Shown one piece after another: positions 1 to 44,391 of a DNA stretch of 44,391 nucleotides; positions within the stretch are counted from its first letter, which is position 1, and every line of letters begins with the position of its first letter. Position numbers and translations under genes: made by a program. Under the pieces are notes generated by a model. The model worked only from the letters and a program-made list of their open reading frames with translations. It had not been told where the DNA came from and did not search any database. Source of the stretch: a virus; the IMG/VR virus record IMGVR_UViG_3300017788_000048, positions 1-44,391 of that record. The stretch is one strand, 5' to 3'.

Positions 1-1
1 G

Positions 2-382
2 CCAACCGGCAACGACTTGAAGTCTCGATGGGTGCGGGCGTGGGATTTTTGCGGGCGACAAATCGCACTAGGGCCGGAGTACGAAGCGGCAATGGATATT
101 GCAGTTGTTCTCAAAAGTGTTCGTGATCGCGGGATACTAGACGATCCCAAACCGGCATACGTTGCGGGTCCAATCAGCTCAGAATATCTCCTAAAGATGG
201 GGTTCAAGGAACGCGCACCGGATTTCTGGGTTTGCGAGTCGTGTCAGGTGGAATTGAAGTGCATCTTCCCAGGCAAAGACCCGCAGTGGTACGTCCAGGG
301 CGCAGACATCGGAACAGCAGGACCAAAGGACCAAGAGCAGGTCGAGCAGTTTATGAAGCTGCTTGGGTTGCTGCCGTTCTAG
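2..382 (+). CDS. Hypothetical protein, 5' end cut by window edge
   Basis: The reading frame is open from base 2 to the stop at 380-382, so the true start may lie outside the window; TTG at 17 is the first possible start inside it. The product (about 121 residues from TTG) has a CESC pair followed by a further Cys (WVCESC...LKC), which could bind a metal, but I do not recognise the family. Base composition is clearly GC-richer than the genes that follow, as in the tail-fibre region at 9007-11210, which hints at different ancestry or recent acquisition. No function is proposed. Confidence 0.5.
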   Translation, partial: PTGNDLKSRWVRAWDFCGRQIALGPEYEAAMDIAVVLKSVRDRGILDDPKPAYVAGPISSEYLLKMGFKERAPDFWVCESCQVELKCIFPGKDPQWYVQGADIGTAGPKDQEQVEQFMKLLGLLPF

Positions 383-455
383 TCCGCATAACGCTTGCCA
401 TAATTGGGATTAGAACTATAATCATAAAAGATTTAGATTATTTAAGGAGATCGTT

Positions 456-659
456 ATGACAAAAACTTGCTGCGTAAATTGTAAGCACTTTAAACAATAT
501 TCACTAGACGATGATCGCGGAGATTGTAGGCGACACGCCCCGGTATATTCCGTACATGGCACACCGCGATGGCCTATAGTGGTAGAAACAGATTGGTGTG
601 GAGATTTTGAAAAAAATGAAAACATTGAATTTAACTCAAGAACAAATCAATCTAATTAA
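456..659 (+). CDS. Small cysteine-rich protein
   Basis: 67 residues. ATG at 456 is preceded by AAGGAG, a good ribosome binding site. The pattern is CCxxC near residue 5, CRRHAP near residue 25 and DWCGDFE near residue 47. The Cys/His spacing suggests a small metal-binding (zinc or iron-sulfur) fold of a kind common among small phage proteins. The last residues overlap the start of the next gene. Function is unknown; the call rests on the RBS, the Cys pattern and its place in the run of + strand genes. Confidence 0.6.
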   Translation: MTKTCCVNCKHFKQYSLDDDRGDCRRHAPVYSVHGTPRWPIVVETDWCGDFEKNENIEFNSRTNQSN

Positions 660-1044
660 ATCGGCGGTTGATTTTTATATTAAAATTGCGGATTTACAAC
701 TAGAAGAAATAATTAATCATAGTACGATTAGCAATATGTTAATAGAAAAAGCTACAGATAAAAGAGAGTTAAAAAATGGAGACTATACTAATTTAGGAAA
801 AATTGTTGATTTAAATAAAGAATATGTATGGGTCCGCAACATAATTAATGATACGGTTCAAGTAGCCAGATATCCTCGCAAAGAAATAAAATTGACTCCA
901 AACTGGACAAAATATCATACAAATAAATGCTTGATATTGCAAACGGTAGATCTTATGATAAACTTAATAGACGACGAATCGATTTCGTATAACAAAGAAA
1001 TAAATAAACTTAAAAACATAAGGACGATTTTAAGTGGCATCTGA
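616..1044 (+). CDS. Hypothetical protein
   Basis: About 142 residues from ATG 616. GTG 598 and TTG 607 are in-frame alternatives, but ATG 616 has GGAG at 600-603 upstream. The N-terminus (MKTLNLTQEQINLIKSAVDF) looks helical. The C-terminal part is rich in Lys, Asn and Ile, like the other AT-rich genes here. It overlaps the 3' end of the Cys-rich gene and the 5' end of the next gene, so it is probably translated as one polycistron. I recognise no family. Confidence 0.55.
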   Translation: MKTLNLTQEQINLIKSAVDFYIKIADLQLEEIINHSTISNMLIEKATDKRELKNGDYTNLGKIVDLNKEYVWVRNIINDTVQVARYPRKEIKLTPNWTKYHTNKCLILQTVDLMINLIDDESISYNKEINKLKNIRTILSGI

Positions 1045-1321
1045 GACTATTGCCGATATGATTCATAACATTTGCACCGGAACTAAAATGTGGGGCATGG
1101 CTATTTTTGCAATTCCTGGAGCAGAAAACGATAAAATTAACTTTGCTTTTGGAGAGTTTGCGTCAAAAAGTGTAAAAGAAGATGGGTTTTATTTGCGTAT
1201 AACAAATAATAAACCAGAATTACGCCGCGCTTTCAAACTATTTGATGAAGAAGACAATTTGAAAATACAAATCACTTCTCCGTCAGGAAGAACCTGGCAT
1301 TATTATGGGATATATACATAG
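1034..1321 (+). CDS. Hypothetical protein
   Basis: 95 residues from GTG 1034, with AGGA about 9 nt upstream and an 11-nt overlap with the previous gene. It ends in strand-like segments (KIQITSPSGRTWHYYGIYT). There are no transmembrane segments or known motifs. Position in a compact run of small unknown genes is the only context. Confidence 0.5.
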   Translation: MASETIADMIHNICTGTKMWGMAIFAIPGAENDKINFAFGEFASKSVKEDGFYLRITNNKPELRRAFKLFDEEDNLKIQITSPSGRTWHYYGIYT

Positions 1322-1718
1322 TATACTATTGCTGTTATTAGCTTTTGCAATAACAAAAACCGATAATGAAATTTGTGTAGATCTCATAGAATTAAATCAT
1401 ATAAGAACAAAAACGAGCCAATTTGATCAAATTATATTTTGGAAAGAGTATAGCGCCGCAGGGTTAAATAAAAGTGAATTTAGAGCAGTTGGCTTTATTG
1501 TACTCGACGATGATTCACGTATAAGAAATTATATTATTAAACGCAACGGATGGTACAAAGTAAAGTATACACATCGAATTGTCGATAATATCAACAACGA
1601 AACAACGATGGTTGCAAAATATTTTAGGGAAAGCTGGTCGCAAGACGATCCGGAACGTGACAGTGTAAGAAAGCATTGGGGTGGAAACCCACCAGAATTA
1701 TTTAACAAGAATAGATAA
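1305..1718 (+). CDS. Secreted hypothetical protein
   Basis: 137 residues, ATG 1305, overlapping the upstream gene by 17 nt. Residues 5-16 are a hydrophobic Leu/Ala run (SILLLLLAFAIT), so a signal peptide or short anchor is likely. The body contains VDLIELNH and QIIFWKEY, then two Trp-containing segments and an acidic, proline-containing tail. I have the impression of similar short secreted proteins in planctomycete genomes, but that is memory rather than a search. The function is unknown. It directly precedes a prepilin-like gene. Confidence 0.5.
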   Translation: MGYIHSILLLLLAFAITKTDNEICVDLIELNHIRTKTSQFDQIIFWKEYSAAGLNKSEFRAVGFIVLDDDSRIRNYIIKRNGWYKVKYTHRIVDNINNETTMVAKYFRESWSQDDPERDSVRKHWGGNPPELFNKNR

Positions 1719-1720
1719 AT

Positions 1721-2032
1721 ATGGCAAAAGGGTTTTCGTTAATCGAGTTAATTATTGTTTTAACATTAATGGTTGCTGTTGCGACATTAGCTTTTCCGCT
1801 AGTTAGCAAAAAATTAAAAAAATCAAAGCAAAAACTTTTTGAACAAAAAATACAAAATATAGTTGAAAAAGCCAAATATGAGGCTATAATATATGGTAGG
1901 TCAAGATTAATAACGATAAACGACGATCAAATTGTTGAGTTATCGATAGATGAAATTAGTGCGTCTAAAAACGCCAAAGAAAAGATTTTAATTGCGGCTG
2001 ATGGTAGTATCAAAAGATACAACAAAGATTGA
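1721..2032 (+). CDS. Prepilin-like (type IV pilin/pseudopilin) protein
   Basis: 103 residues. The N-terminus MAKGFSLIELIIVLTLMV is a textbook class III signal: a short basic leader, cleavage between Gly4 and Phe5, Glu at +5 of the mature protein, then a hydrophobic helix of about 20 residues. The remaining ~75 residues form a basic helix followed by a short strand-rich tail, much shorter than a major pilin and closer to a minor pseudopilin (GspH/GspI-like). It would be processed by the host PilD peptidase and inserted in the inner membrane. Known family: type II secretion and type IV pilus pseudopilins. A role in adsorption, superinfection exclusion or pilus jamming is inference. Confidence 0.7.
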   Translation: MAKGFSLIELIIVLTLMVAVATLAFPLVSKKLKKSKQKLFEQKIQNIVEKAKYEAIIYGRSRLITINDDQIVELSIDEISASKNAKEKILIAADGSIKRYNKD

Positions 2033-2077
2033 GTAGATTTTTGTTAATATAATGTTTTATTTTTGGAAGGACTAATT

Positions 2078-2716
2078 ATGAGTCGTGGAACAATGAAAAG
2101 TGCTGTTCGTGGAAAAAGCCCCGTAAAGTATTGGTTGAATTGGAATGGTAGCGAGGGCGTGTTTACCTATTGGAATGGAGAAGAAAATGCCACCGTAGAC
2201 AGTTTAGAAATGCTGATGTTGGATCGTCGATCTGCCGTTACTGGTTGGAACGATGCAAGTTCAAGCCGAATTTATTCCAATACGATAAAAAGTGTTAAGG
2301 ACGAACTAAATGTTAGAACAAAAACCGGAACCATTGCCAAGGGCAAATGGGAAGATATCAAGGAAGAGGTTAATCGTGCCGGTGGTAATTTTACCATTAA
2401 TCTTTATGCTCTAGCGAAAGTTGGCAATAGCGAAGAGTTTGAGCCGGTTTGTCTTCAATTAGACAAGTCGTGTCTAAAAAATTGGACAGATTTTACTAAA
2501 GAAACAAAAACATGGGAAATTTATAAAGGTTTGCTTAGAGTAACTCGCAGCGAACCGCAACAAAAAGGTCGTGTCAAGTTTTATGTGGCAGAATTTTCTT
2601 TAGAGGAAGCCACTCCAGAAATGAACGAAATGGCCCAAGCATTTGATCTTGAACGACTTCAACCATATTTTAATGGAGAAGAAGTTGAAGTTGAAGATGA
2701 GAAGGCTCCTTTTTAA
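2078..2716 (+). CDS. Putative single-stranded DNA-binding protein with SSB-like tail
   Basis: 212 residues from ATG 2078, preceded by GGAAGGA at 2063-2069; TTG 2063 is in frame but lies in the RBS. The body mixes basic and aromatic residues (VKYWLNWNGSEGVFTYWNG), fitting an OB-like core. The C-terminus is a run of acidic residues ending DEKAPF, like the acidic-plus-PF tip by which bacterial SSB recruits partners. A shorter SSB-like gene lies far away at 38047. I infer ssDNA binding mainly from the tail; the core is not one I can assign by motif. Confidence 0.45.
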   Translation: MSRGTMKSAVRGKSPVKYWLNWNGSEGVFTYWNGEENATVDSLEMLMLDRRSAVTGWNDASSSRIYSNTIKSVKDELNVRTKTGTIAKGKWEDIKEEVNRAGGNFTINLYALAKVGNSEEFEPVCLQLDKSCLKNWTDFTKETKTWEIYKGLLRVTRSEPQQKGRVKFYVAEFSLEEATPEMNEMAQAFDLERLQPYFNGEEVEVEDEKAPF

Positions 2717-2774
2717 TGCGACTGAACGGGATTAGGTACATAACATTTAACTGTTTCAGTACAGTCTTTCAATG

Positions 2775-2911
2775 GTTTGTCAGTTTTGGGTCGGCGGCGT
2801 GGTGAGAACACGCTGACAAACGAAGATGCTAACTACCGTCGGCGTAAGTCGTTTACGTTGCCGAGGGTCAGAACGGTGTGCAAGAAGCAGGTTTGAATCC
2901 TGCCCGATCCA
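2775..2911 (+). ncRNA. Structured RNA with tRNA-like ends (putative)
   Basis: This lies in the 377-nt gap 2717-3093, clearly GC-richer than the flanking genes. Seen in sequence: GGGTCGG (2788-2794) pairs with CCGATCC (2904-2910) like an acceptor stem, followed by A2911. A T-arm-like hairpin GCAGG-TTTGAAT-CCTGC spans 2887-2903. GTTTGTCA (2775-2782) pairs with TGACAAAC (2814-2821) around GCGTG/CACGC (2797-2801/2809-2813). ACCGT (2835-2839) pairs with ACGGT (2873-2877) around CGGC/GCCG and GTAA/TTAC. ATCCTGC (2897-2903) could instead pair with GCAGGAT (2925-2931). At 124 nt between acceptor strands it is too long for an ordinary tRNA. Function unknown. The rest of the gap (2912-3052) holds a weaker hairpin, AGGATCAC/GTGATTCT, and no gene. 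Confidence 0.45.
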
Positions 2912-3052
2912 TTGAGACGAACGCGCAGGATCACCAAACTCCCGCAGTGATTCTTTCATTGTTTGGCCTGTGAGTGTGAAAGATCGCACGTTTGCCTTCT
3001 AAGCAAAAAGATTAGGAGCGTTACCTAAACGGGCTACTTTAAGGATATTTAC

Positions 3053-3074
3053 TGTGTATACTTAAATATACACA
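3053..3074. promoter_or_regulatory. Operator-like inverted repeat over a -10 box
   Basis: TGTGTATA (3053-3060) and TATACACA (3067-3074) form a perfect 8-bp inverted repeat with a 6-nt spacer, ending 19 nt before the ATG of the secreted protease gene. The left arm plus CT resembles the extended -10 (TGTGTATACT) seen as TGTGTATAAT elsewhere in the window. No clear -35 is visible. It is probably a repressor or activator site for the downstream operon. Confidence 0.45.
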
Positions 3075-3093
3075 ATTCGCAAGGAGAAAAATT

Positions 3094-3828
3094 ATGCGCG
3101 TTTTATTGTTTTTATGTTTAATATCTGGCGTTTGTTTTTCACAAGAAATTGACATACCGGCATCGCAATCAAAAACTTATTATGAAGAAATATTAATTAG
3201 AACTCCATTTAATATTTCTACCGAACATGAACGAGCTACAAACGCTCATGAAAATATTCATATGATTAATTCATATTATGCAAATAAAACGCTTGGAAAA
3301 AAACGCGCTTTTTATATTACCGGGGAAAAAAGAGTTTTTTATACCGCATCTCCTAAAATAAAAAAAGATGATGTAAGACAATTTATTCCACAGTCGGTTC
3401 GCGGATATCGATATAATAATTATTTGAATGGCGCGAAAGATTGGAACGACAAGCCACTATATATTTTAGACGAATGGTCTGCTTATATTGGCGGTGGCAT
3501 GGTCGCATTAGAAGATTATCAAAACGGCATTAATCGTGATCGTTCTGACAGGATGAGTGGAGCTTTAGAGTTTTCTATTTATAGCACAGCGCTTTGTATG
3601 ACAATAGAACAAAAAGATCCAGAATTTTGGAACAATAACAAAGAGTTTAAGGGCTTTGTGGGCAAAATGCTTGACAAATCAAAAAAGTTATTTTATGCTG
3701 GAAGGCACATTAAAGACTTTGAATCGGCTAGTCAAGAAAAGTTGCTTGACGCATTAAGAAACGCAGAAGATGCAAAGGAATTACGGGATTTTTTGGAAGA
3801 ACATTTTAATGGGGCGTTTTTATACTAA
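3094..3828 (+). CDS. Secreted HExxH putative zinc metalloprotease
   Basis: 244 residues, ATG 3094 with AAGGAG upstream. Residues 1-16 (MRVLLFLCLISGVCFS) form a signal peptide, possibly with a lipobox-like Cys. Residues 48-56 contain AHENIHMIN, an HExxH zinc site. A DEWSAYIGGG segment near residue 128 could supply the third ligand. That combination fits a gluzincin-like metallopeptidase acting outside the cytoplasmic membrane. It starts a small operon with a membrane peptide and a very basic peptide. Substrate is unknown: cell-envelope degradation, virion maturation or release are possible. The peptidase assignment rests on motif and signal peptide only. Confidence 0.5.
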   Translation: MRVLLFLCLISGVCFSQEIDIPASQSKTYYEEILIRTPFNISTEHERATNAHENIHMINSYYANKTLGKKRAFYITGEKRVFYTASPKIKKDDVRQFIPQSVRGYRYNNYLNGAKDWNDKPLYILDEWSAYIGGGMVALEDYQNGINRDRSDRMSGALEFSIYSTALCMTIEQKDPEFWNNNKEFKGFVGKMLDKSKKLFYAGRHIKDFESASQEKLLDALRNAEDAKELRDFLEEHFNGAFLY

Positions 3829-3982
3829 AATGACTACTTTACCATTAATATTAGCTTTTATTTTATATACATGGATAGCAATATCTTATGCTATAAAAAA
3901 AGAATGGCCAATGTTTTTTATTTTTATGTGCTATGCAGGATCTCAAATTGGATTTATTTGGCTTGAAAGGGTTGGTAAATGA
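3809..3982 (+). CDS. Small membrane protein (two TM segments)
   Basis: 57 residues from ATG 3809, with GGAAGA at 3795-3800 giving a normal spacing; ATG 3770 and ATG 3830 are in-frame alternatives. There are two hydrophobic segments, roughly residues 9-26 and 33-50, joined by a KKEW loop, and a basic end (ERVGK). The size and topology resemble a class II holin, but without an adjacent recognisable endolysin this is only one option. It overlaps the 3' end of the protease gene. Confidence 0.5.
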   Translation: MGRFYTKMTTLPLILAFILYTWIAISYAIKKEWPMFFIFMCYAGSQIGFIWLERVGK

Positions 3983-4134
3983 AAAAGAAAACTAAACAAA
4001 GAAAAGAATTAAAAGCAAAACGTCGCGAAGCAAAAAGAGTAGCTGCAAGAAAACAAGAAAAAGCCGAATGGCTGCTAAAAAACGCCGTGGCGCAAAAGGG
4101 AACTACAATACGAAAAAAAGCGGTTCAAAACTGA
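3979..4134 (+). CDS. Very basic 51-residue peptide
   Basis: ATG 3979 overlaps the upstream stop (ATGA). The product is MKKKTKQRKELKAKRREAKR followed by more Arg/Lys/Ala, WLLKNAV and a basic end. More than a third of residues are Lys or Arg, so it could coat nucleic acid or bind ribosomes or polymerase. Tight coupling to the upstream gene supports translation. The function is unknown. Confidence 0.45.
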   Translation: MKKKTKQRKELKAKRREAKRVAARKQEKAEWLLKNAVAQKGTTIRKKAVQN

Positions 4135-4152
4135 TCATTATCAGTGTATAAT
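4132..4152 (+). promoter_or_regulatory. Promoter -10 (AGTGTATAAT) with adjacent palindrome
   Basis: TATAAT at 4147-4152 is preceded by AGTG, matching the repeated extended -10 of this window. Just upstream CTGAT-CATT-ATCAG (4131-4144) is a perfect 5-bp inverted repeat. TTCAAA about 17 nt upstream is a weak -35. Transcription would start near 4159, inside the first codons of the longest reading of the next gene, so this promoter supports a later start there. Confidence 0.45.
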
Positions 4153-4154
4153 AA

Positions 4155-4619
4155 ATGATGATGAATATGTTTAACGATAAAACTTTTATATACATAACAG
4201 CTAGTTTTTTAGCTATGCTTCTGTATTTTCATTTTGAAATGATAAATAAATCGTTTCAAGACATATTAAAAGTTTTAAGACTTAAAAAACCTGGGTTAGT
4301 TTTTATATCTTTAAGGCAAGGAGATGATGGTATGTTAAAGTTTGTTTTGGTTTTGCCACAAGCTGGCGCATCAGATGTTGTATCTCGCGAGGTACGACTT
4401 AGCGTTGCAGATGTATTGTACGAAGTAGATTTGGCTGGCGATGTTGTAGAAACAGCAGAATTTACTGGAGAAGACAATGCTGTTGTAACAGGAACTCTTG
4501 TAGATGTTGACGATGCTGGAAATCGTAGCGAAGCTCGCGAATTCAGTTTTGTTCTTGTTGACACGGTTGCTCCTCCTCAGCCGGGAGAGCTTAGTATTAA
4601 GGTTACTGGCGAAGAATAA
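4155..4619 (+). CDS. Membrane-anchored or Ig-like domain protein; start uncertain
   Basis: The frame runs from ATG 4155 (154 residues) to 4619. Residues 9-27 are hydrophobic. From residue 60 the sequence changes to a strand-rich, acidic, Val/Ala/Asp-rich domain ending DTVAPPQPGELSIKVTGEE, resembling fibronectin- or Ig-like decoration modules. ATG 4332 has AAGGAG at 4319-4324 and would give just this ~95-residue domain. The promoter at 4147-4152 would start RNA after 4155, which also favours the short form. Both products may exist. The role is unknown; Ig-like domains in phages usually sit on virion surfaces. Confidence 0.45.
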   Translation: MMMNMFNDKTFIYITASFLAMLLYFHFEMINKSFQDILKVLRLKKPGLVFISLRQGDDGMLKFVLVLPQAGASDVVSREVRLSVADVLYEVDLAGDVVETAEFTGEDNAVVTGTLVDVDDAGNRSEAREFSFVLVDTVAPPQPGELSIKVTGEE

Positions 4620-4644
4620 TTTGAGACAAAACTCAAAAAAATAG

Positions 4645-4672
4645 TTGACAGTTGCACAACCGCTGCTATAAT
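4645..4672 (+). promoter_or_regulatory. Sigma70-type promoter for macro-domain gene
   Basis: TTGACA (4645-4650), 16-nt spacer, TATAAT (4667-4672): a perfect consensus pair, placing the start near 4679 and the ATG at 4703. Just upstream TTTGAG/CTCAAA (4620-4637) forms a hairpin but is not followed by T residues, so I do not call a terminator. Confidence 0.75.
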
Positions 4673-4702
4673 GATAGTGGCGGTTTTTTTATGGGAGTGA
4701 AG

Positions 4703-5170
4703 ATGAATATTGAAGTAATCAAAGAAGATATTCTTAAAATACAAGAGGGCATCGTTTGCCACCAGGTTAATTGTATGGGCGCTGCTGGTGGTCTTGCCGG
4801 AGCTATATTTCGCAAATATCCTGCGGCACAACAAGAATATAAAATTACAGTGCAATCGTTTGTAGAAGATTGGTTGCCGCTAGGAACAGTTAATTTGGTG
4901 AATATTGATGATAAACTTTTTGTTGCCAATCTATTTGCACAATACGAGTATGGAACAGAATCACGCAAAACAGAATACGGCACATTTAGAATGTGTTTGC
5001 GAGATTTAGTTGGTGCGGCACGTTTCTTAAAGAAAATTCCAAAAACTATTTATTTTCCGTATGGAATTGGGTGTGGCCTTGGCGGTGGAAATTGGGAGAT
5101 AATTCGCGGAATTATTAAATATGAGCTTGTTGACTACGATTTTAAAGTTGTTATTTGCCACAAGGACTAA
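4703..5170 (+). CDS. Macro-domain protein (ADP-ribose binding or hydrolysis)
   Basis: 155 residues from ATG 4703, with GGGAG just upstream; ATG 4691 is an in-frame alternative. It shows the macro-domain landmarks: VCHQVNCMGAAGGLAGAIF near residues 17-36 (ribose-binding NxxGxxGGGxxxAI type) and YFPYGIGCGLGGGNW near residue 120. The family binds ADP-ribose and often removes ADP-ribose or ADP-ribose phosphate. In phages this can reverse host ADP-ribosylation or act on NAD-derived signals; here that role is inference. It has its own consensus promoter and is followed by a tiny membrane peptide and a metallophosphoesterase. Confidence 0.75.
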   Translation: MNIEVIKEDILKIQEGIVCHQVNCMGAAGGLAGAIFRKYPAAQQEYKITVQSFVEDWLPLGTVNLVNIDDKLFVANLFAQYEYGTESRKTEYGTFRMCLRDLVGAARFLKKIPKTIYFPYGIGCGLGGGNWEIIRGIIKYELVDYDFKVVICHKD

Positions 5171-5171
5171 G

Positions 5172-5276
5172 ATGATAGGGTGTATTTGCGGGTTTTCAAT
5201 TGAGTTTGCGTTATTATTAGTCCTAAGCCTTTTAGGATTTGCCGTTGAAAAAATTTATTGCCTTTGGAAAATATAA
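5172..5276 (+). CDS. 34-residue single-TM peptide
   Basis: ATG 5172 lies 1 nt after the macro-gene stop; the stop at 5274-5276 overlaps the next ATG (TAATG). The product begins MIGCICGFSIEF, continues as a Leu/Val/Phe membrane segment (ALLLVLSLLGFAV) and ends EKIYCLWKI. Perfect spacing between two real genes and a clean membrane segment support it, but the size makes it tentative. Confidence 0.35.
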   Translation: MIGCICGFSIEFALLLVLSLLGFAVEKIYCLWKI

Positions 5277-5965
5277 TGCTGCGAGTACTTCACATTAGCG
5301 ATACGCATGGTTTTCATCGTTATCTAACGCCAACTACCGAAGCAGACGTAATAATTCATTCGGGCGATGTTTCCAATTCGCTAGATCCAGCAATGAACGC
5401 CAATGAAATTTTAGATTTTATCGGGTGGTTTGCACAAGTCCCGGCACAATTTAAAATCTTTGTGCCAGGCAATCATGATTTTGCTATGAGTATTGGATAC
5501 GTTAGGCCAGATGATTTTAAAAATGCCGGAATACATCTTTTAATCAATGAAGAGATTGAAATTGATGGATATAAGTTTTGGGGCAGTCCGTATACGCCAA
5601 GACTGCATGATAACTATACAAATTGGGCGTGGGGATTGCGACGTAGCGATATGGATAAAGTATGGAGTTTGATACCAGCGGATACCGATGTATTAATTAC
5701 ACACGGTCCACCGCATGGTATATTGGATTTATGTAGTGATTATGAAGATCGTGATCGTCCAGCGCAAGCCGGTGATAAGATTTTATTAAATAAAATCAAA
5801 GAGATAAGACCTAGAATGCATTTGTTTGGGCATATTCATGATGAAAAATCCTACATAAATGCTGGAATTTTTGCAAAAGGCGGCATTTTATTTAGTAATG
5901 GGTCGTGTGCAGGAAGAACTAAATTACAACTTGTTAACTATGGCAATATATTAAGTTTGAGTTAA
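5276..5965 (+). CDS. Calcineurin-like metallophosphoesterase
   Basis: 229 residues from ATG 5276. All metal-binding motifs are in order: SDTHG (residue ~8), HSGDVSN (~29), PGNHDF (~67), ITHGPPHG (~143) and LFGHIHDE (~185). This matches the binuclear calcineurin-like phosphoesterase superfamily, which cleaves phosphomono- or diesters using Mn or Fe. Substrate cannot be told: nucleotide, RNA end or cyclic nucleotide are possible. It is coupled to the TM peptide and macro-domain gene, so a shared role in nucleotide-signal turnover is plausible but inferred. Confidence 0.85.
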   Translation: MLRVLHISDTHGFHRYLTPTTEADVIIHSGDVSNSLDPAMNANEILDFIGWFAQVPAQFKIFVPGNHDFAMSIGYVRPDDFKNAGIHLLINEEIEIDGYKFWGSPYTPRLHDNYTNWAWGLRRSDMDKVWSLIPADTDVLITHGPPHGILDLCSDYEDRDRPAQAGDKILLNKIKEIRPRMHLFGHIHDEKSYINAGIFAKGGILFSNGSCAGRTKLQLVNYGNILSLS

Positions 5966-5985
5966 TTTTCTTTAACGGTTATAAT
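5957..5985 (+). promoter_or_regulatory. Promoter upstream of prepilin-like gene
   Basis: TTGAGT (5957-5962), 17-nt spacer, TATAAT (5980-5985). The -35 overlaps the end of the phosphoesterase gene. RNA would start near 5992 and run into the DUF1559 gene at 6050. Confidence 0.55.
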
Positions 5986-6003
5986 AGCGCCCTTGATTGT
6001 TTG

Positions 6004-6022
6004 TATAATACTAAATTAGTAT
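6004..6022. promoter_or_regulatory. Second -10 box with 15-nt operator-like palindrome
   Basis: A second TATAAT (6004-6009) runs into ATACTAA-A-TTAGTAT (6008-6022), a perfect 7-bp inverted repeat around one base, exactly where RNA would begin. This is typical of a regulator site, or would form a 5' hairpin on the transcript. Confidence 0.45.
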
Positions 6023-6049
6023 GTGTCACAAACTTTTATGGAGAAGATT

Positions 6050-7021
6050 ATGAAGAAAAAAGGTTTCACGCTTGTTGAATTGTTGGTAACAATTGCCATT
6101 ATTGGAGTTCTTGTTGGTTTATTATTGCCAGCGGTTCAAGCGGCGCGCGAAGCTGCACGAAGAATGAGTTGTAGCAACAATGTAAAACAGCTTGGTTTGG
6201 CTTTGCTTAATTATGAAAGCGCATTTAAAATGTTGCCGCCCAGCAGAATTGCCACAACCAATCCAACATTTCAGCAATCTTGGATGATGATGGTGCTGCC
6301 GCAAATGGAGCAAAATGTCAACTATTTAAGTTACGATAAAAATCTAAATTGGTTTCATCAAAATAATGCTACAGTAACAACGCAGCAAATACCTACATTT
6401 AAATGTCCGTCTGCACCAGAGCCGCGAGAATTGCCAACAATACAATTTTATGTGGCAAACGGAGTAACATATGGACAGCCAGTATTTGGACATTCGGATT
6501 ATGGATCTGTTAATGCTGTACGAAACGCTGCGTTTGTATCTAACGGATTGCCTTCTCTTGGATCTCGCGAGGTTATGGGGGCAATGGGTCGTGGACCTAT
6601 TGGCGTTAAACTTGCTGCTATAACTGATGGATTGTCAAATACGGTTTGCGTTGCAGAAGATGCGGGTCGTCCTACTATGTATATATCCGGAAGAAAATCA
6701 TTAAATCCTCGCGGCTCTGCAATTAATACTTTTTTTACTGTTGACGGTTGGGGATGGGCCGATATCAATGGGGGTTTTAGTGTTGATGGAGCAAACGCGC
6801 AGGGATTGCAAAACTCAACAAATAGCGCCGGAGCTACAACTATTGTTGGAAACTGCAATATGAATTGTACTAATGATAGCGAAATGTATGGATTTCACTC
6901 TGGTGGGTGTATGAATTTAAGATGCGACGGATCTGTACAATATTTATCGGTAAATACCGCTGGAAATGTGTTTGTGGCATTGCTAACCAGGGATTTTGGT
7001 GATATAATAGCAGAAGAATAA
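6050..7021 (+). CDS. DUF1559-type prepilin-like protein (planctomycete family)
   Basis: 323 residues from ATG 6050, with GGAGAAG at 6040-6046. The N-terminus [20 protein letters not shown] is a class III (type IV pilin) signal, cleaved before Phe6. It continues [20 protein letters not shown]-x-KQLGLAL, the signature of the DUF1559 family. Near the C-terminus, [12 protein letters not shown] fits the family's H-x9-DG motif. These proteins are massively expanded in Planctomycetes and have unknown, probably surface or secretion roles. Presence on a phage implies host acquisition and suggests a planctomycete host. The last codons contain the promoter for the tmRNA. Confidence 0.85.
6980..7008 (+). 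promoter_or_regulatory. Promoter of the tmRNA gene
   Basis: TTGCTA (6980-6985), 17-nt spacer, TATAAT (7003-7008), inside the 3' end of the DUF1559 coding sequence. Predicted start is about 7015, immediately before the first helix of the tmRNA acceptor piece at 7025. The placement is exact for an independent RNA gene. Confidence 0.6.
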
Positions 7022-7317
7022 AATCTGGCGCAAGCCAGTAAACATGTAGACGTTATTAACGAAACAAAACAAGACTTGGCTGCAATGCCAACAGGTCCAC
7101 CAAGAGTAATCTTGCCAAGCAATATTGACAAAAAGATTACTTCTGATGGGCCTGAAAAGTATCGATTGGTTGCGTAGCTAATAACTGCATGTAGTGGTTG
7201 ATCGAGAGGCCACTTAAATACTCGATTAATGTTTTAAATGACGTAGAAAACTACGCACTCGCAGCTTAGGTTGCGACGGGGCTTGCCAGTGCCTTGACAC
7301 CCAAACTGGCTTTTTTT
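7022..7317 (+). ncRNA. ssrA: Circularly permuted (two-piece) tmRNA gene
   Basis: Rescues stalled ribosomes by acting first as a tRNA, then as a message for a degradation tag. Seen here: the acceptor piece comes first, with hairpin CTGGC-GCAA-GCCAG (7025-7038), a T-arm-like hairpin TTGGC/GCCAA (7076-7091), CAGGTCC (7092-7098), A7099 and an encoded CCA (7100-7102). The intervening segment (7103-7147) folds as AGTAATCTT/AAGATTACT (7105-7113/7133-7141). The coding piece starts GGGCCTG (7148-7154), pairing over 7 bp with CAGGTCC (one G-U). A PK1-type pseudoknot follows: AGTGG/CCACT (7193-7197/7210-7214) and TTGATCGAG/CTCGATTAA (7198-7206/7221-7229). The tag frame to the stop at 7267-7269 reads ...LNDVENYALAA, close to the E. 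coli tag ANDENYALAA. The hairpin CGCAGC-TTAG-GTTGCG (7260-7275) holds the stop. The resume codon is uncertain (AAT 7237 or GAC 7240). The T-loop is only 6 nt. The gene has its own promoter and terminator. Confidence 0.85.
7285..7317 (+). terminator. Rho-independent terminator of tmRNA (possible pseudoknot)
   Basis: GCCAGT (7285-7290) pairs with ACTGGC (7305-7310), followed by seven T (7311-7317). GGG at 7278-7280 could pair with CCC at 7300-7302 across the loop, so the element may also be a 3' pseudoknot in the mature coding piece. Confidence 0.75.
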
Positions 7318-7358
7318 GTTGCCTCCTGCAACTTAGCGGAGAAGAAAACGTCTACTGT

Positions 7359-7368
7359 TGTGTATAAT
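7359..7368 (+). promoter_or_regulatory. Extended -10 promoter (TGTGTATAAT)
   Basis: TGTGTATAAT lies 22 nt before the ATG at 7390. No good -35 at 16-18 nt. The motif recurs at 8980, and as AGTGTATAAT at 4143 and 17070, suggesting a promoter class that relies on the extended -10. Confidence 0.5.
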
Positions 7369-7389
7369 TAAGAAACAAACGGAGTAGAG

Positions 7390-7575
7390 ATGAAGGTTCT
7401 GGATTTAGGGCATATCAAAACAACACCAAAAGCGATTCGAGAGCAGTTGACGATTGAGCTTGACGTTTTAAGACGATTTGGATTCCGCGACGACGAGTTG
7501 CGGATAGTGGGGTGCGAAAACTACAAGTGGCAAATTGTGCCAGCAAATGAAGAAGAACAAAATGAACAAGATTAA
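7390..7575 (+). CDS. Hypothetical small protein
   Basis: 61 residues, ATG 7390, GGAG at 7381-7384. Composition is mixed, with an acidic C-terminus (NEEEQNEQD). No recognised motif. It overlaps the HAD-like gene by 14 nt, so the two are probably co-translated. Base composition is GC-richer than the genome average here, as in the following gene. Confidence 0.5.
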   Translation: MKVLDLGHIKTTPKAIREQLTIELDVLRRFGFRDDELRIVGCENYKWQIVPANEEEQNEQD

Positions 7576-8074
7576 GTGCATAGCGTTTGATTGTTTCGGA
7601 ACGGTCTTTGACATGAGCAGAATAAGCCACGAAGAAATAAAAGCATACGTTGATCATGTGCGCAAAGAGGATTTTACACCGTTCAAATTTCCTGATTCGT
7701 GGTTTAACCTCAAGGCGCATCCAGATTCAGCGGAGGGCATTAAACGGTTGCAGCGCATGGGTTATAAGTGTGTAACGCTCAGTAATGGAGGATGGGGGAT
7801 GCTCGATAACATCTCTGCACTCAATGGCATTGGCTGGGATCACATAACAGACCTGATAGAGCATCGCGTCTACAAGCCGCACGTTGACGCATATCGAACG
7901 ATCCAAAAGGATTTGGGGTTTACGCCAGCAGAGACGTTGATGGTCACAGCCAATCCGACGTTTGGAGACATTGAAGGAGCGGCGGCAATCGGTATGCAGT
8001 CGCAGATCATACGGCAACCGGGAATGCCGCAAACGATTGTCGAGTTGTCGGAAAGGCTCGGTGCGCGGTGTTGA
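7562..8074 (+). CDS. HAD-superfamily hydrolase
   Basis: 170 residues from ATG 7562. HAD motifs: FDCFGTVFD at residues 8-16 (nucleophile Asp9; the DxFGT form typical of haloacid dehalogenase-like members), TLSNGG near residue 72 (motif II), YKPHVDAY near 104 (motif III Lys), and GDIEGAAAIGM near 138 (motif IV acidic residue). The fold dephosphorylates or dehalogenates small molecules; the substrate is unknown. GC-richer than its neighbours and complete in motifs, so it is probably a recently acquired bacterial gene. A phage role in nucleotide or sugar-phosphate metabolism is inference. Confidence 0.75.
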   Translation: MNKIKCIAFDCFGTVFDMSRISHEEIKAYVDHVRKEDFTPFKFPDSWFNLKAHPDSAEGIKRLQRMGYKCVTLSNGGWGMLDNISALNGIGWDHITDLIEHRVYKPHVDAYRTIQKDLGFTPAETLMVTANPTFGDIEGAAAIGMQSQIIRQPGMPQTIVELSERLGARC

Positions 8075-8116
8075 TACATTCAATTTTCGTAAATAAAAGA
8101 ATCATTGGAGAAGATA

Positions 8117-8782
8117 ATGAAAGAAACAGATAAAATTGTAGCGCGTTGCGTTGCCAGCGAAGATATGAAACGGCAGTATCCAGACATTGATCAGCGCACA
8201 GAAATGTGTCTTGCTCAAGCCACAGCAGATATGAGTGGTATAGCAGCGGCTGATTATATGTTTTGCTTTAAAGAATTTGGGTTTGAAGAAGAAGTCGATG
8301 AAGACAACTTTTACGTTCCAAGCGAATCTGAATATGTTTCTGCCGACGAAGTGCATTATGAAGAAAATGAAATAGAAGAGTGGGATATTGCCGCTGAAAA
8401 GCCTGGATTATGGGAAAATATTCGCAAGAAAAAAGAGCGAGAAGGAAAAAATTACCGGCCTGCCAAACCGGGAGACAAGGATCGTCCCAGCAAAGAGTCG
8501 TGGAAACGCGCACAATCTGGCGAGGGCGAAGCCGAAGGCGCAGAATATCAGGGGCGAAAAGTTAAGTTGGGCAAGCCATTTAGGACTCCTGACGGGCCTA
8601 AGAAGTTTAGCGTTTATGTAAAAAACGACAAGGGTAATGTTGTAAAGGTTAATTTTGGCGATCCCAACATGTCTATAAAGAAGAATATACCAGAACGACG
8701 TAAAAGTTTTAGGGCGCGACACAACTGTCAAACTCCAGGCCCAAAATGGAAAAGCAGGTACTGGGCATGTAGGAGCTGGTGA
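8117..8782 (+). CDS. Conserved phage protein with RC..QR..C motif and basic C-terminal domain
   Basis: 221 residues from ATG 8117, with GGAG at 8107-8110. The N-terminal module RCVASEDMKRQYPDIDQRTE-x-C recurs in the gene at 32646 (RCMGDETMKKEFPSQEQR-x3-C). The middle is acidic, then Lys/Arg-rich and low complexity. The C-terminal domain (FSVYVKNDKGNVVKVNFGDP ... RRKSFRARHNC ... RYWACRSW) has conserved-looking Cys, His, Trp and Arg residues. I recall such C-terminal modules in phage structural or scaffolding-associated genes but cannot name the family. Function unknown. Confidence 0.6.
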   Translation: MKETDKIVARCVASEDMKRQYPDIDQRTEMCLAQATADMSGIAAADYMFCFKEFGFEEEVDEDNFYVPSESEYVSADEVHYEENEIEEWDIAAEKPGLWENIRKKKEREGKNYRPAKPGDKDRPSKESWKRAQSGEGEAEGAEYQGRKVKLGKPFRTPDGPKKFSVYVKNDKGNVVKVNFGDPNMSIKKNIPERRKSFRARHNCQTPGPKWKSRYWACRSW

Positions 8783-8912
8783 TAAAAAAAAGATATAAGA
8801 AATTAATTTAAGTATGTTTTAGTTATTTGTCAAGAAAAATAATGACGTTTTATTCGTCTACAGTTCTTTTAAAGCCTGGAAATCTTATTACGAAAAATAC
8901 TAAAGAACCCCG

Positions 8913-8941
8913 TTGACTTTTATTGGATTATGCAGTATAAT
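8913..8941 (+). promoter_or_regulatory. Sigma70-type promoter upstream of tail-fibre operon
   Basis: TTGACT (8913-8918), 17-nt spacer, TATAAT (8936-8941). It lies in the 224-nt gap 8783-9006, which otherwise shows only AT-rich sequence. Confidence 0.65.
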
Positions 8942-8959
8942 AATTGTTGATAAAAACAC

Positions 8960-8989
8960 TTGCATACATTAAGGAGCTTTGTGTATAAT
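8960..8989 (+). promoter_or_regulatory. Second promoter with extended -10
   Basis: TTGCAT (8960-8965), 18-nt spacer, TATAAT (8984-8989) within TGTGTATAAT. It starts RNA about 12 nt before the ATG at 9007. With 8913-8941 it gives tandem promoters, suggesting regulated or high-level expression of the fibre genes. Confidence 0.55.
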
Positions 8990-9006
8990 ATTTTAGGAGA
9001 TATAAA

Positions 9007-9612
9007 ATGTATTTACAAAATTTAATCCAATCCGTTCCATCTTGGCAAACCAAAACGCCCGAGCAACTGCTTGCTGCGTTGTCTGATCCATCTATCGTCA
9101 TCGAAGACAATCGGCTCTACACATGGGCCGGAGTCGCGGCCATCGCTGGAGATGCCGGTGCATCGACGTTATGCTCGAAGCTAATTGAGTTCGGCAAGTT
9201 GTGGGCGGTGCATCAACTCGGCGGTGCTGGTCTTGACCTGAGCAACGAAGAGATTCAGCAACAACTGTATTACCTAGACTCTGTTGGCGTTCCTGGCATG
9301 GTCGCATTGGCCCAGGCGGCGCGAAAGCAAATCAGTCCGCTCGAGCAAGCGGGACTCGAAGCGACGGTAGAACAGGTGGCCGAGGCTCTCGATGATCTGC
9401 TTCATCCTACTGTACCGGATCAGCACTCGTTCGAGGTTTTGCTGTCCGTTAATCGTGGGGCAAATGGCGACATAAACGCATATGCTGCCGTCACACCAGT
9501 AGGTCTTCGAGATGGCAAAGTCGTTCAGCGTGGCGAACCGGTGCGGCACATAAACGGTGCTTTGCGTGATGCTGTTCAGCCTTTGCTTGATGCACTTGTG
9601 CGAGGTAACTGA
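9007..9612 (+). CDS. Probable virion-associated protein, GC-rich
   Basis: 201 residues, ATG 9007, preceded by TTTTAGGAGATATAAA (good RBS). Largely alpha-helical, Ala/Leu/Gln-rich (AGVAAIAGDAGASTLCSKLI), with a later strand-like segment. Base composition is distinctly GC-rich compared with flanking genes. Its last base overlaps the ATG context of the next, fibre-like gene, so it may be a tail, baseplate or fibre-associated protein. No family recognised. Confidence 0.5.
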   Translation: MYLQNLIQSVPSWQTKTPEQLLAALSDPSIVIEDNRLYTWAGVAAIAGDAGASTLCSKLIEFGKLWAVHQLGGAGLDLSNEEIQQQLYYLDSVGVPGMVALAQAARKQISPLEQAGLEATVEQVAEALDDLLHPTVPDQHSFEVLLSVNRGANGDINAYAAVTPVGLRDGKVVQRGEPVRHINGALRDAVQPLLDALVRGN

Positions 9613-11789
9613 TGGCTACGATTACTTCGACGGCATCGGGTAATTTCTCCGCTGGTGCAACCTGGGTCGGTGGCGTTGCTCCAGGTGCAAACGATGACGC
9701 AGTGGCGGCTACTGGTCACACTATTGTCATCGATACCGATGTTACGGTCATTTCGTTCCAGCAAGCCGGGACTGGTAAGTTTACGCTAGGCAATGGTCGT
9801 TCAGTTGTTGGCAACGTCATCGCCAACGCTGGCACGTTTACCAGTGGCGGTACGGTAGATGTAATTTGCGGCGCGGGTGAGTCTGCGACGATCACAGGCA
9901 ACGTCACAGGTGCGTCTACGACCACGTCTAACACTGCTGGCATCGTAGTCAGCGGCGTAGGAACGCTGACGCTCAACGGCACGGTGACAGGTTCGGCGGG
10001 CAATGGCAGTTCAGAGGCCAACGGCAGTGCTGGCGTGTACACGAACGTCAGTTGCACGATCACCGTTAACGGTGCGGTGGCCGGAGGAACTGGCAGCCAT
10101 AAGCGTGGAGTGCAGGCTGGGTCGTCGAGTAATGCGGCGATAACGATCAATGGCAATGTTGACGGTGGTAACGGCATTAATTCATACGGCGTATGGCATG
10201 CTGGCGCATCCGGCACGATCACCGCAACAGCAACGACTATCCAAGGCGGTAGTCAACTCGCAATCGGCATCTATCACACCGGCGCATCCGGCACGATCAC
10301 CGCAACAGCAACGACAATCCAAGGCGGCTTGATCAGCTTTGCATACGGCATCTTTCACACCGGCGCATCCGGCACAATCACCGCAACAGCAACGACAATC
10401 CAAGGTGGTGGCGGCAACCCCAGTGCTCTCGGCATCTATCACACCGGCACATCCGGCACGATTACTGCAACGGCAACGACGATTCAAGGTGGTGGTGGCC
10501 CCACTGCTCACGGCATCCGGCACGATGGCGCATCCGGCAACATAACATCCAGCGGCGAAGCCAAAGCAAACGGCACGGCATCGAGCGGAATTGATTCCTC
10601 TGCGACATCGTCAGCCAATGGCGTGTTTCACACCGGCAGTATCACCGACTCAACCGCTGGGCGTGTTGCTATCCGCGCATTATTCCTGCGTGTAGCATCT
10701 GGCACTGGCACAACGACACACGCCACACCGGGTTCGCCAACCGGATCGGCAAACCAGAGATTTTCCGCAGATCAAATTCTTGGCGTTCCGGCAGTTGGCA
10801 ACGTGCGAAGTGGAACCACCTACGGCAATCCTGCTACGCTAACCGGCACTCTTGCTGTACCGTCTGCCAGTCAAGTCGCAGTCGGCGTGGCAGTCGATAA
10901 CACGGTTGGCACTGCGGTGCTGACGGAATCGACGCTGAGAGCGGCAGTGGGTCTAGCGAGTGCAAACCTAGACGCACAGTTCGCGGCTATAAACGTGGAC
11001 TTTACGCCAGTGCTAAACCGTCTGCCATCGGCACTCGTGTCAGGTCGCATAGACGCAAGCGTAGGTGCAATGGCCGCTAATACGATTACCCAAGCATCAA
11101 TTGCTGCATCGGCACTCGATGACAAGGGCAACTGGCTCAAGCCCACCACCGCAGGACGAACGCTCGATGTCACTCCCGCAGGCGGGGTAGGGCAGGTCGA
11201 TACGGTCACTTTGGTTACTCAAATTGATTTGTTACAAACAGAGTTAGTTTTAGATCATGGACCAGTCAACTCTTCAACTGCCACGACAGTTACTTATTCA
11301 GCGACGAAACTAACTACGCCAGCAGCACTGGTTGGTGCTACCGTTTCAATTTACAACGATGATGCTAGCGAGTTGCGAGTAGGTCAAGCTCGAATTGTGA
11401 CAAATGCTGTCAGTGCGGGTGGTTCGTCGGTAACTTTGACAGTTGATCGAGCGTGGAATGTGAACCCTCAAGACGGAGGTCCAGATAAAATCGTATTGTG
11501 GGCATTTGGAAATGCGAGCGTAGCTGAGATGCGATCAAACACACTGACAGCTTCAGCATTGGCAACCGATGCGGTCAATGAAATTGCCGATGGGGTTCTG
11601 ATACGGAATGTATCTAACGTTGAAACAGTTGCTCCAGAACACTCATTAACTACTTTGATACTGGCTAATCTTGAAAATAATATATCTGGAACAACTTTAA
11701 CAATTAAGCGCACCGATGGAACAACAACTCATGTTACAAAAACATTAACAACAAGTCCAGCCGGGGATAAAATTACCGGAATACAATAA
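9612..11789 (+). CDS. Tail-fibre/adhesin-like beta-helix protein
   Basis: 725 residues from ATG 9612. Low-complexity Gly/Ala/Thr/Ser/Val throughout. Residues 1-190 (ATITSTASGNFSAGATWVGG start) resemble the opening of pectin-lyase-like surface proteins. Residues ~190-312 hold four to five copies of a 26-28-residue repeat (HTGASGTITATATTIQGG). Residues ~380-530 are helical and Ala-rich; the last ~190 residues form a different, strand-rich domain. Parallel beta-helix repeats are typical of phage receptor-binding fibres. GC content falls sharply near 11215, so the C-terminal domain has different ancestry. The fibre assignment is inference from composition, repeats and mosaicism. Confidence 0.6.
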   Translation: MATITSTASGNFSAGATWVGGVAPGANDDAVAATGHTIVIDTDVTVISFQQAGTGKFTLGNGRSVVGNVIANAGTFTSGGTVDVICGAGESATITGNVTGASTTTSNTAGIVVSGVGTLTLNGTVTGSAGNGSSEANGSAGVYTNVSCTITVNGAVAGGTGSHKRGVQAGSSSNAAITINGNVDGGNGINSYGVWHAGASGTITATATTIQGGSQLAIGIYHTGASGTITATATTIQGGLISFAYGIFHTGASGTITATATTIQGGGGNPSALGIYHTGTSGTITATATTIQGGGGPTAHGIRHDGASGNITSSGEAKANGTASSGIDSSATSSANGVFHTGSITDSTAGRVAIRALFLRVASGTGTTTHATPGSPTGSANQRFSADQILGVPAVGNVRSGTTYGNPATLTGTLAVPSASQVAVGVAVDNTVGTAVLTESTLRAAVGLASANLDAQFAAINVDFTPVLNRLPSALVSGRIDASVGAMAANTITQASIAASALDDKGNWLKPTTAGRTLDVTPAGGVGQVDTVTLVTQIDLLQTELVLDHGPVNSSTATTVTYSATKLTTPAALVGATVSIYNDDASELRVGQARIVTNAVSAGGSSVTLTVDRAWNVNPQDGGPDKIVLWAFGNASVAEMRSNTLTASALATDAVNEIADGVLIRNVSNVETVAPEHSLTTLILANLENNISGTTLTIKRTDGTTTHVTKTLTTSPAGDKITGIQ
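10186..10545 (+). repeat. In-frame tandem repeats, period 78-84 bp
   Basis: Cores of GCATCCGGCACGATCACCGC type begin at about 10206, 10283, 10364, 10448 (ACATCC variant) and 10529 (diverging). Spacing varies in steps of 3 bp, keeping frame and encoding 26-28-residue units. Near-identical DNA in the first copies implies recent duplication or ongoing homogenisation. Confidence 0.85.
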
Positions 11790-11799
11790 TATTTGTGTA

Positions 11800-11828
11800 T
11801 TGACTTTTGATATAATTTTCTGTATAAT
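11800..11828 (+). promoter_or_regulatory. Sigma70-type promoter
   Basis: TTGACT (11800-11805), 17-nt spacer, TATAAT (11823-11828). It drives the small-gene operon starting at 11874. Confidence 0.65.
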
Positions 11829-11846
11829 ACCAATATACAATTGGTA
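11828..11846. promoter_or_regulatory. Operator-like inverted repeat at the start site
   Basis: TACCAAT-ATACA-ATTGGTA (11828-11846) is a perfect 7-bp inverted repeat that begins at the last base of the -10 and spans the predicted RNA start. It is arranged like the palindrome at 6008-6022 but has a different sequence. Confidence 0.45.
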
Positions 11847-11873
11847 ATTTTTGTGTATTCTTGGAGATTAAAA

Positions 11874-12119
11874 ATGAAAACAAAAAATGATCGATCTGTT
11901 AAAATTACAACCCCTTCTTTCTATGGCAGTCACTCCTCTATGGTTGTTGATCCAGCGGACTTTGATGTAGTTTTAAAAGACGGCGAGGTTATTTGCCAAG
12001 ACGATAAGCACTATTATGTTACACTAAGAAATAGATTAGATAATGGTTCTGCTGACCCAAATCGATATGGTTCAAATATAAAAGTTGAAAAGCGAAAAAC
12101 CGAGGAGGAACAAAAATAA
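11874..12119 (+). CDS. Hypothetical protein
   Basis: 81 residues from ATG 11874 with GGAG at 11863-11866; TTG 11841 lies in frame but within the promoter palindrome. Basic at both ends with a central SMVVDPADFDVVLKDGEVIC segment. No family recognised. The stop overlaps the next ATG (TAATG), so it is the first gene of an operon leading to the dCMP deaminase. Confidence 0.5.
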   Translation: MKTKNDRSVKITTPSFYGSHSSMVVDPADFDVVLKDGEVICQDDKHYYVTLRNRLDNGSADPNRYGSNIKVEKRKTEEEQK

Positions 12120-12316
12120 TGTTTTATTTACAAGATAAAAAAACGGTTGTTGATTCTTTTGGCGACAAAGTGGGGTTTTTTGTTAACGGAAAATTTTGCC
12201 AAATAATTCGCCAAAAAGGAGACAAGCCGGTGTCTGCTGACGCAAGATATGCAGAGGGGCTTTCTCCAATGGAATTAGAACAATTATCGGAACTGTTGCA
12301 ACGACAAAAAGTATGA
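12119..12316 (+). CDS. Hypothetical small protein
   Basis: 65 residues, ATG 12119 with GAGGAGG upstream and TAATG coupling to the previous gene. Strand-like N-terminal half and a helical C-terminus (SPMELEQLSELLQRQKV). ATGA overlap with the dCMP deaminase gene. Function unknown. Confidence 0.5.
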   Translation: MFYLQDKKTVVDSFGDKVGFFVNGKFCQIIRQKGDKPVSADARYAEGLSPMELEQLSELLQRQKV

Positions 12317-12774
12317 AGTGGGATTTAAGATTTTTGGGTCTAGCGAAACACATTTCTGAATGGTCGCTAGATCCATCTACGAAGGTTGGAGCAGTTATCG
12401 TTGATGATAAAAACCGCGTAATTTCTTTGGGTTTTAACGGTTTTCCCCGTGGTATAAAAGATGACGATAGATTGTTGGATAGAAACAAAAAACTCGCAAT
12501 AATTCTTCATGCAGAAAAAAATGCAATTATTTTTGCAAATAAAAATCTTGAAAATTCGGTAATATACACATATCCATTTCAGCCGTGCAGCGTGTGCGCG
12601 GCATCTATTATACAATCTGGAATCGCTAGAGTTGTTTCAGTTGTTAACTATAATACAAGATGGGCCGACAGTTTTAAACTTTCAAAGGAAATGTTTGCAG
12701 AAGCTGGCGTAGAATTGTGTCTTTACAAACCAGAGGAATTGAGAGCGTCTACTGACTATGAAAATCAAGTTTAA
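12313..12774 (+). CDS. dCMP (deoxycytidylate) deaminase
   Basis: 153 residues. It converts dCMP to dUMP, feeding dTMP synthesis. Zinc-site motifs are present: HAEKNAI (His66, catalytic Glu68) and PFQPCSVCAASI (Cys92, Cys95). The N-terminal MKWDLRFLGLAKHISEWSLDPS-x-KVGAVIVD segment matches the deaminase fold, and GFNGFPRGIKDDD matches the dCMP-specific form seen in phages. It overlaps its neighbours by 4 and 17 nt. With the dUTPase, reductase and dNMP kinase it forms the nucleotide supply set. No thymidylate synthase is visible in this window. Confidence 0.9.
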   Translation: MKWDLRFLGLAKHISEWSLDPSTKVGAVIVDDKNRVISLGFNGFPRGIKDDDRLLDRNKKLAIILHAEKNAIIFANKNLENSVIYTYPFQPCSVCAASIIQSGIARVVSVVNYNTRWADSFKLSKEMFAEAGVELCLYKPEELRASTDYENQV

Positions 12775-13288
12775 TTCAAAACAATTAGAAAAAGCCGTTG
12801 AAACAGCAATCGCGCGTCATGAAGCAAAAAATATTTCTTTTAGAAATCGATCCATTTATTTCCCAGAAAAGAAAAACGAATTCGGCATTCCTAATGAATA
12901 TGCCCCGCATCTAATAGGTGTTCTAGGAGAGATGGCCTGGGCCACCGTTAAAGGGCTTCCAATCGACGAGAATATTTATTCCGTGCGAGACAAGGGGTAT
13001 GACTTCAAAGGAGTTGAAATTAAAACCGTGACCTATTTTGGGGCCGGAGAGCCAGAGTTAAAAATCAAGGTTCAGGAGTTCAATAAAAAGCATCCTAGCG
13101 TTTATGTGCTTATGAGGGTGGACCCAATTACACTAGAAGTAGAACTAATAGGTAAAATAACTAGAGAAAAATTTAATAAAATTAAGCAAAGAAAACAATA
13201 CGGGCCTAAACTTCCCGAAAATTTTGTTGTTTCTGCTTCGGAATTAGATGAAATTAAGATAAGAAACCCAAGAAAAGTGTATAAATAG
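12758..13288 (+). CDS. PD-(D/E)XK nuclease-like protein
   Basis: 176 residues from ATG 12758, overlapping the deaminase by 17 nt. GVLGEMAWATVKGLP (residues ~49-63), then DKGYDFKGVEIKTVTYF (~77-93) gives E...D-x(n)-E-x-K, the restriction-endonuclease-like active-site pattern, followed by a strand with VYVLMRVD. The C-terminus is basic. A DNA repair, recombination or host-DNA cleavage role is possible. The fold call is motif-based and moderately sure. Confidence 0.5.
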   Translation: MKIKFNSKQLEKAVETAIARHEAKNISFRNRSIYFPEKKNEFGIPNEYAPHLIGVLGEMAWATVKGLPIDENIYSVRDKGYDFKGVEIKTVTYFGAGEPELKIKVQEFNKKHPSVYVLMRVDPITLEVELIGKITREKFNKIKQRKQYGPKLPENFVVSASELDEIKIRNPRKVYK

Positions 13289-13302
13289 TGGGCCTATCAT
13301 TT

Positions 13303-13365
13303 TGCGGTATTGTGTAAACGGATAACACGGTCTTTGACAATATGGGTTCGACTCCCATTTCCGCA
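13303..13365 (+). tRNA. Shortened tRNA-like element (Gln-like, degenerate)
   Basis: TGCGGTA (13303-13309) pairs with TTCCGCA (13359-13365) with one mismatch. The D-arm is GTGT/ACAC (13312-13315/13325-13328) with loop AAACGGATA. The T-arm is ATGGG-TTCGACT-CCCAT (13342-13358). A CTTTGAC segment looks like a tRNA-Gln(UUG) anticodon loop, but the 3' anticodon strand and variable loop are missing (63 nt in total). An alternative fold pairs TATTGT with ACAATA. No CCA is encoded. It is either a decayed tRNA or a tRNA mimic, for example a processing signal. Confidence 0.4.
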
Positions 13366-13400
13366 TTGTTTTTAGTAAGTATTTTGAGTTTTGTTCTATA

Positions 13401-13755
13401 GCCAAATTAAGGGTTTCGGGCCGTTATGTCCATTTGTGTACAACGAAAACATTTCGGTCAGGTTTTCACCTTTCACCAGTGTGCGAATAAAACTTTGACG
13501 AGAAGTGGAGTAACTTCACTAAGGATTTGCCAGCGTGGTAGCCAAACCGCGCAAAAGGGAATATATCCCAAGACCCACATGGTTTCGCAAACCCGGCTTA
13601 ATCTATCGACGCAAACACAAATTCCAGGCAATGCTGAGGAGCAACTTGGAGGGTCATGTACATTCGAGAAATCGAAAAATTTGTTTGTGATCGACTAGAG
13701 ATCCTGAATCTAATGCATTACCCAATCGTGTGGTTCAACGTGTACATGACCCACA
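13401..13755 (+). ncRNA. Putative ~350-nt structured RNA
   Basis: The gap 13366-13806 has no convincing gene; it is GC-richer than flanking genes and full of helices. ATTAAG+GGTTT (13406-13416) pairs with AAACC..CTTAAT (13589-13602). GAAGT/ACTTC spans 13502-13517, GCGTGGT/ACCGCGC 13533-13552 and GGGA/TCCC 13557-13569. A 12-bp perfect stem GGGTCATGTACA/TGTACATGACCC (13651-13662/13741-13752) encloses TTCGA-GAAA-TCGAA (13663-13676) and GATC-GACTAGA-GATC. The long closing stem and GNRA loop are hallmarks of functional RNA. I could not match it to a known class. Ends are approximate; it could be two RNAs. Confidence 0.5.
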
Positions 13756-13806
13756 TATACCTGCGGTGTACACTTATGTCAATTTTTATTTTTACAGGAG
13801 AAAGTT

Positions 13807-13998
13807 ATGGAAAAGAAATTAAACCTATCACAATTAGCCGAAGCTCACCTAATGAATGTTCAGAGAGAAATTGCTGGGTTAAATGAGCAAAAAACCAGGA
13901 TTGACGGTGAAATTAACAGGTTAACAGAGTATCTTAAAGACGGAATAGAAATTATTCGTCAAGCAGCACAACCCAGCGATGTTCAACAAGCGTTTTAA
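13807..13998 (+). CDS. Small coiled-coil protein
   Basis: 63 residues, ATG 13807 with AGGAG upstream. Heptad-like pattern from residue 15 to 45 (AHLMNVQREIAGLNEQKTRI), Gln/Glu/Leu-rich, no Cys. It resembles small phage structural or accessory coiled-coil proteins. It is followed directly by a terminator hairpin, so it is probably a separate short transcript. Confidence 0.6.
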   Translation: MEKKLNLSQLAEAHLMNVQREIAGLNEQKTRIDGEINRLTEYLKDGIEIIRQAAQPSDVQQAF

Positions 13999-13999
13999 C

Positions 14000-14022
14000 A
14001 GGGAATAATCCCTTTTGTTTTT
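14000..14022 (+). terminator. Rho-independent terminator
   Basis: AGGGA-ATAA-TCCCT (14000-14013) followed by TTTGTTTTTT. It ends the transcript of the coiled-coil gene. Confidence 0.7.
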
Positions 14023-14047
14023 TAGATATCCTTTTTTGGAGGAATGT

Positions 14048-14356
14048 ATGGTAGATAGCACTAATTTTTACAAGGCTCTTCGTTCTGTTCGCAAGAGCTA
14101 CAACTGGTCGCTCGATGAAAACAATAACATCGTAGCAACGCGAGGAAATTCTATTTATAACCCAATTACCGCAATCGCTAATTATCTTGGTGTTCGCACT
14201 GTTGGAAATAACAAAAAGACAACCTTGCAAGTAGCAAGAGCGCTTGGGCTAGAAAAAGATTTTGCGGAACAAGTTTATAGCGCAACAAATTGTTTAACCA
14301 ATCGCGGACAGTCGCAAATTGTGCGCGGACGAGTTCGACGGGCTCTTGGTCTGTAA
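14048..14356 (+). CDS. Hypothetical protein
   Basis: 102 residues from ATG 14048 with GGAGG at 14038-14042; TTG 14015 is in frame but lies in the terminator tail. Includes NPITAIANYLGVRTVGNN followed by a basic C-terminus (RGRVRRALGL). Helical and positively charged, so nucleic-acid binding is possible, but no motif is diagnostic. Confidence 0.55.
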   Translation: MVDSTNFYKALRSVRKSYNWSLDENNNIVATRGNSIYNPITAIANYLGVRTVGNNKKTTLQVARALGLEKDFAEQVYSATNCLTNRGQSQIVRGRVRRALGL

Positions 14357-14362
14357 AACTAC

Positions 14363-14391
14363 TTGACATGTTGGTGCGAGTATGGTATAAT
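14363..14391 (+). promoter_or_regulatory. Perfect -35/-10 pair overlapping a tRNA D-arm
   Basis: TTGACA (14363-14368), exactly 17 nt, TATAAT (14386-14391). The TATAAT lies inside the tRNA-Gly D-arm, where GGTATAATGG is normal for tRNA-Gly, so the -10 may be coincidental. If used, RNA would start near 14398 and serve the gene at 14454. Confidence 0.4.
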
Positions 14392-14445
14392 GGTATTACG
14401 TGTGGCTGCCAGCAACAAAACAATGGTTCGATTCCATTTGCTCGT
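14376..14445 (+). tRNA. tRNA-Gly(GCC)-like gene
   Basis: Acceptor GCGAGTA (14376-14382) pairs with TGCTCGT (14439-14445), with two G-U pairs. D-arm GTA..TAC contains GGTATAATGG. The anticodon loop CTGCCAG gives anticodon GCC; the anticodon stem TGTGG/CAACA has one mismatch. T-arm AATGG-TTCGATT-CCATT (14424-14438 region). No CCA is encoded. It is close to bacterial tRNA-Gly in layout; the weak anticodon stem makes activity uncertain. Confidence 0.6.
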
Positions 14446-14453
14446 TTTTAATT

Positions 14454-14780
14454 ATGAATATAGATAATATTGCACATATCATTAGTTTAATTTTTGGGTT
14501 GTTTGTTATTTTTTGTTTTGCCCAAGGTTATTTCTATGGGGCAAAAAAGTCCCAGGTTTTTACCGACCAAATAGATTTAGGCTACATTAGGGTTAAACCG
14601 GAACAACCAACAGTTATCTACAAAGAACCAAAATCTACAGATATTAAAAAAGAGTGTTTAAAGATCCTGGTTGCAATAGGATATTCAACTACGGTTGCTC
14701 AACAAATTATACGTGATTTTTTCAAGGAAAATACAGCCAACAGCGTGGAGGAATTTTTTGTCAAACTTAACAAGTCTTAA
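14454..14780 (+). CDS. Membrane protein with RuvA-C-like helical tail
   Basis: 108 residues from ATG 14454; the frame is open further upstream but that region is the tRNA. Residues ~7-28 form one transmembrane segment. Residues ~65-108 (KECLKILVAIGYSTTVAQQI...) resemble the three-helix UBA-like module at the C-terminus of RuvA and of EF-Ts-type proteins, which mediates protein contacts. No clear RBS is visible. The 3' end overlaps the start of a glycosyltransferase gene. Function unknown. Confidence 0.5.
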   Translation: MNIDNIAHIISLIFGLFVIFCFAQGYFYGAKKSQVFTDQIDLGYIRVKPEQPTVIYKEPKSTDIKKECLKILVAIGYSTTVAQQIIRDFFKENTANSVEEFFVKLNKS

Positions 14781-15834
14781 TTTAGTTGCACCAATTAACA
14801 CTGTTTCTTATGGTATTGTATCTTTAAATATTCTTAAAGAGCTTTCTAATATTATTGATGTTTCCTTGTGGCCAATAGGCGAACCACAAGTTACCAATCA
14901 AACAGATTGGGATTATGTACAAAGAGCATGCGAAAATGCCAGATCATATGATCCAAACGCTCCATGCATTAGGATATGGCATCAATTTGATCTCGCTCAA
15001 TTTGTTGGTAGGGGAACCCATGTTGGGTTTCCAATTTTTGAATTAGATAAATTTTCTAAACTAGAACGACATCATTTAAAATCTGTAGATAAAATTTTTG
15101 TTTGTTCAAATTGGGCGAAAGAAGTAATCAATAATGACATTGGAGAAGCATACGCATCGAAAACGAATGTCATTCAGCTTGGTGTAGATACCAAATTGTT
15201 TTCTCCAACCCCATTAGTTAAAAAGAAAAATTATGTTTTTTTTAATTGTGGGAAATGGGAAATACGAAAGGGGCACGATATTCTTTCCGAAGCATTTAAT
15301 AGAGCATTTTCTACAGAAGATAATGTTGAATTATGGTTAATGACAGAAAATTTATTTTGCTCTAAAGAAGAAAACGCCGCCTGGCAATCGCGATACATCA
15401 ACACCCCAATGTATTCGGCTGGAAAAATTAAATTCATACCAAGAGTAAATACACACGAAGAAGTGTATAAAATAATGACACAAACAGATTGTGGTATTTT
15501 TCCATCTCGCGCAGAAGGCTGGAATCTGGAGGCTTTAGAAATGATGTCTATTGGTAGGCCAGTTGTAATTACAAATTATTCTGCGCATACACAATATTGC
15601 AACAACAAAAACTCTTTTTTAATACCAGTTCATCAAACAGAATTAGCATATGATGATAAATGGTTTTTTGGTCAAGGATCGTGGGGTGTAGTTAAATCGA
15701 AAGATGTCGCAGAATCAATGAAATTAGCTTATTCTGCGGGAGTGTCATTTTCTCAACACGGTGTAGATACCGCAAATATATTTACTTGGAAAAATACAGC
15801 AAAGGAAATAATCAATGTTTTGGAATCCATTTAA
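14758..15834 (+). CDS. GT-B glycosyltransferase (GT4-like)
   Basis: 358 residues from TTG 14758. GGAGG at 14747-14751 with a 6-nt spacer decides this start; the longer frame from 14695 lies inside the previous gene. N-terminal Rossmann half with APINTVSYGIVSLNIL. Second half: FNCGKWEIRKGHDILSEAF (~residue 161), then CGIFPSRAEGWNLEALEMMS (~245-264) with the E-x7-E donor-site motif and GRPVVITNYSAHTQYC. The family transfers sugars from nucleotide-sugar donors in the cytoplasm. Acceptor unknown. It stands apart from the glycosyltransferase cluster at the window end. Confidence 0.85.
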   Translation: MSNLTSLNLVAPINTVSYGIVSLNILKELSNIIDVSLWPIGEPQVTNQTDWDYVQRACENARSYDPNAPCIRIWHQFDLAQFVGRGTHVGFPIFELDKFSKLERHHLKSVDKIFVCSNWAKEVINNDIGEAYASKTNVIQLGVDTKLFSPTPLVKKKNYVFFNCGKWEIRKGHDILSEAFNRAFSTEDNVELWLMTENLFCSKEENAAWQSRYINTPMYSAGKIKFIPRVNTHEEVYKIMTQTDCGIFPSRAEGWNLEALEMMSIGRPVVITNYSAHTQYCNNKNSFLIPVHQTELAYDDKWFFGQGSWGVVKSKDVAESMKLAYSAGVSFSQHGVDTANIFTWKNTAKEIINVLESI

Positions 15835-16189
15835 AATTTTTACAAAAAAACAAGAAGAAACAAATTCTCAGAAAATACATTCATGGATCTGCTACGGAAT
15901 AGACGATGATGGACTATCTATTGATATTAATATTGATAGTATTTCAGAAAAATCTTTAGATCAATTCGCAAAATTACTAGCCGGAATTTCAACCATGAGC
16001 TTGGTTCCAGAAACATTGGCCATGATAAAAGACGGATTAGCAAATCATCCAGACGAATATGCTCTTTTGATAGAAATGGCGATAGATTATGCTAAAAAAG
16101 AAATTAACAATATAATTGAAGATATACCATCCCTACAAAGCGAAGACAAAGACGAACCAGTTATCAAACCATCAGATATAATCAAATGA
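15815..16189 (+). CDS. Hypothetical acidic protein
   Basis: 124 residues, ATG 15815 within the glycosyltransferase 3' end (20-nt overlap). Basic first 12 residues, then acidic and helical (SLDQFAKLLAGISTMSLVPE) with an acidic C-terminus. ATGA overlap with the next gene. No family recognised; it precedes the sigma factor gene by one gene. Confidence 0.5.
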   Translation: MFWNPFKIFTKKQEETNSQKIHSWICYGIDDDGLSIDINIDSISEKSLDQFAKLLAGISTMSLVPETLAMIKDGLANHPDEYALLIEMAIDYAKKEINNIIEDIPSLQSEDKDEPVIKPSDIIK

Positions 16190-16578
16190 AAAAATTAATC
16201 GGCTGGCAAAAATACGAAGAGGTTTTAAAAGAGCAAATTAGATCACCATTAATAAAAGAAATTATTCAAGAATTACAAAAGCAATCTGTAGCCTATGAAG
16301 ATGAAATCGTTCCTCAAGAAGAATCACATTATGAAGAAAACAATTTTTCTATACCAATTTCAGAAGGATTAATTGGCGAAGCATCATTAGCATCAAGCTT
16401 TGATTGCTGGATTGGACATACAAATTTCAATATTACAGAAGAGGTAAAAAATAAGGTAAATAAGATTGATGGCGTTGAAATATTAAAAATACATAGTAGA
16501 TATAGGTTTTTTATTGGAATAGGAAAAATGTTTGACTTTAAATCAGTTAGACAGGATATTGAAAAGGCACTTTTATGA
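16186..16578 (+). CDS. Hypothetical protein
   Basis: 130 residues, ATGA-coupled on both sides. Helical N-terminal half with many Glu/Gln/Lys. The C-terminal half (SSFDCWIGHTNFNITEEV ... KIHSRYRFFIGIGKMFDFKS) looks like a small alpha/beta fold. No motif recognised. Confidence 0.5.
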   Translation: MKKLIGWQKYEEVLKEQIRSPLIKEIIQELQKQSVAYEDEIVPQEESHYEENNFSIPISEGLIGEASLASSFDCWIGHTNFNITEEVKNKVNKIDGVEILKIHSRYRFFIGIGKMFDFKSVRQDIEKALL

Positions 16579-17078
16579 AAAATTTTACATTTGACGAATT
16601 AATAAACAATAACGAAGTTCAAAACATTGGATATAAAGCAGCTTTAAAATTTAAAAAGCAATTAAACAAAGAAGAAATAGATAGCTGTTTTATGATAGCT
16701 CTATGGAAGGCTTGCGAAACTTACAATCCAGATTACGATAAAGAAAAAATCGCTAGTTTTTATACTTATTTCTATAAAGGCGTTCTTTTTGAATGTATGA
16801 AATTACTGAAAGTCAATAATAGTTATATTGAAAACATTAAAAAGGTTAAATCTAGCAATAATTCAAACAAAATAAAAGATATATACAACCAAAGAGATTT
16901 TGCTGATTTTGAAATTTTTGATTTATTTCCTAATAAAAATGATCACGATTTAATCTTTAAAAGATTTTGGGAAAACAAAACTCTAAAAGAAATATCTAAA
17001 GAATACAACGTATCAGCTCAATCAATCAAAAAAAGATTAACAAAAATTTTGAATACAGTTAAAAAATCTAGTGTATAA
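16575..17078 (+). CDS. Sigma-70 family RNA polymerase sigma factor
   Basis: 167 residues. Residues ~30-80 (EIDSCFMIALWKACETYNPD ... FYTYFYKGVLFECMKLLK) match sigma region 2 (-10 recognition and core binding). Residues ~125-165 (IFKRFWENKTLKEISKEYNV-SAQSIKKRLTKIL) form a region 4 helix-turn-helix. Regions 1 and 3 are absent, as in short phage or ECF-type factors. It would redirect host RNA polymerase to phage promoters; the repeated (T/A)GTGTATAAT boxes are candidate targets (inference). One such box follows the gene directly at 17070. Confidence 0.75.
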   Translation: MKNFTFDELINNNEVQNIGYKAALKFKKQLNKEEIDSCFMIALWKACETYNPDYDKEKIASFYTYFYKGVLFECMKLLKVNNSYIENIKKVKSSNNSNKIKDIYNQRDFADFEIFDLFPNKNDHDLIFKRFWENKTLKEISKEYNVSAQSIKKRLTKILNTVKKSSV

Positions 17079-17079
17079 T
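17070..17079 (+). promoter_or_regulatory. Extended -10 promoter (AGTGTATAAT)
   Basis: TATAAT 17074-17079 preceded by AGTG, overlapping the sigma gene stop. TTGAAT at 17049 is 19 nt upstream, a poor -35. It drives the probable virion gene at 17147. Confidence 0.5.
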
Positions 17080-17146
17080 ATACGGGAACAGGATTATTGT
17101 GGATGTTTTTGGAAAAATTATATTTTCTTATTTTTAAGAGGTTAAA

Positions 17147-17806
17147 ATGGCAGTAGCAACAGCATCTGGAACAAACACATCCACTCAATTTACAGCATCT
17201 TGGGCAAAAACATTTTCAAGAACAAACTCTGGAACAGCAGTCGGAAATTTTACTGCTGGGGTTGTTAAACAGCTTGGCATTAATACTTTAGCTGATGATC
17301 GCGGCCAATCTTTTGGTTCTAAAGTTGTTATTAATGATGGAACCGGAGCAAATACCACTGATAGAGTTGGGGTTTCAGGAGCAACTGCCGCTGGAACTTT
17401 AGCCTATAACGCACCGGCAAATCGTTGGATTATGTATGGCGTTGGTGTAACGACCAATCTTAACACAATTTCCAATAATGCCATTTATACCGCTGGAGCA
17501 TCTTGGAATGGTCGCCAAGAAAATTTCCTTACGGCAATTAGCGGTACTATGTTGTATGGATCGGGTACGCTTAATACGTTTGATTTTTATGCAGATCCAA
17601 ATGGAACCATCAACCCCAACTTCACAAAAGCTGGTAACGCTGGCAGTCGATCAAATTTTGCCAGGCCGTCTGGAATTGGACAAGTTCCAACAAATGCAGC
17701 AGACTATTTCCCAACTCGTGCAGTTCCTGGTGAACTTACATATCGATTTGGCGGAGCAACCCCAGTCTTAGCAGATTACAAAGCAAAAGATTCTTTCGAG
17801 AGTTAA
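17147..17806 (+). CDS. Probable virion structural protein
   Basis: 219 residues, ATG 17147 with AAGAGG upstream. Gly/Ala/Thr/Asn-rich, strand-type sequence with almost no Lys/Glu helices (MAVATASGTNTSTQFTASWA start), like phage capsid-decoration, tail-tube or fibre proteins. Codon use is more GC-balanced than its neighbours. It has its own promoter. Assignment is by composition only. Confidence 0.45.
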   Translation: MAVATASGTNTSTQFTASWAKTFSRTNSGTAVGNFTAGVVKQLGINTLADDRGQSFGSKVVINDGTGANTTDRVGVSGATAAGTLAYNAPANRWIMYGVGVTTNLNTISNNAIYTAGASWNGRQENFLTAISGTMLYGSGTLNTFDFYADPNGTINPNFTKAGNAGSRSNFARPSGIGQVPTNAADYFPTRAVPGELTYRFGGATPVLADYKAKDSFES

Positions 17807-17809
17807 ACT

Positions 17810-18433
17810 TTGTTCAACAATAAAAATGAATATATTTATGCGCTGGCTTTTTCCATGTTTGGTGGAGCCAGCATAATAACACCAGATAATATTAGCTTTA
17901 TATTGGCAATTGTGGGCGCTTTATTTACAGCGGCTACATTTGTCTTCAAAAAAGTTAATAAAATAGTAGATTCGTACAATAGCTTGACTGAAAAAGTGCA
18001 TAAAATTCATGAAGAAATTTTTATTGACGACAAAACCACTATCAAAAAAGTTGTATTGACATTTCAAGAAATTCTTGATAAAATAGAAACATCACAAAAA
18101 ATTATAGAACAAAGATCAAAATCTTCACTTCACTATAATGAGTATGCGCTTTTTGAAACTGATAAAAACGGGTCGCTTACGTGGGCCAATGAAAAATTCT
18201 GGATTTTGAGTGGATTAAAATATAACGAAGTAATCGGCAATGATTGGTATTCTATCATAAAAGAATCTAAAAGAGAATGTTTTATAGAAGAATTTAATTC
18301 ATGTATAAAAATGTGCAGAAAATTAGATATAGAAACTGAACTATATGATGGATCAAAAGTTAAATTTTATGGACAGCCCTACAAAATAGAAAACATATAC
18401 CATGAAGGCTTTTTATTTAAGGTAATATTATGA
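17810..18433 (+). CDS. Membrane-anchored PAS-domain protein
   Basis: 207 residues from TTG 17810 (no in-frame ATG nearby; GAGAG upstream). Two hydrophobic segments at residues ~8-24 and ~29-45, a coiled coil at ~50-100, then a PAS fold: LFETDKNGSLTWANEKFWIL (~115-134), LKYNEVIGNDWYSIIKES and DGSKVKFYGQPYKI. PAS domains bind small ligands or partners and sense redox, light or metabolites. There is no kinase or cyclase output domain, so output would be through dimerisation or contacts with neighbours. It sits directly before a holin-like gene, so sensing lysis timing is a possible, unproven role. Confidence 0.6.
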   Translation: MFNNKNEYIYALAFSMFGGASIITPDNISFILAIVGALFTAATFVFKKVNKIVDSYNSLTEKVHKIHEEIFIDDKTTIKKVVLTFQEILDKIETSQKIIEQRSKSSLHYNEYALFETDKNGSLTWANEKFWILSGLKYNEVIGNDWYSIIKESKRECFIEEFNSCIKMCRKLDIETELYDGSKVKFYGQPYKIENIYHEGFLFKVIL

Positions 18434-18666
18434 GCGGATCATCTGAAAAATATAAATTAGACAGTAAAGATTTTTGGTCTATATTATTAGTTGGATTATT
18501 AGTTGGATTAAGTAGTTTTTTAACTTATATATTAGAGAATATTCAATACTTTGATTTTGGTAAAAATACAGTTTTAATTGTTCCAATAATTACCGTAATT
18601 ATTACATCTATAATCAGATGGCTAAAAGACTTTACTAAAGAACAAAAAGAAGGAGAGCAAAAATGA
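18430..18666 (+). CDS. Holin-like two-TM protein
   Basis: 78 residues, ATGA-coupled upstream and downstream. TM segments at ~18-36 and ~47-64, charged N-terminus and a basic/acidic C-terminal tail (RWLKDFTKEQKEGEQK), as in class II holins. Neighbours include a secreted protein and a papain-like protein, which could make a lysis cassette. Holin assignment is by size, topology and context only. Confidence 0.5.
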   Translation: MSGSSEKYKLDSKDFWSILLVGLLVGLSSFLTYILENIQYFDFGKNTVLIVPIITVIITSIIRWLKDFTKEQKEGEQK

Positions 18667-19004
18667 GTTGCACAGTAAACTTTGACAAAACAATTGGTTT
18701 TGATTGTATTCAAGACATTATTCTTGATGTTAGAAACGGAAAAATAACAGTTGATACAGTTAAAAAGGGGCTTTGGGCATTAGGATGTTCGGTTGAGTTT
18801 TTTTCTCCACGACAACTTATAGGCGATAGTCTTAATCAAGAAGAAAAAACTATGGAGCAACTTTGCGACGAACTAGAGGCTGCTTTGCCCGCGCAGGGTT
18901 TTGGATCGGAAGAAGAAGATAAAGCTGGAAATCCACTCGTTTGGATTTCACTTGCCTCTTTGATTTGGCAAGTTATAGTTACACTAAGGAATAGAAATAA
19001 ATGA
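18663..19004 (+). CDS. Hypothetical protein with C-terminal hydrophobic segment
   Basis: 113 residues, ATGA-coupled on both sides. N-terminal helical part with three Cys (SCTVNF, GFDCIQD, LGCSVEF), an acidic middle (QLCDELEAALPAQGFGSEEE) and a C-terminal hydrophobic stretch (VWISLASLIWQVIVTL) ending NRNK, a likely membrane anchor. Member of the putative lysis or envelope operon. Confidence 0.5.
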   Translation: MSCTVNFDKTIGFDCIQDIILDVRNGKITVDTVKKGLWALGCSVEFFSPRQLIGDSLNQEEKTMEQLCDELEAALPAQGFGSEEEDKAGNPLVWISLASLIWQVIVTLRNRNK

Positions 19005-19750
19005 TAAAAAATTTTATTGCTGTTTATTTTTTAAGTTTTGCGCTTCTTAATAATGTTTATGCTCAATTAGACAATGAATCTATTTCTGTAGAAATTAAAA
19101 AAGTAAAAGCGCTTTCTGGATTAGAAAATCTACAAACATATCAAACATTAATTCTTTTTGACGATAAAAGCTCATTAAGTTTTGCGGATGCAGCCAAGCT
19201 AAACGTCTCTACATCTGCTAAATTCGTAAAAGTAAAAGCTAGAAAGAATTTATTTGAAAATGCTGAAATTAAAAAACTAACAGATTATGAATATTTACTA
19301 GTTGGATCTGGAAAATACGCTGTAGAAATTACAACTTTTGATCCAGAAAAAGGAATTGATGAAAAAACTGTTGTTATTGAAATTGGAGAAACTCCAGCTC
19401 CAGCTCCAGTTCCAAATCCAACTCCAAATCCAACTCCAGCACCAATTCCTGATGATAAATTTGATAATATAGGCAAAAGAGTATCTCAGTGGAGCGCCGG
19501 ATTACCAAAAAAATTAGAAATTTCTGCACTTTATAAAAAAGTATCTAAAGATTTAATTGAAAATCCTCTATTTACAATTACAGAAACCGGGATTGTTATT
19601 ACAAAAGAACGCGAGCAAATTCTCGGTCAAGATATAATTAAATATACAAAATTATTAGAAGATCTTAATACTGATTTGCGATCTAGATGGCCTTTAAGCA
19701 AACAAGCTTATGCAGAATATTTATTGGCTATTAGTAAAGGTTTAGAATAA
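19001..19750 (+). CDS. Secreted protein with Pro-rich linker
   Basis: 249 residues, ATG 19001. Signal peptide at residues 1-21 (ending NNVYAQ). Residues ~25-125 look strand-rich and Ig-like. A spacer of alternating Pro, Ala, Asn and Thr at ~128-150 precedes a helical C-terminal domain (~155-249). Two domains joined by a Pro-rich linker outside the membrane fit a spanin-like or envelope-binding role, but no family is recognised. It overlaps the papain-like gene by one base. Confidence 0.5.
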   Translation: MIKNFIAVYFLSFALLNNVYAQLDNESISVEIKKVKALSGLENLQTYQTLILFDDKSSLSFADAAKLNVSTSAKFVKVKARKNLFENAEIKKLTDYEYLLVGSGKYAVEITTFDPEKGIDEKTVVIEIGETPAPAPVPNPTPNPTPAPIPDDKFDNIGKRVSQWSAGLPKKLEISALYKKVSKDLIENPLFTITETGIVITKEREQILGQDIIKYTKLLEDLNTDLRSRWPLSKQAYAEYLLAISKGLE

Positions 19751-20772
19751 TGAGCGATGACATTAGTTTGATAAAAGGCCCAATGGGCTGGGGAGACGAT
19801 GACTCTTTATCAATAGATACTCGGCATTATATAGAACAAAAAATTCACGATAAAAATGCAGAAGATTTTCCCGTAGCATACAAAATGCGAGAAGAAAAAC
19901 CCATTTCTGAATTTATATCAAATAAATTTAGATCCTACATGGATTCTAAAGGATGTGGAAAAGATTCTGCGGACATGACGTTGCTGGATGAATTTGTGTT
20001 CGGTCAACGATTTAATTGGTTGCCACAAATCATCGGCTCTTGCGTTGCGTCAAACACATTTAGACCTTGGGTGCGCAGGGTTATATACGAGATATCTCTG
20101 AAAGGCGATCCCGAAGAATTTCTAGGCAAAAATGAATTTGGGCCGCAAAATATTTCTTTTTATGCTCCATTTAGTTATGGTTGTGGTCGCAGACGAGGCA
20201 GGATGCGCGGTGGAGACGGATCGTTTTGCGAGGTTCAATACGATTCTCTGATTAAAGACGGTGTTATTACATGCAATAATCCTAAACTGCTAGAAATTCT
20301 CAAGCGATTTAAAGCTGATGGTCAAAGAGACTTTCCAGAACCACAAAATGCATCTTTATACCGTCGATTTGGTAATTGGGAATTTTTAGATGAATTGTTG
20401 CCAACCGCTGATTTTAGACTACTTGAATCCGTTAAGGTCAATGATATTGACACGCATATCAAACTGAGCCGACAGTATAAGCCCGCTTCTGTATGCTCTG
20501 GCATTGCTATTCGCAAAATTGGAACGCATAAAGACGGTTTTGATATTCATGCTCAAAATCCCAGAGATTCTTGGGCGCACAATATGAGTTTTTGCGGTCA
20601 TTTTGAATCTAGTGACGGAAAAATCTTTATTAGATTGAGTAATGAATCTTGGGGAAAAAATGTTATTTATAATGTTCCGATTGAAGAAGTTTCTAGGTGG
20701 TACAACCAAAGAATGGTTACTGTGCAAGCAATTGGAGAAATTGATTTGCCAGATTCGATATTTGTGGTATAA
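19750..20772 (+). CDS. Papain-like (C1-fold) cysteine peptidase, putative
   Basis: 340 residues. QIIGSCVASN (Cys near residue 97) matches the papain nucleophile context; SWAHNMSFCGHF (His near 276) and LSNESWG (Asn near 299) match the His and Asn elements in the right order and spacing. There is no signal peptide. The central YGCGRRRGRMRGGDGSFCE segment is an unusual Cys/Gly/Arg insert. In a phage it could be a virion-associated or lysis peptidase; release through a holin would fit its neighbours. The catalytic triad is inferred from motif reading only. Confidence 0.5.
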   Translation: MSDDISLIKGPMGWGDDDSLSIDTRHYIEQKIHDKNAEDFPVAYKMREEKPISEFISNKFRSYMDSKGCGKDSADMTLLDEFVFGQRFNWLPQIIGSCVASNTFRPWVRRVIYEISLKGDPEEFLGKNEFGPQNISFYAPFSYGCGRRRGRMRGGDGSFCEVQYDSLIKDGVITCNNPKLLEILKRFKADGQRDFPEPQNASLYRRFGNWEFLDELLPTADFRLLESVKVNDIDTHIKLSRQYKPASVCSGIAIRKIGTHKDGFDIHAQNPRDSWAHNMSFCGHFESSDGKIFIRLSNESWGKNVIYNVPIEEVSRWYNQRMVTVQAIGEIDLPDSIFVV

Positions 20773-20773
20773 T
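20746..20773 (+). promoter_or_regulatory. Promoter for ribonucleotide reductase operon
   Basis: TTGCCA (20746-20751), 16-nt spacer, TATAAT (20768-20773), at the end of the papain-like gene and 50 nt before the reductase ATG. Confidence 0.55.
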
Positions 20774-20823
20774 ATACTTAAACGCATTACGTCTATTATT
20801 TTATTCTTTTGTTAGGACACCAG

Positions 20824-23085
20824 ATGAAACCATCTTTGGGTAAAAAATTTTTATCAGATTTGAAGTTGTATACGGATTATTTTAAGTGGCAAGAAGATTT
20901 AGGAAGATATGAAAATTGGGATGAAGCGTGTGAAGATATAATTCACGGGCATCATTTAAAATATAAGGATAAAAATATAGAAAATGAATTAGAATCTGCT
21001 TTAGATTCGATGAAAGAAATGAAGGTTTTTGCTTCTCAAAGAAATCTTCAATTTAGATCGCCGCAAATAGAAAAAAGCAATGCTAGAATCTACAACTGTA
21101 GCGTTTTACACGCAGTAAAAAATTCTATTTTTCAACACGCCTTTTGGTTATTATTAAATGGATGCGGAGTTGGCGTAAGTTTACTTAAACCATTTGTAAA
21201 TAATATTTCTAATATACAACCTAGAAGCTCAACAACACAAACGTTTGTTATACCAGATAGTATAGAAGGATGGGCAGATGCTTTGGGTGTGTTGCTATCA
21301 TCATATTTTATAGATAATCAACCGTTTCCAGAATATGCAAATTGTAAGATTAGATTTGATTACTCTCTTATCAGACCAGAAGGAACTATGATTTCTGGTG
21401 GCTTTAAAGCTCCTGGACCAAACGGCCTAAAGAACGCTTTAGAAAAAATAGAATCTTTATTAGATACTATTGTGGCTTCTGGAAAAAACAAATTAAGCCC
21501 AATAAATGTTTATGATATTATTTGTCATTCATCTGACAGTGTTTTGGCTGGTGGTCTTAGAAGATCAGCCCTTATAATGTTAATAGATCCAAATGATGAA
21601 GAAATGATTAATGCAAAAATTGGAAATTGGAGACAAGACAATCCTCAACGCGCTAGATCTAATAATTCTGTTATGCTTCTCAGAAGTTTAGATAATAAAG
21701 ATTTATTTTATAAACTAGCTAAAACCAACGACGGGGAATCAGATATTGGTTTTCTGTTTGTTAATAGCTGGTTAGATATGGGAAATCCGTGCCTAGAAAT
21801 TTTATTTACTCCGATTGATACAGATGATGACGTATGCAGCATTAAATATGACGATTTAGATAATTGGATAAAAAACAATATTGATAAATTCGGTGTACAA
21901 TTTTGTAATTTAACGTCTATTAATGCAGAAAAAATGTCTTCAAAAGAAGTGTTTTTAAAATCATGTAAAGATGCTGCAATACTAGGAACTTTGCAGGCCG
22001 GATATACATCTTTTCCATATCTTGGAAAATCTTCAGAAAATATAACAAAAAGAGAGGCGCTGCTAGGAGTTTCTATGACTGGATGGATGAATAACCCGAA
22101 AGTATTTAATCCAGAATTACTAGAAGAAGGAGCAAGATTAATAGTAGAAACTAATAAAAATTTATCTAAAAGGCTTGGCATCAATCAAGCCGCTAGAACA
22201 ACATGTGTCAAACCAGAGGGCAACCTGTCTGTTGTAGCGCAAACTGCTTCCGGCTGCCATCCAGAACATGCTGAAAAATATTTTAGAATCATGCAACTTA
22301 ACAAGCTTGCGCCCACAGCAGCATGGATATTTCAACACATGCCATTTCTGTTAGAAGAAAGCGTTTGGAGCGCAAACAATACTGATTATGTTGTTTTTGT
22401 TCCGGTGGTTAATCCGCCCGGAGGTTTGTTTAAAAAAGACATGAAAGGCGTCAAGCATCTTGAAATGGTAAAATTAATACAAGATCATTGGATTAAGCCT
22501 GGAACGGTTAAGGAACTTGGAATATCAAAACATATACAACACAATGTTTCTGTAACGGTTATTATTGATAATATTCAAGACATAGTTGATTACATATGGA
22601 ACAATAAAAATTCTTTTACTGGAGTGTCTTTTATTTCAGACTATGGAGATAAAGATTTTAATCAAGCTCCGTTTACCTCTATTTTAAGCGCCGAAGAGGT
22701 TTTTGAAAAATACGGCAAGGGCGCGCTTTTTGCTTCTGGATTAATAGTGGATGGATTGCATTATTTCAATAATAATTTATGGCAAGCTTGTGATTGTTTA
22801 TTAGACGCAAACATTCCTATCGTTGGAACAAGAGAACAGGTTTTGCTTAAAAAAGATTGGATTAGACGCGGAAAACAGTTTGCTAAAAATTATTTTAAGA
22901 GTGATATAAAACAAACAATTTATTGCTTAAAAGATATTCATCTTTTTCACAAATTTGAAACTATCTCTAGAAATATTAAAGAAATTGATTTTTCAAAAAT
23001 TTTAACAAAGCCAACTTATAAAAATGTAGCCGACTTTGCGGCACAAGCTTGTTCTGCTGGGCAATGCGAGATTGCGAGGATATAA
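20824..23085 (+). CDS. nrdJ: Adenosylcobalamin-dependent ribonucleoside-triphosphate reductase (class II)
   Basis: 753 residues from ATG 20824, with AGGA upstream. Converts NTPs to dNTPs using coenzyme B12. Landmarks: NCSVLHAV near residue 90 (substrate-side Cys), LLNGCGVGVSLLKP, QFCNLTSINAE near residue 361 (thiyl-radical Cys and Asn/Glu), FVPVVNPPGG, and the C-terminal reducing pair ACSAGQCEI (~742/747). Length and order match the monomeric Lactobacillus-type RTPR rather than two-subunit class I. It is fully AdoCbl-dependent, so the host must make or import B12. It is coupled (TAATG) to dut. Confidence 0.9.
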   Translation: MKPSLGKKFLSDLKLYTDYFKWQEDLGRYENWDEACEDIIHGHHLKYKDKNIENELESALDSMKEMKVFASQRNLQFRSPQIEKSNARIYNCSVLHAVKNSIFQHAFWLLLNGCGVGVSLLKPFVNNISNIQPRSSTTQTFVIPDSIEGWADALGVLLSSYFIDNQPFPEYANCKIRFDYSLIRPEGTMISGGFKAPGPNGLKNALEKIESLLDTIVASGKNKLSPINVYDIICHSSDSVLAGGLRRSALIMLIDPNDEEMINAKIGNWRQDNPQRARSNNSVMLLRSLDNKDLFYKLAKTNDGESDIGFLFVNSWLDMGNPCLEILFTPIDTDDDVCSIKYDDLDNWIKNNIDKFGVQFCNLTSINAEKMSSKEVFLKSCKDAAILGTLQAGYTSFPYLGKSSENITKREALLGVSMTGWMNNPKVFNPELLEEGARLIVETNKNLSKRLGINQAARTTCVKPEGNLSVVAQTASGCHPEHAEKYFRIMQLNKLAPTAAWIFQHMPFLLEESVWSANNTDYVVFVPVVNPPGGLFKKDMKGVKHLEMVKLIQDHWIKPGTVKELGISKHIQHNVSVTVIIDNIQDIVDYIWNNKNSFTGVSFISDYGDKDFNQAPFTSILSAEEVFEKYGKGALFASGLIVDGLHYFNNNLWQACDCLLDANIPIVGTREQVLLKKDWIRRGKQFAKNYFKSDIKQTIYCLKDIHLFHKFETISRNIKEIDFSKILTKPTYKNVADFAAQACSAGQCEIARI

Positions 23086-23537
23086 TGCGGCTAGACAATG
23101 AGCCAATTCCACTGAAACTAAAGGTTAAGCTACTTAGCAATTTAGCAAAACTACCAACAAAAACCAACGAATTAGATGCTGGATGGGATCTTTATTCAAC
23201 ACAACAAGTCACTATCGCGCCAGGATGCCGACAATTAATATCTACAGGCATAGCACTAGAAATACCACCTGGATATGTTGGATTAATTTGGCCGCGATCT
23301 GGATTGTCTGTAAAAAAAGGATGTGATGTGCTGGCGGGAGTTATTGATTCACCTTATAGAGGAGAAATAAAAGTATGTTTACAAAATTGCGATAAAATCG
23401 AAAATATTGAAATCAATCCTGGCGATAGGATAGCTCAAATTTTATTTCAACAAGTGCCGCAATTTCAGCTAATACTTGCAGAAGAATTGTCAGACACGCA
23501 TAGAGGAGATGGTGGTTTTGGAAGCAGCGGCGCATGA
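23085..23537 (+). CDS. dut: dUTPase (dUTP diphosphatase)
   Basis: 150 residues from ATG 23085, overlapping the reductase stop. All five trimeric dUTPase motifs are present: DAGWDLYS (1), PRSGLSVKKG (2), GVIDSPYRGEIKV (3), GDRIAQILF (4) and RGDGGFGSSG (5). It hydrolyses dUTP to dUMP, preventing uracil incorporation and feeding dTMP synthesis together with dCMP deaminase. Intact and of normal length. Confidence 0.95.
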   Translation: MRLDNEPIPLKLKVKLLSNLAKLPTKTNELDAGWDLYSTQQVTIAPGCRQLISTGIALEIPPGYVGLIWPRSGLSVKKGCDVLAGVIDSPYRGEIKVCLQNCDKIENIEINPGDRIAQILFQQVPQFQLILAEELSDTHRGDGGFGSSGA

Positions 23538-23559
23538 TTACTAATCATAGAAAGATAAT

Positions 23560-24228
23560 ATGTCTAAAAGAAAAACCGCAGCACCGAGTGATTCTTCCTA
23601 TAAAATTAAAACAGTAGAAGCTAAAACTGAAAATCAACATAATTATATAAGGGCAATTTTTGAAAACGATGTTATAATTTGTTCCGGCCCATCGGGTTCG
23701 GGCAAAAGCATGATTTCCGCAGGAATCGGAGCAGAACATCTTTTTGATGATAGATACGAACAAATTATAGTAACCAGGCCTTTAATTTGCGCTGGCAAAG
23801 ATATAGGCGCACTACCCGGCGAAATAGGCGAGAAAATTGCGCCATATGTTATGCCAATGATGGAATATTTTAGAATGTTTTTAGGAAACCCGTTGTATAT
23901 TAATATGGTGCATGAAAAACGAATCAGATTTGAGCCTTTAGAAGTTATGCGCGGCTCAACTTTTCATAAAACATATATGATTCTTGATGAAGCTCAGAAT
24001 TGTACATTTGATCAAATTAAAATGTTTATGACTAGAATCGGAGAAAATTCTAAGGTAATTATTAATGGAGACATTAAACAAAACGATTTACGTGGAAGAA
24101 GTGGACTAGAAACTTGTATGAATAAATTGAAAAATATAGAAGGCGTTGGTATAATAGAATTAACTAATGCTGATATTCAAAGACATGGAATAATTGGAAA
24201 AATTTTAAATGCATTAGAGGAGGCATAA
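23560..24228 (+). CDS. phoH: PhoH-like P-loop ATPase
   Basis: 222 residues, ATG 23560. Walker A GPSGSGKSM near residue 44; ITRPLICAGKDIGALPG; Walker B YMILDEAQN near residue 142; then SKVIINGDIKQND and the RSGLE element, all typical of PhoH. PhoH proteins are widespread in phages; proposed roles are RNA helicase or phosphate-stress functions. Length fits the short phage form lacking extra RNA-binding domains. Confidence 0.9.
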   Translation: MSKRKTAAPSDSSYKIKTVEAKTENQHNYIRAIFENDVIICSGPSGSGKSMISAGIGAEHLFDDRYEQIIVTRPLICAGKDIGALPGEIGEKIAPYVMPMMEYFRMFLGNPLYINMVHEKRIRFEPLEVMRGSTFHKTYMILDEAQNCTFDQIKMFMTRIGENSKVIINGDIKQNDLRGRSGLETCMNKLKNIEGVGIIELTNADIQRHGIIGKILNALEEA

Positions 24229-24594
24229 ATGCCACAATATAACTTATATTGCGATGATTGCGATCAAGATATAGAAATATTTTGCAGCATATCTGAATAC
24301 GACACACGAATGAAAAATGTAATATGTCCAAGCTGTGCATCTAGAAATATTTATAGAAATTATCAAGAAGATAATGTATATTCAACTATTAAAGATATCC
24401 GGACGGTTGGTCAACTAGCTGAATATAATACTAAAAAAATGGGTTCTAAACTAAATGAAGAATATGAAAAAACAAAAATACCAGAAAAAAAACCATGGTA
24501 TCAAAGCGAAAAATATGGAAAAGCTTCAAAACAACAAATAAACAAAATGACAAAAGAGCAAAAAAAAGATTACATTCTTGGGGGAGATAAATGA
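24229..24594 (+). CDS. FmdB-type zinc-ribbon protein
   Basis: 121 residues, ATG 24229 with GAGGAGG upstream. N-terminal MPQYNLYCDDCDQDIEIF...VICPSCAS has two CxxC knuckles like the FmdB/CxxC_CxxC_SSSS putative regulatory family. The C-terminal 70 residues are very basic and helical. Nucleic-acid binding is plausible. ATGA-coupled to the next gene. Confidence 0.6.
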   Translation: MPQYNLYCDDCDQDIEIFCSISEYDTRMKNVICPSCASRNIYRNYQEDNVYSTIKDIRTVGQLAEYNTKKMGSKLNEEYEKTKIPEKKPWYQSEKYGKASKQQINKMTKEQKKDYILGGDK

Positions 24595-24914
24595 AGTATA
24601 TAATTGAAGCAGAAGAATTGCCAGAAAACACAATTAAGCAAAATAAATTTGATAAAAATGGAAATCCTACACATTCAAAAGAATACTATGCTGAATCAAC
24701 CGAAGGAAAAAATGGACTAAATTATTTCATAAAAACCTTTAGTAGCCTTATATATGATCCATATGGACCATACTCAAAAAGAGAATCAACTCTTGATCTT
24801 AAATTAAAAAAAGTTTCGTTAAAAACATTTAATAACTATATAGAATACTTAAAAACTAAAAATCTAAAATATCTTACAATTGCCCAAAGGGGATTTATTG
24901 ATGACCGAGCCTAA
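24591..24914 (+). CDS. Hypothetical protein
   Basis: 107 residues, ATG 24591 with a strong GGGGGAG upstream. Mixed alpha/beta with many Lys and Tyr (YFIKTFSSLIYDPYGPYSKR). No motif recognised. Overlaps the next gene by 14 nt. Confidence 0.5.
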   Translation: MKYIIEAEELPENTIKQNKFDKNGNPTHSKEYYAESTEGKNGLNYFIKTFSSLIYDPYGPYSKRESTLDLKLKKVSLKTFNNYIEYLKTKNLKYLTIAQRGFIDDRA

Positions 24915-25251
24915 AAATCAACGTATGACTATTGTTGAAAGATTTTATATTGAAAACAATTGGGAAATATTAGATATTGATACTCTTTCTAAACATACAA
25001 AAATACAAAAGAAAAGCATTCAACGGTTTATAGAAAAATTAAAAATCAAAAAAGATAAATCTCAACTTGAACACAAAGCTGGTGTCGCGCAAACATCTCC
25101 TGTAACAATTTCTGCACAAGATATGATTGCAAGAAAAGGTGTCGCCATAATGACAAAATCAGCCGCAGAACTTGGTGACGAAATACGAAAACAAGTTAAA
25201 AAAAATTCTTCTCAACACTGCACTGTTCAAATAAAGGAAAATAATGTCTAA
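24901..25251 (+). CDS. Putative HTH DNA-binding protein
   Basis: 116 residues from ATG 24901; AAAGGGGA eight nt upstream sets this start over TTG 24880. Residues ~15-50 (FYIENNWEILDIDTLSKHTK-IQKKSIQRFIEKLKI) look like a helix-turn-helix. The C-terminal part contains SAQDMIARKGVAIMTKSAAE. A regulatory or small-terminase-like role is conceivable, but the neighbours are replication genes. Tentative. Confidence 0.45.
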   Translation: MTEPKNQRMTIVERFYIENNWEILDIDTLSKHTKIQKKSIQRFIEKLKIKKDKSQLEHKAGVAQTSPVTISAQDMIARKGVAIMTKSAAELGDEIRKQVKKNSSQHCTVQIKENNV

Positions 25252-25651
25252 TTGGATAAGTTGTTACAGAACAAATAAAAATGCCATATGGATAAAATGC
25301 GTTTTAACTAATGATGAAGAAGTATATCTCGCTAGTTTTAAAGACTGGCCAGCATTGGCTAATAGGCTAGAAAATGAAAGATTATTTTTTAAAAAACTTT
25401 CATTACAATTCAAATCTCATGAAGTTATGCTTGATATTGAAAATTGTCAAGGGGTCTATTTGGTTAGATCTGTTATTGGTCAATTGACGGGATATACAAA
25501 AGAAACTATTACTTTTGGAAAAGTTAGTGGTAATAATATTCATAAAATAGTTTACATGTCGCCAGAATTGATAGAAGAAGAATCCTATATGGATACACTT
25601 GCAAATTCTTTTGAAGAGGCGATTATTTATGACAAAACGCCAAAGAACTGA
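25244..25651 (+). CDS. Hypothetical protein
   Basis: 135 residues from ATG 25244. Alpha/beta sequence with CYRTNKNAIWIKCVLTNDEE and an acidic C-terminus (EEESYMDTLANSFEEAI). No family recognised. Overlaps both neighbours. Confidence 0.5.
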   Translation: MSNWISCYRTNKNAIWIKCVLTNDEEVYLASFKDWPALANRLENERLFFKKLSLQFKSHEVMLDIENCQGVYLVRSVIGQLTGYTKETITFGKVSGNNIHKIVYMSPELIEEESYMDTLANSFEEAIIYDKTPKN

Positions 25652-26087
25652 AAAAAGAAAATATAAACATACCACCACTGGTGATTATTGTACTTGTGCT
25701 GCATATATTGCAGAAATGATGTGTTTAAGATTGGCAGAGTATAAAAAAATATCCGGACTGGCATTTAAATTTTGGAACAATAAACCTTGGGATTGGACTT
25801 TTAAACGCCAAATGATGGTTGCCAATAAATTAATCAAAGAATATGGCGAATCGTTAATAATTAAATCATTAAATTCTAATGAATTAAAAAGTATTTTTTC
25901 ATTGACTCATCCTAAAGTAAAACGGGTTTTAGAAAAAAATAAACTTTCTTTTAAAGAAATTCAAGTAAAACCTGTAGAAAAAATAGAAACAAACGTTGCA
26001 ACTCGCAATAAAGCATTTGGAAAAAAATCACAACTTAGCAAATTGAGGAAACTAGATGGCAAAAACGGCGAAAAAGAATCAACATGA
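25629..26087 (+). CDS. Hypothetical basic protein
   Basis: 152 residues from ATG 25629, with GAAGAGG upstream; TTG 25599 is a longer alternative. DYCTCAAYIAEMMCLRLAEY at ~16-35, then FWNNKPWDWTFKRQMMVANK, and a Lys-rich C-terminal third. The Trp-rich centre and basic ends suggest nucleic-acid binding. It directly precedes the recA-like gene with a 32-nt overlap, so a role in recombination is possible. Confidence 0.5.
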   Translation: MTKRQRTEKRKYKHTTTGDYCTCAAYIAEMMCLRLAEYKKISGLAFKFWNNKPWDWTFKRQMMVANKLIKEYGESLIIKSLNSNELKSIFSLTHPKVKRVLEKNKLSFKEIQVKPVEKIETNVATRNKAFGKKSQLSKLRKLDGKNGEKEST

Positions 26088-27171
26088 TAGCGATATATTT
26101 TCTAGTGATTTTTTAGAAAAATATGGAAAGATTATTGAAAACGGCCAAAAAGTACTTGATGATTTATTAGAATTAAAGGTTATTAGCATATCTCCAGCGT
26201 TAGATATTGCTCTTGGCGGGGGCTTGCGCGAAGGTAGTGTTGTTGTCATGACCGGAGATGCTAAGACAGGCAAAAGTTCCACTGCATTATACTTTGCTGC
26301 TAAGTGTCAATCTTTGGGTAAAAATGTTATGTATTTTAATACCGAGGGCCGAATTACAAAAGAAAATTTTACAGGAATAAAAGGTCTTGATCCGAGTAAA
26401 ATTACCATTGTTCAAACAACCGATCAGAACCCGGTGGTATCAGCAGAAATGTATTTAAACAGCTTAGAACATTGCATTAAAAATGTTCCAGATTTGGTTT
26501 GTATCATAGATTCAGCATCCAACATGGTTCCACAAGAAGAGTTAGACGGAGAAATTAGAACTGGAGTAAGAAATTCTCTTCCAAGATTACTATCTATGTT
26601 TTGTAAACGAACAAGCGGAGATGTACACAGAAATAAAGCTATACTTATTTTTATTACTCATAACATAACAAATACTGCTCCGGCCTCTAAATATTCTCCG
26701 AGCAAAGTTGCAGATTGCGGCGTGATGATTCAGTATCAAGCCGGAACAAACATGGTAATCACTCATCGTGGCAAATGGGAAGTGCCAAAAGATAGCGGAA
26801 ATCACGTTGGTCAAATAGCAAATTGGGTGATCAAAACATCTGCGGCTGGCGGAAAACCAAACTCTACCGCTGAATCTTGGATCAGATACGGCATTGGCAT
26901 AGATGAAACACAAGAAATTGCGCAGCTTGCCACGCAGTTTTCTTTTATCAAAATGAAAGGGGCTTGGTATGAAATTTCTACGTTTATTGAAAATAAAAAC
27001 GCAGAACCGGTAAGAAAATTTCTAGAAAAACAAAATGTAGACTTGACAAACGACGAAGCTGTGTTAAAATGTTTTAAATTCCAAGGCATGGAGAGGCTAG
27101 TAAACTTCTTAAAAGAAAATGAAGCACTGGCAATATTTTTATATCAAAATATTAAAGAGGCGTTGCTATGA
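26056..27171 (+). CDS. RecA/UvsX-like recombinase
   Basis: 371 residues from ATG 26056 (GAGGA upstream). The RecA core runs from residue ~42 (ISISPALDIALGGGLREGSV) with Walker A GDAKTGKSS (~66-74), a Walker-B-like VCIIDSASNMVPQEE (~153) and LIFITHNI (~197). The C-terminal ~100 residues diverge. It catalyses homologous pairing and strand exchange on ssDNA. Sequence style fits phage UvsX/RecA rather than a bacterial RecA. It is followed by a nuclease and a helical protein that may be accessory factors. Confidence 0.85.
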   Translation: MAKTAKKNQHDSDIFSSDFLEKYGKIIENGQKVLDDLLELKVISISPALDIALGGGLREGSVVVMTGDAKTGKSSTALYFAAKCQSLGKNVMYFNTEGRITKENFTGIKGLDPSKITIVQTTDQNPVVSAEMYLNSLEHCIKNVPDLVCIIDSASNMVPQEELDGEIRTGVRNSLPRLLSMFCKRTSGDVHRNKAILIFITHNITNTAPASKYSPSKVADCGVMIQYQAGTNMVITHRGKWEVPKDSGNHVGQIANWVIKTSAAGGKPNSTAESWIRYGIGIDETQEIAQLATQFSFIKMKGAWYEISTFIENKNAEPVRKFLEKQNVDLTNDEAVLKCFKFQGMERLVNFLKENEALAIFLYQNIKEALL

Positions 27172-27584
27172 AAATAGTGGGCCTAAATAATAGAGAGTAT
27201 AATATAAATCTAAATAAATACGCCAAAAATCATAAAAAAACAAACAAATCTTCATTTCATCTTGAGGCCCGTAGACTATTAAAAGAATGCTTTCCGTCAT
27301 ATTTTATTTATGAAGAAGTTAGTCTTCCAGGATCTACAAACCCTAAAAATAAATCCGTATTATATTTAGATTTTTTTATACCAAATTTAAAAATTGGTGT
27401 CGAAATTCATGGTCGTCAGCATTTTGAATATGTTCCATACTTTCATAAAAACAAATTGGGATTTGCCAATCATAAATATAGAGACAATTTAAAATTAGAA
27501 TGGTGCGACAGAAATCAAATTAAATTAATTATTTTAAGATACGATGAAATTGACTTATGGAGAGCGCAAATTGAATGCTGCTAA
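27168..27584 (+). CDS. VSR/DUF559-like endonuclease
   Basis: 138 residues, ATGA-coupled to recA. SFHLEARRLLKECFPSYFIYEE (Glu ~35), then VLYLDFFIPNLKIGVEIHGRQHF (Asp ~62, Glu ~73) and KLIILRYDE give the very-short-patch-repair / PD-(D/E)XK layout of a single-strand nicking or repair endonuclease. Phage homologues act in recombination, repair or homing. Adjacent to recA, so junction or end processing is likely (inference). Confidence 0.6.
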   Translation: MKIVGLNNREYNINLNKYAKNHKKTNKSSFHLEARRLLKECFPSYFIYEEVSLPGSTNPKNKSVLYLDFFIPNLKIGVEIHGRQHFEYVPYFHKNKLGFANHKYRDNLKLEWCDRNQIKLIILRYDEIDLWRAQIECC

Positions 27585-28029
27585 ACAATTAGACAATTTT
27601 ATGTGTGCATTGTCTGACTATTTTAGTAAAATAGGAATAGATAAAACAGCGCATCGTCCAGAATTTAATGAGGTAGAATTAATGTCTATCAATGATATGG
27701 ACTTATTAACCAAAGACGCCTGTTTTAATTGTGCGTATGTATTATACCAGTATGCCGATTATATATCCACAGACTTAAATAAATGTAGAGCAATTTTTTA
27801 TTGGTGTGAAAATTCTTTAAACGAAATAGTTTCTAGAGAAATTAATGATTTGCCACAGTTCAATAAACACGATATTAAAGTTGCAGAAATAATTCGATCA
27901 AATGTTGTCGCAAAAAACTTAAATGACTGGAAAATTAAAGCACAATCTAGAATTAATTTTCTTGAATCAAAAGAACAAAATATCCGCAGACGAGCAGAAT
28001 GCTTAATTGAAAAAGGAAAAAGAAAATGA
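27571..28029 (+). CDS. Hypothetical helical protein (possible recombination mediator)
   Basis: 152 residues from TTG 27571, chosen because GGAGAG lies 6 nt upstream and the overlap is a normal 14 nt; ATG 27544 in the same frame gives 161. All-helical with four Cys in FNCAYVLYQYADY-type segments, and a basic coiled-coil end (RAECLIEKGKRK). Position after recA resembles that of UvsY-type loaders, but no sequence motif proves it. Confidence 0.45.
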   Translation: MNAAKQLDNFMCALSDYFSKIGIDKTAHRPEFNEVELMSINDMDLLTKDACFNCAYVLYQYADYISTDLNKCRAIFYWCENSLNEIVSREINDLPQFNKHDIKVAEIIRSNVVAKNLNDWKIKAQSRINFLESKEQNIRRRAECLIEKGKRK

Positions 28030-28418
28030 GTTTTGAAGAATTTATCAACGGTTTAACTCCAGAACAGATGGAAAAGTTAAAACAAGCACTAAACGCAACC
28101 GGCTCGTCAAAACCAACCGCAAAAACTGAAATAAAACAATTGCCCGATAGACAGTCTACTGGCGAAAATTTTACTACTATTAAACAAGAAAGAAGAGGAA
28201 GAGAACCCGTGAAAGCCAAGAAAAATACTTGGGAAGACCATGGAGAATTTCGGGATGATGAAAATTTAAGAATGCCCAAAGTTGATCCATCTCCAAGAAG
28301 TCGTGAAAAATCCAAAAAAGTGGAAGTAGAATGCCACGTTTGCGGTAAAACATTCTTTGAAGACCCAAGATACATCTATGGGGAATATATGAGATGTTCA
28401 CGTTGCGGCAGGAAATAA
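28026..28418 (+). CDS. Protein with C-terminal zinc ribbon
   Basis: 130 residues, ATGA-coupled. N-terminal helix (FEEFINGLTPEQMEKLKQAL), a long disordered basic middle, then CHVCGKTFFEDPRYIYGEYM-RCSRCGRK (two CxxC pairs), a classic zinc ribbon. Probably a small replication or recombination accessory protein that binds nucleic acid or the helicase encoded next (inference). Confidence 0.6.
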   Translation: MSFEEFINGLTPEQMEKLKQALNATGSSKPTAKTEIKQLPDRQSTGENFTTIKQERRGREPVKAKKNTWEDHGEFRDDENLRMPKVDPSPRSREKSKKVEVECHVCGKTFFEDPRYIYGEYMRCSRCGRK

Positions 28419-28419
28419 A

Positions 28420-29874
28420 ATGGCAGAACTAATTGATACCGGTGCTGAACGCGCGGTATTGTCTGGATTATTTTCATATGGAATGGATGTTTATGTTGAA
28501 ATATCCGACATAGTTAACTATGAAACATTTGGAAATTCTAGCAATCAAACTATCTATAAATGTATTCAAAAGGTTTTTGAAACAAACCCCAAGTTAGATA
28601 TTCCATCCTTACTTTCGGCAGCAGAGCAAATTGGATTATATTCTGCTATTAGTTCTACAACTGAGCTAGAATATATAAACCTACTTATTAAGTATCCGGT
28701 TGCCAAAGAAAATGTTTTAAATTTTGCAATTCAGATTAAAAAATTTGAGTTTGCCAGAAACATTAAAAGTATTGCTAATTCTATTTCTAGAAATATTGAA
28801 AACATCAAAGGCGATGAATCTGTTGATGAAATTATTTCTATAATAGAGAAACCAGTAATCGATTTTATACGCGACGATAGCTTATCTAGAAAACCAGAAA
28901 AAATCTGGGAAAATGTAGACGAATATATTCAGTATCTCATTGATAATAAATGTGACCAAATAGGTATTGCTACCGGGTTTAATCGCTATGATAAAGCTAT
29001 TGGAGGCGGATTACGTCGCAAATGCGTGGATATTATTTCGGCGCGCCCTAAAATGGGCAAAAGCGCTCTGGGTGATAATATAGCAATAAATATAGGTCTT
29101 AATGGTATTCCTGTGCTTATGCTTGACACTGAGATGTCGAAGGAAGATCATTTAAATAGAATCATAGCCAGCATGACTGGAATAGAAATTAATAAAATAT
29201 CTACCGGAAAATTTTCAGAAGAAAAAGAAAATATAGAAAAGGTTCAAGCCGCAGTAGAAAAACTAAAGGGCGCAAAATATACCTATGCTAGTGTTGCCGG
29301 TGCGCCGTTTGAAAATATCATCAATACAATTAAGCGCTGGATACTTCACGAAGTTGGCCATGATGAAAATGGCAGGACAAATGAGTGCGTCGTTATTTAT
29401 GACTATTTAAAATTAATGTCTTCGTCGTCTATCAGTAATAACCTACAGGAATATCAGGTGCTAGGCTTCCAAATTACGTCGCTGCATAATCTTGCTGTTA
29501 AATATGACTTTCCATGCCTAGCCTTTACACAATTAAACAGAGACGGCATTACGCGCGAAACAACCGATGTTGTAAGCGGTTCTGACCGCATTATTTGGCT
29601 TTGCACCTCATTTTCTATTTTCAAAGATAAATCGCCAGAAGAACTTGCGGAAGACGGTCCAAATGCTGGCAACAGAAAATTAATTCCGATTGTTTCGCGG
29701 CACGGCCCAGGAATGACCGATGGAAATTATATTAATATTAAATTAGAGGGCGACAAATGCACTGCTAAAGAATTGCACACGCGAGACGAGTTTTACGCTT
29801 CAAGCAGAAGTTCTGATCACGGTTTAGAGGGGGCCGACGCGCCATTTGATCCAGATGATGACATATACGCATAA
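28420..29874 (+). CDS. dnaB: DnaB-type replicative helicase
   Basis: 484 residues, ATG 28420, AGGA upstream. N-terminal DnaB domain (GAERAVLSGLFSYG...), linker, then a RecA-type motor: GFNRYDKAIGGGLRRKCVDI, Walker A SARPKMGKSALGDN (~207-220), LMLDTEMSKEDHLNRI (motif 1a), CVVIYDYLKLMSS (Walker B) and LAFTQLNRDG (motif 3). It unwinds DNA at the fork as a hexamer. Length is normal for DnaB. The 3' end overlaps the primase gene, as expected for a helicase-primase pair. Confidence 0.9.
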   Translation: MAELIDTGAERAVLSGLFSYGMDVYVEISDIVNYETFGNSSNQTIYKCIQKVFETNPKLDIPSLLSAAEQIGLYSAISSTTELEYINLLIKYPVAKENVLNFAIQIKKFEFARNIKSIANSISRNIENIKGDESVDEIISIIEKPVIDFIRDDSLSRKPEKIWENVDEYIQYLIDNKCDQIGIATGFNRYDKAIGGGLRRKCVDIISARPKMGKSALGDNIAINIGLNGIPVLMLDTEMSKEDHLNRIIASMTGIEINKISTGKFSEEKENIEKVQAAVEKLKGAKYTYASVAGAPFENIINTIKRWILHEVGHDENGRTNECVVIYDYLKLMSSSSISNNLQEYQVLGFQITSLHNLAVKYDFPCLAFTQLNRDGITRETTDVVSGSDRIIWLCTSFSIFKDKSPEELAEDGPNAGNRKLIPIVSRHGPGMTDGNYINIKLEGDKCTAKELHTRDEFYASSRSSDHGLEGADAPFDPDDDIYA

Positions 29875-30871
29875 AACAGATTTAAATGTTTTGGCCAGTA
29901 GAGTTTTTGAGAATTTAGAAATTTTGCTGGATTCATTTAAATTAGATTACAAACGTGTTAGTTCCAACAAATACTGTTTGCCATGCCCAATTCATGGTGG
30001 CAATAACGAAACTGGTGTATCCATACTAATCGAAAGAAAGCTGTGGGGTTGCTGGACTCATAATTGCCATGAAGAGTATGGTAAAAATATATACGGTTTT
30101 GTGCAGGGCGTTTTATCTACACATAGCGGAAAAACCGCCTCATTCAAACAAGCGCTGAATTATCTTATTAAATTATACGGTGATCAGCCAGTATTAAACG
30201 AGACAATTCAATACTATAATACCTATGATGATTTTGCAAAAATAGTAAAACTTTTTGACCGCCCACAAACTAATGACCCTTGTGAATTATTTCCTATTAA
30301 TTTAAATTTATGTTCAGAATATTTTATTAAACGAGGTTTTAGCCAAGCGACTCTGGAATATTTTGGCGTTGGGGAATCTGATGAAATTAAAAACCGAGCA
30401 ATGATTCCGATTCATAATGAACACGGAGGCTTTGTTGGCTATATTAGTCGATCAACAAAACCCTATGTTATTCCTAAATTTTTGTTTTCTACTGGTTTAA
30501 ACAAGACCGATTATCTGTATAACTATAATAGAGCCATTGAACATATTCGCAATAAAAATTCAATCATTCTTGTTGAAGGACAGGGTGATGTTTGGAGATT
30601 ATTTGAGGTCGGTGTTTTAAATGCCATTGGTTGTTTTGGCAAAGATCTTTCGGGCAAGCAAATTGAACTATTATTAAAATCTGGCGCAACAAACTTAATT
30701 GTTTTGTTAGACGATGATGAAGCTGGCAGAGAAGCCAAATTCAAAATACAAAGAATGTTGCACAAATTATTTAAAATTAAATTTCCTAAACTATATAAAA
30801 AAGATTTAGGGCAATGCGTAGTAGAAGAAGTAAAGAATTATATCTTACCACAAATTAAGGGTTATTATTAA
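29855..30871 (+). CDS. DNA primase (DnaG-like, TOPRIM)
   Basis: 338 residues from ATG 29855; ATG 29858 and TTG 29846 are equally possible because no clear RBS is visible. The zinc-binding part CLPCPIHGG...WGCWTHNCHE lies at residues ~44-74. The TOPRIM domain at ~235-290 has SIILVEGQGDVWRLF and NLIVLLDDDEAGREAK. Shorter than bacterial DnaG (no helicase-binding domain seen). It makes RNA primers for lagging-strand synthesis with the adjacent helicase. Start is the weak point, not the function. Confidence 0.85.
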   Translation: MMTYTHKTDLNVLASRVFENLEILLDSFKLDYKRVSSNKYCLPCPIHGGNNETGVSILIERKLWGCWTHNCHEEYGKNIYGFVQGVLSTHSGKTASFKQALNYLIKLYGDQPVLNETIQYYNTYDDFAKIVKLFDRPQTNDPCELFPINLNLCSEYFIKRGFSQATLEYFGVGESDEIKNRAMIPIHNEHGGFVGYISRSTKPYVIPKFLFSTGLNKTDYLYNYNRAIEHIRNKNSIILVEGQGDVWRLFEVGVLNAIGCFGKDLSGKQIELLLKSGATNLIVLLDDDEAGREAKFKIQRMLHKLFKIKFPKLYKKDLGQCVVEEVKNYILPQIKGYY

Positions 30872-31638
30872 TGACTAAAATTATTGGTTTTCTTGGAAGA
30901 AAACAATCCGGCAAAAATACCTGTTCTAATATGATGCACGGCTTTGAGCTTCAAAAGCGAGAAATGATTCGCGATTTTAAAATTGAAGATACGGGCAAGT
31001 TGGCAATTTTAACAGAAAATGCAGCGGGCCAAGTTGGTTGGGGCGAATTTGATGTTACAAGAAAAGATGATGATTTTGCTCAGTGGGCACATATGAACAT
31101 GTGGCCGTTTATTAAAAATTATGCGTTTGCAGATGAATTAAAACGAATGGCAATTGATTTATTTGATGTTCCTCCAGAATGCGTTTTTGGCACTGATCAA
31201 CAGAAAAATCAGGCGCAAGAACATTTACGGTGGGAAAATATGCCGGGGATGTTCGACGAACAAAAACGACAAAAATGGTCTGGCTCAATGACTGCTCGCG
31301 AATTTATGCAATTTTTCGGAAGCGAAATTATGCGCAAAATGCATGGGCTTGTATGGATTAATAAAACGCTTCGACAAATTTCTATGGAACAAAGCGCTAT
31401 TGCAATTATTTCAGACGTTAGGTTTCCAAACGAAGCAGAAGCAATTAAACTCGCTGGCGGTATTATTGTTAAGCTCAATCGTAAACAAAAAACAAAAGAC
31501 CTCCATCAAAGTGAAGAAGGAGTGGATTTGGTAGATGCATCTATGATCGATTATAACATTCAAAATAATAAGAAAGGATACGATTTAGATAGTCTGCAAT
31601 CTAATATCAAACAAATTTATGATACAATTATATTATAG
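30871..31638 (+). CDS. Deoxynucleoside monophosphate kinase (T4 gp1-like)
   Basis: 255 residues, TAATG coupling to primase. P-loop GFLGRKQSGKNT at residues 6-17; FADELKRMAIDLFDVPPE; TAREFMQFFGSEIMRK; AIAIISDVRFPNEAEAIKLA near 185 - the hallmark layout of phage dNMP kinases. It phosphorylates dNMPs to dNDPs. Completes the nucleotide supply set with nrdJ, dut and dCMP deaminase. Confidence 0.8.
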   Translation: MTKIIGFLGRKQSGKNTCSNMMHGFELQKREMIRDFKIEDTGKLAILTENAAGQVGWGEFDVTRKDDDFAQWAHMNMWPFIKNYAFADELKRMAIDLFDVPPECVFGTDQQKNQAQEHLRWENMPGMFDEQKRQKWSGSMTAREFMQFFGSEIMRKMHGLVWINKTLRQISMEQSAIAIISDVRFPNEAEAIKLAGGIIVKLNRKQKTKDLHQSEEGVDLVDASMIDYNIQNNKKGYDLDSLQSNIKQIYDTIIL

Positions 31639-32671
31639 ATCGTCGAGTCTAGGAGCGTTTGACTTTTGCCAAATGCAATTTTATATTGTTTATGGATTAG
31701 GTTGGCGATCCCCATCTCAAAAAAAAGCAAATTTGGGAACTGTGGTTCATAAGGTTTTAGAAGTATTGGCTAATTTTAAGCTTTTAACACAAGAATCCAC
31801 CCAACAATCATATGCATATAAAGATGAAGAACTTGGAGAGTTCAATTTTACTCCAAAAACTCTACAATCTCAAAAACTAGTTGACGAAATACTAATCAGA
31901 TCGTATAATCATTATACCGCAAGTACGCCAGAAATCTCTTATACCAAAGCAGATTTTAAGTTTTGCGCAGATATGGTTGAAGCTTGTTTGCGTCATGATA
32001 GTGGCCAGTTTGATCCAAGACACCAAACAATCTTGGCTCCTGAAAAAAGTTTTGATTTAGAAATTAATGAGCCTTGGGCAAGAGTAGAATACAATGGCGA
32101 AATTAGACAATTAAGAATCAAGGGTACTATGGATTTGATTACAGTTCCGGAAACAGGAACGATTGAATATGTAGATTACAAAACGGGAGCGCGTAAAAAT
32201 TGGGCTACTGATGAAGAAAAAACATACGCAAAACTACATGATGATATACAATTATTGCTATATTTTTATGCAATACGTAAATTATACCCAGAATATAAAA
32301 ATATTATCATGACCATTTTCTTTTTGAGAGATGGTGGCCCATTTAGTCTATGTTTCGATGATCAAGATGAAACTAGATTTTTGAAAATGTTAGAAAAGAA
32401 ATTTGTAGAAATTAAAAATTGTACACAACCAAAACCGATTAATCCCTGGCGAAGCGGTTTTAAGTGTGAAAAACTCTGTCATTTTTATAAAAACAAATGG
32501 CCGGGCACAGACAAGACTATGTGTCATCATGTTGAAGACACAATTAAAACCTATGGTATAGAAAACGCTACCGCTAAATTATCTAAGCCCGGTTTTAGTA
32601 TTGATTATTATTCAGCGCCAGGATCAACTGATAAAGGAGAAAACAATGCCGATTCCAAGCAAGAAGGGTAA
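31619..32671 (+). CDS. RecB/Cas4-like PD-(D/E)XK exonuclease, probable Fe-S
   Basis: 350 residues from ATG 31619 (20-nt overlap with the kinase). Motifs in order: SSLGAFDFCQMQFY (first Cys ~17), NLGTVVHKVLE (~39), LRIKGTMDLI (~170), TIEYVDYKTGARKNW (~181) and DIQLLLYFYAIRKL (~207), the RecB-family nuclease set. C-terminal KCEKLCHFY...TMCHH adds three Cys, so with the N-terminal Cys a 4Fe-4S cluster as in Cas4/AddB is likely. It would resect DNA ends in recombination. Confidence 0.75.
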   Translation: MIQLYYRSSSLGAFDFCQMQFYIVYGLGWRSPSQKKANLGTVVHKVLEVLANFKLLTQESTQQSYAYKDEELGEFNFTPKTLQSQKLVDEILIRSYNHYTASTPEISYTKADFKFCADMVEACLRHDSGQFDPRHQTILAPEKSFDLEINEPWARVEYNGEIRQLRIKGTMDLITVPETGTIEYVDYKTGARKNWATDEEKTYAKLHDDIQLLLYFYAIRKLYPEYKNIIMTIFFLRDGGPFSLCFDDQDETRFLKMLEKKFVEIKNCTQPKPINPWRSGFKCEKLCHFYKNKWPGTDKTMCHHVEDTIKTYGIENATAKLSKPGFSIDYYSAPGSTDKGENNADSKQEG

Positions 32672-32945
32672 AGAAAAACCCAATGATTTTATGCAACGTT
32701 GTATGGGTGATGAAACGATGAAGAAAGAATTTCCTAGTCAAGAACAAAGAGTTGCAGTTTGCATGTCAAAAGCCGTTGAAGATTTGGATCACTTAGAAGC
32801 TGCCGATTTTGCTTTAACATATGGCAAAACAAAATACAAATACCGCAACCCAAAAACAAATGAATACTTTTTCTATGATAGAAAGGGTGTTTATAAAAAG
32901 GATGGCACAACACTCGTTCCAGATTTTGATTCAGAAGAAGACTAA
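32646..32945 (+). CDS. Small protein with RC..QR..C motif
   Basis: 99 residues from ATG 32646, AAAGGAG upstream. Contains RCMGDETMKKEFPSQEQR-VAVC, clearly related to the N-terminal motif of the protein at 8117 (RC, M-K, P, QR, C in matching positions). The C-terminus is Tyr/Lys-rich (YKYRNPKTNEYFFYDRKGVY). The stop overlaps the polymerase ATG. Function unknown; the paralogy with 8117 is the main clue. Confidence 0.55.
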   Translation: MPIPSKKGKEKPNDFMQRCMGDETMKKEFPSQEQRVAVCMSKAVEDLDHLEAADFALTYGKTKYKYRNPKTNEYFFYDRKGVYKKDGTTLVPDFDSEED

Positions 32946-34447
32946 TGCAATTTCCGTTAGCTAATTATACTCATTACAGTTTGGGCCTGGGCTTTTCTAA
33001 GCCAAAAGATTTAATTGACTATTGCGTTCAAAATAATCTACCGGCCTGTGGCATTGCGGATTATAAATCTTTGTCTGGAGCGGTTGACTTTTATAAATGT
33101 GCCAAGAGTGCTGGAGTCAAACCTATTGTTGGCTGCACACTAGATGAATGCAGGCTGTTTGCTAAAAACAATGCGGGATGGAAAGATCTTGTGCATATCG
33201 TTTCCTCCATAGATAAAGACGGCAACGTTGATCAAAACATATTGCAAGAGTTGCTATTGTCCAACAATTTATTGCGCAGACCATTAGAATTAGACACAGA
33301 ATCATACTATCCACATACATCTGATCGCATATTGCACCAAATTCTTGTTTGCTCTAAACTTAAAAAAACTCTATCTTCTATAGACAAAAGTATTTTAGAT
33401 CAATATGACGGTAAACATCTCAAAGCGTCGGGCGTGAATCTTGTAAATATATACGATTCTGTTGAAGATATTAATATATTACACCCTCCAGCGCTTCCAG
33501 CTTTTCAAACGCCAAACAAAGAAACAGAAGAAGAATATCTAAAAATTCTTTGCAGAACCGGGTGGGAAAAACTACTTGCTGCTAAAACCAAAAACCTCAA
33601 TACAAAACAAGAATATTTAGATAGATTTTTTAAAGAATTTGCGGTTATTAAAGATGCAAATTTGTTTGGTTATTTTTTGATAGTTCAGGATATTATTAAA
33701 TTTGCCCAAAACAAAGGATGGATGACCGGGCCGGGCAGAGGAAGTGCAGCCGGTTGTCTTGTGTCCTATTTGCTTGGTATAACCAAAGTAGACCCGATTG
33801 AATATGATTTAATTTTTGAAAGATTTTATAATGCTGGACGCAATTCTAAGGATCATATATCTTTACCGGATATTGATATTGATATTCCTGCTTTAAAAAG
33901 AGATCAAATTATTAGTTATATCAAAAACAAATATGGAAACAGCTATGTTGGTCAAATAGTTACGTTTGGAAGATTGCAGGGTAGAAGTGCAATCAAAGAA
34001 GTTTTTAGAACCAAGGAAGCTTGTTCGTTTACAGAAGTGAATGAAATTACTAAATACATTCCAGACGAAGCAAAAATATCAGATCAACTAGAAGAAATGG
34101 ATGAAGAGGATCGGTCAATTATTAAATGGGCGCTTATCAACAACGCGAATGATCTCAAAGATTTTTGTTTTATAAACAACCTTGGGGAATTAGAAGGTGA
34201 TTATGCCGAACATTTTGAACATGCTATAGCTATCGAGGGCACATTTAAAACGCAGGGCAAACATGCCGCTGGCATTGTTGTGTCTGGCCGTAAATTAATT
34301 GATGTATGCCCAATGGTACATCAACGAGAAGGCGAAGAAAAAATCTGTGGATTTGAAATGGAAGATTTGGAATCAGTTGGCTTGACAAAGATCGATTTGT
34401 TAGGACTGTCACTTTTGGATAAATTAATGTATATAAAGGAAATATAA
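32945..34447 (+). CDS. dnaE: DNA polymerase III alpha, N-terminal part (PHP, palm, thumb)
   Basis: 500 residues. A PHP-like start (NYTHYSLGLG, GIADYKSLSGAVDFYK, GVKPIVGC), then GPGRGSAAGCLVSYLLGIT, LPDIDIDIP (the two palm Asp), the YVGQIVTFGRLQGRSAIKEVFR segment, QGKHAAGIVVS and TKIDLLGLSLLDKL (third catalytic Asp). It stops right after that motif; the fingers and everything beyond are encoded at 36470. A normal alpha subunit is over 1000 residues in one chain. All three catalytic Asp are in this half. PHP ligands look incomplete (Tyr replaces His in the DHG motif), so PHP is probably inactive. Confidence 0.85.
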   Translation: MQFPLANYTHYSLGLGFSKPKDLIDYCVQNNLPACGIADYKSLSGAVDFYKCAKSAGVKPIVGCTLDECRLFAKNNAGWKDLVHIVSSIDKDGNVDQNILQELLLSNNLLRRPLELDTESYYPHTSDRILHQILVCSKLKKTLSSIDKSILDQYDGKHLKASGVNLVNIYDSVEDINILHPPALPAFQTPNKETEEEYLKILCRTGWEKLLAAKTKNLNTKQEYLDRFFKEFAVIKDANLFGYFLIVQDIIKFAQNKGWMTGPGRGSAAGCLVSYLLGITKVDPIEYDLIFERFYNAGRNSKDHISLPDIDIDIPALKRDQIISYIKNKYGNSYVGQIVTFGRLQGRSAIKEVFRTKEACSFTEVNEITKYIPDEAKISDQLEEMDEEDRSIIKWALINNANDLKDFCFINNLGELEGDYAEHFEHAIAIEGTFKTQGKHAAGIVVSGRKLIDVCPMVHQREGEEKICGFEMEDLESVGLTKIDLLGLSLLDKLMYIKEI

Positions 34448-34493
34448 GGAATTGTGTATTAATATATGTCTAAATTCACCAAAGGAGACTTAT

Positions 34494-35165
34494 ATGATAA
34501 TCACAAAAGAAGAATTAAAAAATTTAGTTTATGTAGAACAAAAAACACAAAGAGCTATAGCTAAAGAATATGGTTGTTCAGAAAGTTGGATAAGCGGCTT
34601 AATGAAAATATATGGAATTAGAAAAAAAATTGAAGATAGATATATAGGAAAAAAATTTGGAGATTTAACAGTAATTAAAAAATATGGAAAAAAAGATTCC
34701 CATACCGTGTTTGAATGCGTTTGCTCTTGTGGAAAACTTGTTTATCTTAAATCTTGCGCTTTAGTAACCGGCAATACTAAAAGCTGTGGTTGTACATCTA
34801 GAAAAAGGGGAAAAAATCATCCAAACTATAAAGGATATGAAGATATTAAAAAATGTTATTTTTGGACCATTGAAAACGGAGCTAAAACGAGAGGTTTAGA
34901 ATTTACAATAACCATCGAATACGCATGGAATCTGTATGTGAAACAGGGTAAAAAATGTGCATTAACAGGAAAGCCAATATATTTCGCAACAACAAATAAA
35001 AATAGAAAATTCGCTAATGCTTCTTTGGATAGAATAGATAGCGCCAAAGGCTACATTCCAGGAAACATACAGTGGCTAGATAAAAAAGTAAATCATATGA
35101 AATGGGATTTAAACCAACAAGATTTTATTGAAAATTGTAAAATGGTAGCGGAATATAACAAATAA
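34494..35165 (+). CDS. HNH homing-type endonuclease inserted in split dnaE
   Basis: 223 residues from ATG 34494 (AAAGGAG upstream). N-terminal HTH (QRAIAKEYGCSESWISGLMK), a zinc-ribbon-like centre (CVCSCGKLVYLKSC...SCGC), then KCALTGKPI ... ASLDRIDSAKGYIPGNIQWL and VNHMKW, an HNH nuclease core of the kind in phage free-standing homing endonucleases. It sits exactly between the two polymerase halves, so its insertion may explain the split. Whether it cuts an intact dnaE allele is inference. Confidence 0.8.
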   Translation: MIITKEELKNLVYVEQKTQRAIAKEYGCSESWISGLMKIYGIRKKIEDRYIGKKFGDLTVIKKYGKKDSHTVFECVCSCGKLVYLKSCALVTGNTKSCGCTSRKRGKNHPNYKGYEDIKKCYFWTIENGAKTRGLEFTITIEYAWNLYVKQGKKCALTGKPIYFATTNKNRKFANASLDRIDSAKGYIPGNIQWLDKKVNHMKWDLNQQDFIENCKMVAEYNK

Positions 35166-35180
35166 TTTAAGGGAAATTTA

Positions 35181-35861
35181 ATGTCAAATTTAGACTTCAT
35201 TTGCTTCGATTATGAAACCTCGGGCCGAGATCCCTATACCTGTCAACCAACCCAATTGGCGGCTATTGCCATTGATGGTCGTAGACTTACTCCAAAGGGC
35301 GTTTTCAATAGTGAAATACGGGCTGTTGTTGATGACAAAAAAGCTATAGCAATGGGCCTTGGACCAATAGAAGAAGGCGCATTAAAAATAACCGGAAAAA
35401 CACGCGAACAAATAGACAAGGCTCCAGAACTAAAATCTGTATGGTCTAAGTTTGTATCGTTTGTGCAGCAATATAATTACAATAACACATCGTTTTTTGC
35501 TCCGGTTCCAGTTGGTTATAATATTATCAACTATGATCTTATTATTGTAAACAGAATGTGCAAACAATTTGGGCCATTTGATGAAAAATCAAATCGACAA
35601 AAACTATTTCATCAAATCTACAAAATAGATATGTTGGATAATGTATTTATGTGGACAGAAAATGATCATAATATAAAATCAAGAAGTATGGATGCGATGC
35701 GTGAACGAATGGGTTTATCAAAAGACAACGCTCACGACGCATTGCAAGACGTTAAAGACACAGCAAATATTTTTTTGAAATTCTTAAAAACACATAGATC
35801 AGTTGCCAAAAATTTGCATATAGACGGGGCTTTTACTAATGGTGAATTATACATAAAATAA
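35181..35861 (+). CDS. DnaQ-like 3'-5' proofreading exonuclease
   Basis: 226 residues, ATG 35181 (AAGGGA upstream). DEDDh motifs: FICFDYETSGRDP (ExoI, Asp9/Glu11), GYNIINYDLIIVNR (ExoII), and NAHDALQDVKDTA (ExoIII with the catalytic His and Asp). Editing subunit for the split polymerase, encoded between its halves. The fact that it sits inside the dnaE locus suggests the three chains assemble together. Confidence 0.85.
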   Translation: MSNLDFICFDYETSGRDPYTCQPTQLAAIAIDGRRLTPKGVFNSEIRAVVDDKKAIAMGLGPIEEGALKITGKTREQIDKAPELKSVWSKFVSFVQQYNYNNTSFFAPVPVGYNIINYDLIIVNRMCKQFGPFDEKSNRQKLFHQIYKIDMLDNVFMWTENDHNIKSRSMDAMRERMGLSKDNAHDALQDVKDTANIFLKFLKTHRSVAKNLHIDGAFTNGELYIK

Positions 35862-35868
35862 GAAAATT

Positions 35869-36477
35869 ATGACACAGTTAAATGCAAATATACCGTACCA
35901 ATTTGGTTTTATAAAAAATAAATATTTATTTAACGACAACAACAATAATGATCTAACAGAATGTTATATTTTTGGCGTTAAAAGCATTATAAATAAACCT
36001 TTATTATTTCATTGCCAACTACAAAATGGAGCCGTATTTTGGGGTTTACCAATTTCTGCTTTTGTGTGGAAAGAGCATTACGAACAGCTTGGCGAAACAG
36101 AACAAGAAAGATTATCTAATTTACAATGGTGGGATTGTCAATCTAACGATATTGCCGTAACGTGTTTTTCATATTTACAAAATTATACTGTAGATGTAAC
36201 TAGCAGAAATAAAAAAGAGTGGATGCGAGGTAAATACTTATTCACAATAGATGATTACTACTCAGATTTAAACTGCTTGCCGCTTGGTTATGCCTCAGAT
36301 GCTGACAGCAAATGTTTTCATTTTATACAACTAAATAATGGTAATTTTTGTGTTTATCCAAATAATTTTTGCAGATGGCATAATTTAAATTTTGTAGATC
36401 CTTATGATTTAAAAAATCCCCCCAAATATAAACCAAATAATTTTGATTTAAATTCGGAATTTAAAATAAATGAATAA
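35869..36477 (+). CDS. Hypothetical protein in split dnaE locus
   Basis: 202 residues, ATG 35869. Aromatic- and Asn-rich, strand-rich (VFWGLPISAFVWKEHY; SKCFHFIQLNNGNFCVYPNN). Two Trp-rich segments. It ends 8 nt inside the next polymerase part. No family recognised. The location between exonuclease and polymerase C-part hints at a replisome role. Confidence 0.5.
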   Translation: MTQLNANIPYQFGFIKNKYLFNDNNNNDLTECYIFGVKSIINKPLLFHCQLQNGAVFWGLPISAFVWKEHYEQLGETEQERLSNLQWWDCQSNDIAVTCFSYLQNYTVDVTSRNKKEWMRGKYLFTIDDYYSDLNCLPLGYASDADSKCFHFIQLNNGNFCVYPNNFCRWHNLNFVDPYDLKNPPKYKPNNFDLNSEFKINE

Positions 36478-38047
36478 TTATAATGACTCAAAAGTTTGGG
36501 CGCTTTTTGCCGAAGGAAAAACTAAGGGTATATTCCAATTGGAAAGCAATCTCGGGCGTAATTGGTCAAAGAAGTTAAAACCAAACAATATACAAGAATT
36601 ATCTGCTTTAATTAGTTTGCTGCGTCCAGGATGCTTGATGGCTATTACAGATGGCAAATCTATGACCCAGCATTATATTGACAGAAAACATAAAATTGAA
36701 GACGTTAATTATATTCACAATTCATTAAAAGAGTTTTTAGATGTAACTCAAGGCGTTATTGTATACCAAGAACAAGTTATGCGTATCGCCCAAAAACTTG
36801 CCGGTTTTACTCTAGAAGAAGCTGATGATCTGCGAAAAGCTATTGGTAAGAAAAAAGCCGACCTTATGAATAAAGTGGAAGTAAAATTCATAGACGGTTG
36901 TAAAAAAGTCGGAATAGTTCCTGATGATATTGCTATTGAGATTTTTAGCTGGATTAAAAAAAGCGCAAGATATCTTTTTAACGCAAGTCATGCGGTGTCT
37001 TATGCAATCAATGCGTATCAAAGCGCATATTACAAAGCTTATTTTACCACCAAGTTCTTTGTATCTTACCTAACATATGCGCAAGAAAAACAAGACCCGC
37101 ACGAAGAAGTGTCCGAACTTGTAAGCGAAGCAAAGTTGTTTGATATAGAATTTGTTACGCCAAAACTGTCTTTTTTTTCTTTAGATTTTAAACAGATTGG
37201 TGATAGAAAAATTCTGTTTGGCATCAAAAGTATTAAGTCTTTAACCGGAGTCACTGGCGATAAACTATTTGAATTGCTAAATAACCTAGATGTTAAAGAT
37301 AAAAATGGCGATAAAAAGCCCCTGTCTCAATATTCTTGGATGGATATTTTGATATACGTTTCTACACAAATAAATGCCACGGCATTTAAAGCCTTGTGTT
37401 ATGCTGGATTTTTTTGTTTTAATAACAATGGATTAACAAGAAATCGCGCTATATACGAATATAAAATATTTTCTAGTCTTACAGACGCTGAATTAAAATG
37501 GATTAAAGATCAGTATCCAGTCAAACAGTGGAGTAATTTAGAGTCGTGCTTACAAGATCTAGCCCCAACCAAAAAGATGGGAGGGGGAACATCTAAAACT
37601 GAAAGAATGCAAGCTATAAACAACGAAATTAGCTTTCTTAAAGAGCCACCATATTCACTAGAAGATACTCCGGCCTGGATTGTTGCACAAGAGAAAAAGC
37701 TATTCGGATGCCCAATTTCTATTTCCAGTATCGAGTCGTCAGATACGTCTTCCGCTAACACAACATGCAAAGAAATTTCCAATGGCAAAACCGGAAAGTT
37801 TTTGTGTGTAGCAGCAACAATCAAAAAAATGACTACGTGCAAAGTAAAAAATGGAAAAAGTAAGGGCGAATTAATGAGTTTTTTGACAATTGAAGACGAA
37901 AGCTGTGTATTAGATAATGTTGTAGTTTTTCCAATGACACGGAAACAGTATGAATATTGTTTGTACGAAGGAAATAATTTGTTAATTTGTGGGCTTGTTA
38001 ATAAAGATAAGCCCGGCCTAATTGTTGAAAAGGTTTACGAGATATAA
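36470..38047 (+). CDS. dnaE: DNA polymerase III alpha, C-terminal part (fingers onward)
   Basis: 525 residues. It begins MNNYNDSKVWALFAEGKTKG and then IFQLES, which in intact alpha follows the third palm Asp. Then LISLLRPGCLM, VIVYQEQVMRIAQKLAGFTL-EEADDLRKAIGKKK, FNASHAVSYAINAYQSAYYK (fingers, nucleotide contacts), a helix-hairpin-like segment and an OB-type C-terminus (GELMSFLTIEDESCVLDNVV). No intein motifs at this N-terminus or at the C-terminus of the first part. It should join non-covalently with the 32945 product to form an active polymerase. Confidence 0.85.
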   Translation: MNNYNDSKVWALFAEGKTKGIFQLESNLGRNWSKKLKPNNIQELSALISLLRPGCLMAITDGKSMTQHYIDRKHKIEDVNYIHNSLKEFLDVTQGVIVYQEQVMRIAQKLAGFTLEEADDLRKAIGKKKADLMNKVEVKFIDGCKKVGIVPDDIAIEIFSWIKKSARYLFNASHAVSYAINAYQSAYYKAYFTTKFFVSYLTYAQEKQDPHEEVSELVSEAKLFDIEFVTPKLSFFSLDFKQIGDRKILFGIKSIKSLTGVTGDKLFELLNNLDVKDKNGDKKPLSQYSWMDILIYVSTQINATAFKALCYAGFFCFNNNGLTRNRAIYEYKIFSSLTDAELKWIKDQYPVKQWSNLESCLQDLAPTKKMGGGTSKTERMQAINNEISFLKEPPYSLEDTPAWIVAQEKKLFGCPISISSIESSDTSSANTTCKEISNGKTGKFLCVAATIKKMTTCKVKNGKSKGELMSFLTIEDESCVLDNVVVFPMTRKQYEYCLYEGNNLLICGLVNKDKPGLIVEKVYEI

Positions 38048-38376
38048 TGAATAGTTGTAATTTTATTGGGTTTTTTACGGAAAAACCCTCTCTAGACAAG
38101 GCGGATGGCATTAGCTATATTCAATTTGAGCTTGAAGTTATTTCGCACAGAAAGGCAAAAAGTGGCGAAAAGGTAAAAGTAGTTACATATTTACCATTCG
38201 AGGCGTATCATACTGGTGCAGAAACTATTGCTAAATTTGCTGAACCTGGATCTAAAATTGCGGTCCAGTGTTCTGCTAAAACATGGAAAGATGATGAAGA
38301 TGGTTACGAAGGAGTAATCTTTAGAATTAACGAATTTGATTTTAGTTGCCAGACGGAAAACATTAATGAAGCGTAA
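38047..38376 (+). CDS. ssb: Single-stranded DNA-binding protein
   Basis: 109 residues, TAATG coupling. OB-fold SSB pattern: MNSCNFIGFFTEKPSLDKAD, then ISYIQFELEVISHRK, VVTYLPFEAYHTGAETIAKF and GSKIAVQCSAKTWKDDEDGY. It lacks the acidic C-terminal tip, which instead occurs in the protein at 2078. Coats ssDNA at the fork. Overlaps the glycosyltransferase gene by 11 nt. Confidence 0.75.
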   Translation: MNSCNFIGFFTEKPSLDKADGISYIQFELEVISHRKAKSGEKVKVVTYLPFEAYHTGAETIAKFAEPGSKIAVQCSAKTWKDDEDGYEGVIFRINEFDFSCQTENINEA

Positions 38377-41300
38377 AATATTATTTTGTAGTGAAGCAAC
38401 TTTTCTTAATACTGGTTATGCTATTTATACAAGAGAGGTATTAAATTATTTGCATAATACTGGCAAATATGAAATAGCAGAATTAGCATCTTATGGAGAA
38501 AAAAACGATCCGCGTGGCATGTCGTCTCCGTGGAAATACTATGGGGTTGCTCCAAATACTTCGGTTGAGCCAAAAACTAGTAAAGAAGAATTTGATGCAT
38601 ATAATTCAAATCCTAGCAACCAATTTGGCGCATGGGCATTTGAAGCTGTTTGTCTTGATTTTATGCCAGATATTGTTTGTGTTCCGCCTGAAACTTTAAT
38701 TCATACTGAAAATGGCTATAAGCAAATTAAAGAAATTAAAGTCGGACAAAAAGTAATGAGTCATAAAGGAATATATCAATCCGTTACAAAAACTATGCGT
38801 CGTCAGCATGTCGGAGATATAATAAAAATAAAGGCCGGTGGCGATTCTCAATATATGCAACTAACAGAAGAGCATCCGGTTTATGCTTATAGAAAAAAAC
38901 GACAAACAAATCAAAAAAAATCATACAAAGATATTTACGATGGAATGTGTCCAGAATTTATTCCGGCTAAAGATATAAAAGTTGGAGACTTAGTAATTCT
39001 GCCCAAAAACAATAGTGCTAATATATCTTCAGAAATTGATATAACTAATTATTTATCTAATTTTATTATTAAAAATGATAAAATATATCCAACCAAAATA
39101 ACAAATTGCAATCCAATAAATAAAAATTGTTTATTGAACTATGAACTTGGTGTACTAATAGGCTATATTATTGGTGATGGATCAATAAATCAAGGAAGTG
39201 TTTGTGTAACATTTAATGCTCATGAGATAAATTTTGCTGAAGACTGTGCTAAATTATTTTGTAATATTTTTGGGATTCCTGCAAGCTTAAATTTAATTGA
39301 AGCAAAAAACTGTATTAATGTAACGTGTAATTCTGTATTATTATCTGAATTTTTAGAAAAATTTATAGGTAAAAAAGAAGATAAGCATATTTGTGCGGAA
39401 CTATTTAATAGTTCTATATCCACCAAACAGGGGCTACTAAGGGGATTATTTAGATCAGATGGCTGTTATAGACCAAATACGGTTTCTTTTACATCTAAAA
39501 TGCAACATTTGGCTTATGAAGTAAGACAAATATGTGTAGATTTAAATATTCCTGTTTCTATTAATAAATCTTCAAAAGCCTATAGTGTTGAAGGATATGG
39601 AGAGTCTGCAAGATTATTGCACGAGATAGTTCAAAAATTTGATATCAATAAACTTGAACTATGCGAAAACCCGACTAGAAGACCAAGAACAACGCATATA
39701 ATTAATGGTCATATGGTTGCTGCCGTACAAAGAGTAAGGAAAGAAAATTACACTGGTCAAGTATACAATTTAGAGGTTGATGTAGATAATTCTTATGTAA
39801 CCAATTGGTGTGTGCATAATTGCGACATAAGAGACTTTTGGATGATGAGTCATGAAGAAACTTCTCCATTTAGACCCTATTACCATTTAGTATGGATGCC
39901 CACGGTAGATGCTTATCCACAATCTCGCCAATGGATTGCTTCTTACGCTCAATGCGATGCCTGTTTTACATATTCAAATTGGGCTGGCAAGATTTTAACT
40001 GAACAATCCGGCGGAAAAATTAAGTGGCGTGGTTCTGCTCCACCGTGCGCATCAAAAGAATTTCAGCCAATATGGGATAAAGACGCCCACAAACAATCGC
40101 ACGGAATAGATCCAAATTTTAAAATTATTGGAACAGTTATGCGCAATCAAAGACGCAAGCTGTATCCGGATTTGTTTGAGGCGTTTCGTAAATTTTTAGA
40201 TCAATCCATAGACAAAAGATTTTATCTATATTGTCATACAAGCTATCCAGATCTTGGTTGGGATATTCCAGAACTGCTTCAAGAAAACGACTTGTCATCT
40301 CACGTTTTATTTACATACATTTGTCATGAGACTGGCAAGTTTTTTCCATCATTTTTTAGAGGACCGGTAGCTCAATCTCCATTTACTGGCAGATGGGGAT
40401 CTACACTATCTAATGTTAAACGCGGTTTAAACAATGTCGATCTAGCGCAGGTTTATAATTTATTTGATTTATACGTTCAATATGCAAATTGTTTGCACAA
40501 AGACCAAGAAATAAAAATAAAAAGAGATAATAAAGAGATTTGGTGTAAAATTTCTGAAGTAAAAATTGGCGATTTGGCATGGACTCACAAAAATAGATGG
40601 AAAAAAATAACGCATACCTGGATAAATTTAGAAAAAAGTAAACACAGCAAAATGCTTGAAGCGCAAATTTGTGGAGATTATGAAACATTAAGAGTCACGC
40701 AAGATCATGAAATGCCAGCCTATACAAAGAATGAATTTCAAAACAAAAGATCTGTTAGAGAACAGATTGGCAATAGCTTTAGAAACGGCAAAGATTTACC
40801 AGAAATGGGTAAATATAGAGCAGATCAATTGCAGTCAGGAGATATAATTAGCTATCCTATTGATGATATAATTTATGATATTAATAAAATTAATATATTA
40901 TCAGATAAAAAAGATTTGCAATTAATAGTCGATCATGCATTTTGCAAGTGGCTTGGGTTGTATGTTGCTGACGGTAGCGCAAATTTAAACGCAAGTTGTG
41001 GAGCTATTAAAATAACGTCTCACGTAAAAGAAAACGAATGTCATGAATTATGTGAAAATGTTATGTCTCGTTTTAGTGAAGGTGGTGTTAAAACATATTT
41101 TTATAAAGACAGACAAGCTCTAAATAAAGAAATTTTTAACAAGCCATTTGTTGAATATATGAAAAATCATTGTGGAAAGCTTGAAAATAAAAGATTTCCA
41201 GAGTGGGTCATGAACCTTCCCCCCGATAAACAAAAAGAGTGTTTACAAGGTTTATTTATGGGAGATGGACATTCTTGCACAAGAAGAGAGTCTACTATAT

Positions 41301-42319
41301 CTATTTTCTGTACGATATCAAAAACTCTAGCAAATCAGCTAAAACAAATTTTAAGAAGACTTAGAATTAGTTTTAATGTTAGGCTTGTTGTTAAAAAACA
41401 AGAAGCAGATGGTTATAACAGAAAGCCACAGTATAGATTTGAAATTTATGGAGACATTAAAAATGGCGAATTTTATACCAACAGGCACAACACAAAGAAT
41501 TTTTACCATGGCAATCAACACTACTTACAAATAAAAACAATAAATGAAATCAAATACAACGACAACGTTTATTGCGTAACTGTGGACGAGGACCATACGA
41601 TGCTAACTCCTGCGGGTTTGGTATACCAGTGCGAGGGGTTTGGAATTCCCATGGTAGAAGCCGCTTCATGTGGCATTCCTATTATGGGCACAGATTATTC
41701 TGCAATGGAAAGCGTGGTAAGAGAGCTTGGTGGTTATACAATTAAACCAAAGGCTCTTTACAAGGAATTAGAGACGGGTTGTATGAGAGCCGTTCCCGAC
41801 AACGACTTGGCTTGCGAAATGTTCAAGCAATTTTTTACACTGTCTAAAGAACAACGATTAGAGGTGGCAAAAAATACCAAGCGGCTATGCGAACAAGATT
41901 TTAATATTGAAAAAACCGGTTCTCAATGGGAACGATGTTTCGATGAGCTACCCCAAAAACCTTTCGAGCAAACATGGGGTTCTCCACCAAGAATTAAAAC
42001 TCCTGCATCAAAAATAGATGCCACCAAAGATGCAGATTTTCATAAATTAGCAAAATGGTTAATAACAAATGTGTTGTGTGAACCAGAGCGTTTAAATAGC
42101 TTTATGGAATCTAGATTAGCTAGAGATCTAATGTATAAATCAACAACTGCTAATGTGGGTGGTTTATATTTTAATGAATCTTCTGCTGTTTTTGATGGAT
42201 TAAACTTTAGACAGGATTTTAGTTTTGATGTAGCGTATGATCAAATGAGACAATTATGCGATAGAAGAAACCAGTGGGAACAAGCTAGAATAAATAGAAT
42301 TAGGAGCATGACCAAGTGA
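38366..42319 (+). CDS. Glycosyltransferase (GT4) with two inteins
   Basis: 1317 residues from ATG 38366. Removing both inteins leaves a ~556-residue GT-B enzyme: MKRKILFCSEATFLNTGYAI..., GKIKWRGSAPP, GTVMRNQRRKLYPDLFEAFR, and after intein 2 CEGFGIPMVEAASCGIPIMG-TDYSA with the E-x7-E donor motif. Intein 1 occupies residues 105-485, intein 2 residues 709-1088. Inteins in glycosyltransferases are unusual; most sit in replication enzymes. It starts a run of at least three glycosyltransferase genes. Target (phage DNA, virion or host envelope) is unknown. Confidence 0.9.
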   Translation: MKRKILFCSEATFLNTGYAIYTREVLNYLHNTGKYEIAELASYGEKNDPRGMSSPWKYYGVAPNTSVEPKTSKEEFDAYNSNPSNQFGAWAFEAVCLDFMPDIVCVPPETLIHTENGYKQIKEIKVGQKVMSHKGIYQSVTKTMRRQHVGDIIKIKAGGDSQYMQLTEEHPVYAYRKKRQTNQKKSYKDIYDGMCPEFIPAKDIKVGDLVILPKNNSANISSEIDITNYLSNFIIKNDKIYPTKITNCNPINKNCLLNYELGVLIGYIIGDGSINQGSVCVTFNAHEINFAEDCAKLFCNIFGIPASLNLIEAKNCINVTCNSVLLSEFLEKFIGKKEDKHICAELFNSSISTKQGLLRGLFRSDGCYRPNTVSFTSKMQHLAYEVRQICVDLNIPVSINKSSKAYSVEGYGESARLLHEIVQKFDINKLELCENPTRRPRTTHIINGHMVAAVQRVRKENYTGQVYNLEVDVDNSYVTNWCVHNCDIRDFWMMSHEETSPFRPYYHLVWMPTVDAYPQSRQWIASYAQCDACFTYSNWAGKILTEQSGGKIKWRGSAPPCASKEFQPIWDKDAHKQSHGIDPNFKIIGTVMRNQRRKLYPDLFEAFRKFLDQSIDKRFYLYCHTSYPDLGWDIPELLQENDLSSHVLFTYICHETGKFFPSFFRGPVAQSPFTGRWGSTLSNVKRGLNNVDLAQVYNLFDLYVQYANCLHKDQEIKIKRDNKEIWCKISEVKIGDLAWTHKNRWKKITHTWINLEKSKHSKMLEAQICGDYETLRVTQDHEMPAYTKNEFQNKRSVREQIGNSFRNGKDLPEMGKYRADQLQSGDIISYPIDDIIYDINKINILSDKKDLQLIVDHAFCKWLGLYVADGSANLNASCGAIKITSHVKENECHELCENVMSRFSEGGVKTYFYKDRQALNKEIFNKPFVEYMKNHCGKLENKRFPEWVMNLPPDKQKECLQGLFMGDGHSCTRRESTISIFCTISKTLANQLKQILRRLRISFNVRLVVKKQEADGYNRKPQYRFEIYGDIKNGEFYTNRHNTKNFYHGNQHYLQIKTINEIKYNDNVYCVTVDEDHTMLTPAGLVYQCEGFGIPMVEAASCGIPIMGTDYSAMESVVRELGGYTIKPKALYKELETGCMRAVPDNDLACEMFKQFFTLSKEQRLEVAKNTKRLCEQDFNIEKTGSQWERCFDELPQKPFEQTWGSPPRIKTPASKIDATKDADFHKLAKWLITNVLCEPERLNSFMESRLARDLMYKSTTANVGGLYFNESSAVFDGLNFRQDFSFDVAYDQMRQLCDRRNQWEQARINRIRSMTK
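38678..39820 (+). other. Intein 1 (LAGLIDADG) within glycosyltransferase
   Basis: 381 residues. Block A starts at Cys (CVPPETLIHTENGYKQIKEI); block B LTEEHPVYAY; homing endonuclease motifs GVLIGYIIGDGSIN and LLRGLFRSDG; block F VYNLEVDVDNSYV; block G NWCVHN followed by extein Cys. Splicing joins ...PDIV to CDIRDFW. All catalytic residues look intact. Confidence 0.9.
40490..41629 (+). other. Intein 2 (LAGLIDADG, C-terminal Gln)
   Basis: 380 residues. Block A CLHKDQEIKIKRDNKEIW; block B RVTQDHEMPAY; endonuclease motifs WLGLYVADGSAN and CLQGLFMGDGHS; block F VYCVTVDEDHTML; ends AGLVYQ followed by extein Cys. The last residue is Gln in place of the usual Asn and the penultimate is Tyr instead of His. 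Inserted exactly before the donor-site motif CEGFGIP. Confidence 0.9.
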
Positions 42320-43443
42320 AAGTTTTGTATATAGGACATTATCGAGAAAGCGGAGGATGGTCAGATGCCGCTAGAAATTATATTTTAGCAATAAAAGATG
42401 CGGATATTGATATTGTTTGTAGAAATGTTACGCTGACTAAAGACCACTCAATTCCTAAAGAGATAGAAAAATTAGAAAAAAAATCTACAGATAATATTGA
42501 TATATGTATACAACATGTATTGCCACACCATTTAATTGGAACAAATAAATATAAAAAAAATATTGCATTTTTAGCTTCTGAATCAAGTAGCATTAAAAAT
42601 TTAACTTGGTGCGAATATTTAAAACTAGTCGATGAAATTTGGGTTCCAAATAATGATTTGCAAAGATCTTTGAAAGTAGACGGATTTAATAATGTGTCTG
42701 TTATACCACACTGTTTTGATATAGAAAAATATACCAAAAAATATCCTGACTTAAATTTACCCGAAGCAAATAATTGTTTTAAGTTTTATTATATTGGAGA
42801 TTGGAATCAAAGAAAAAACCTTGGGGCTATTATTCGTGCTTTTCATTCTGAATTTGACGAAACCGATAATGCTAAATTAGTTTTTAAAATCAATAAATTT
42901 GGATATGATTCAAATAAACTTCGTCAAGAATTTGAGCAATTTTCTAATCAAGAAAAACAAAAACTTAGAATTTATAAAGATCTTTCTGAATACAAACAAG
43001 ATATAATTATTACAGAAAGATTATCAGAAGAACAGTTGTATTCTTTGCATCAATACTGTGACTGTTTTATATGCCCGTCTCATGGCGAGGCATGGTCTAT
43101 ACCAAGTTTTGAAGCAATGGCTTTTGGAAACATTCCTATATGTACTAATTTTGGAGGGCCAAAAGATTTTATTGACGTTAGAAATAATAACACCGGATAT
43201 TTAATTTATGGAGTAGAAACACCGTGTATTTGCCAAGACGCTGCTTTTCCAGAAATATTTACAGCGCGCGAACACTGGATTTGCCCATCCGAAAAGGGTA
43301 TAAAGCAAGCCATGAGAAAAGCTTATGAAAATAAAAACAAATTGACATGTAAAAAAGATGGTTTAACTAGGGCGCATTTATTTTCATTGAATACTATAGG
43401 AAAATTAATAAAGGACAAATTGAATGAGTACTCAAACTCTTAA
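42316..43443 (+). CDS. Glycosyltransferase (GT4-like)
   Basis: 375 residues from GTG 42316 (GTGA overlap with the upstream stop). N-terminal MKVLYIGHYRESGGWSDAAR (Gly-rich acceptor loop), a middle FKFYYIGDWNQRKNLGAIIRAF, then CFICPSHGEAWSIPSFEAMAFG with the E-x7-E motif and IPICTNFGGPKDFI. Cytoplasmic transferase using a nucleotide sugar. Third-from-last gene in the window and tightly coupled to both neighbours. Confidence 0.85.
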   Translation: MKVLYIGHYRESGGWSDAARNYILAIKDADIDIVCRNVTLTKDHSIPKEIEKLEKKSTDNIDICIQHVLPHHLIGTNKYKKNIAFLASESSSIKNLTWCEYLKLVDEIWVPNNDLQRSLKVDGFNNVSVIPHCFDIEKYTKKYPDLNLPEANNCFKFYYIGDWNQRKNLGAIIRAFHSEFDETDNAKLVFKINKFGYDSNKLRQEFEQFSNQEKQKLRIYKDLSEYKQDIIITERLSEEQLYSLHQYCDCFICPSHGEAWSIPSFEAMAFGNIPICTNFGGPKDFIDVRNNNTGYLIYGVETPCICQDAAFPEIFTAREHWICPSEKGIKQAMRKAYENKNKLTCKKDGLTRAHLFSLNTIGKLIKDKLNEYSNS

Positions 43444-44391
43444 TATTATTAATAAATCTACAGAAAAAAAAGAGAAATATTCTATATTAACTTTTGATAC
43501 TCATGAAAGATATCAATCAGTTTTAGCGTTAACCAATCATGATTTTTACGGATTTAGATATTCTAATTGTAAAATTTGGGATGAGCAATATGCGAAAAAG
43601 CCAATAAATTATTATACAACTTCTTATATGAATCATATTGATTATGATTTTATTTTAGCACAAAGTAAATTTGGCCAATTACAAGTAGCTAAACAAATTC
43701 AAGGCATGTTAAAAATACCTATTATTTTTTTAGAACATACAATTCCAACAAATAATTTATCTGAACAACAAATTCATTTTATGAAAAATTTTTGGGGTGA
43801 TATAAATGTTTTTATTACAGAGTATTCAGCCCAAGAATGGGAATGCCCAACTGATTTTTATGTTGCATATCATGCAACAGATCCTATTTTTTATCCAACT
43901 TGGCAAGAGAATGATAATCCGTATATATTAAGCGTCGTTAACGATTTTGTTAATAGGGATTATTGTTGCAACTATTATGGATGGAAGCGAGTTGTAGATG
44001 ATCTTCCACATAAATTAATAGGCAATACGCCGGGCGTATCATTACCGGCACAATCGATAGAGGATTTGTGCAAAGAATATAATGATTGTAGTATATTTTT
44101 CAACTCGTCCACTGCCAGCACGGTTCCAACGGTAATTTTTGAGGCTATGGCTTGTGGTAAACCCGTCGTAAGTACGGCTACATGCGCAATCCCCCAAATA
44201 ATTACTCACGGTGTAGACGGATTTTTATCTAATGATGAATTAGAATTAAAATCTTATTTAAAACAATTATTAGAAGATAAAGAGTTAAGATTAAAAATGG
44301 GTAATGCAGCAAGAAAGAAAATAGAAGAAAAATACTCTCAAGAAAAATTTATTAATACATGGAACTACATTTTCAAACAAACCTATGAGGC
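43424..44391 (+). CDS. Glycosyltransferase (GT4-like), cut by window end
   Basis: ATG 43424, 20-nt overlap with the previous gene; AAAGGA upstream. The frame is open to the last base (at least 322 residues). Rossmann-type second half with FFNSSTASTVPTVIFEAMAC-GKPVVST, QIITHGVDGFLSND and a C-terminal LEDKELRLKMGNAARKKIEE, which is typical of GT4 enzymes. The E-x7-E first Glu is not conserved (Thr/Ser region), so activity may differ. The true end is outside the window. Confidence 0.8.
   Translation, partial: MSTQTLNIINKSTEKKEKYSILTFDTHERYQSVLALTNHDFYGFRYSNCKIWDEQYAKKPINYYTTSYMNHIDYDFILAQSKFGQLQVAKQIQGMLKIPIIFLEHTIPTNNLSEQQIHFMKNFWGDINVFITEYSAQEWECPTDFYVAYHATDPIFYPTWQENDNPYILSVVNDFVNRDYCCNYYGWKRVVDDLPHKLIGNTPGVSLPAQSIEDLCKEYNDCSIFFNSSTASTVPTVIFEAMACGKPVVSTATCAIPQIITHGVDGFLSNDELELKSYLKQLLEDKELRLKMGNAARKKIEEKYSQEKFINTWNYIFKQTYE

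Follow-up and report, generated by a model that had tools for sequence, protein, structure and literature searches.

Does this phage locus encode a tmRNA whose acceptor and coding halves have exchanged places, and if so, where did such a gene come from? The window (the whole 44,391-nt stretch analyzed, IMG/VR virus record IMGVR_UViG_3300017788_000048) had been described from its letters alone as carrying a permuted two-piece tmRNA gene, with Rfam covariance models named as the check. Model RF04321 (tmRNA_permuted, the merged model of permuted tmRNAs; PMC11915505) matched positions 7042–7269 of the window over its full length (1–213 of 213) with 57.7 bits (E 1e-10), against a gathering score of 47 bits. 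The 299-nt stretch was also predicted to fold more stably than its shuffles (z-score -4.6). The models of the separate bacterial types did not reach their cut-offs: alpha_tmRNA (RF01849) scored 36.1 bits over model positions 40–193 only, on the acceptor side (cut-off 50), and beta_tmRNA (RF01850) scored 23.5 bits over positions 206–304 only, covering the tag and the 3′ hairpin (cut-off 84). The model cyano_tmRNA (RF01851, cut-off 70) was never the best of the clan for the window or its relatives.

RF04321 also gave 50.7–53.6 bits to three standard tmRNAs (L245, L228, and L239), which is above its gathering score, so that the score alone is no proof of permutation. The permuted order is instead established by the gene order, by the absence of a downstream acceptor half, and by the relatives. 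The acceptor half (7092–7102) precedes the coding half (from 7148), and none follows downstream. As had been claimed, there is no tRNA-like half after the tag: searching the window for a standard-order copy with RF00023 (the standard tmRNA model, whose cut-off of 47 bits the window copy does not reach) yielded only a 17-base, 12.9-bit fragment at 13342. The score, the gene order, and the relatives together confirm a phage-borne tmRNA gene of the circularly permuted, two-piece kind at 7025–7317, its start being set by the 5′ hairpin at 7025–7038. The pieces named in the preliminary description (CAGGTCC-A-CCA at 7092–7102, GGGCCTG at 7148–7154, the 45-nt hairpin insert, PK1, the stop at 7267–7269, and the T-run) all lie where it had placed them. 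The features of the locus are as follows.

6023..7021, + strand: DUF1559 / N-methylated pilin-like gene, directly upstream of the tmRNA gene (PF07596, E 7e-51)
6980..7008, + strand: possible promoter, TTGCTA, 17 nt, TATAAT, with TG before the -10 (10 of 12 matches), within the 3′-terminal part of the DUF1559 gene
7025..7038, + strand: 5′ hairpin of the acceptor RNA, CTGGC-GCAA-GCCAG (fits alpha_tmRNA model positions 40–53; kept in relatives)
7042..7102, + strand: acceptor RNA (from sequence, covariance model, and relatives)
7042–7048, 7052–7058, 7065–7067, and 7070–7072, + strand: P2 5′ strands, in the acceptor RNA
7076–7080/7087–7091, + strand: T-arm with 6-nt loop TGCAAT, in the acceptor RNA
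7092–7098, + strand: acceptor 3′ strand CAGGTCC, followed by A73 (7099) and CCA (7100–7102)
7103..7147, + strand: intervening sequence of 45 nt, expected to be removed, with a 9-bp hairpin (AGTAATCTT/AAGATTACT)
7148..7154, + strand: acceptor 5′ strand GGGCCTG, 5′ end of the coding RNA, with the G3-U70 pair formed with 7096
7155..7192, + strand: D-loop-like part and P2 3′ strands (7166–7168, 7169–7172, 7179–7185, and 7186–7192; from relatives)
7193..7229, + strand: PK1, with stem 1 at 7193–7197/7210–7214 and stem 2 at 7198–7206/7221–7229
7240..7269, + strand: tag frame GAC GTA GAA AAC TAC GCA CTC GCA GCT TAG, DVENYALAA and stop
7279..7317, + strand: 3′ end of the coding RNA, terminator-like, with a hairpin (7285–7289/7306–7310) and a T-run (7311–7317)
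7279–7281/7300–7302, + strand: possible pseudoknot in the 3′ end of the coding RNA (from the beta_tmRNA model 3′ end and relatives)
12313..12774, + strand: dCMP/cytidine deaminase gene, which follows the tmRNA gene in relatives and serves as synteny anchor

Promoter-like sites were no more numerous in this region than in shuffles, and the site at 6980–7008 is suggestive only. Current gene finders miss genes of this kind. ARAGORN reported only a tRNA-Gly in the window and was silent on the tmRNA of its nearest relative as well, and cmscan with default filters over the whole window missed the gene. BLAST of the window tmRNA against known phages returned no match.

Queries with UvsX and DnaB of the window retrieved a family of viral contigs that are collinear with it over about 30 kb. 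Many members carry RF04321 matches of 68–94 bits, most of them directly upstream of the deaminase gene. We aligned the window with 10 relatives from this collinear family (11 sequences). Across the acceptor stem, T-stem, P2, PK1, and 3′ hairpin, 96.9% of the cells hold standard pairs, against 32–47% in slid controls, and 18 of 54 pairs have changed on both sides. RNAalifold, run unguided, returned the same nested helices, with double changes in 21 of 53 pairs. All 7 pairs of the acceptor stem form in all 11 sequences, with double changes at three positions: GGGCCTG/CAGGTCC of the window differs from GGGGGCG/CGCCTCC of most relatives by three compensated pairs. The G3-U70 pair is present throughout (11/11), and the discriminator A is kept. 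A 5′ hairpin of 4–6 bp, differing in sequence, occurs in 9 of the 10 relatives and is weak in the other (G635), while the spacing from the discriminator base to GGG ranges from 12 to 127 nt without conservation of its sequence. Loss of the 7092–7098/7148–7154 pairing and of the tag frame in related phages had been named as evidence that would count against the gene; both are kept in all 11 sequences. These patterns indicate that the tmRNA helices, PK1, G3-U70, A73-CCA, and the alanine-ended tag frame are maintained by selection in the phage family.

A chance T-arm-like hairpin beside a short reading frame, with no tmRNA at all, might be argued from an RF04321 score just 11 bits above cut-off and from the silence of ARAGORN. 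The relatives refute this: every part shows compensatory changes and the synteny is conserved, which leaves coincidence next to no probability.

The alignment also corrects the tag, which had been given as NDVENYALAA, one codon too early. A nine-codon tag frame is found in 11/11 sequences, preceded by TAANY and beginning with G; the first codon is GCA, GCT, GTC, or GGC in the relatives and GAC in the window. Aligned with the 10 relatives, the resume codon is thus most likely GAC at 7240–7242 and the tag (A)DVENYALAA, with AAT at 7237 probably left untranslated. Among the tags, that of G635 (GVENYAMAA) comes nearest to the nine encoded residues, DVENYALAA. Besides P2 and PK1, the gene has a tag frame that ends in hydrophobic, alanine-rich residues.

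The T-loop had been called odd, and its six bases (TGCAAT) were confirmed; other relatives have 7 nt, except G603, the nearest one. The window and G603 share the TGCAAT core together with a D-loop that is one base shorter. By eye, the equivalents of G18 and U55 appear to have been lost together in both, with those of G19-C56 retained. These changed loops might indicate a decaying copy or a decoy that sequesters SmpB rather than an active tagger, and a phage tmRNA consisting of the tRNA-like domain only (DS6A), or a similar one, inhibits tmRNA in E. coli (PMC11915505, PMC4131195). Unlike DS6A, however, the window copy retains the tag frame, the resume signal, PK1, and P2. The six-base core is found in the closest relative as well, which argues against decay, and the T-stems of the window and G603 are wholly different in sequence yet both paired, which favors function. 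We therefore consider a decoy or decaying copy very unlikely, although the window copy could be weak, given its changed T- and D-loops, traits that G603 shares.

Our preferred reading, to which we assign a probability of roughly 0.9, is a working phage-encoded permuted tmRNA that would be processed, charged with alanine, and used for tagging, and that would descend from a planctomycete-type gene permuted in the phage branch. Following established tmRNA biology, one transcript would be cut by tRNA-processing enzymes, with RNase P cleaving before G7148 and 7103–7147 being removed after the CCA. The two pieces would be held together by the acceptor stem and P2, charged with alanine by a host enzyme, and bound by host SmpB; no SmpB gene was recognized among the window proteins scanned, which included part of the small frames. 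The tmRNA would then enter stalled ribosomes, translation would restart at GAC 7240, and ADVENYALAA would be added as a degradation tag, probably keeping ribosomes free during infection. As to its origin, a planctomycete-type standard tmRNA would have been acquired by the phage family and then circularly permuted in the branch of the window.

The neighborhood of the gene bears on both the phage family and its host. The window keeps the order from tmRNA to deaminase, but other genes, about 5 kb in all and some of them richer in G+C, are inserted between them. The stretch at 7390–11789 has a G+C content of 0.42–0.54, compared to about 0.34, and is absent there in relatives; weak relatives of its part at 9007–11789 lie at another place in G638. 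The same phosphoesterase gene precedes the tmRNA in both G603 and the window, with the DUF1559 gene intervening in the window. All 44 confirmed genome-contig matches of the DUF1559 gene were from Planctomycetota, with up to 67% identity (Pirellula). Its base composition is phage-like (GC3 0.31, versus 0.55–0.66 in planctomycetes). A contig artefact or chimera was considered and is argued against by this composition and by the G603 synteny. A second contig (G001) matches the window at 10373–44391 with 99.8% identity, and another (G002) matches 24474–44391; neither reaches the tmRNA. Two large viral contigs, G638 and G639 (L190, L191), carry a planctomycete-type DUF1559 gene, and no tmRNA was found on them. 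G638 belongs to the phage family of the window and has a related DUF1559 copy in the same neighborhood. Elsewhere in the window, DNA polymerase III alpha appears to be split into two frames with an exonuclease and other genes between them (32945–38047), and a 1327-aa frame at 38336–42319 combines glycosyltransferase parts with intein (Hint) and LAGLIDADG homing-endonuclease domains, possibly representing more than one intein.

Based on the affinity of the tmRNA and the adjoining DUF1559 pilin gene, the host is probably a planctomycete. The preliminary description had hinted at planctomycete-like genes, and this is supported by the exclusively planctomycetal DUF1559 matches and by the tmRNA trees. 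Searches of planctomycete genomes for homologous DNA or the phage DnaB as evidence of the host returned conserved-gene fragments or nothing, and the isolated relatives of the window phage that were found are only remote ones.

Five large members of the same phage family (G617, G618, G620, G627, and G631; L203–L207) carry no permuted match over cut-off but a standard one-piece tmRNA at 96–122 bits (RF00023), three of which ARAGORN misses. Tags of these genes include GEVTLALAA and ADTSVLALAA, and behind the tag they keep a pseudoknot similar to what the permuted coding RNA has at its 3′ end. A branch with 99/99 support in the DnaB tree separates permuted from standard members.

To place both forms, trees were built from 147–165 columns of homologous parts (63 nt of the acceptor side and 100 nt of the coding side), with phage permuted, phage standard, planctomycete standard, E. 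coli and other standard, and beta-, cyano-, and alpha-like permuted genes as rows. The permuted types had been collected with an 18-base pattern, which might bias the trees; we therefore removed these columns and rebuilt the trees, and the result was unchanged. Phage permuted and phage standard genes grouped at 96/100, 100/99, and 98/98 (the latter two without the 18 bases), and planctomycete standard tmRNAs joined next (99/97, 93/93, and 92/94). The phage permuted genes were separate from the permuted genes of alpha, beta, and cyano type, with the cyano types on other branches. Scores above the RF00023 cut-off identified a standard tmRNA in 47 of 60 Pirellula-family genomes.

Acquisition from a permuted alpha, beta, or cyano lineage, as for phage Melnitz, with the planctomycete likeness arising from short sequences, would agree with several relatives that match beta_tmRNA over its full length at 66–77 bits (under the cut-off of 84) and with the beta-like 3′ hairpin. 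Holding all permuted genes together cost 26–34 log units, with AU p-values of 0.0505–0.0596, and is thus not clearly rejected. Holding the phage genes together with the beta permuted ones was, however, rejected (AU p 0.030–0.043). The nearest planctomycete standard tmRNA was also on average 14 points closer in identity than the nearest bacterial-type permuted one, an order reversed in 0 of 500 column resamples, and the sister-phage standard genes grouped with the permuted ones with bootstrap values of 96% in one of the three trees and 98–100% in the other two. We consider such an acquisition unlikely.

Alternatively, the permuted form may be the older one in the family, with the sister phages having regained the standard order or taken a planctomycete gene independently. 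The trees are unrooted with respect to gene form, and the standard phage genes sit at genomic places other than the permuted ones, so that replacement by another gene is possible. Both forms nevertheless group with planctomycete standard tmRNAs, and no permuted gene of their own was found in 392 Planctomycetota genomes searched with RF04321, under stricter filters that may miss copies as divergent as that of the window. This too makes for an improbable history. A planctomycete chromosome was considered as a source of the permuted form; the only match over the RF04321 cut-off, G209, lies on a 9.2-kb contig that reads T4-like by eye (gp32-like protein) and is thus probably phage DNA. This contig (G209:C27; L089 / L077) carries an alpha-like permuted tmRNA with 78 bits to RF01849 and the tag ANESYALAA, which ARAGORN misses. 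Neither an initial pattern search of viral sequences nor BLAST with the alpha-like phage tmRNA yielded a match.

Returning to a permutation within the phages, the columns behind it are short and partly paired, and suggest, with moderate support, a separate circular permutation inside the phage lineage, apart from the three bacterial cases. The grouping was first suggested by viewing the sequences, and several branches are long, making the evidence good but not final. On balance, we lean towards a fourth permutation, which took place in phages from a planctomycete-type standard gene and left both forms in sister clades.

Compared to the alpha, beta, and cyano permuted tmRNAs (RF01849, RF01850, and RF01851), the phage gene has the same order of acceptor, insert, and coding parts, a two-piece tRNA-like domain, PK1, and a tag. 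Unlike them, it is nearest to planctomycete standard tmRNAs, resumes at a putative GAC codon, and stays below the alpha and beta cut-offs; the 6-nt T-loop core further sets the window and G603 apart. P2 and PK1 resemble those of the Pirellulaceae standard tmRNA, for example GCATGTCGAGGTTGGTCAG...CTGACTAAA (phage G021) versus GCGTGTCGTGGTTGGTCAG...CTGACTAAA (L088). Relative to the standard genes of Pirellulaceae and sister phages (RF00023), the order is swapped and the region between the first post-tag pseudoknot and P2 is lost, while the pseudoknot after the tag is common to the window family and the sister phages. To our knowledge, none of the tmRNAs of mycobacteriophages and Bacillus phage G is in permuted form. 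These are phage-borne too (listed in PMC4131195), that of DS6A being a tRNA-like domain only.

A permuted tmRNA on a phage with planctomycete-like genes had been thought unusual. Phage-encoded permuted tmRNAs as such are already published: of 133 distinct phage tmRNAs, 53 were called two-piece, and 50 of these 53 came from marine or aquatic phages (PMC9004378). Like the window, Melnitz, pelagimyophages, and cyanophages carry a complete permuted ssrA (PMC9004378). The published two-piece genes, however, group with alphaproteobacterial, gammaproteobacterial/beta, or cyanobacterial genes, whereas those of the window family group with planctomycete standard tmRNAs and have sister phages with the standard form. 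The permuted models derive from three main clades of bacteria (PMC11915505). In the main texts of the papers searched, we found neither a planctomycete-type permuted tmRNA nor both forms in one phage family; the sister clade with the standard form and the planctomycete affinity look new. Two further viral sequences carry permuted genes of known types: Synechococcus phage Sf-FS3 (L226, PV340856.1 20255–21515) has a cyano-type tmRNA (143 bits) that is unannotated in its GenBank record, and viral contig L243 has a beta-type one along with a predicted tRNA-Pyl.

How tmRNA genes came to be permuted has been difficult to investigate, since the cases known so far are ancient and fixed throughout entire groups of bacteria. 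A phage family whose sister clades differ in gene order would permit a comparison of before and after, and direct tests of the costs and benefits of permutation. We know of few phages of planctomycetes, and the gene points to phages that bring their own ribosome-rescue RNA to these bacteria.
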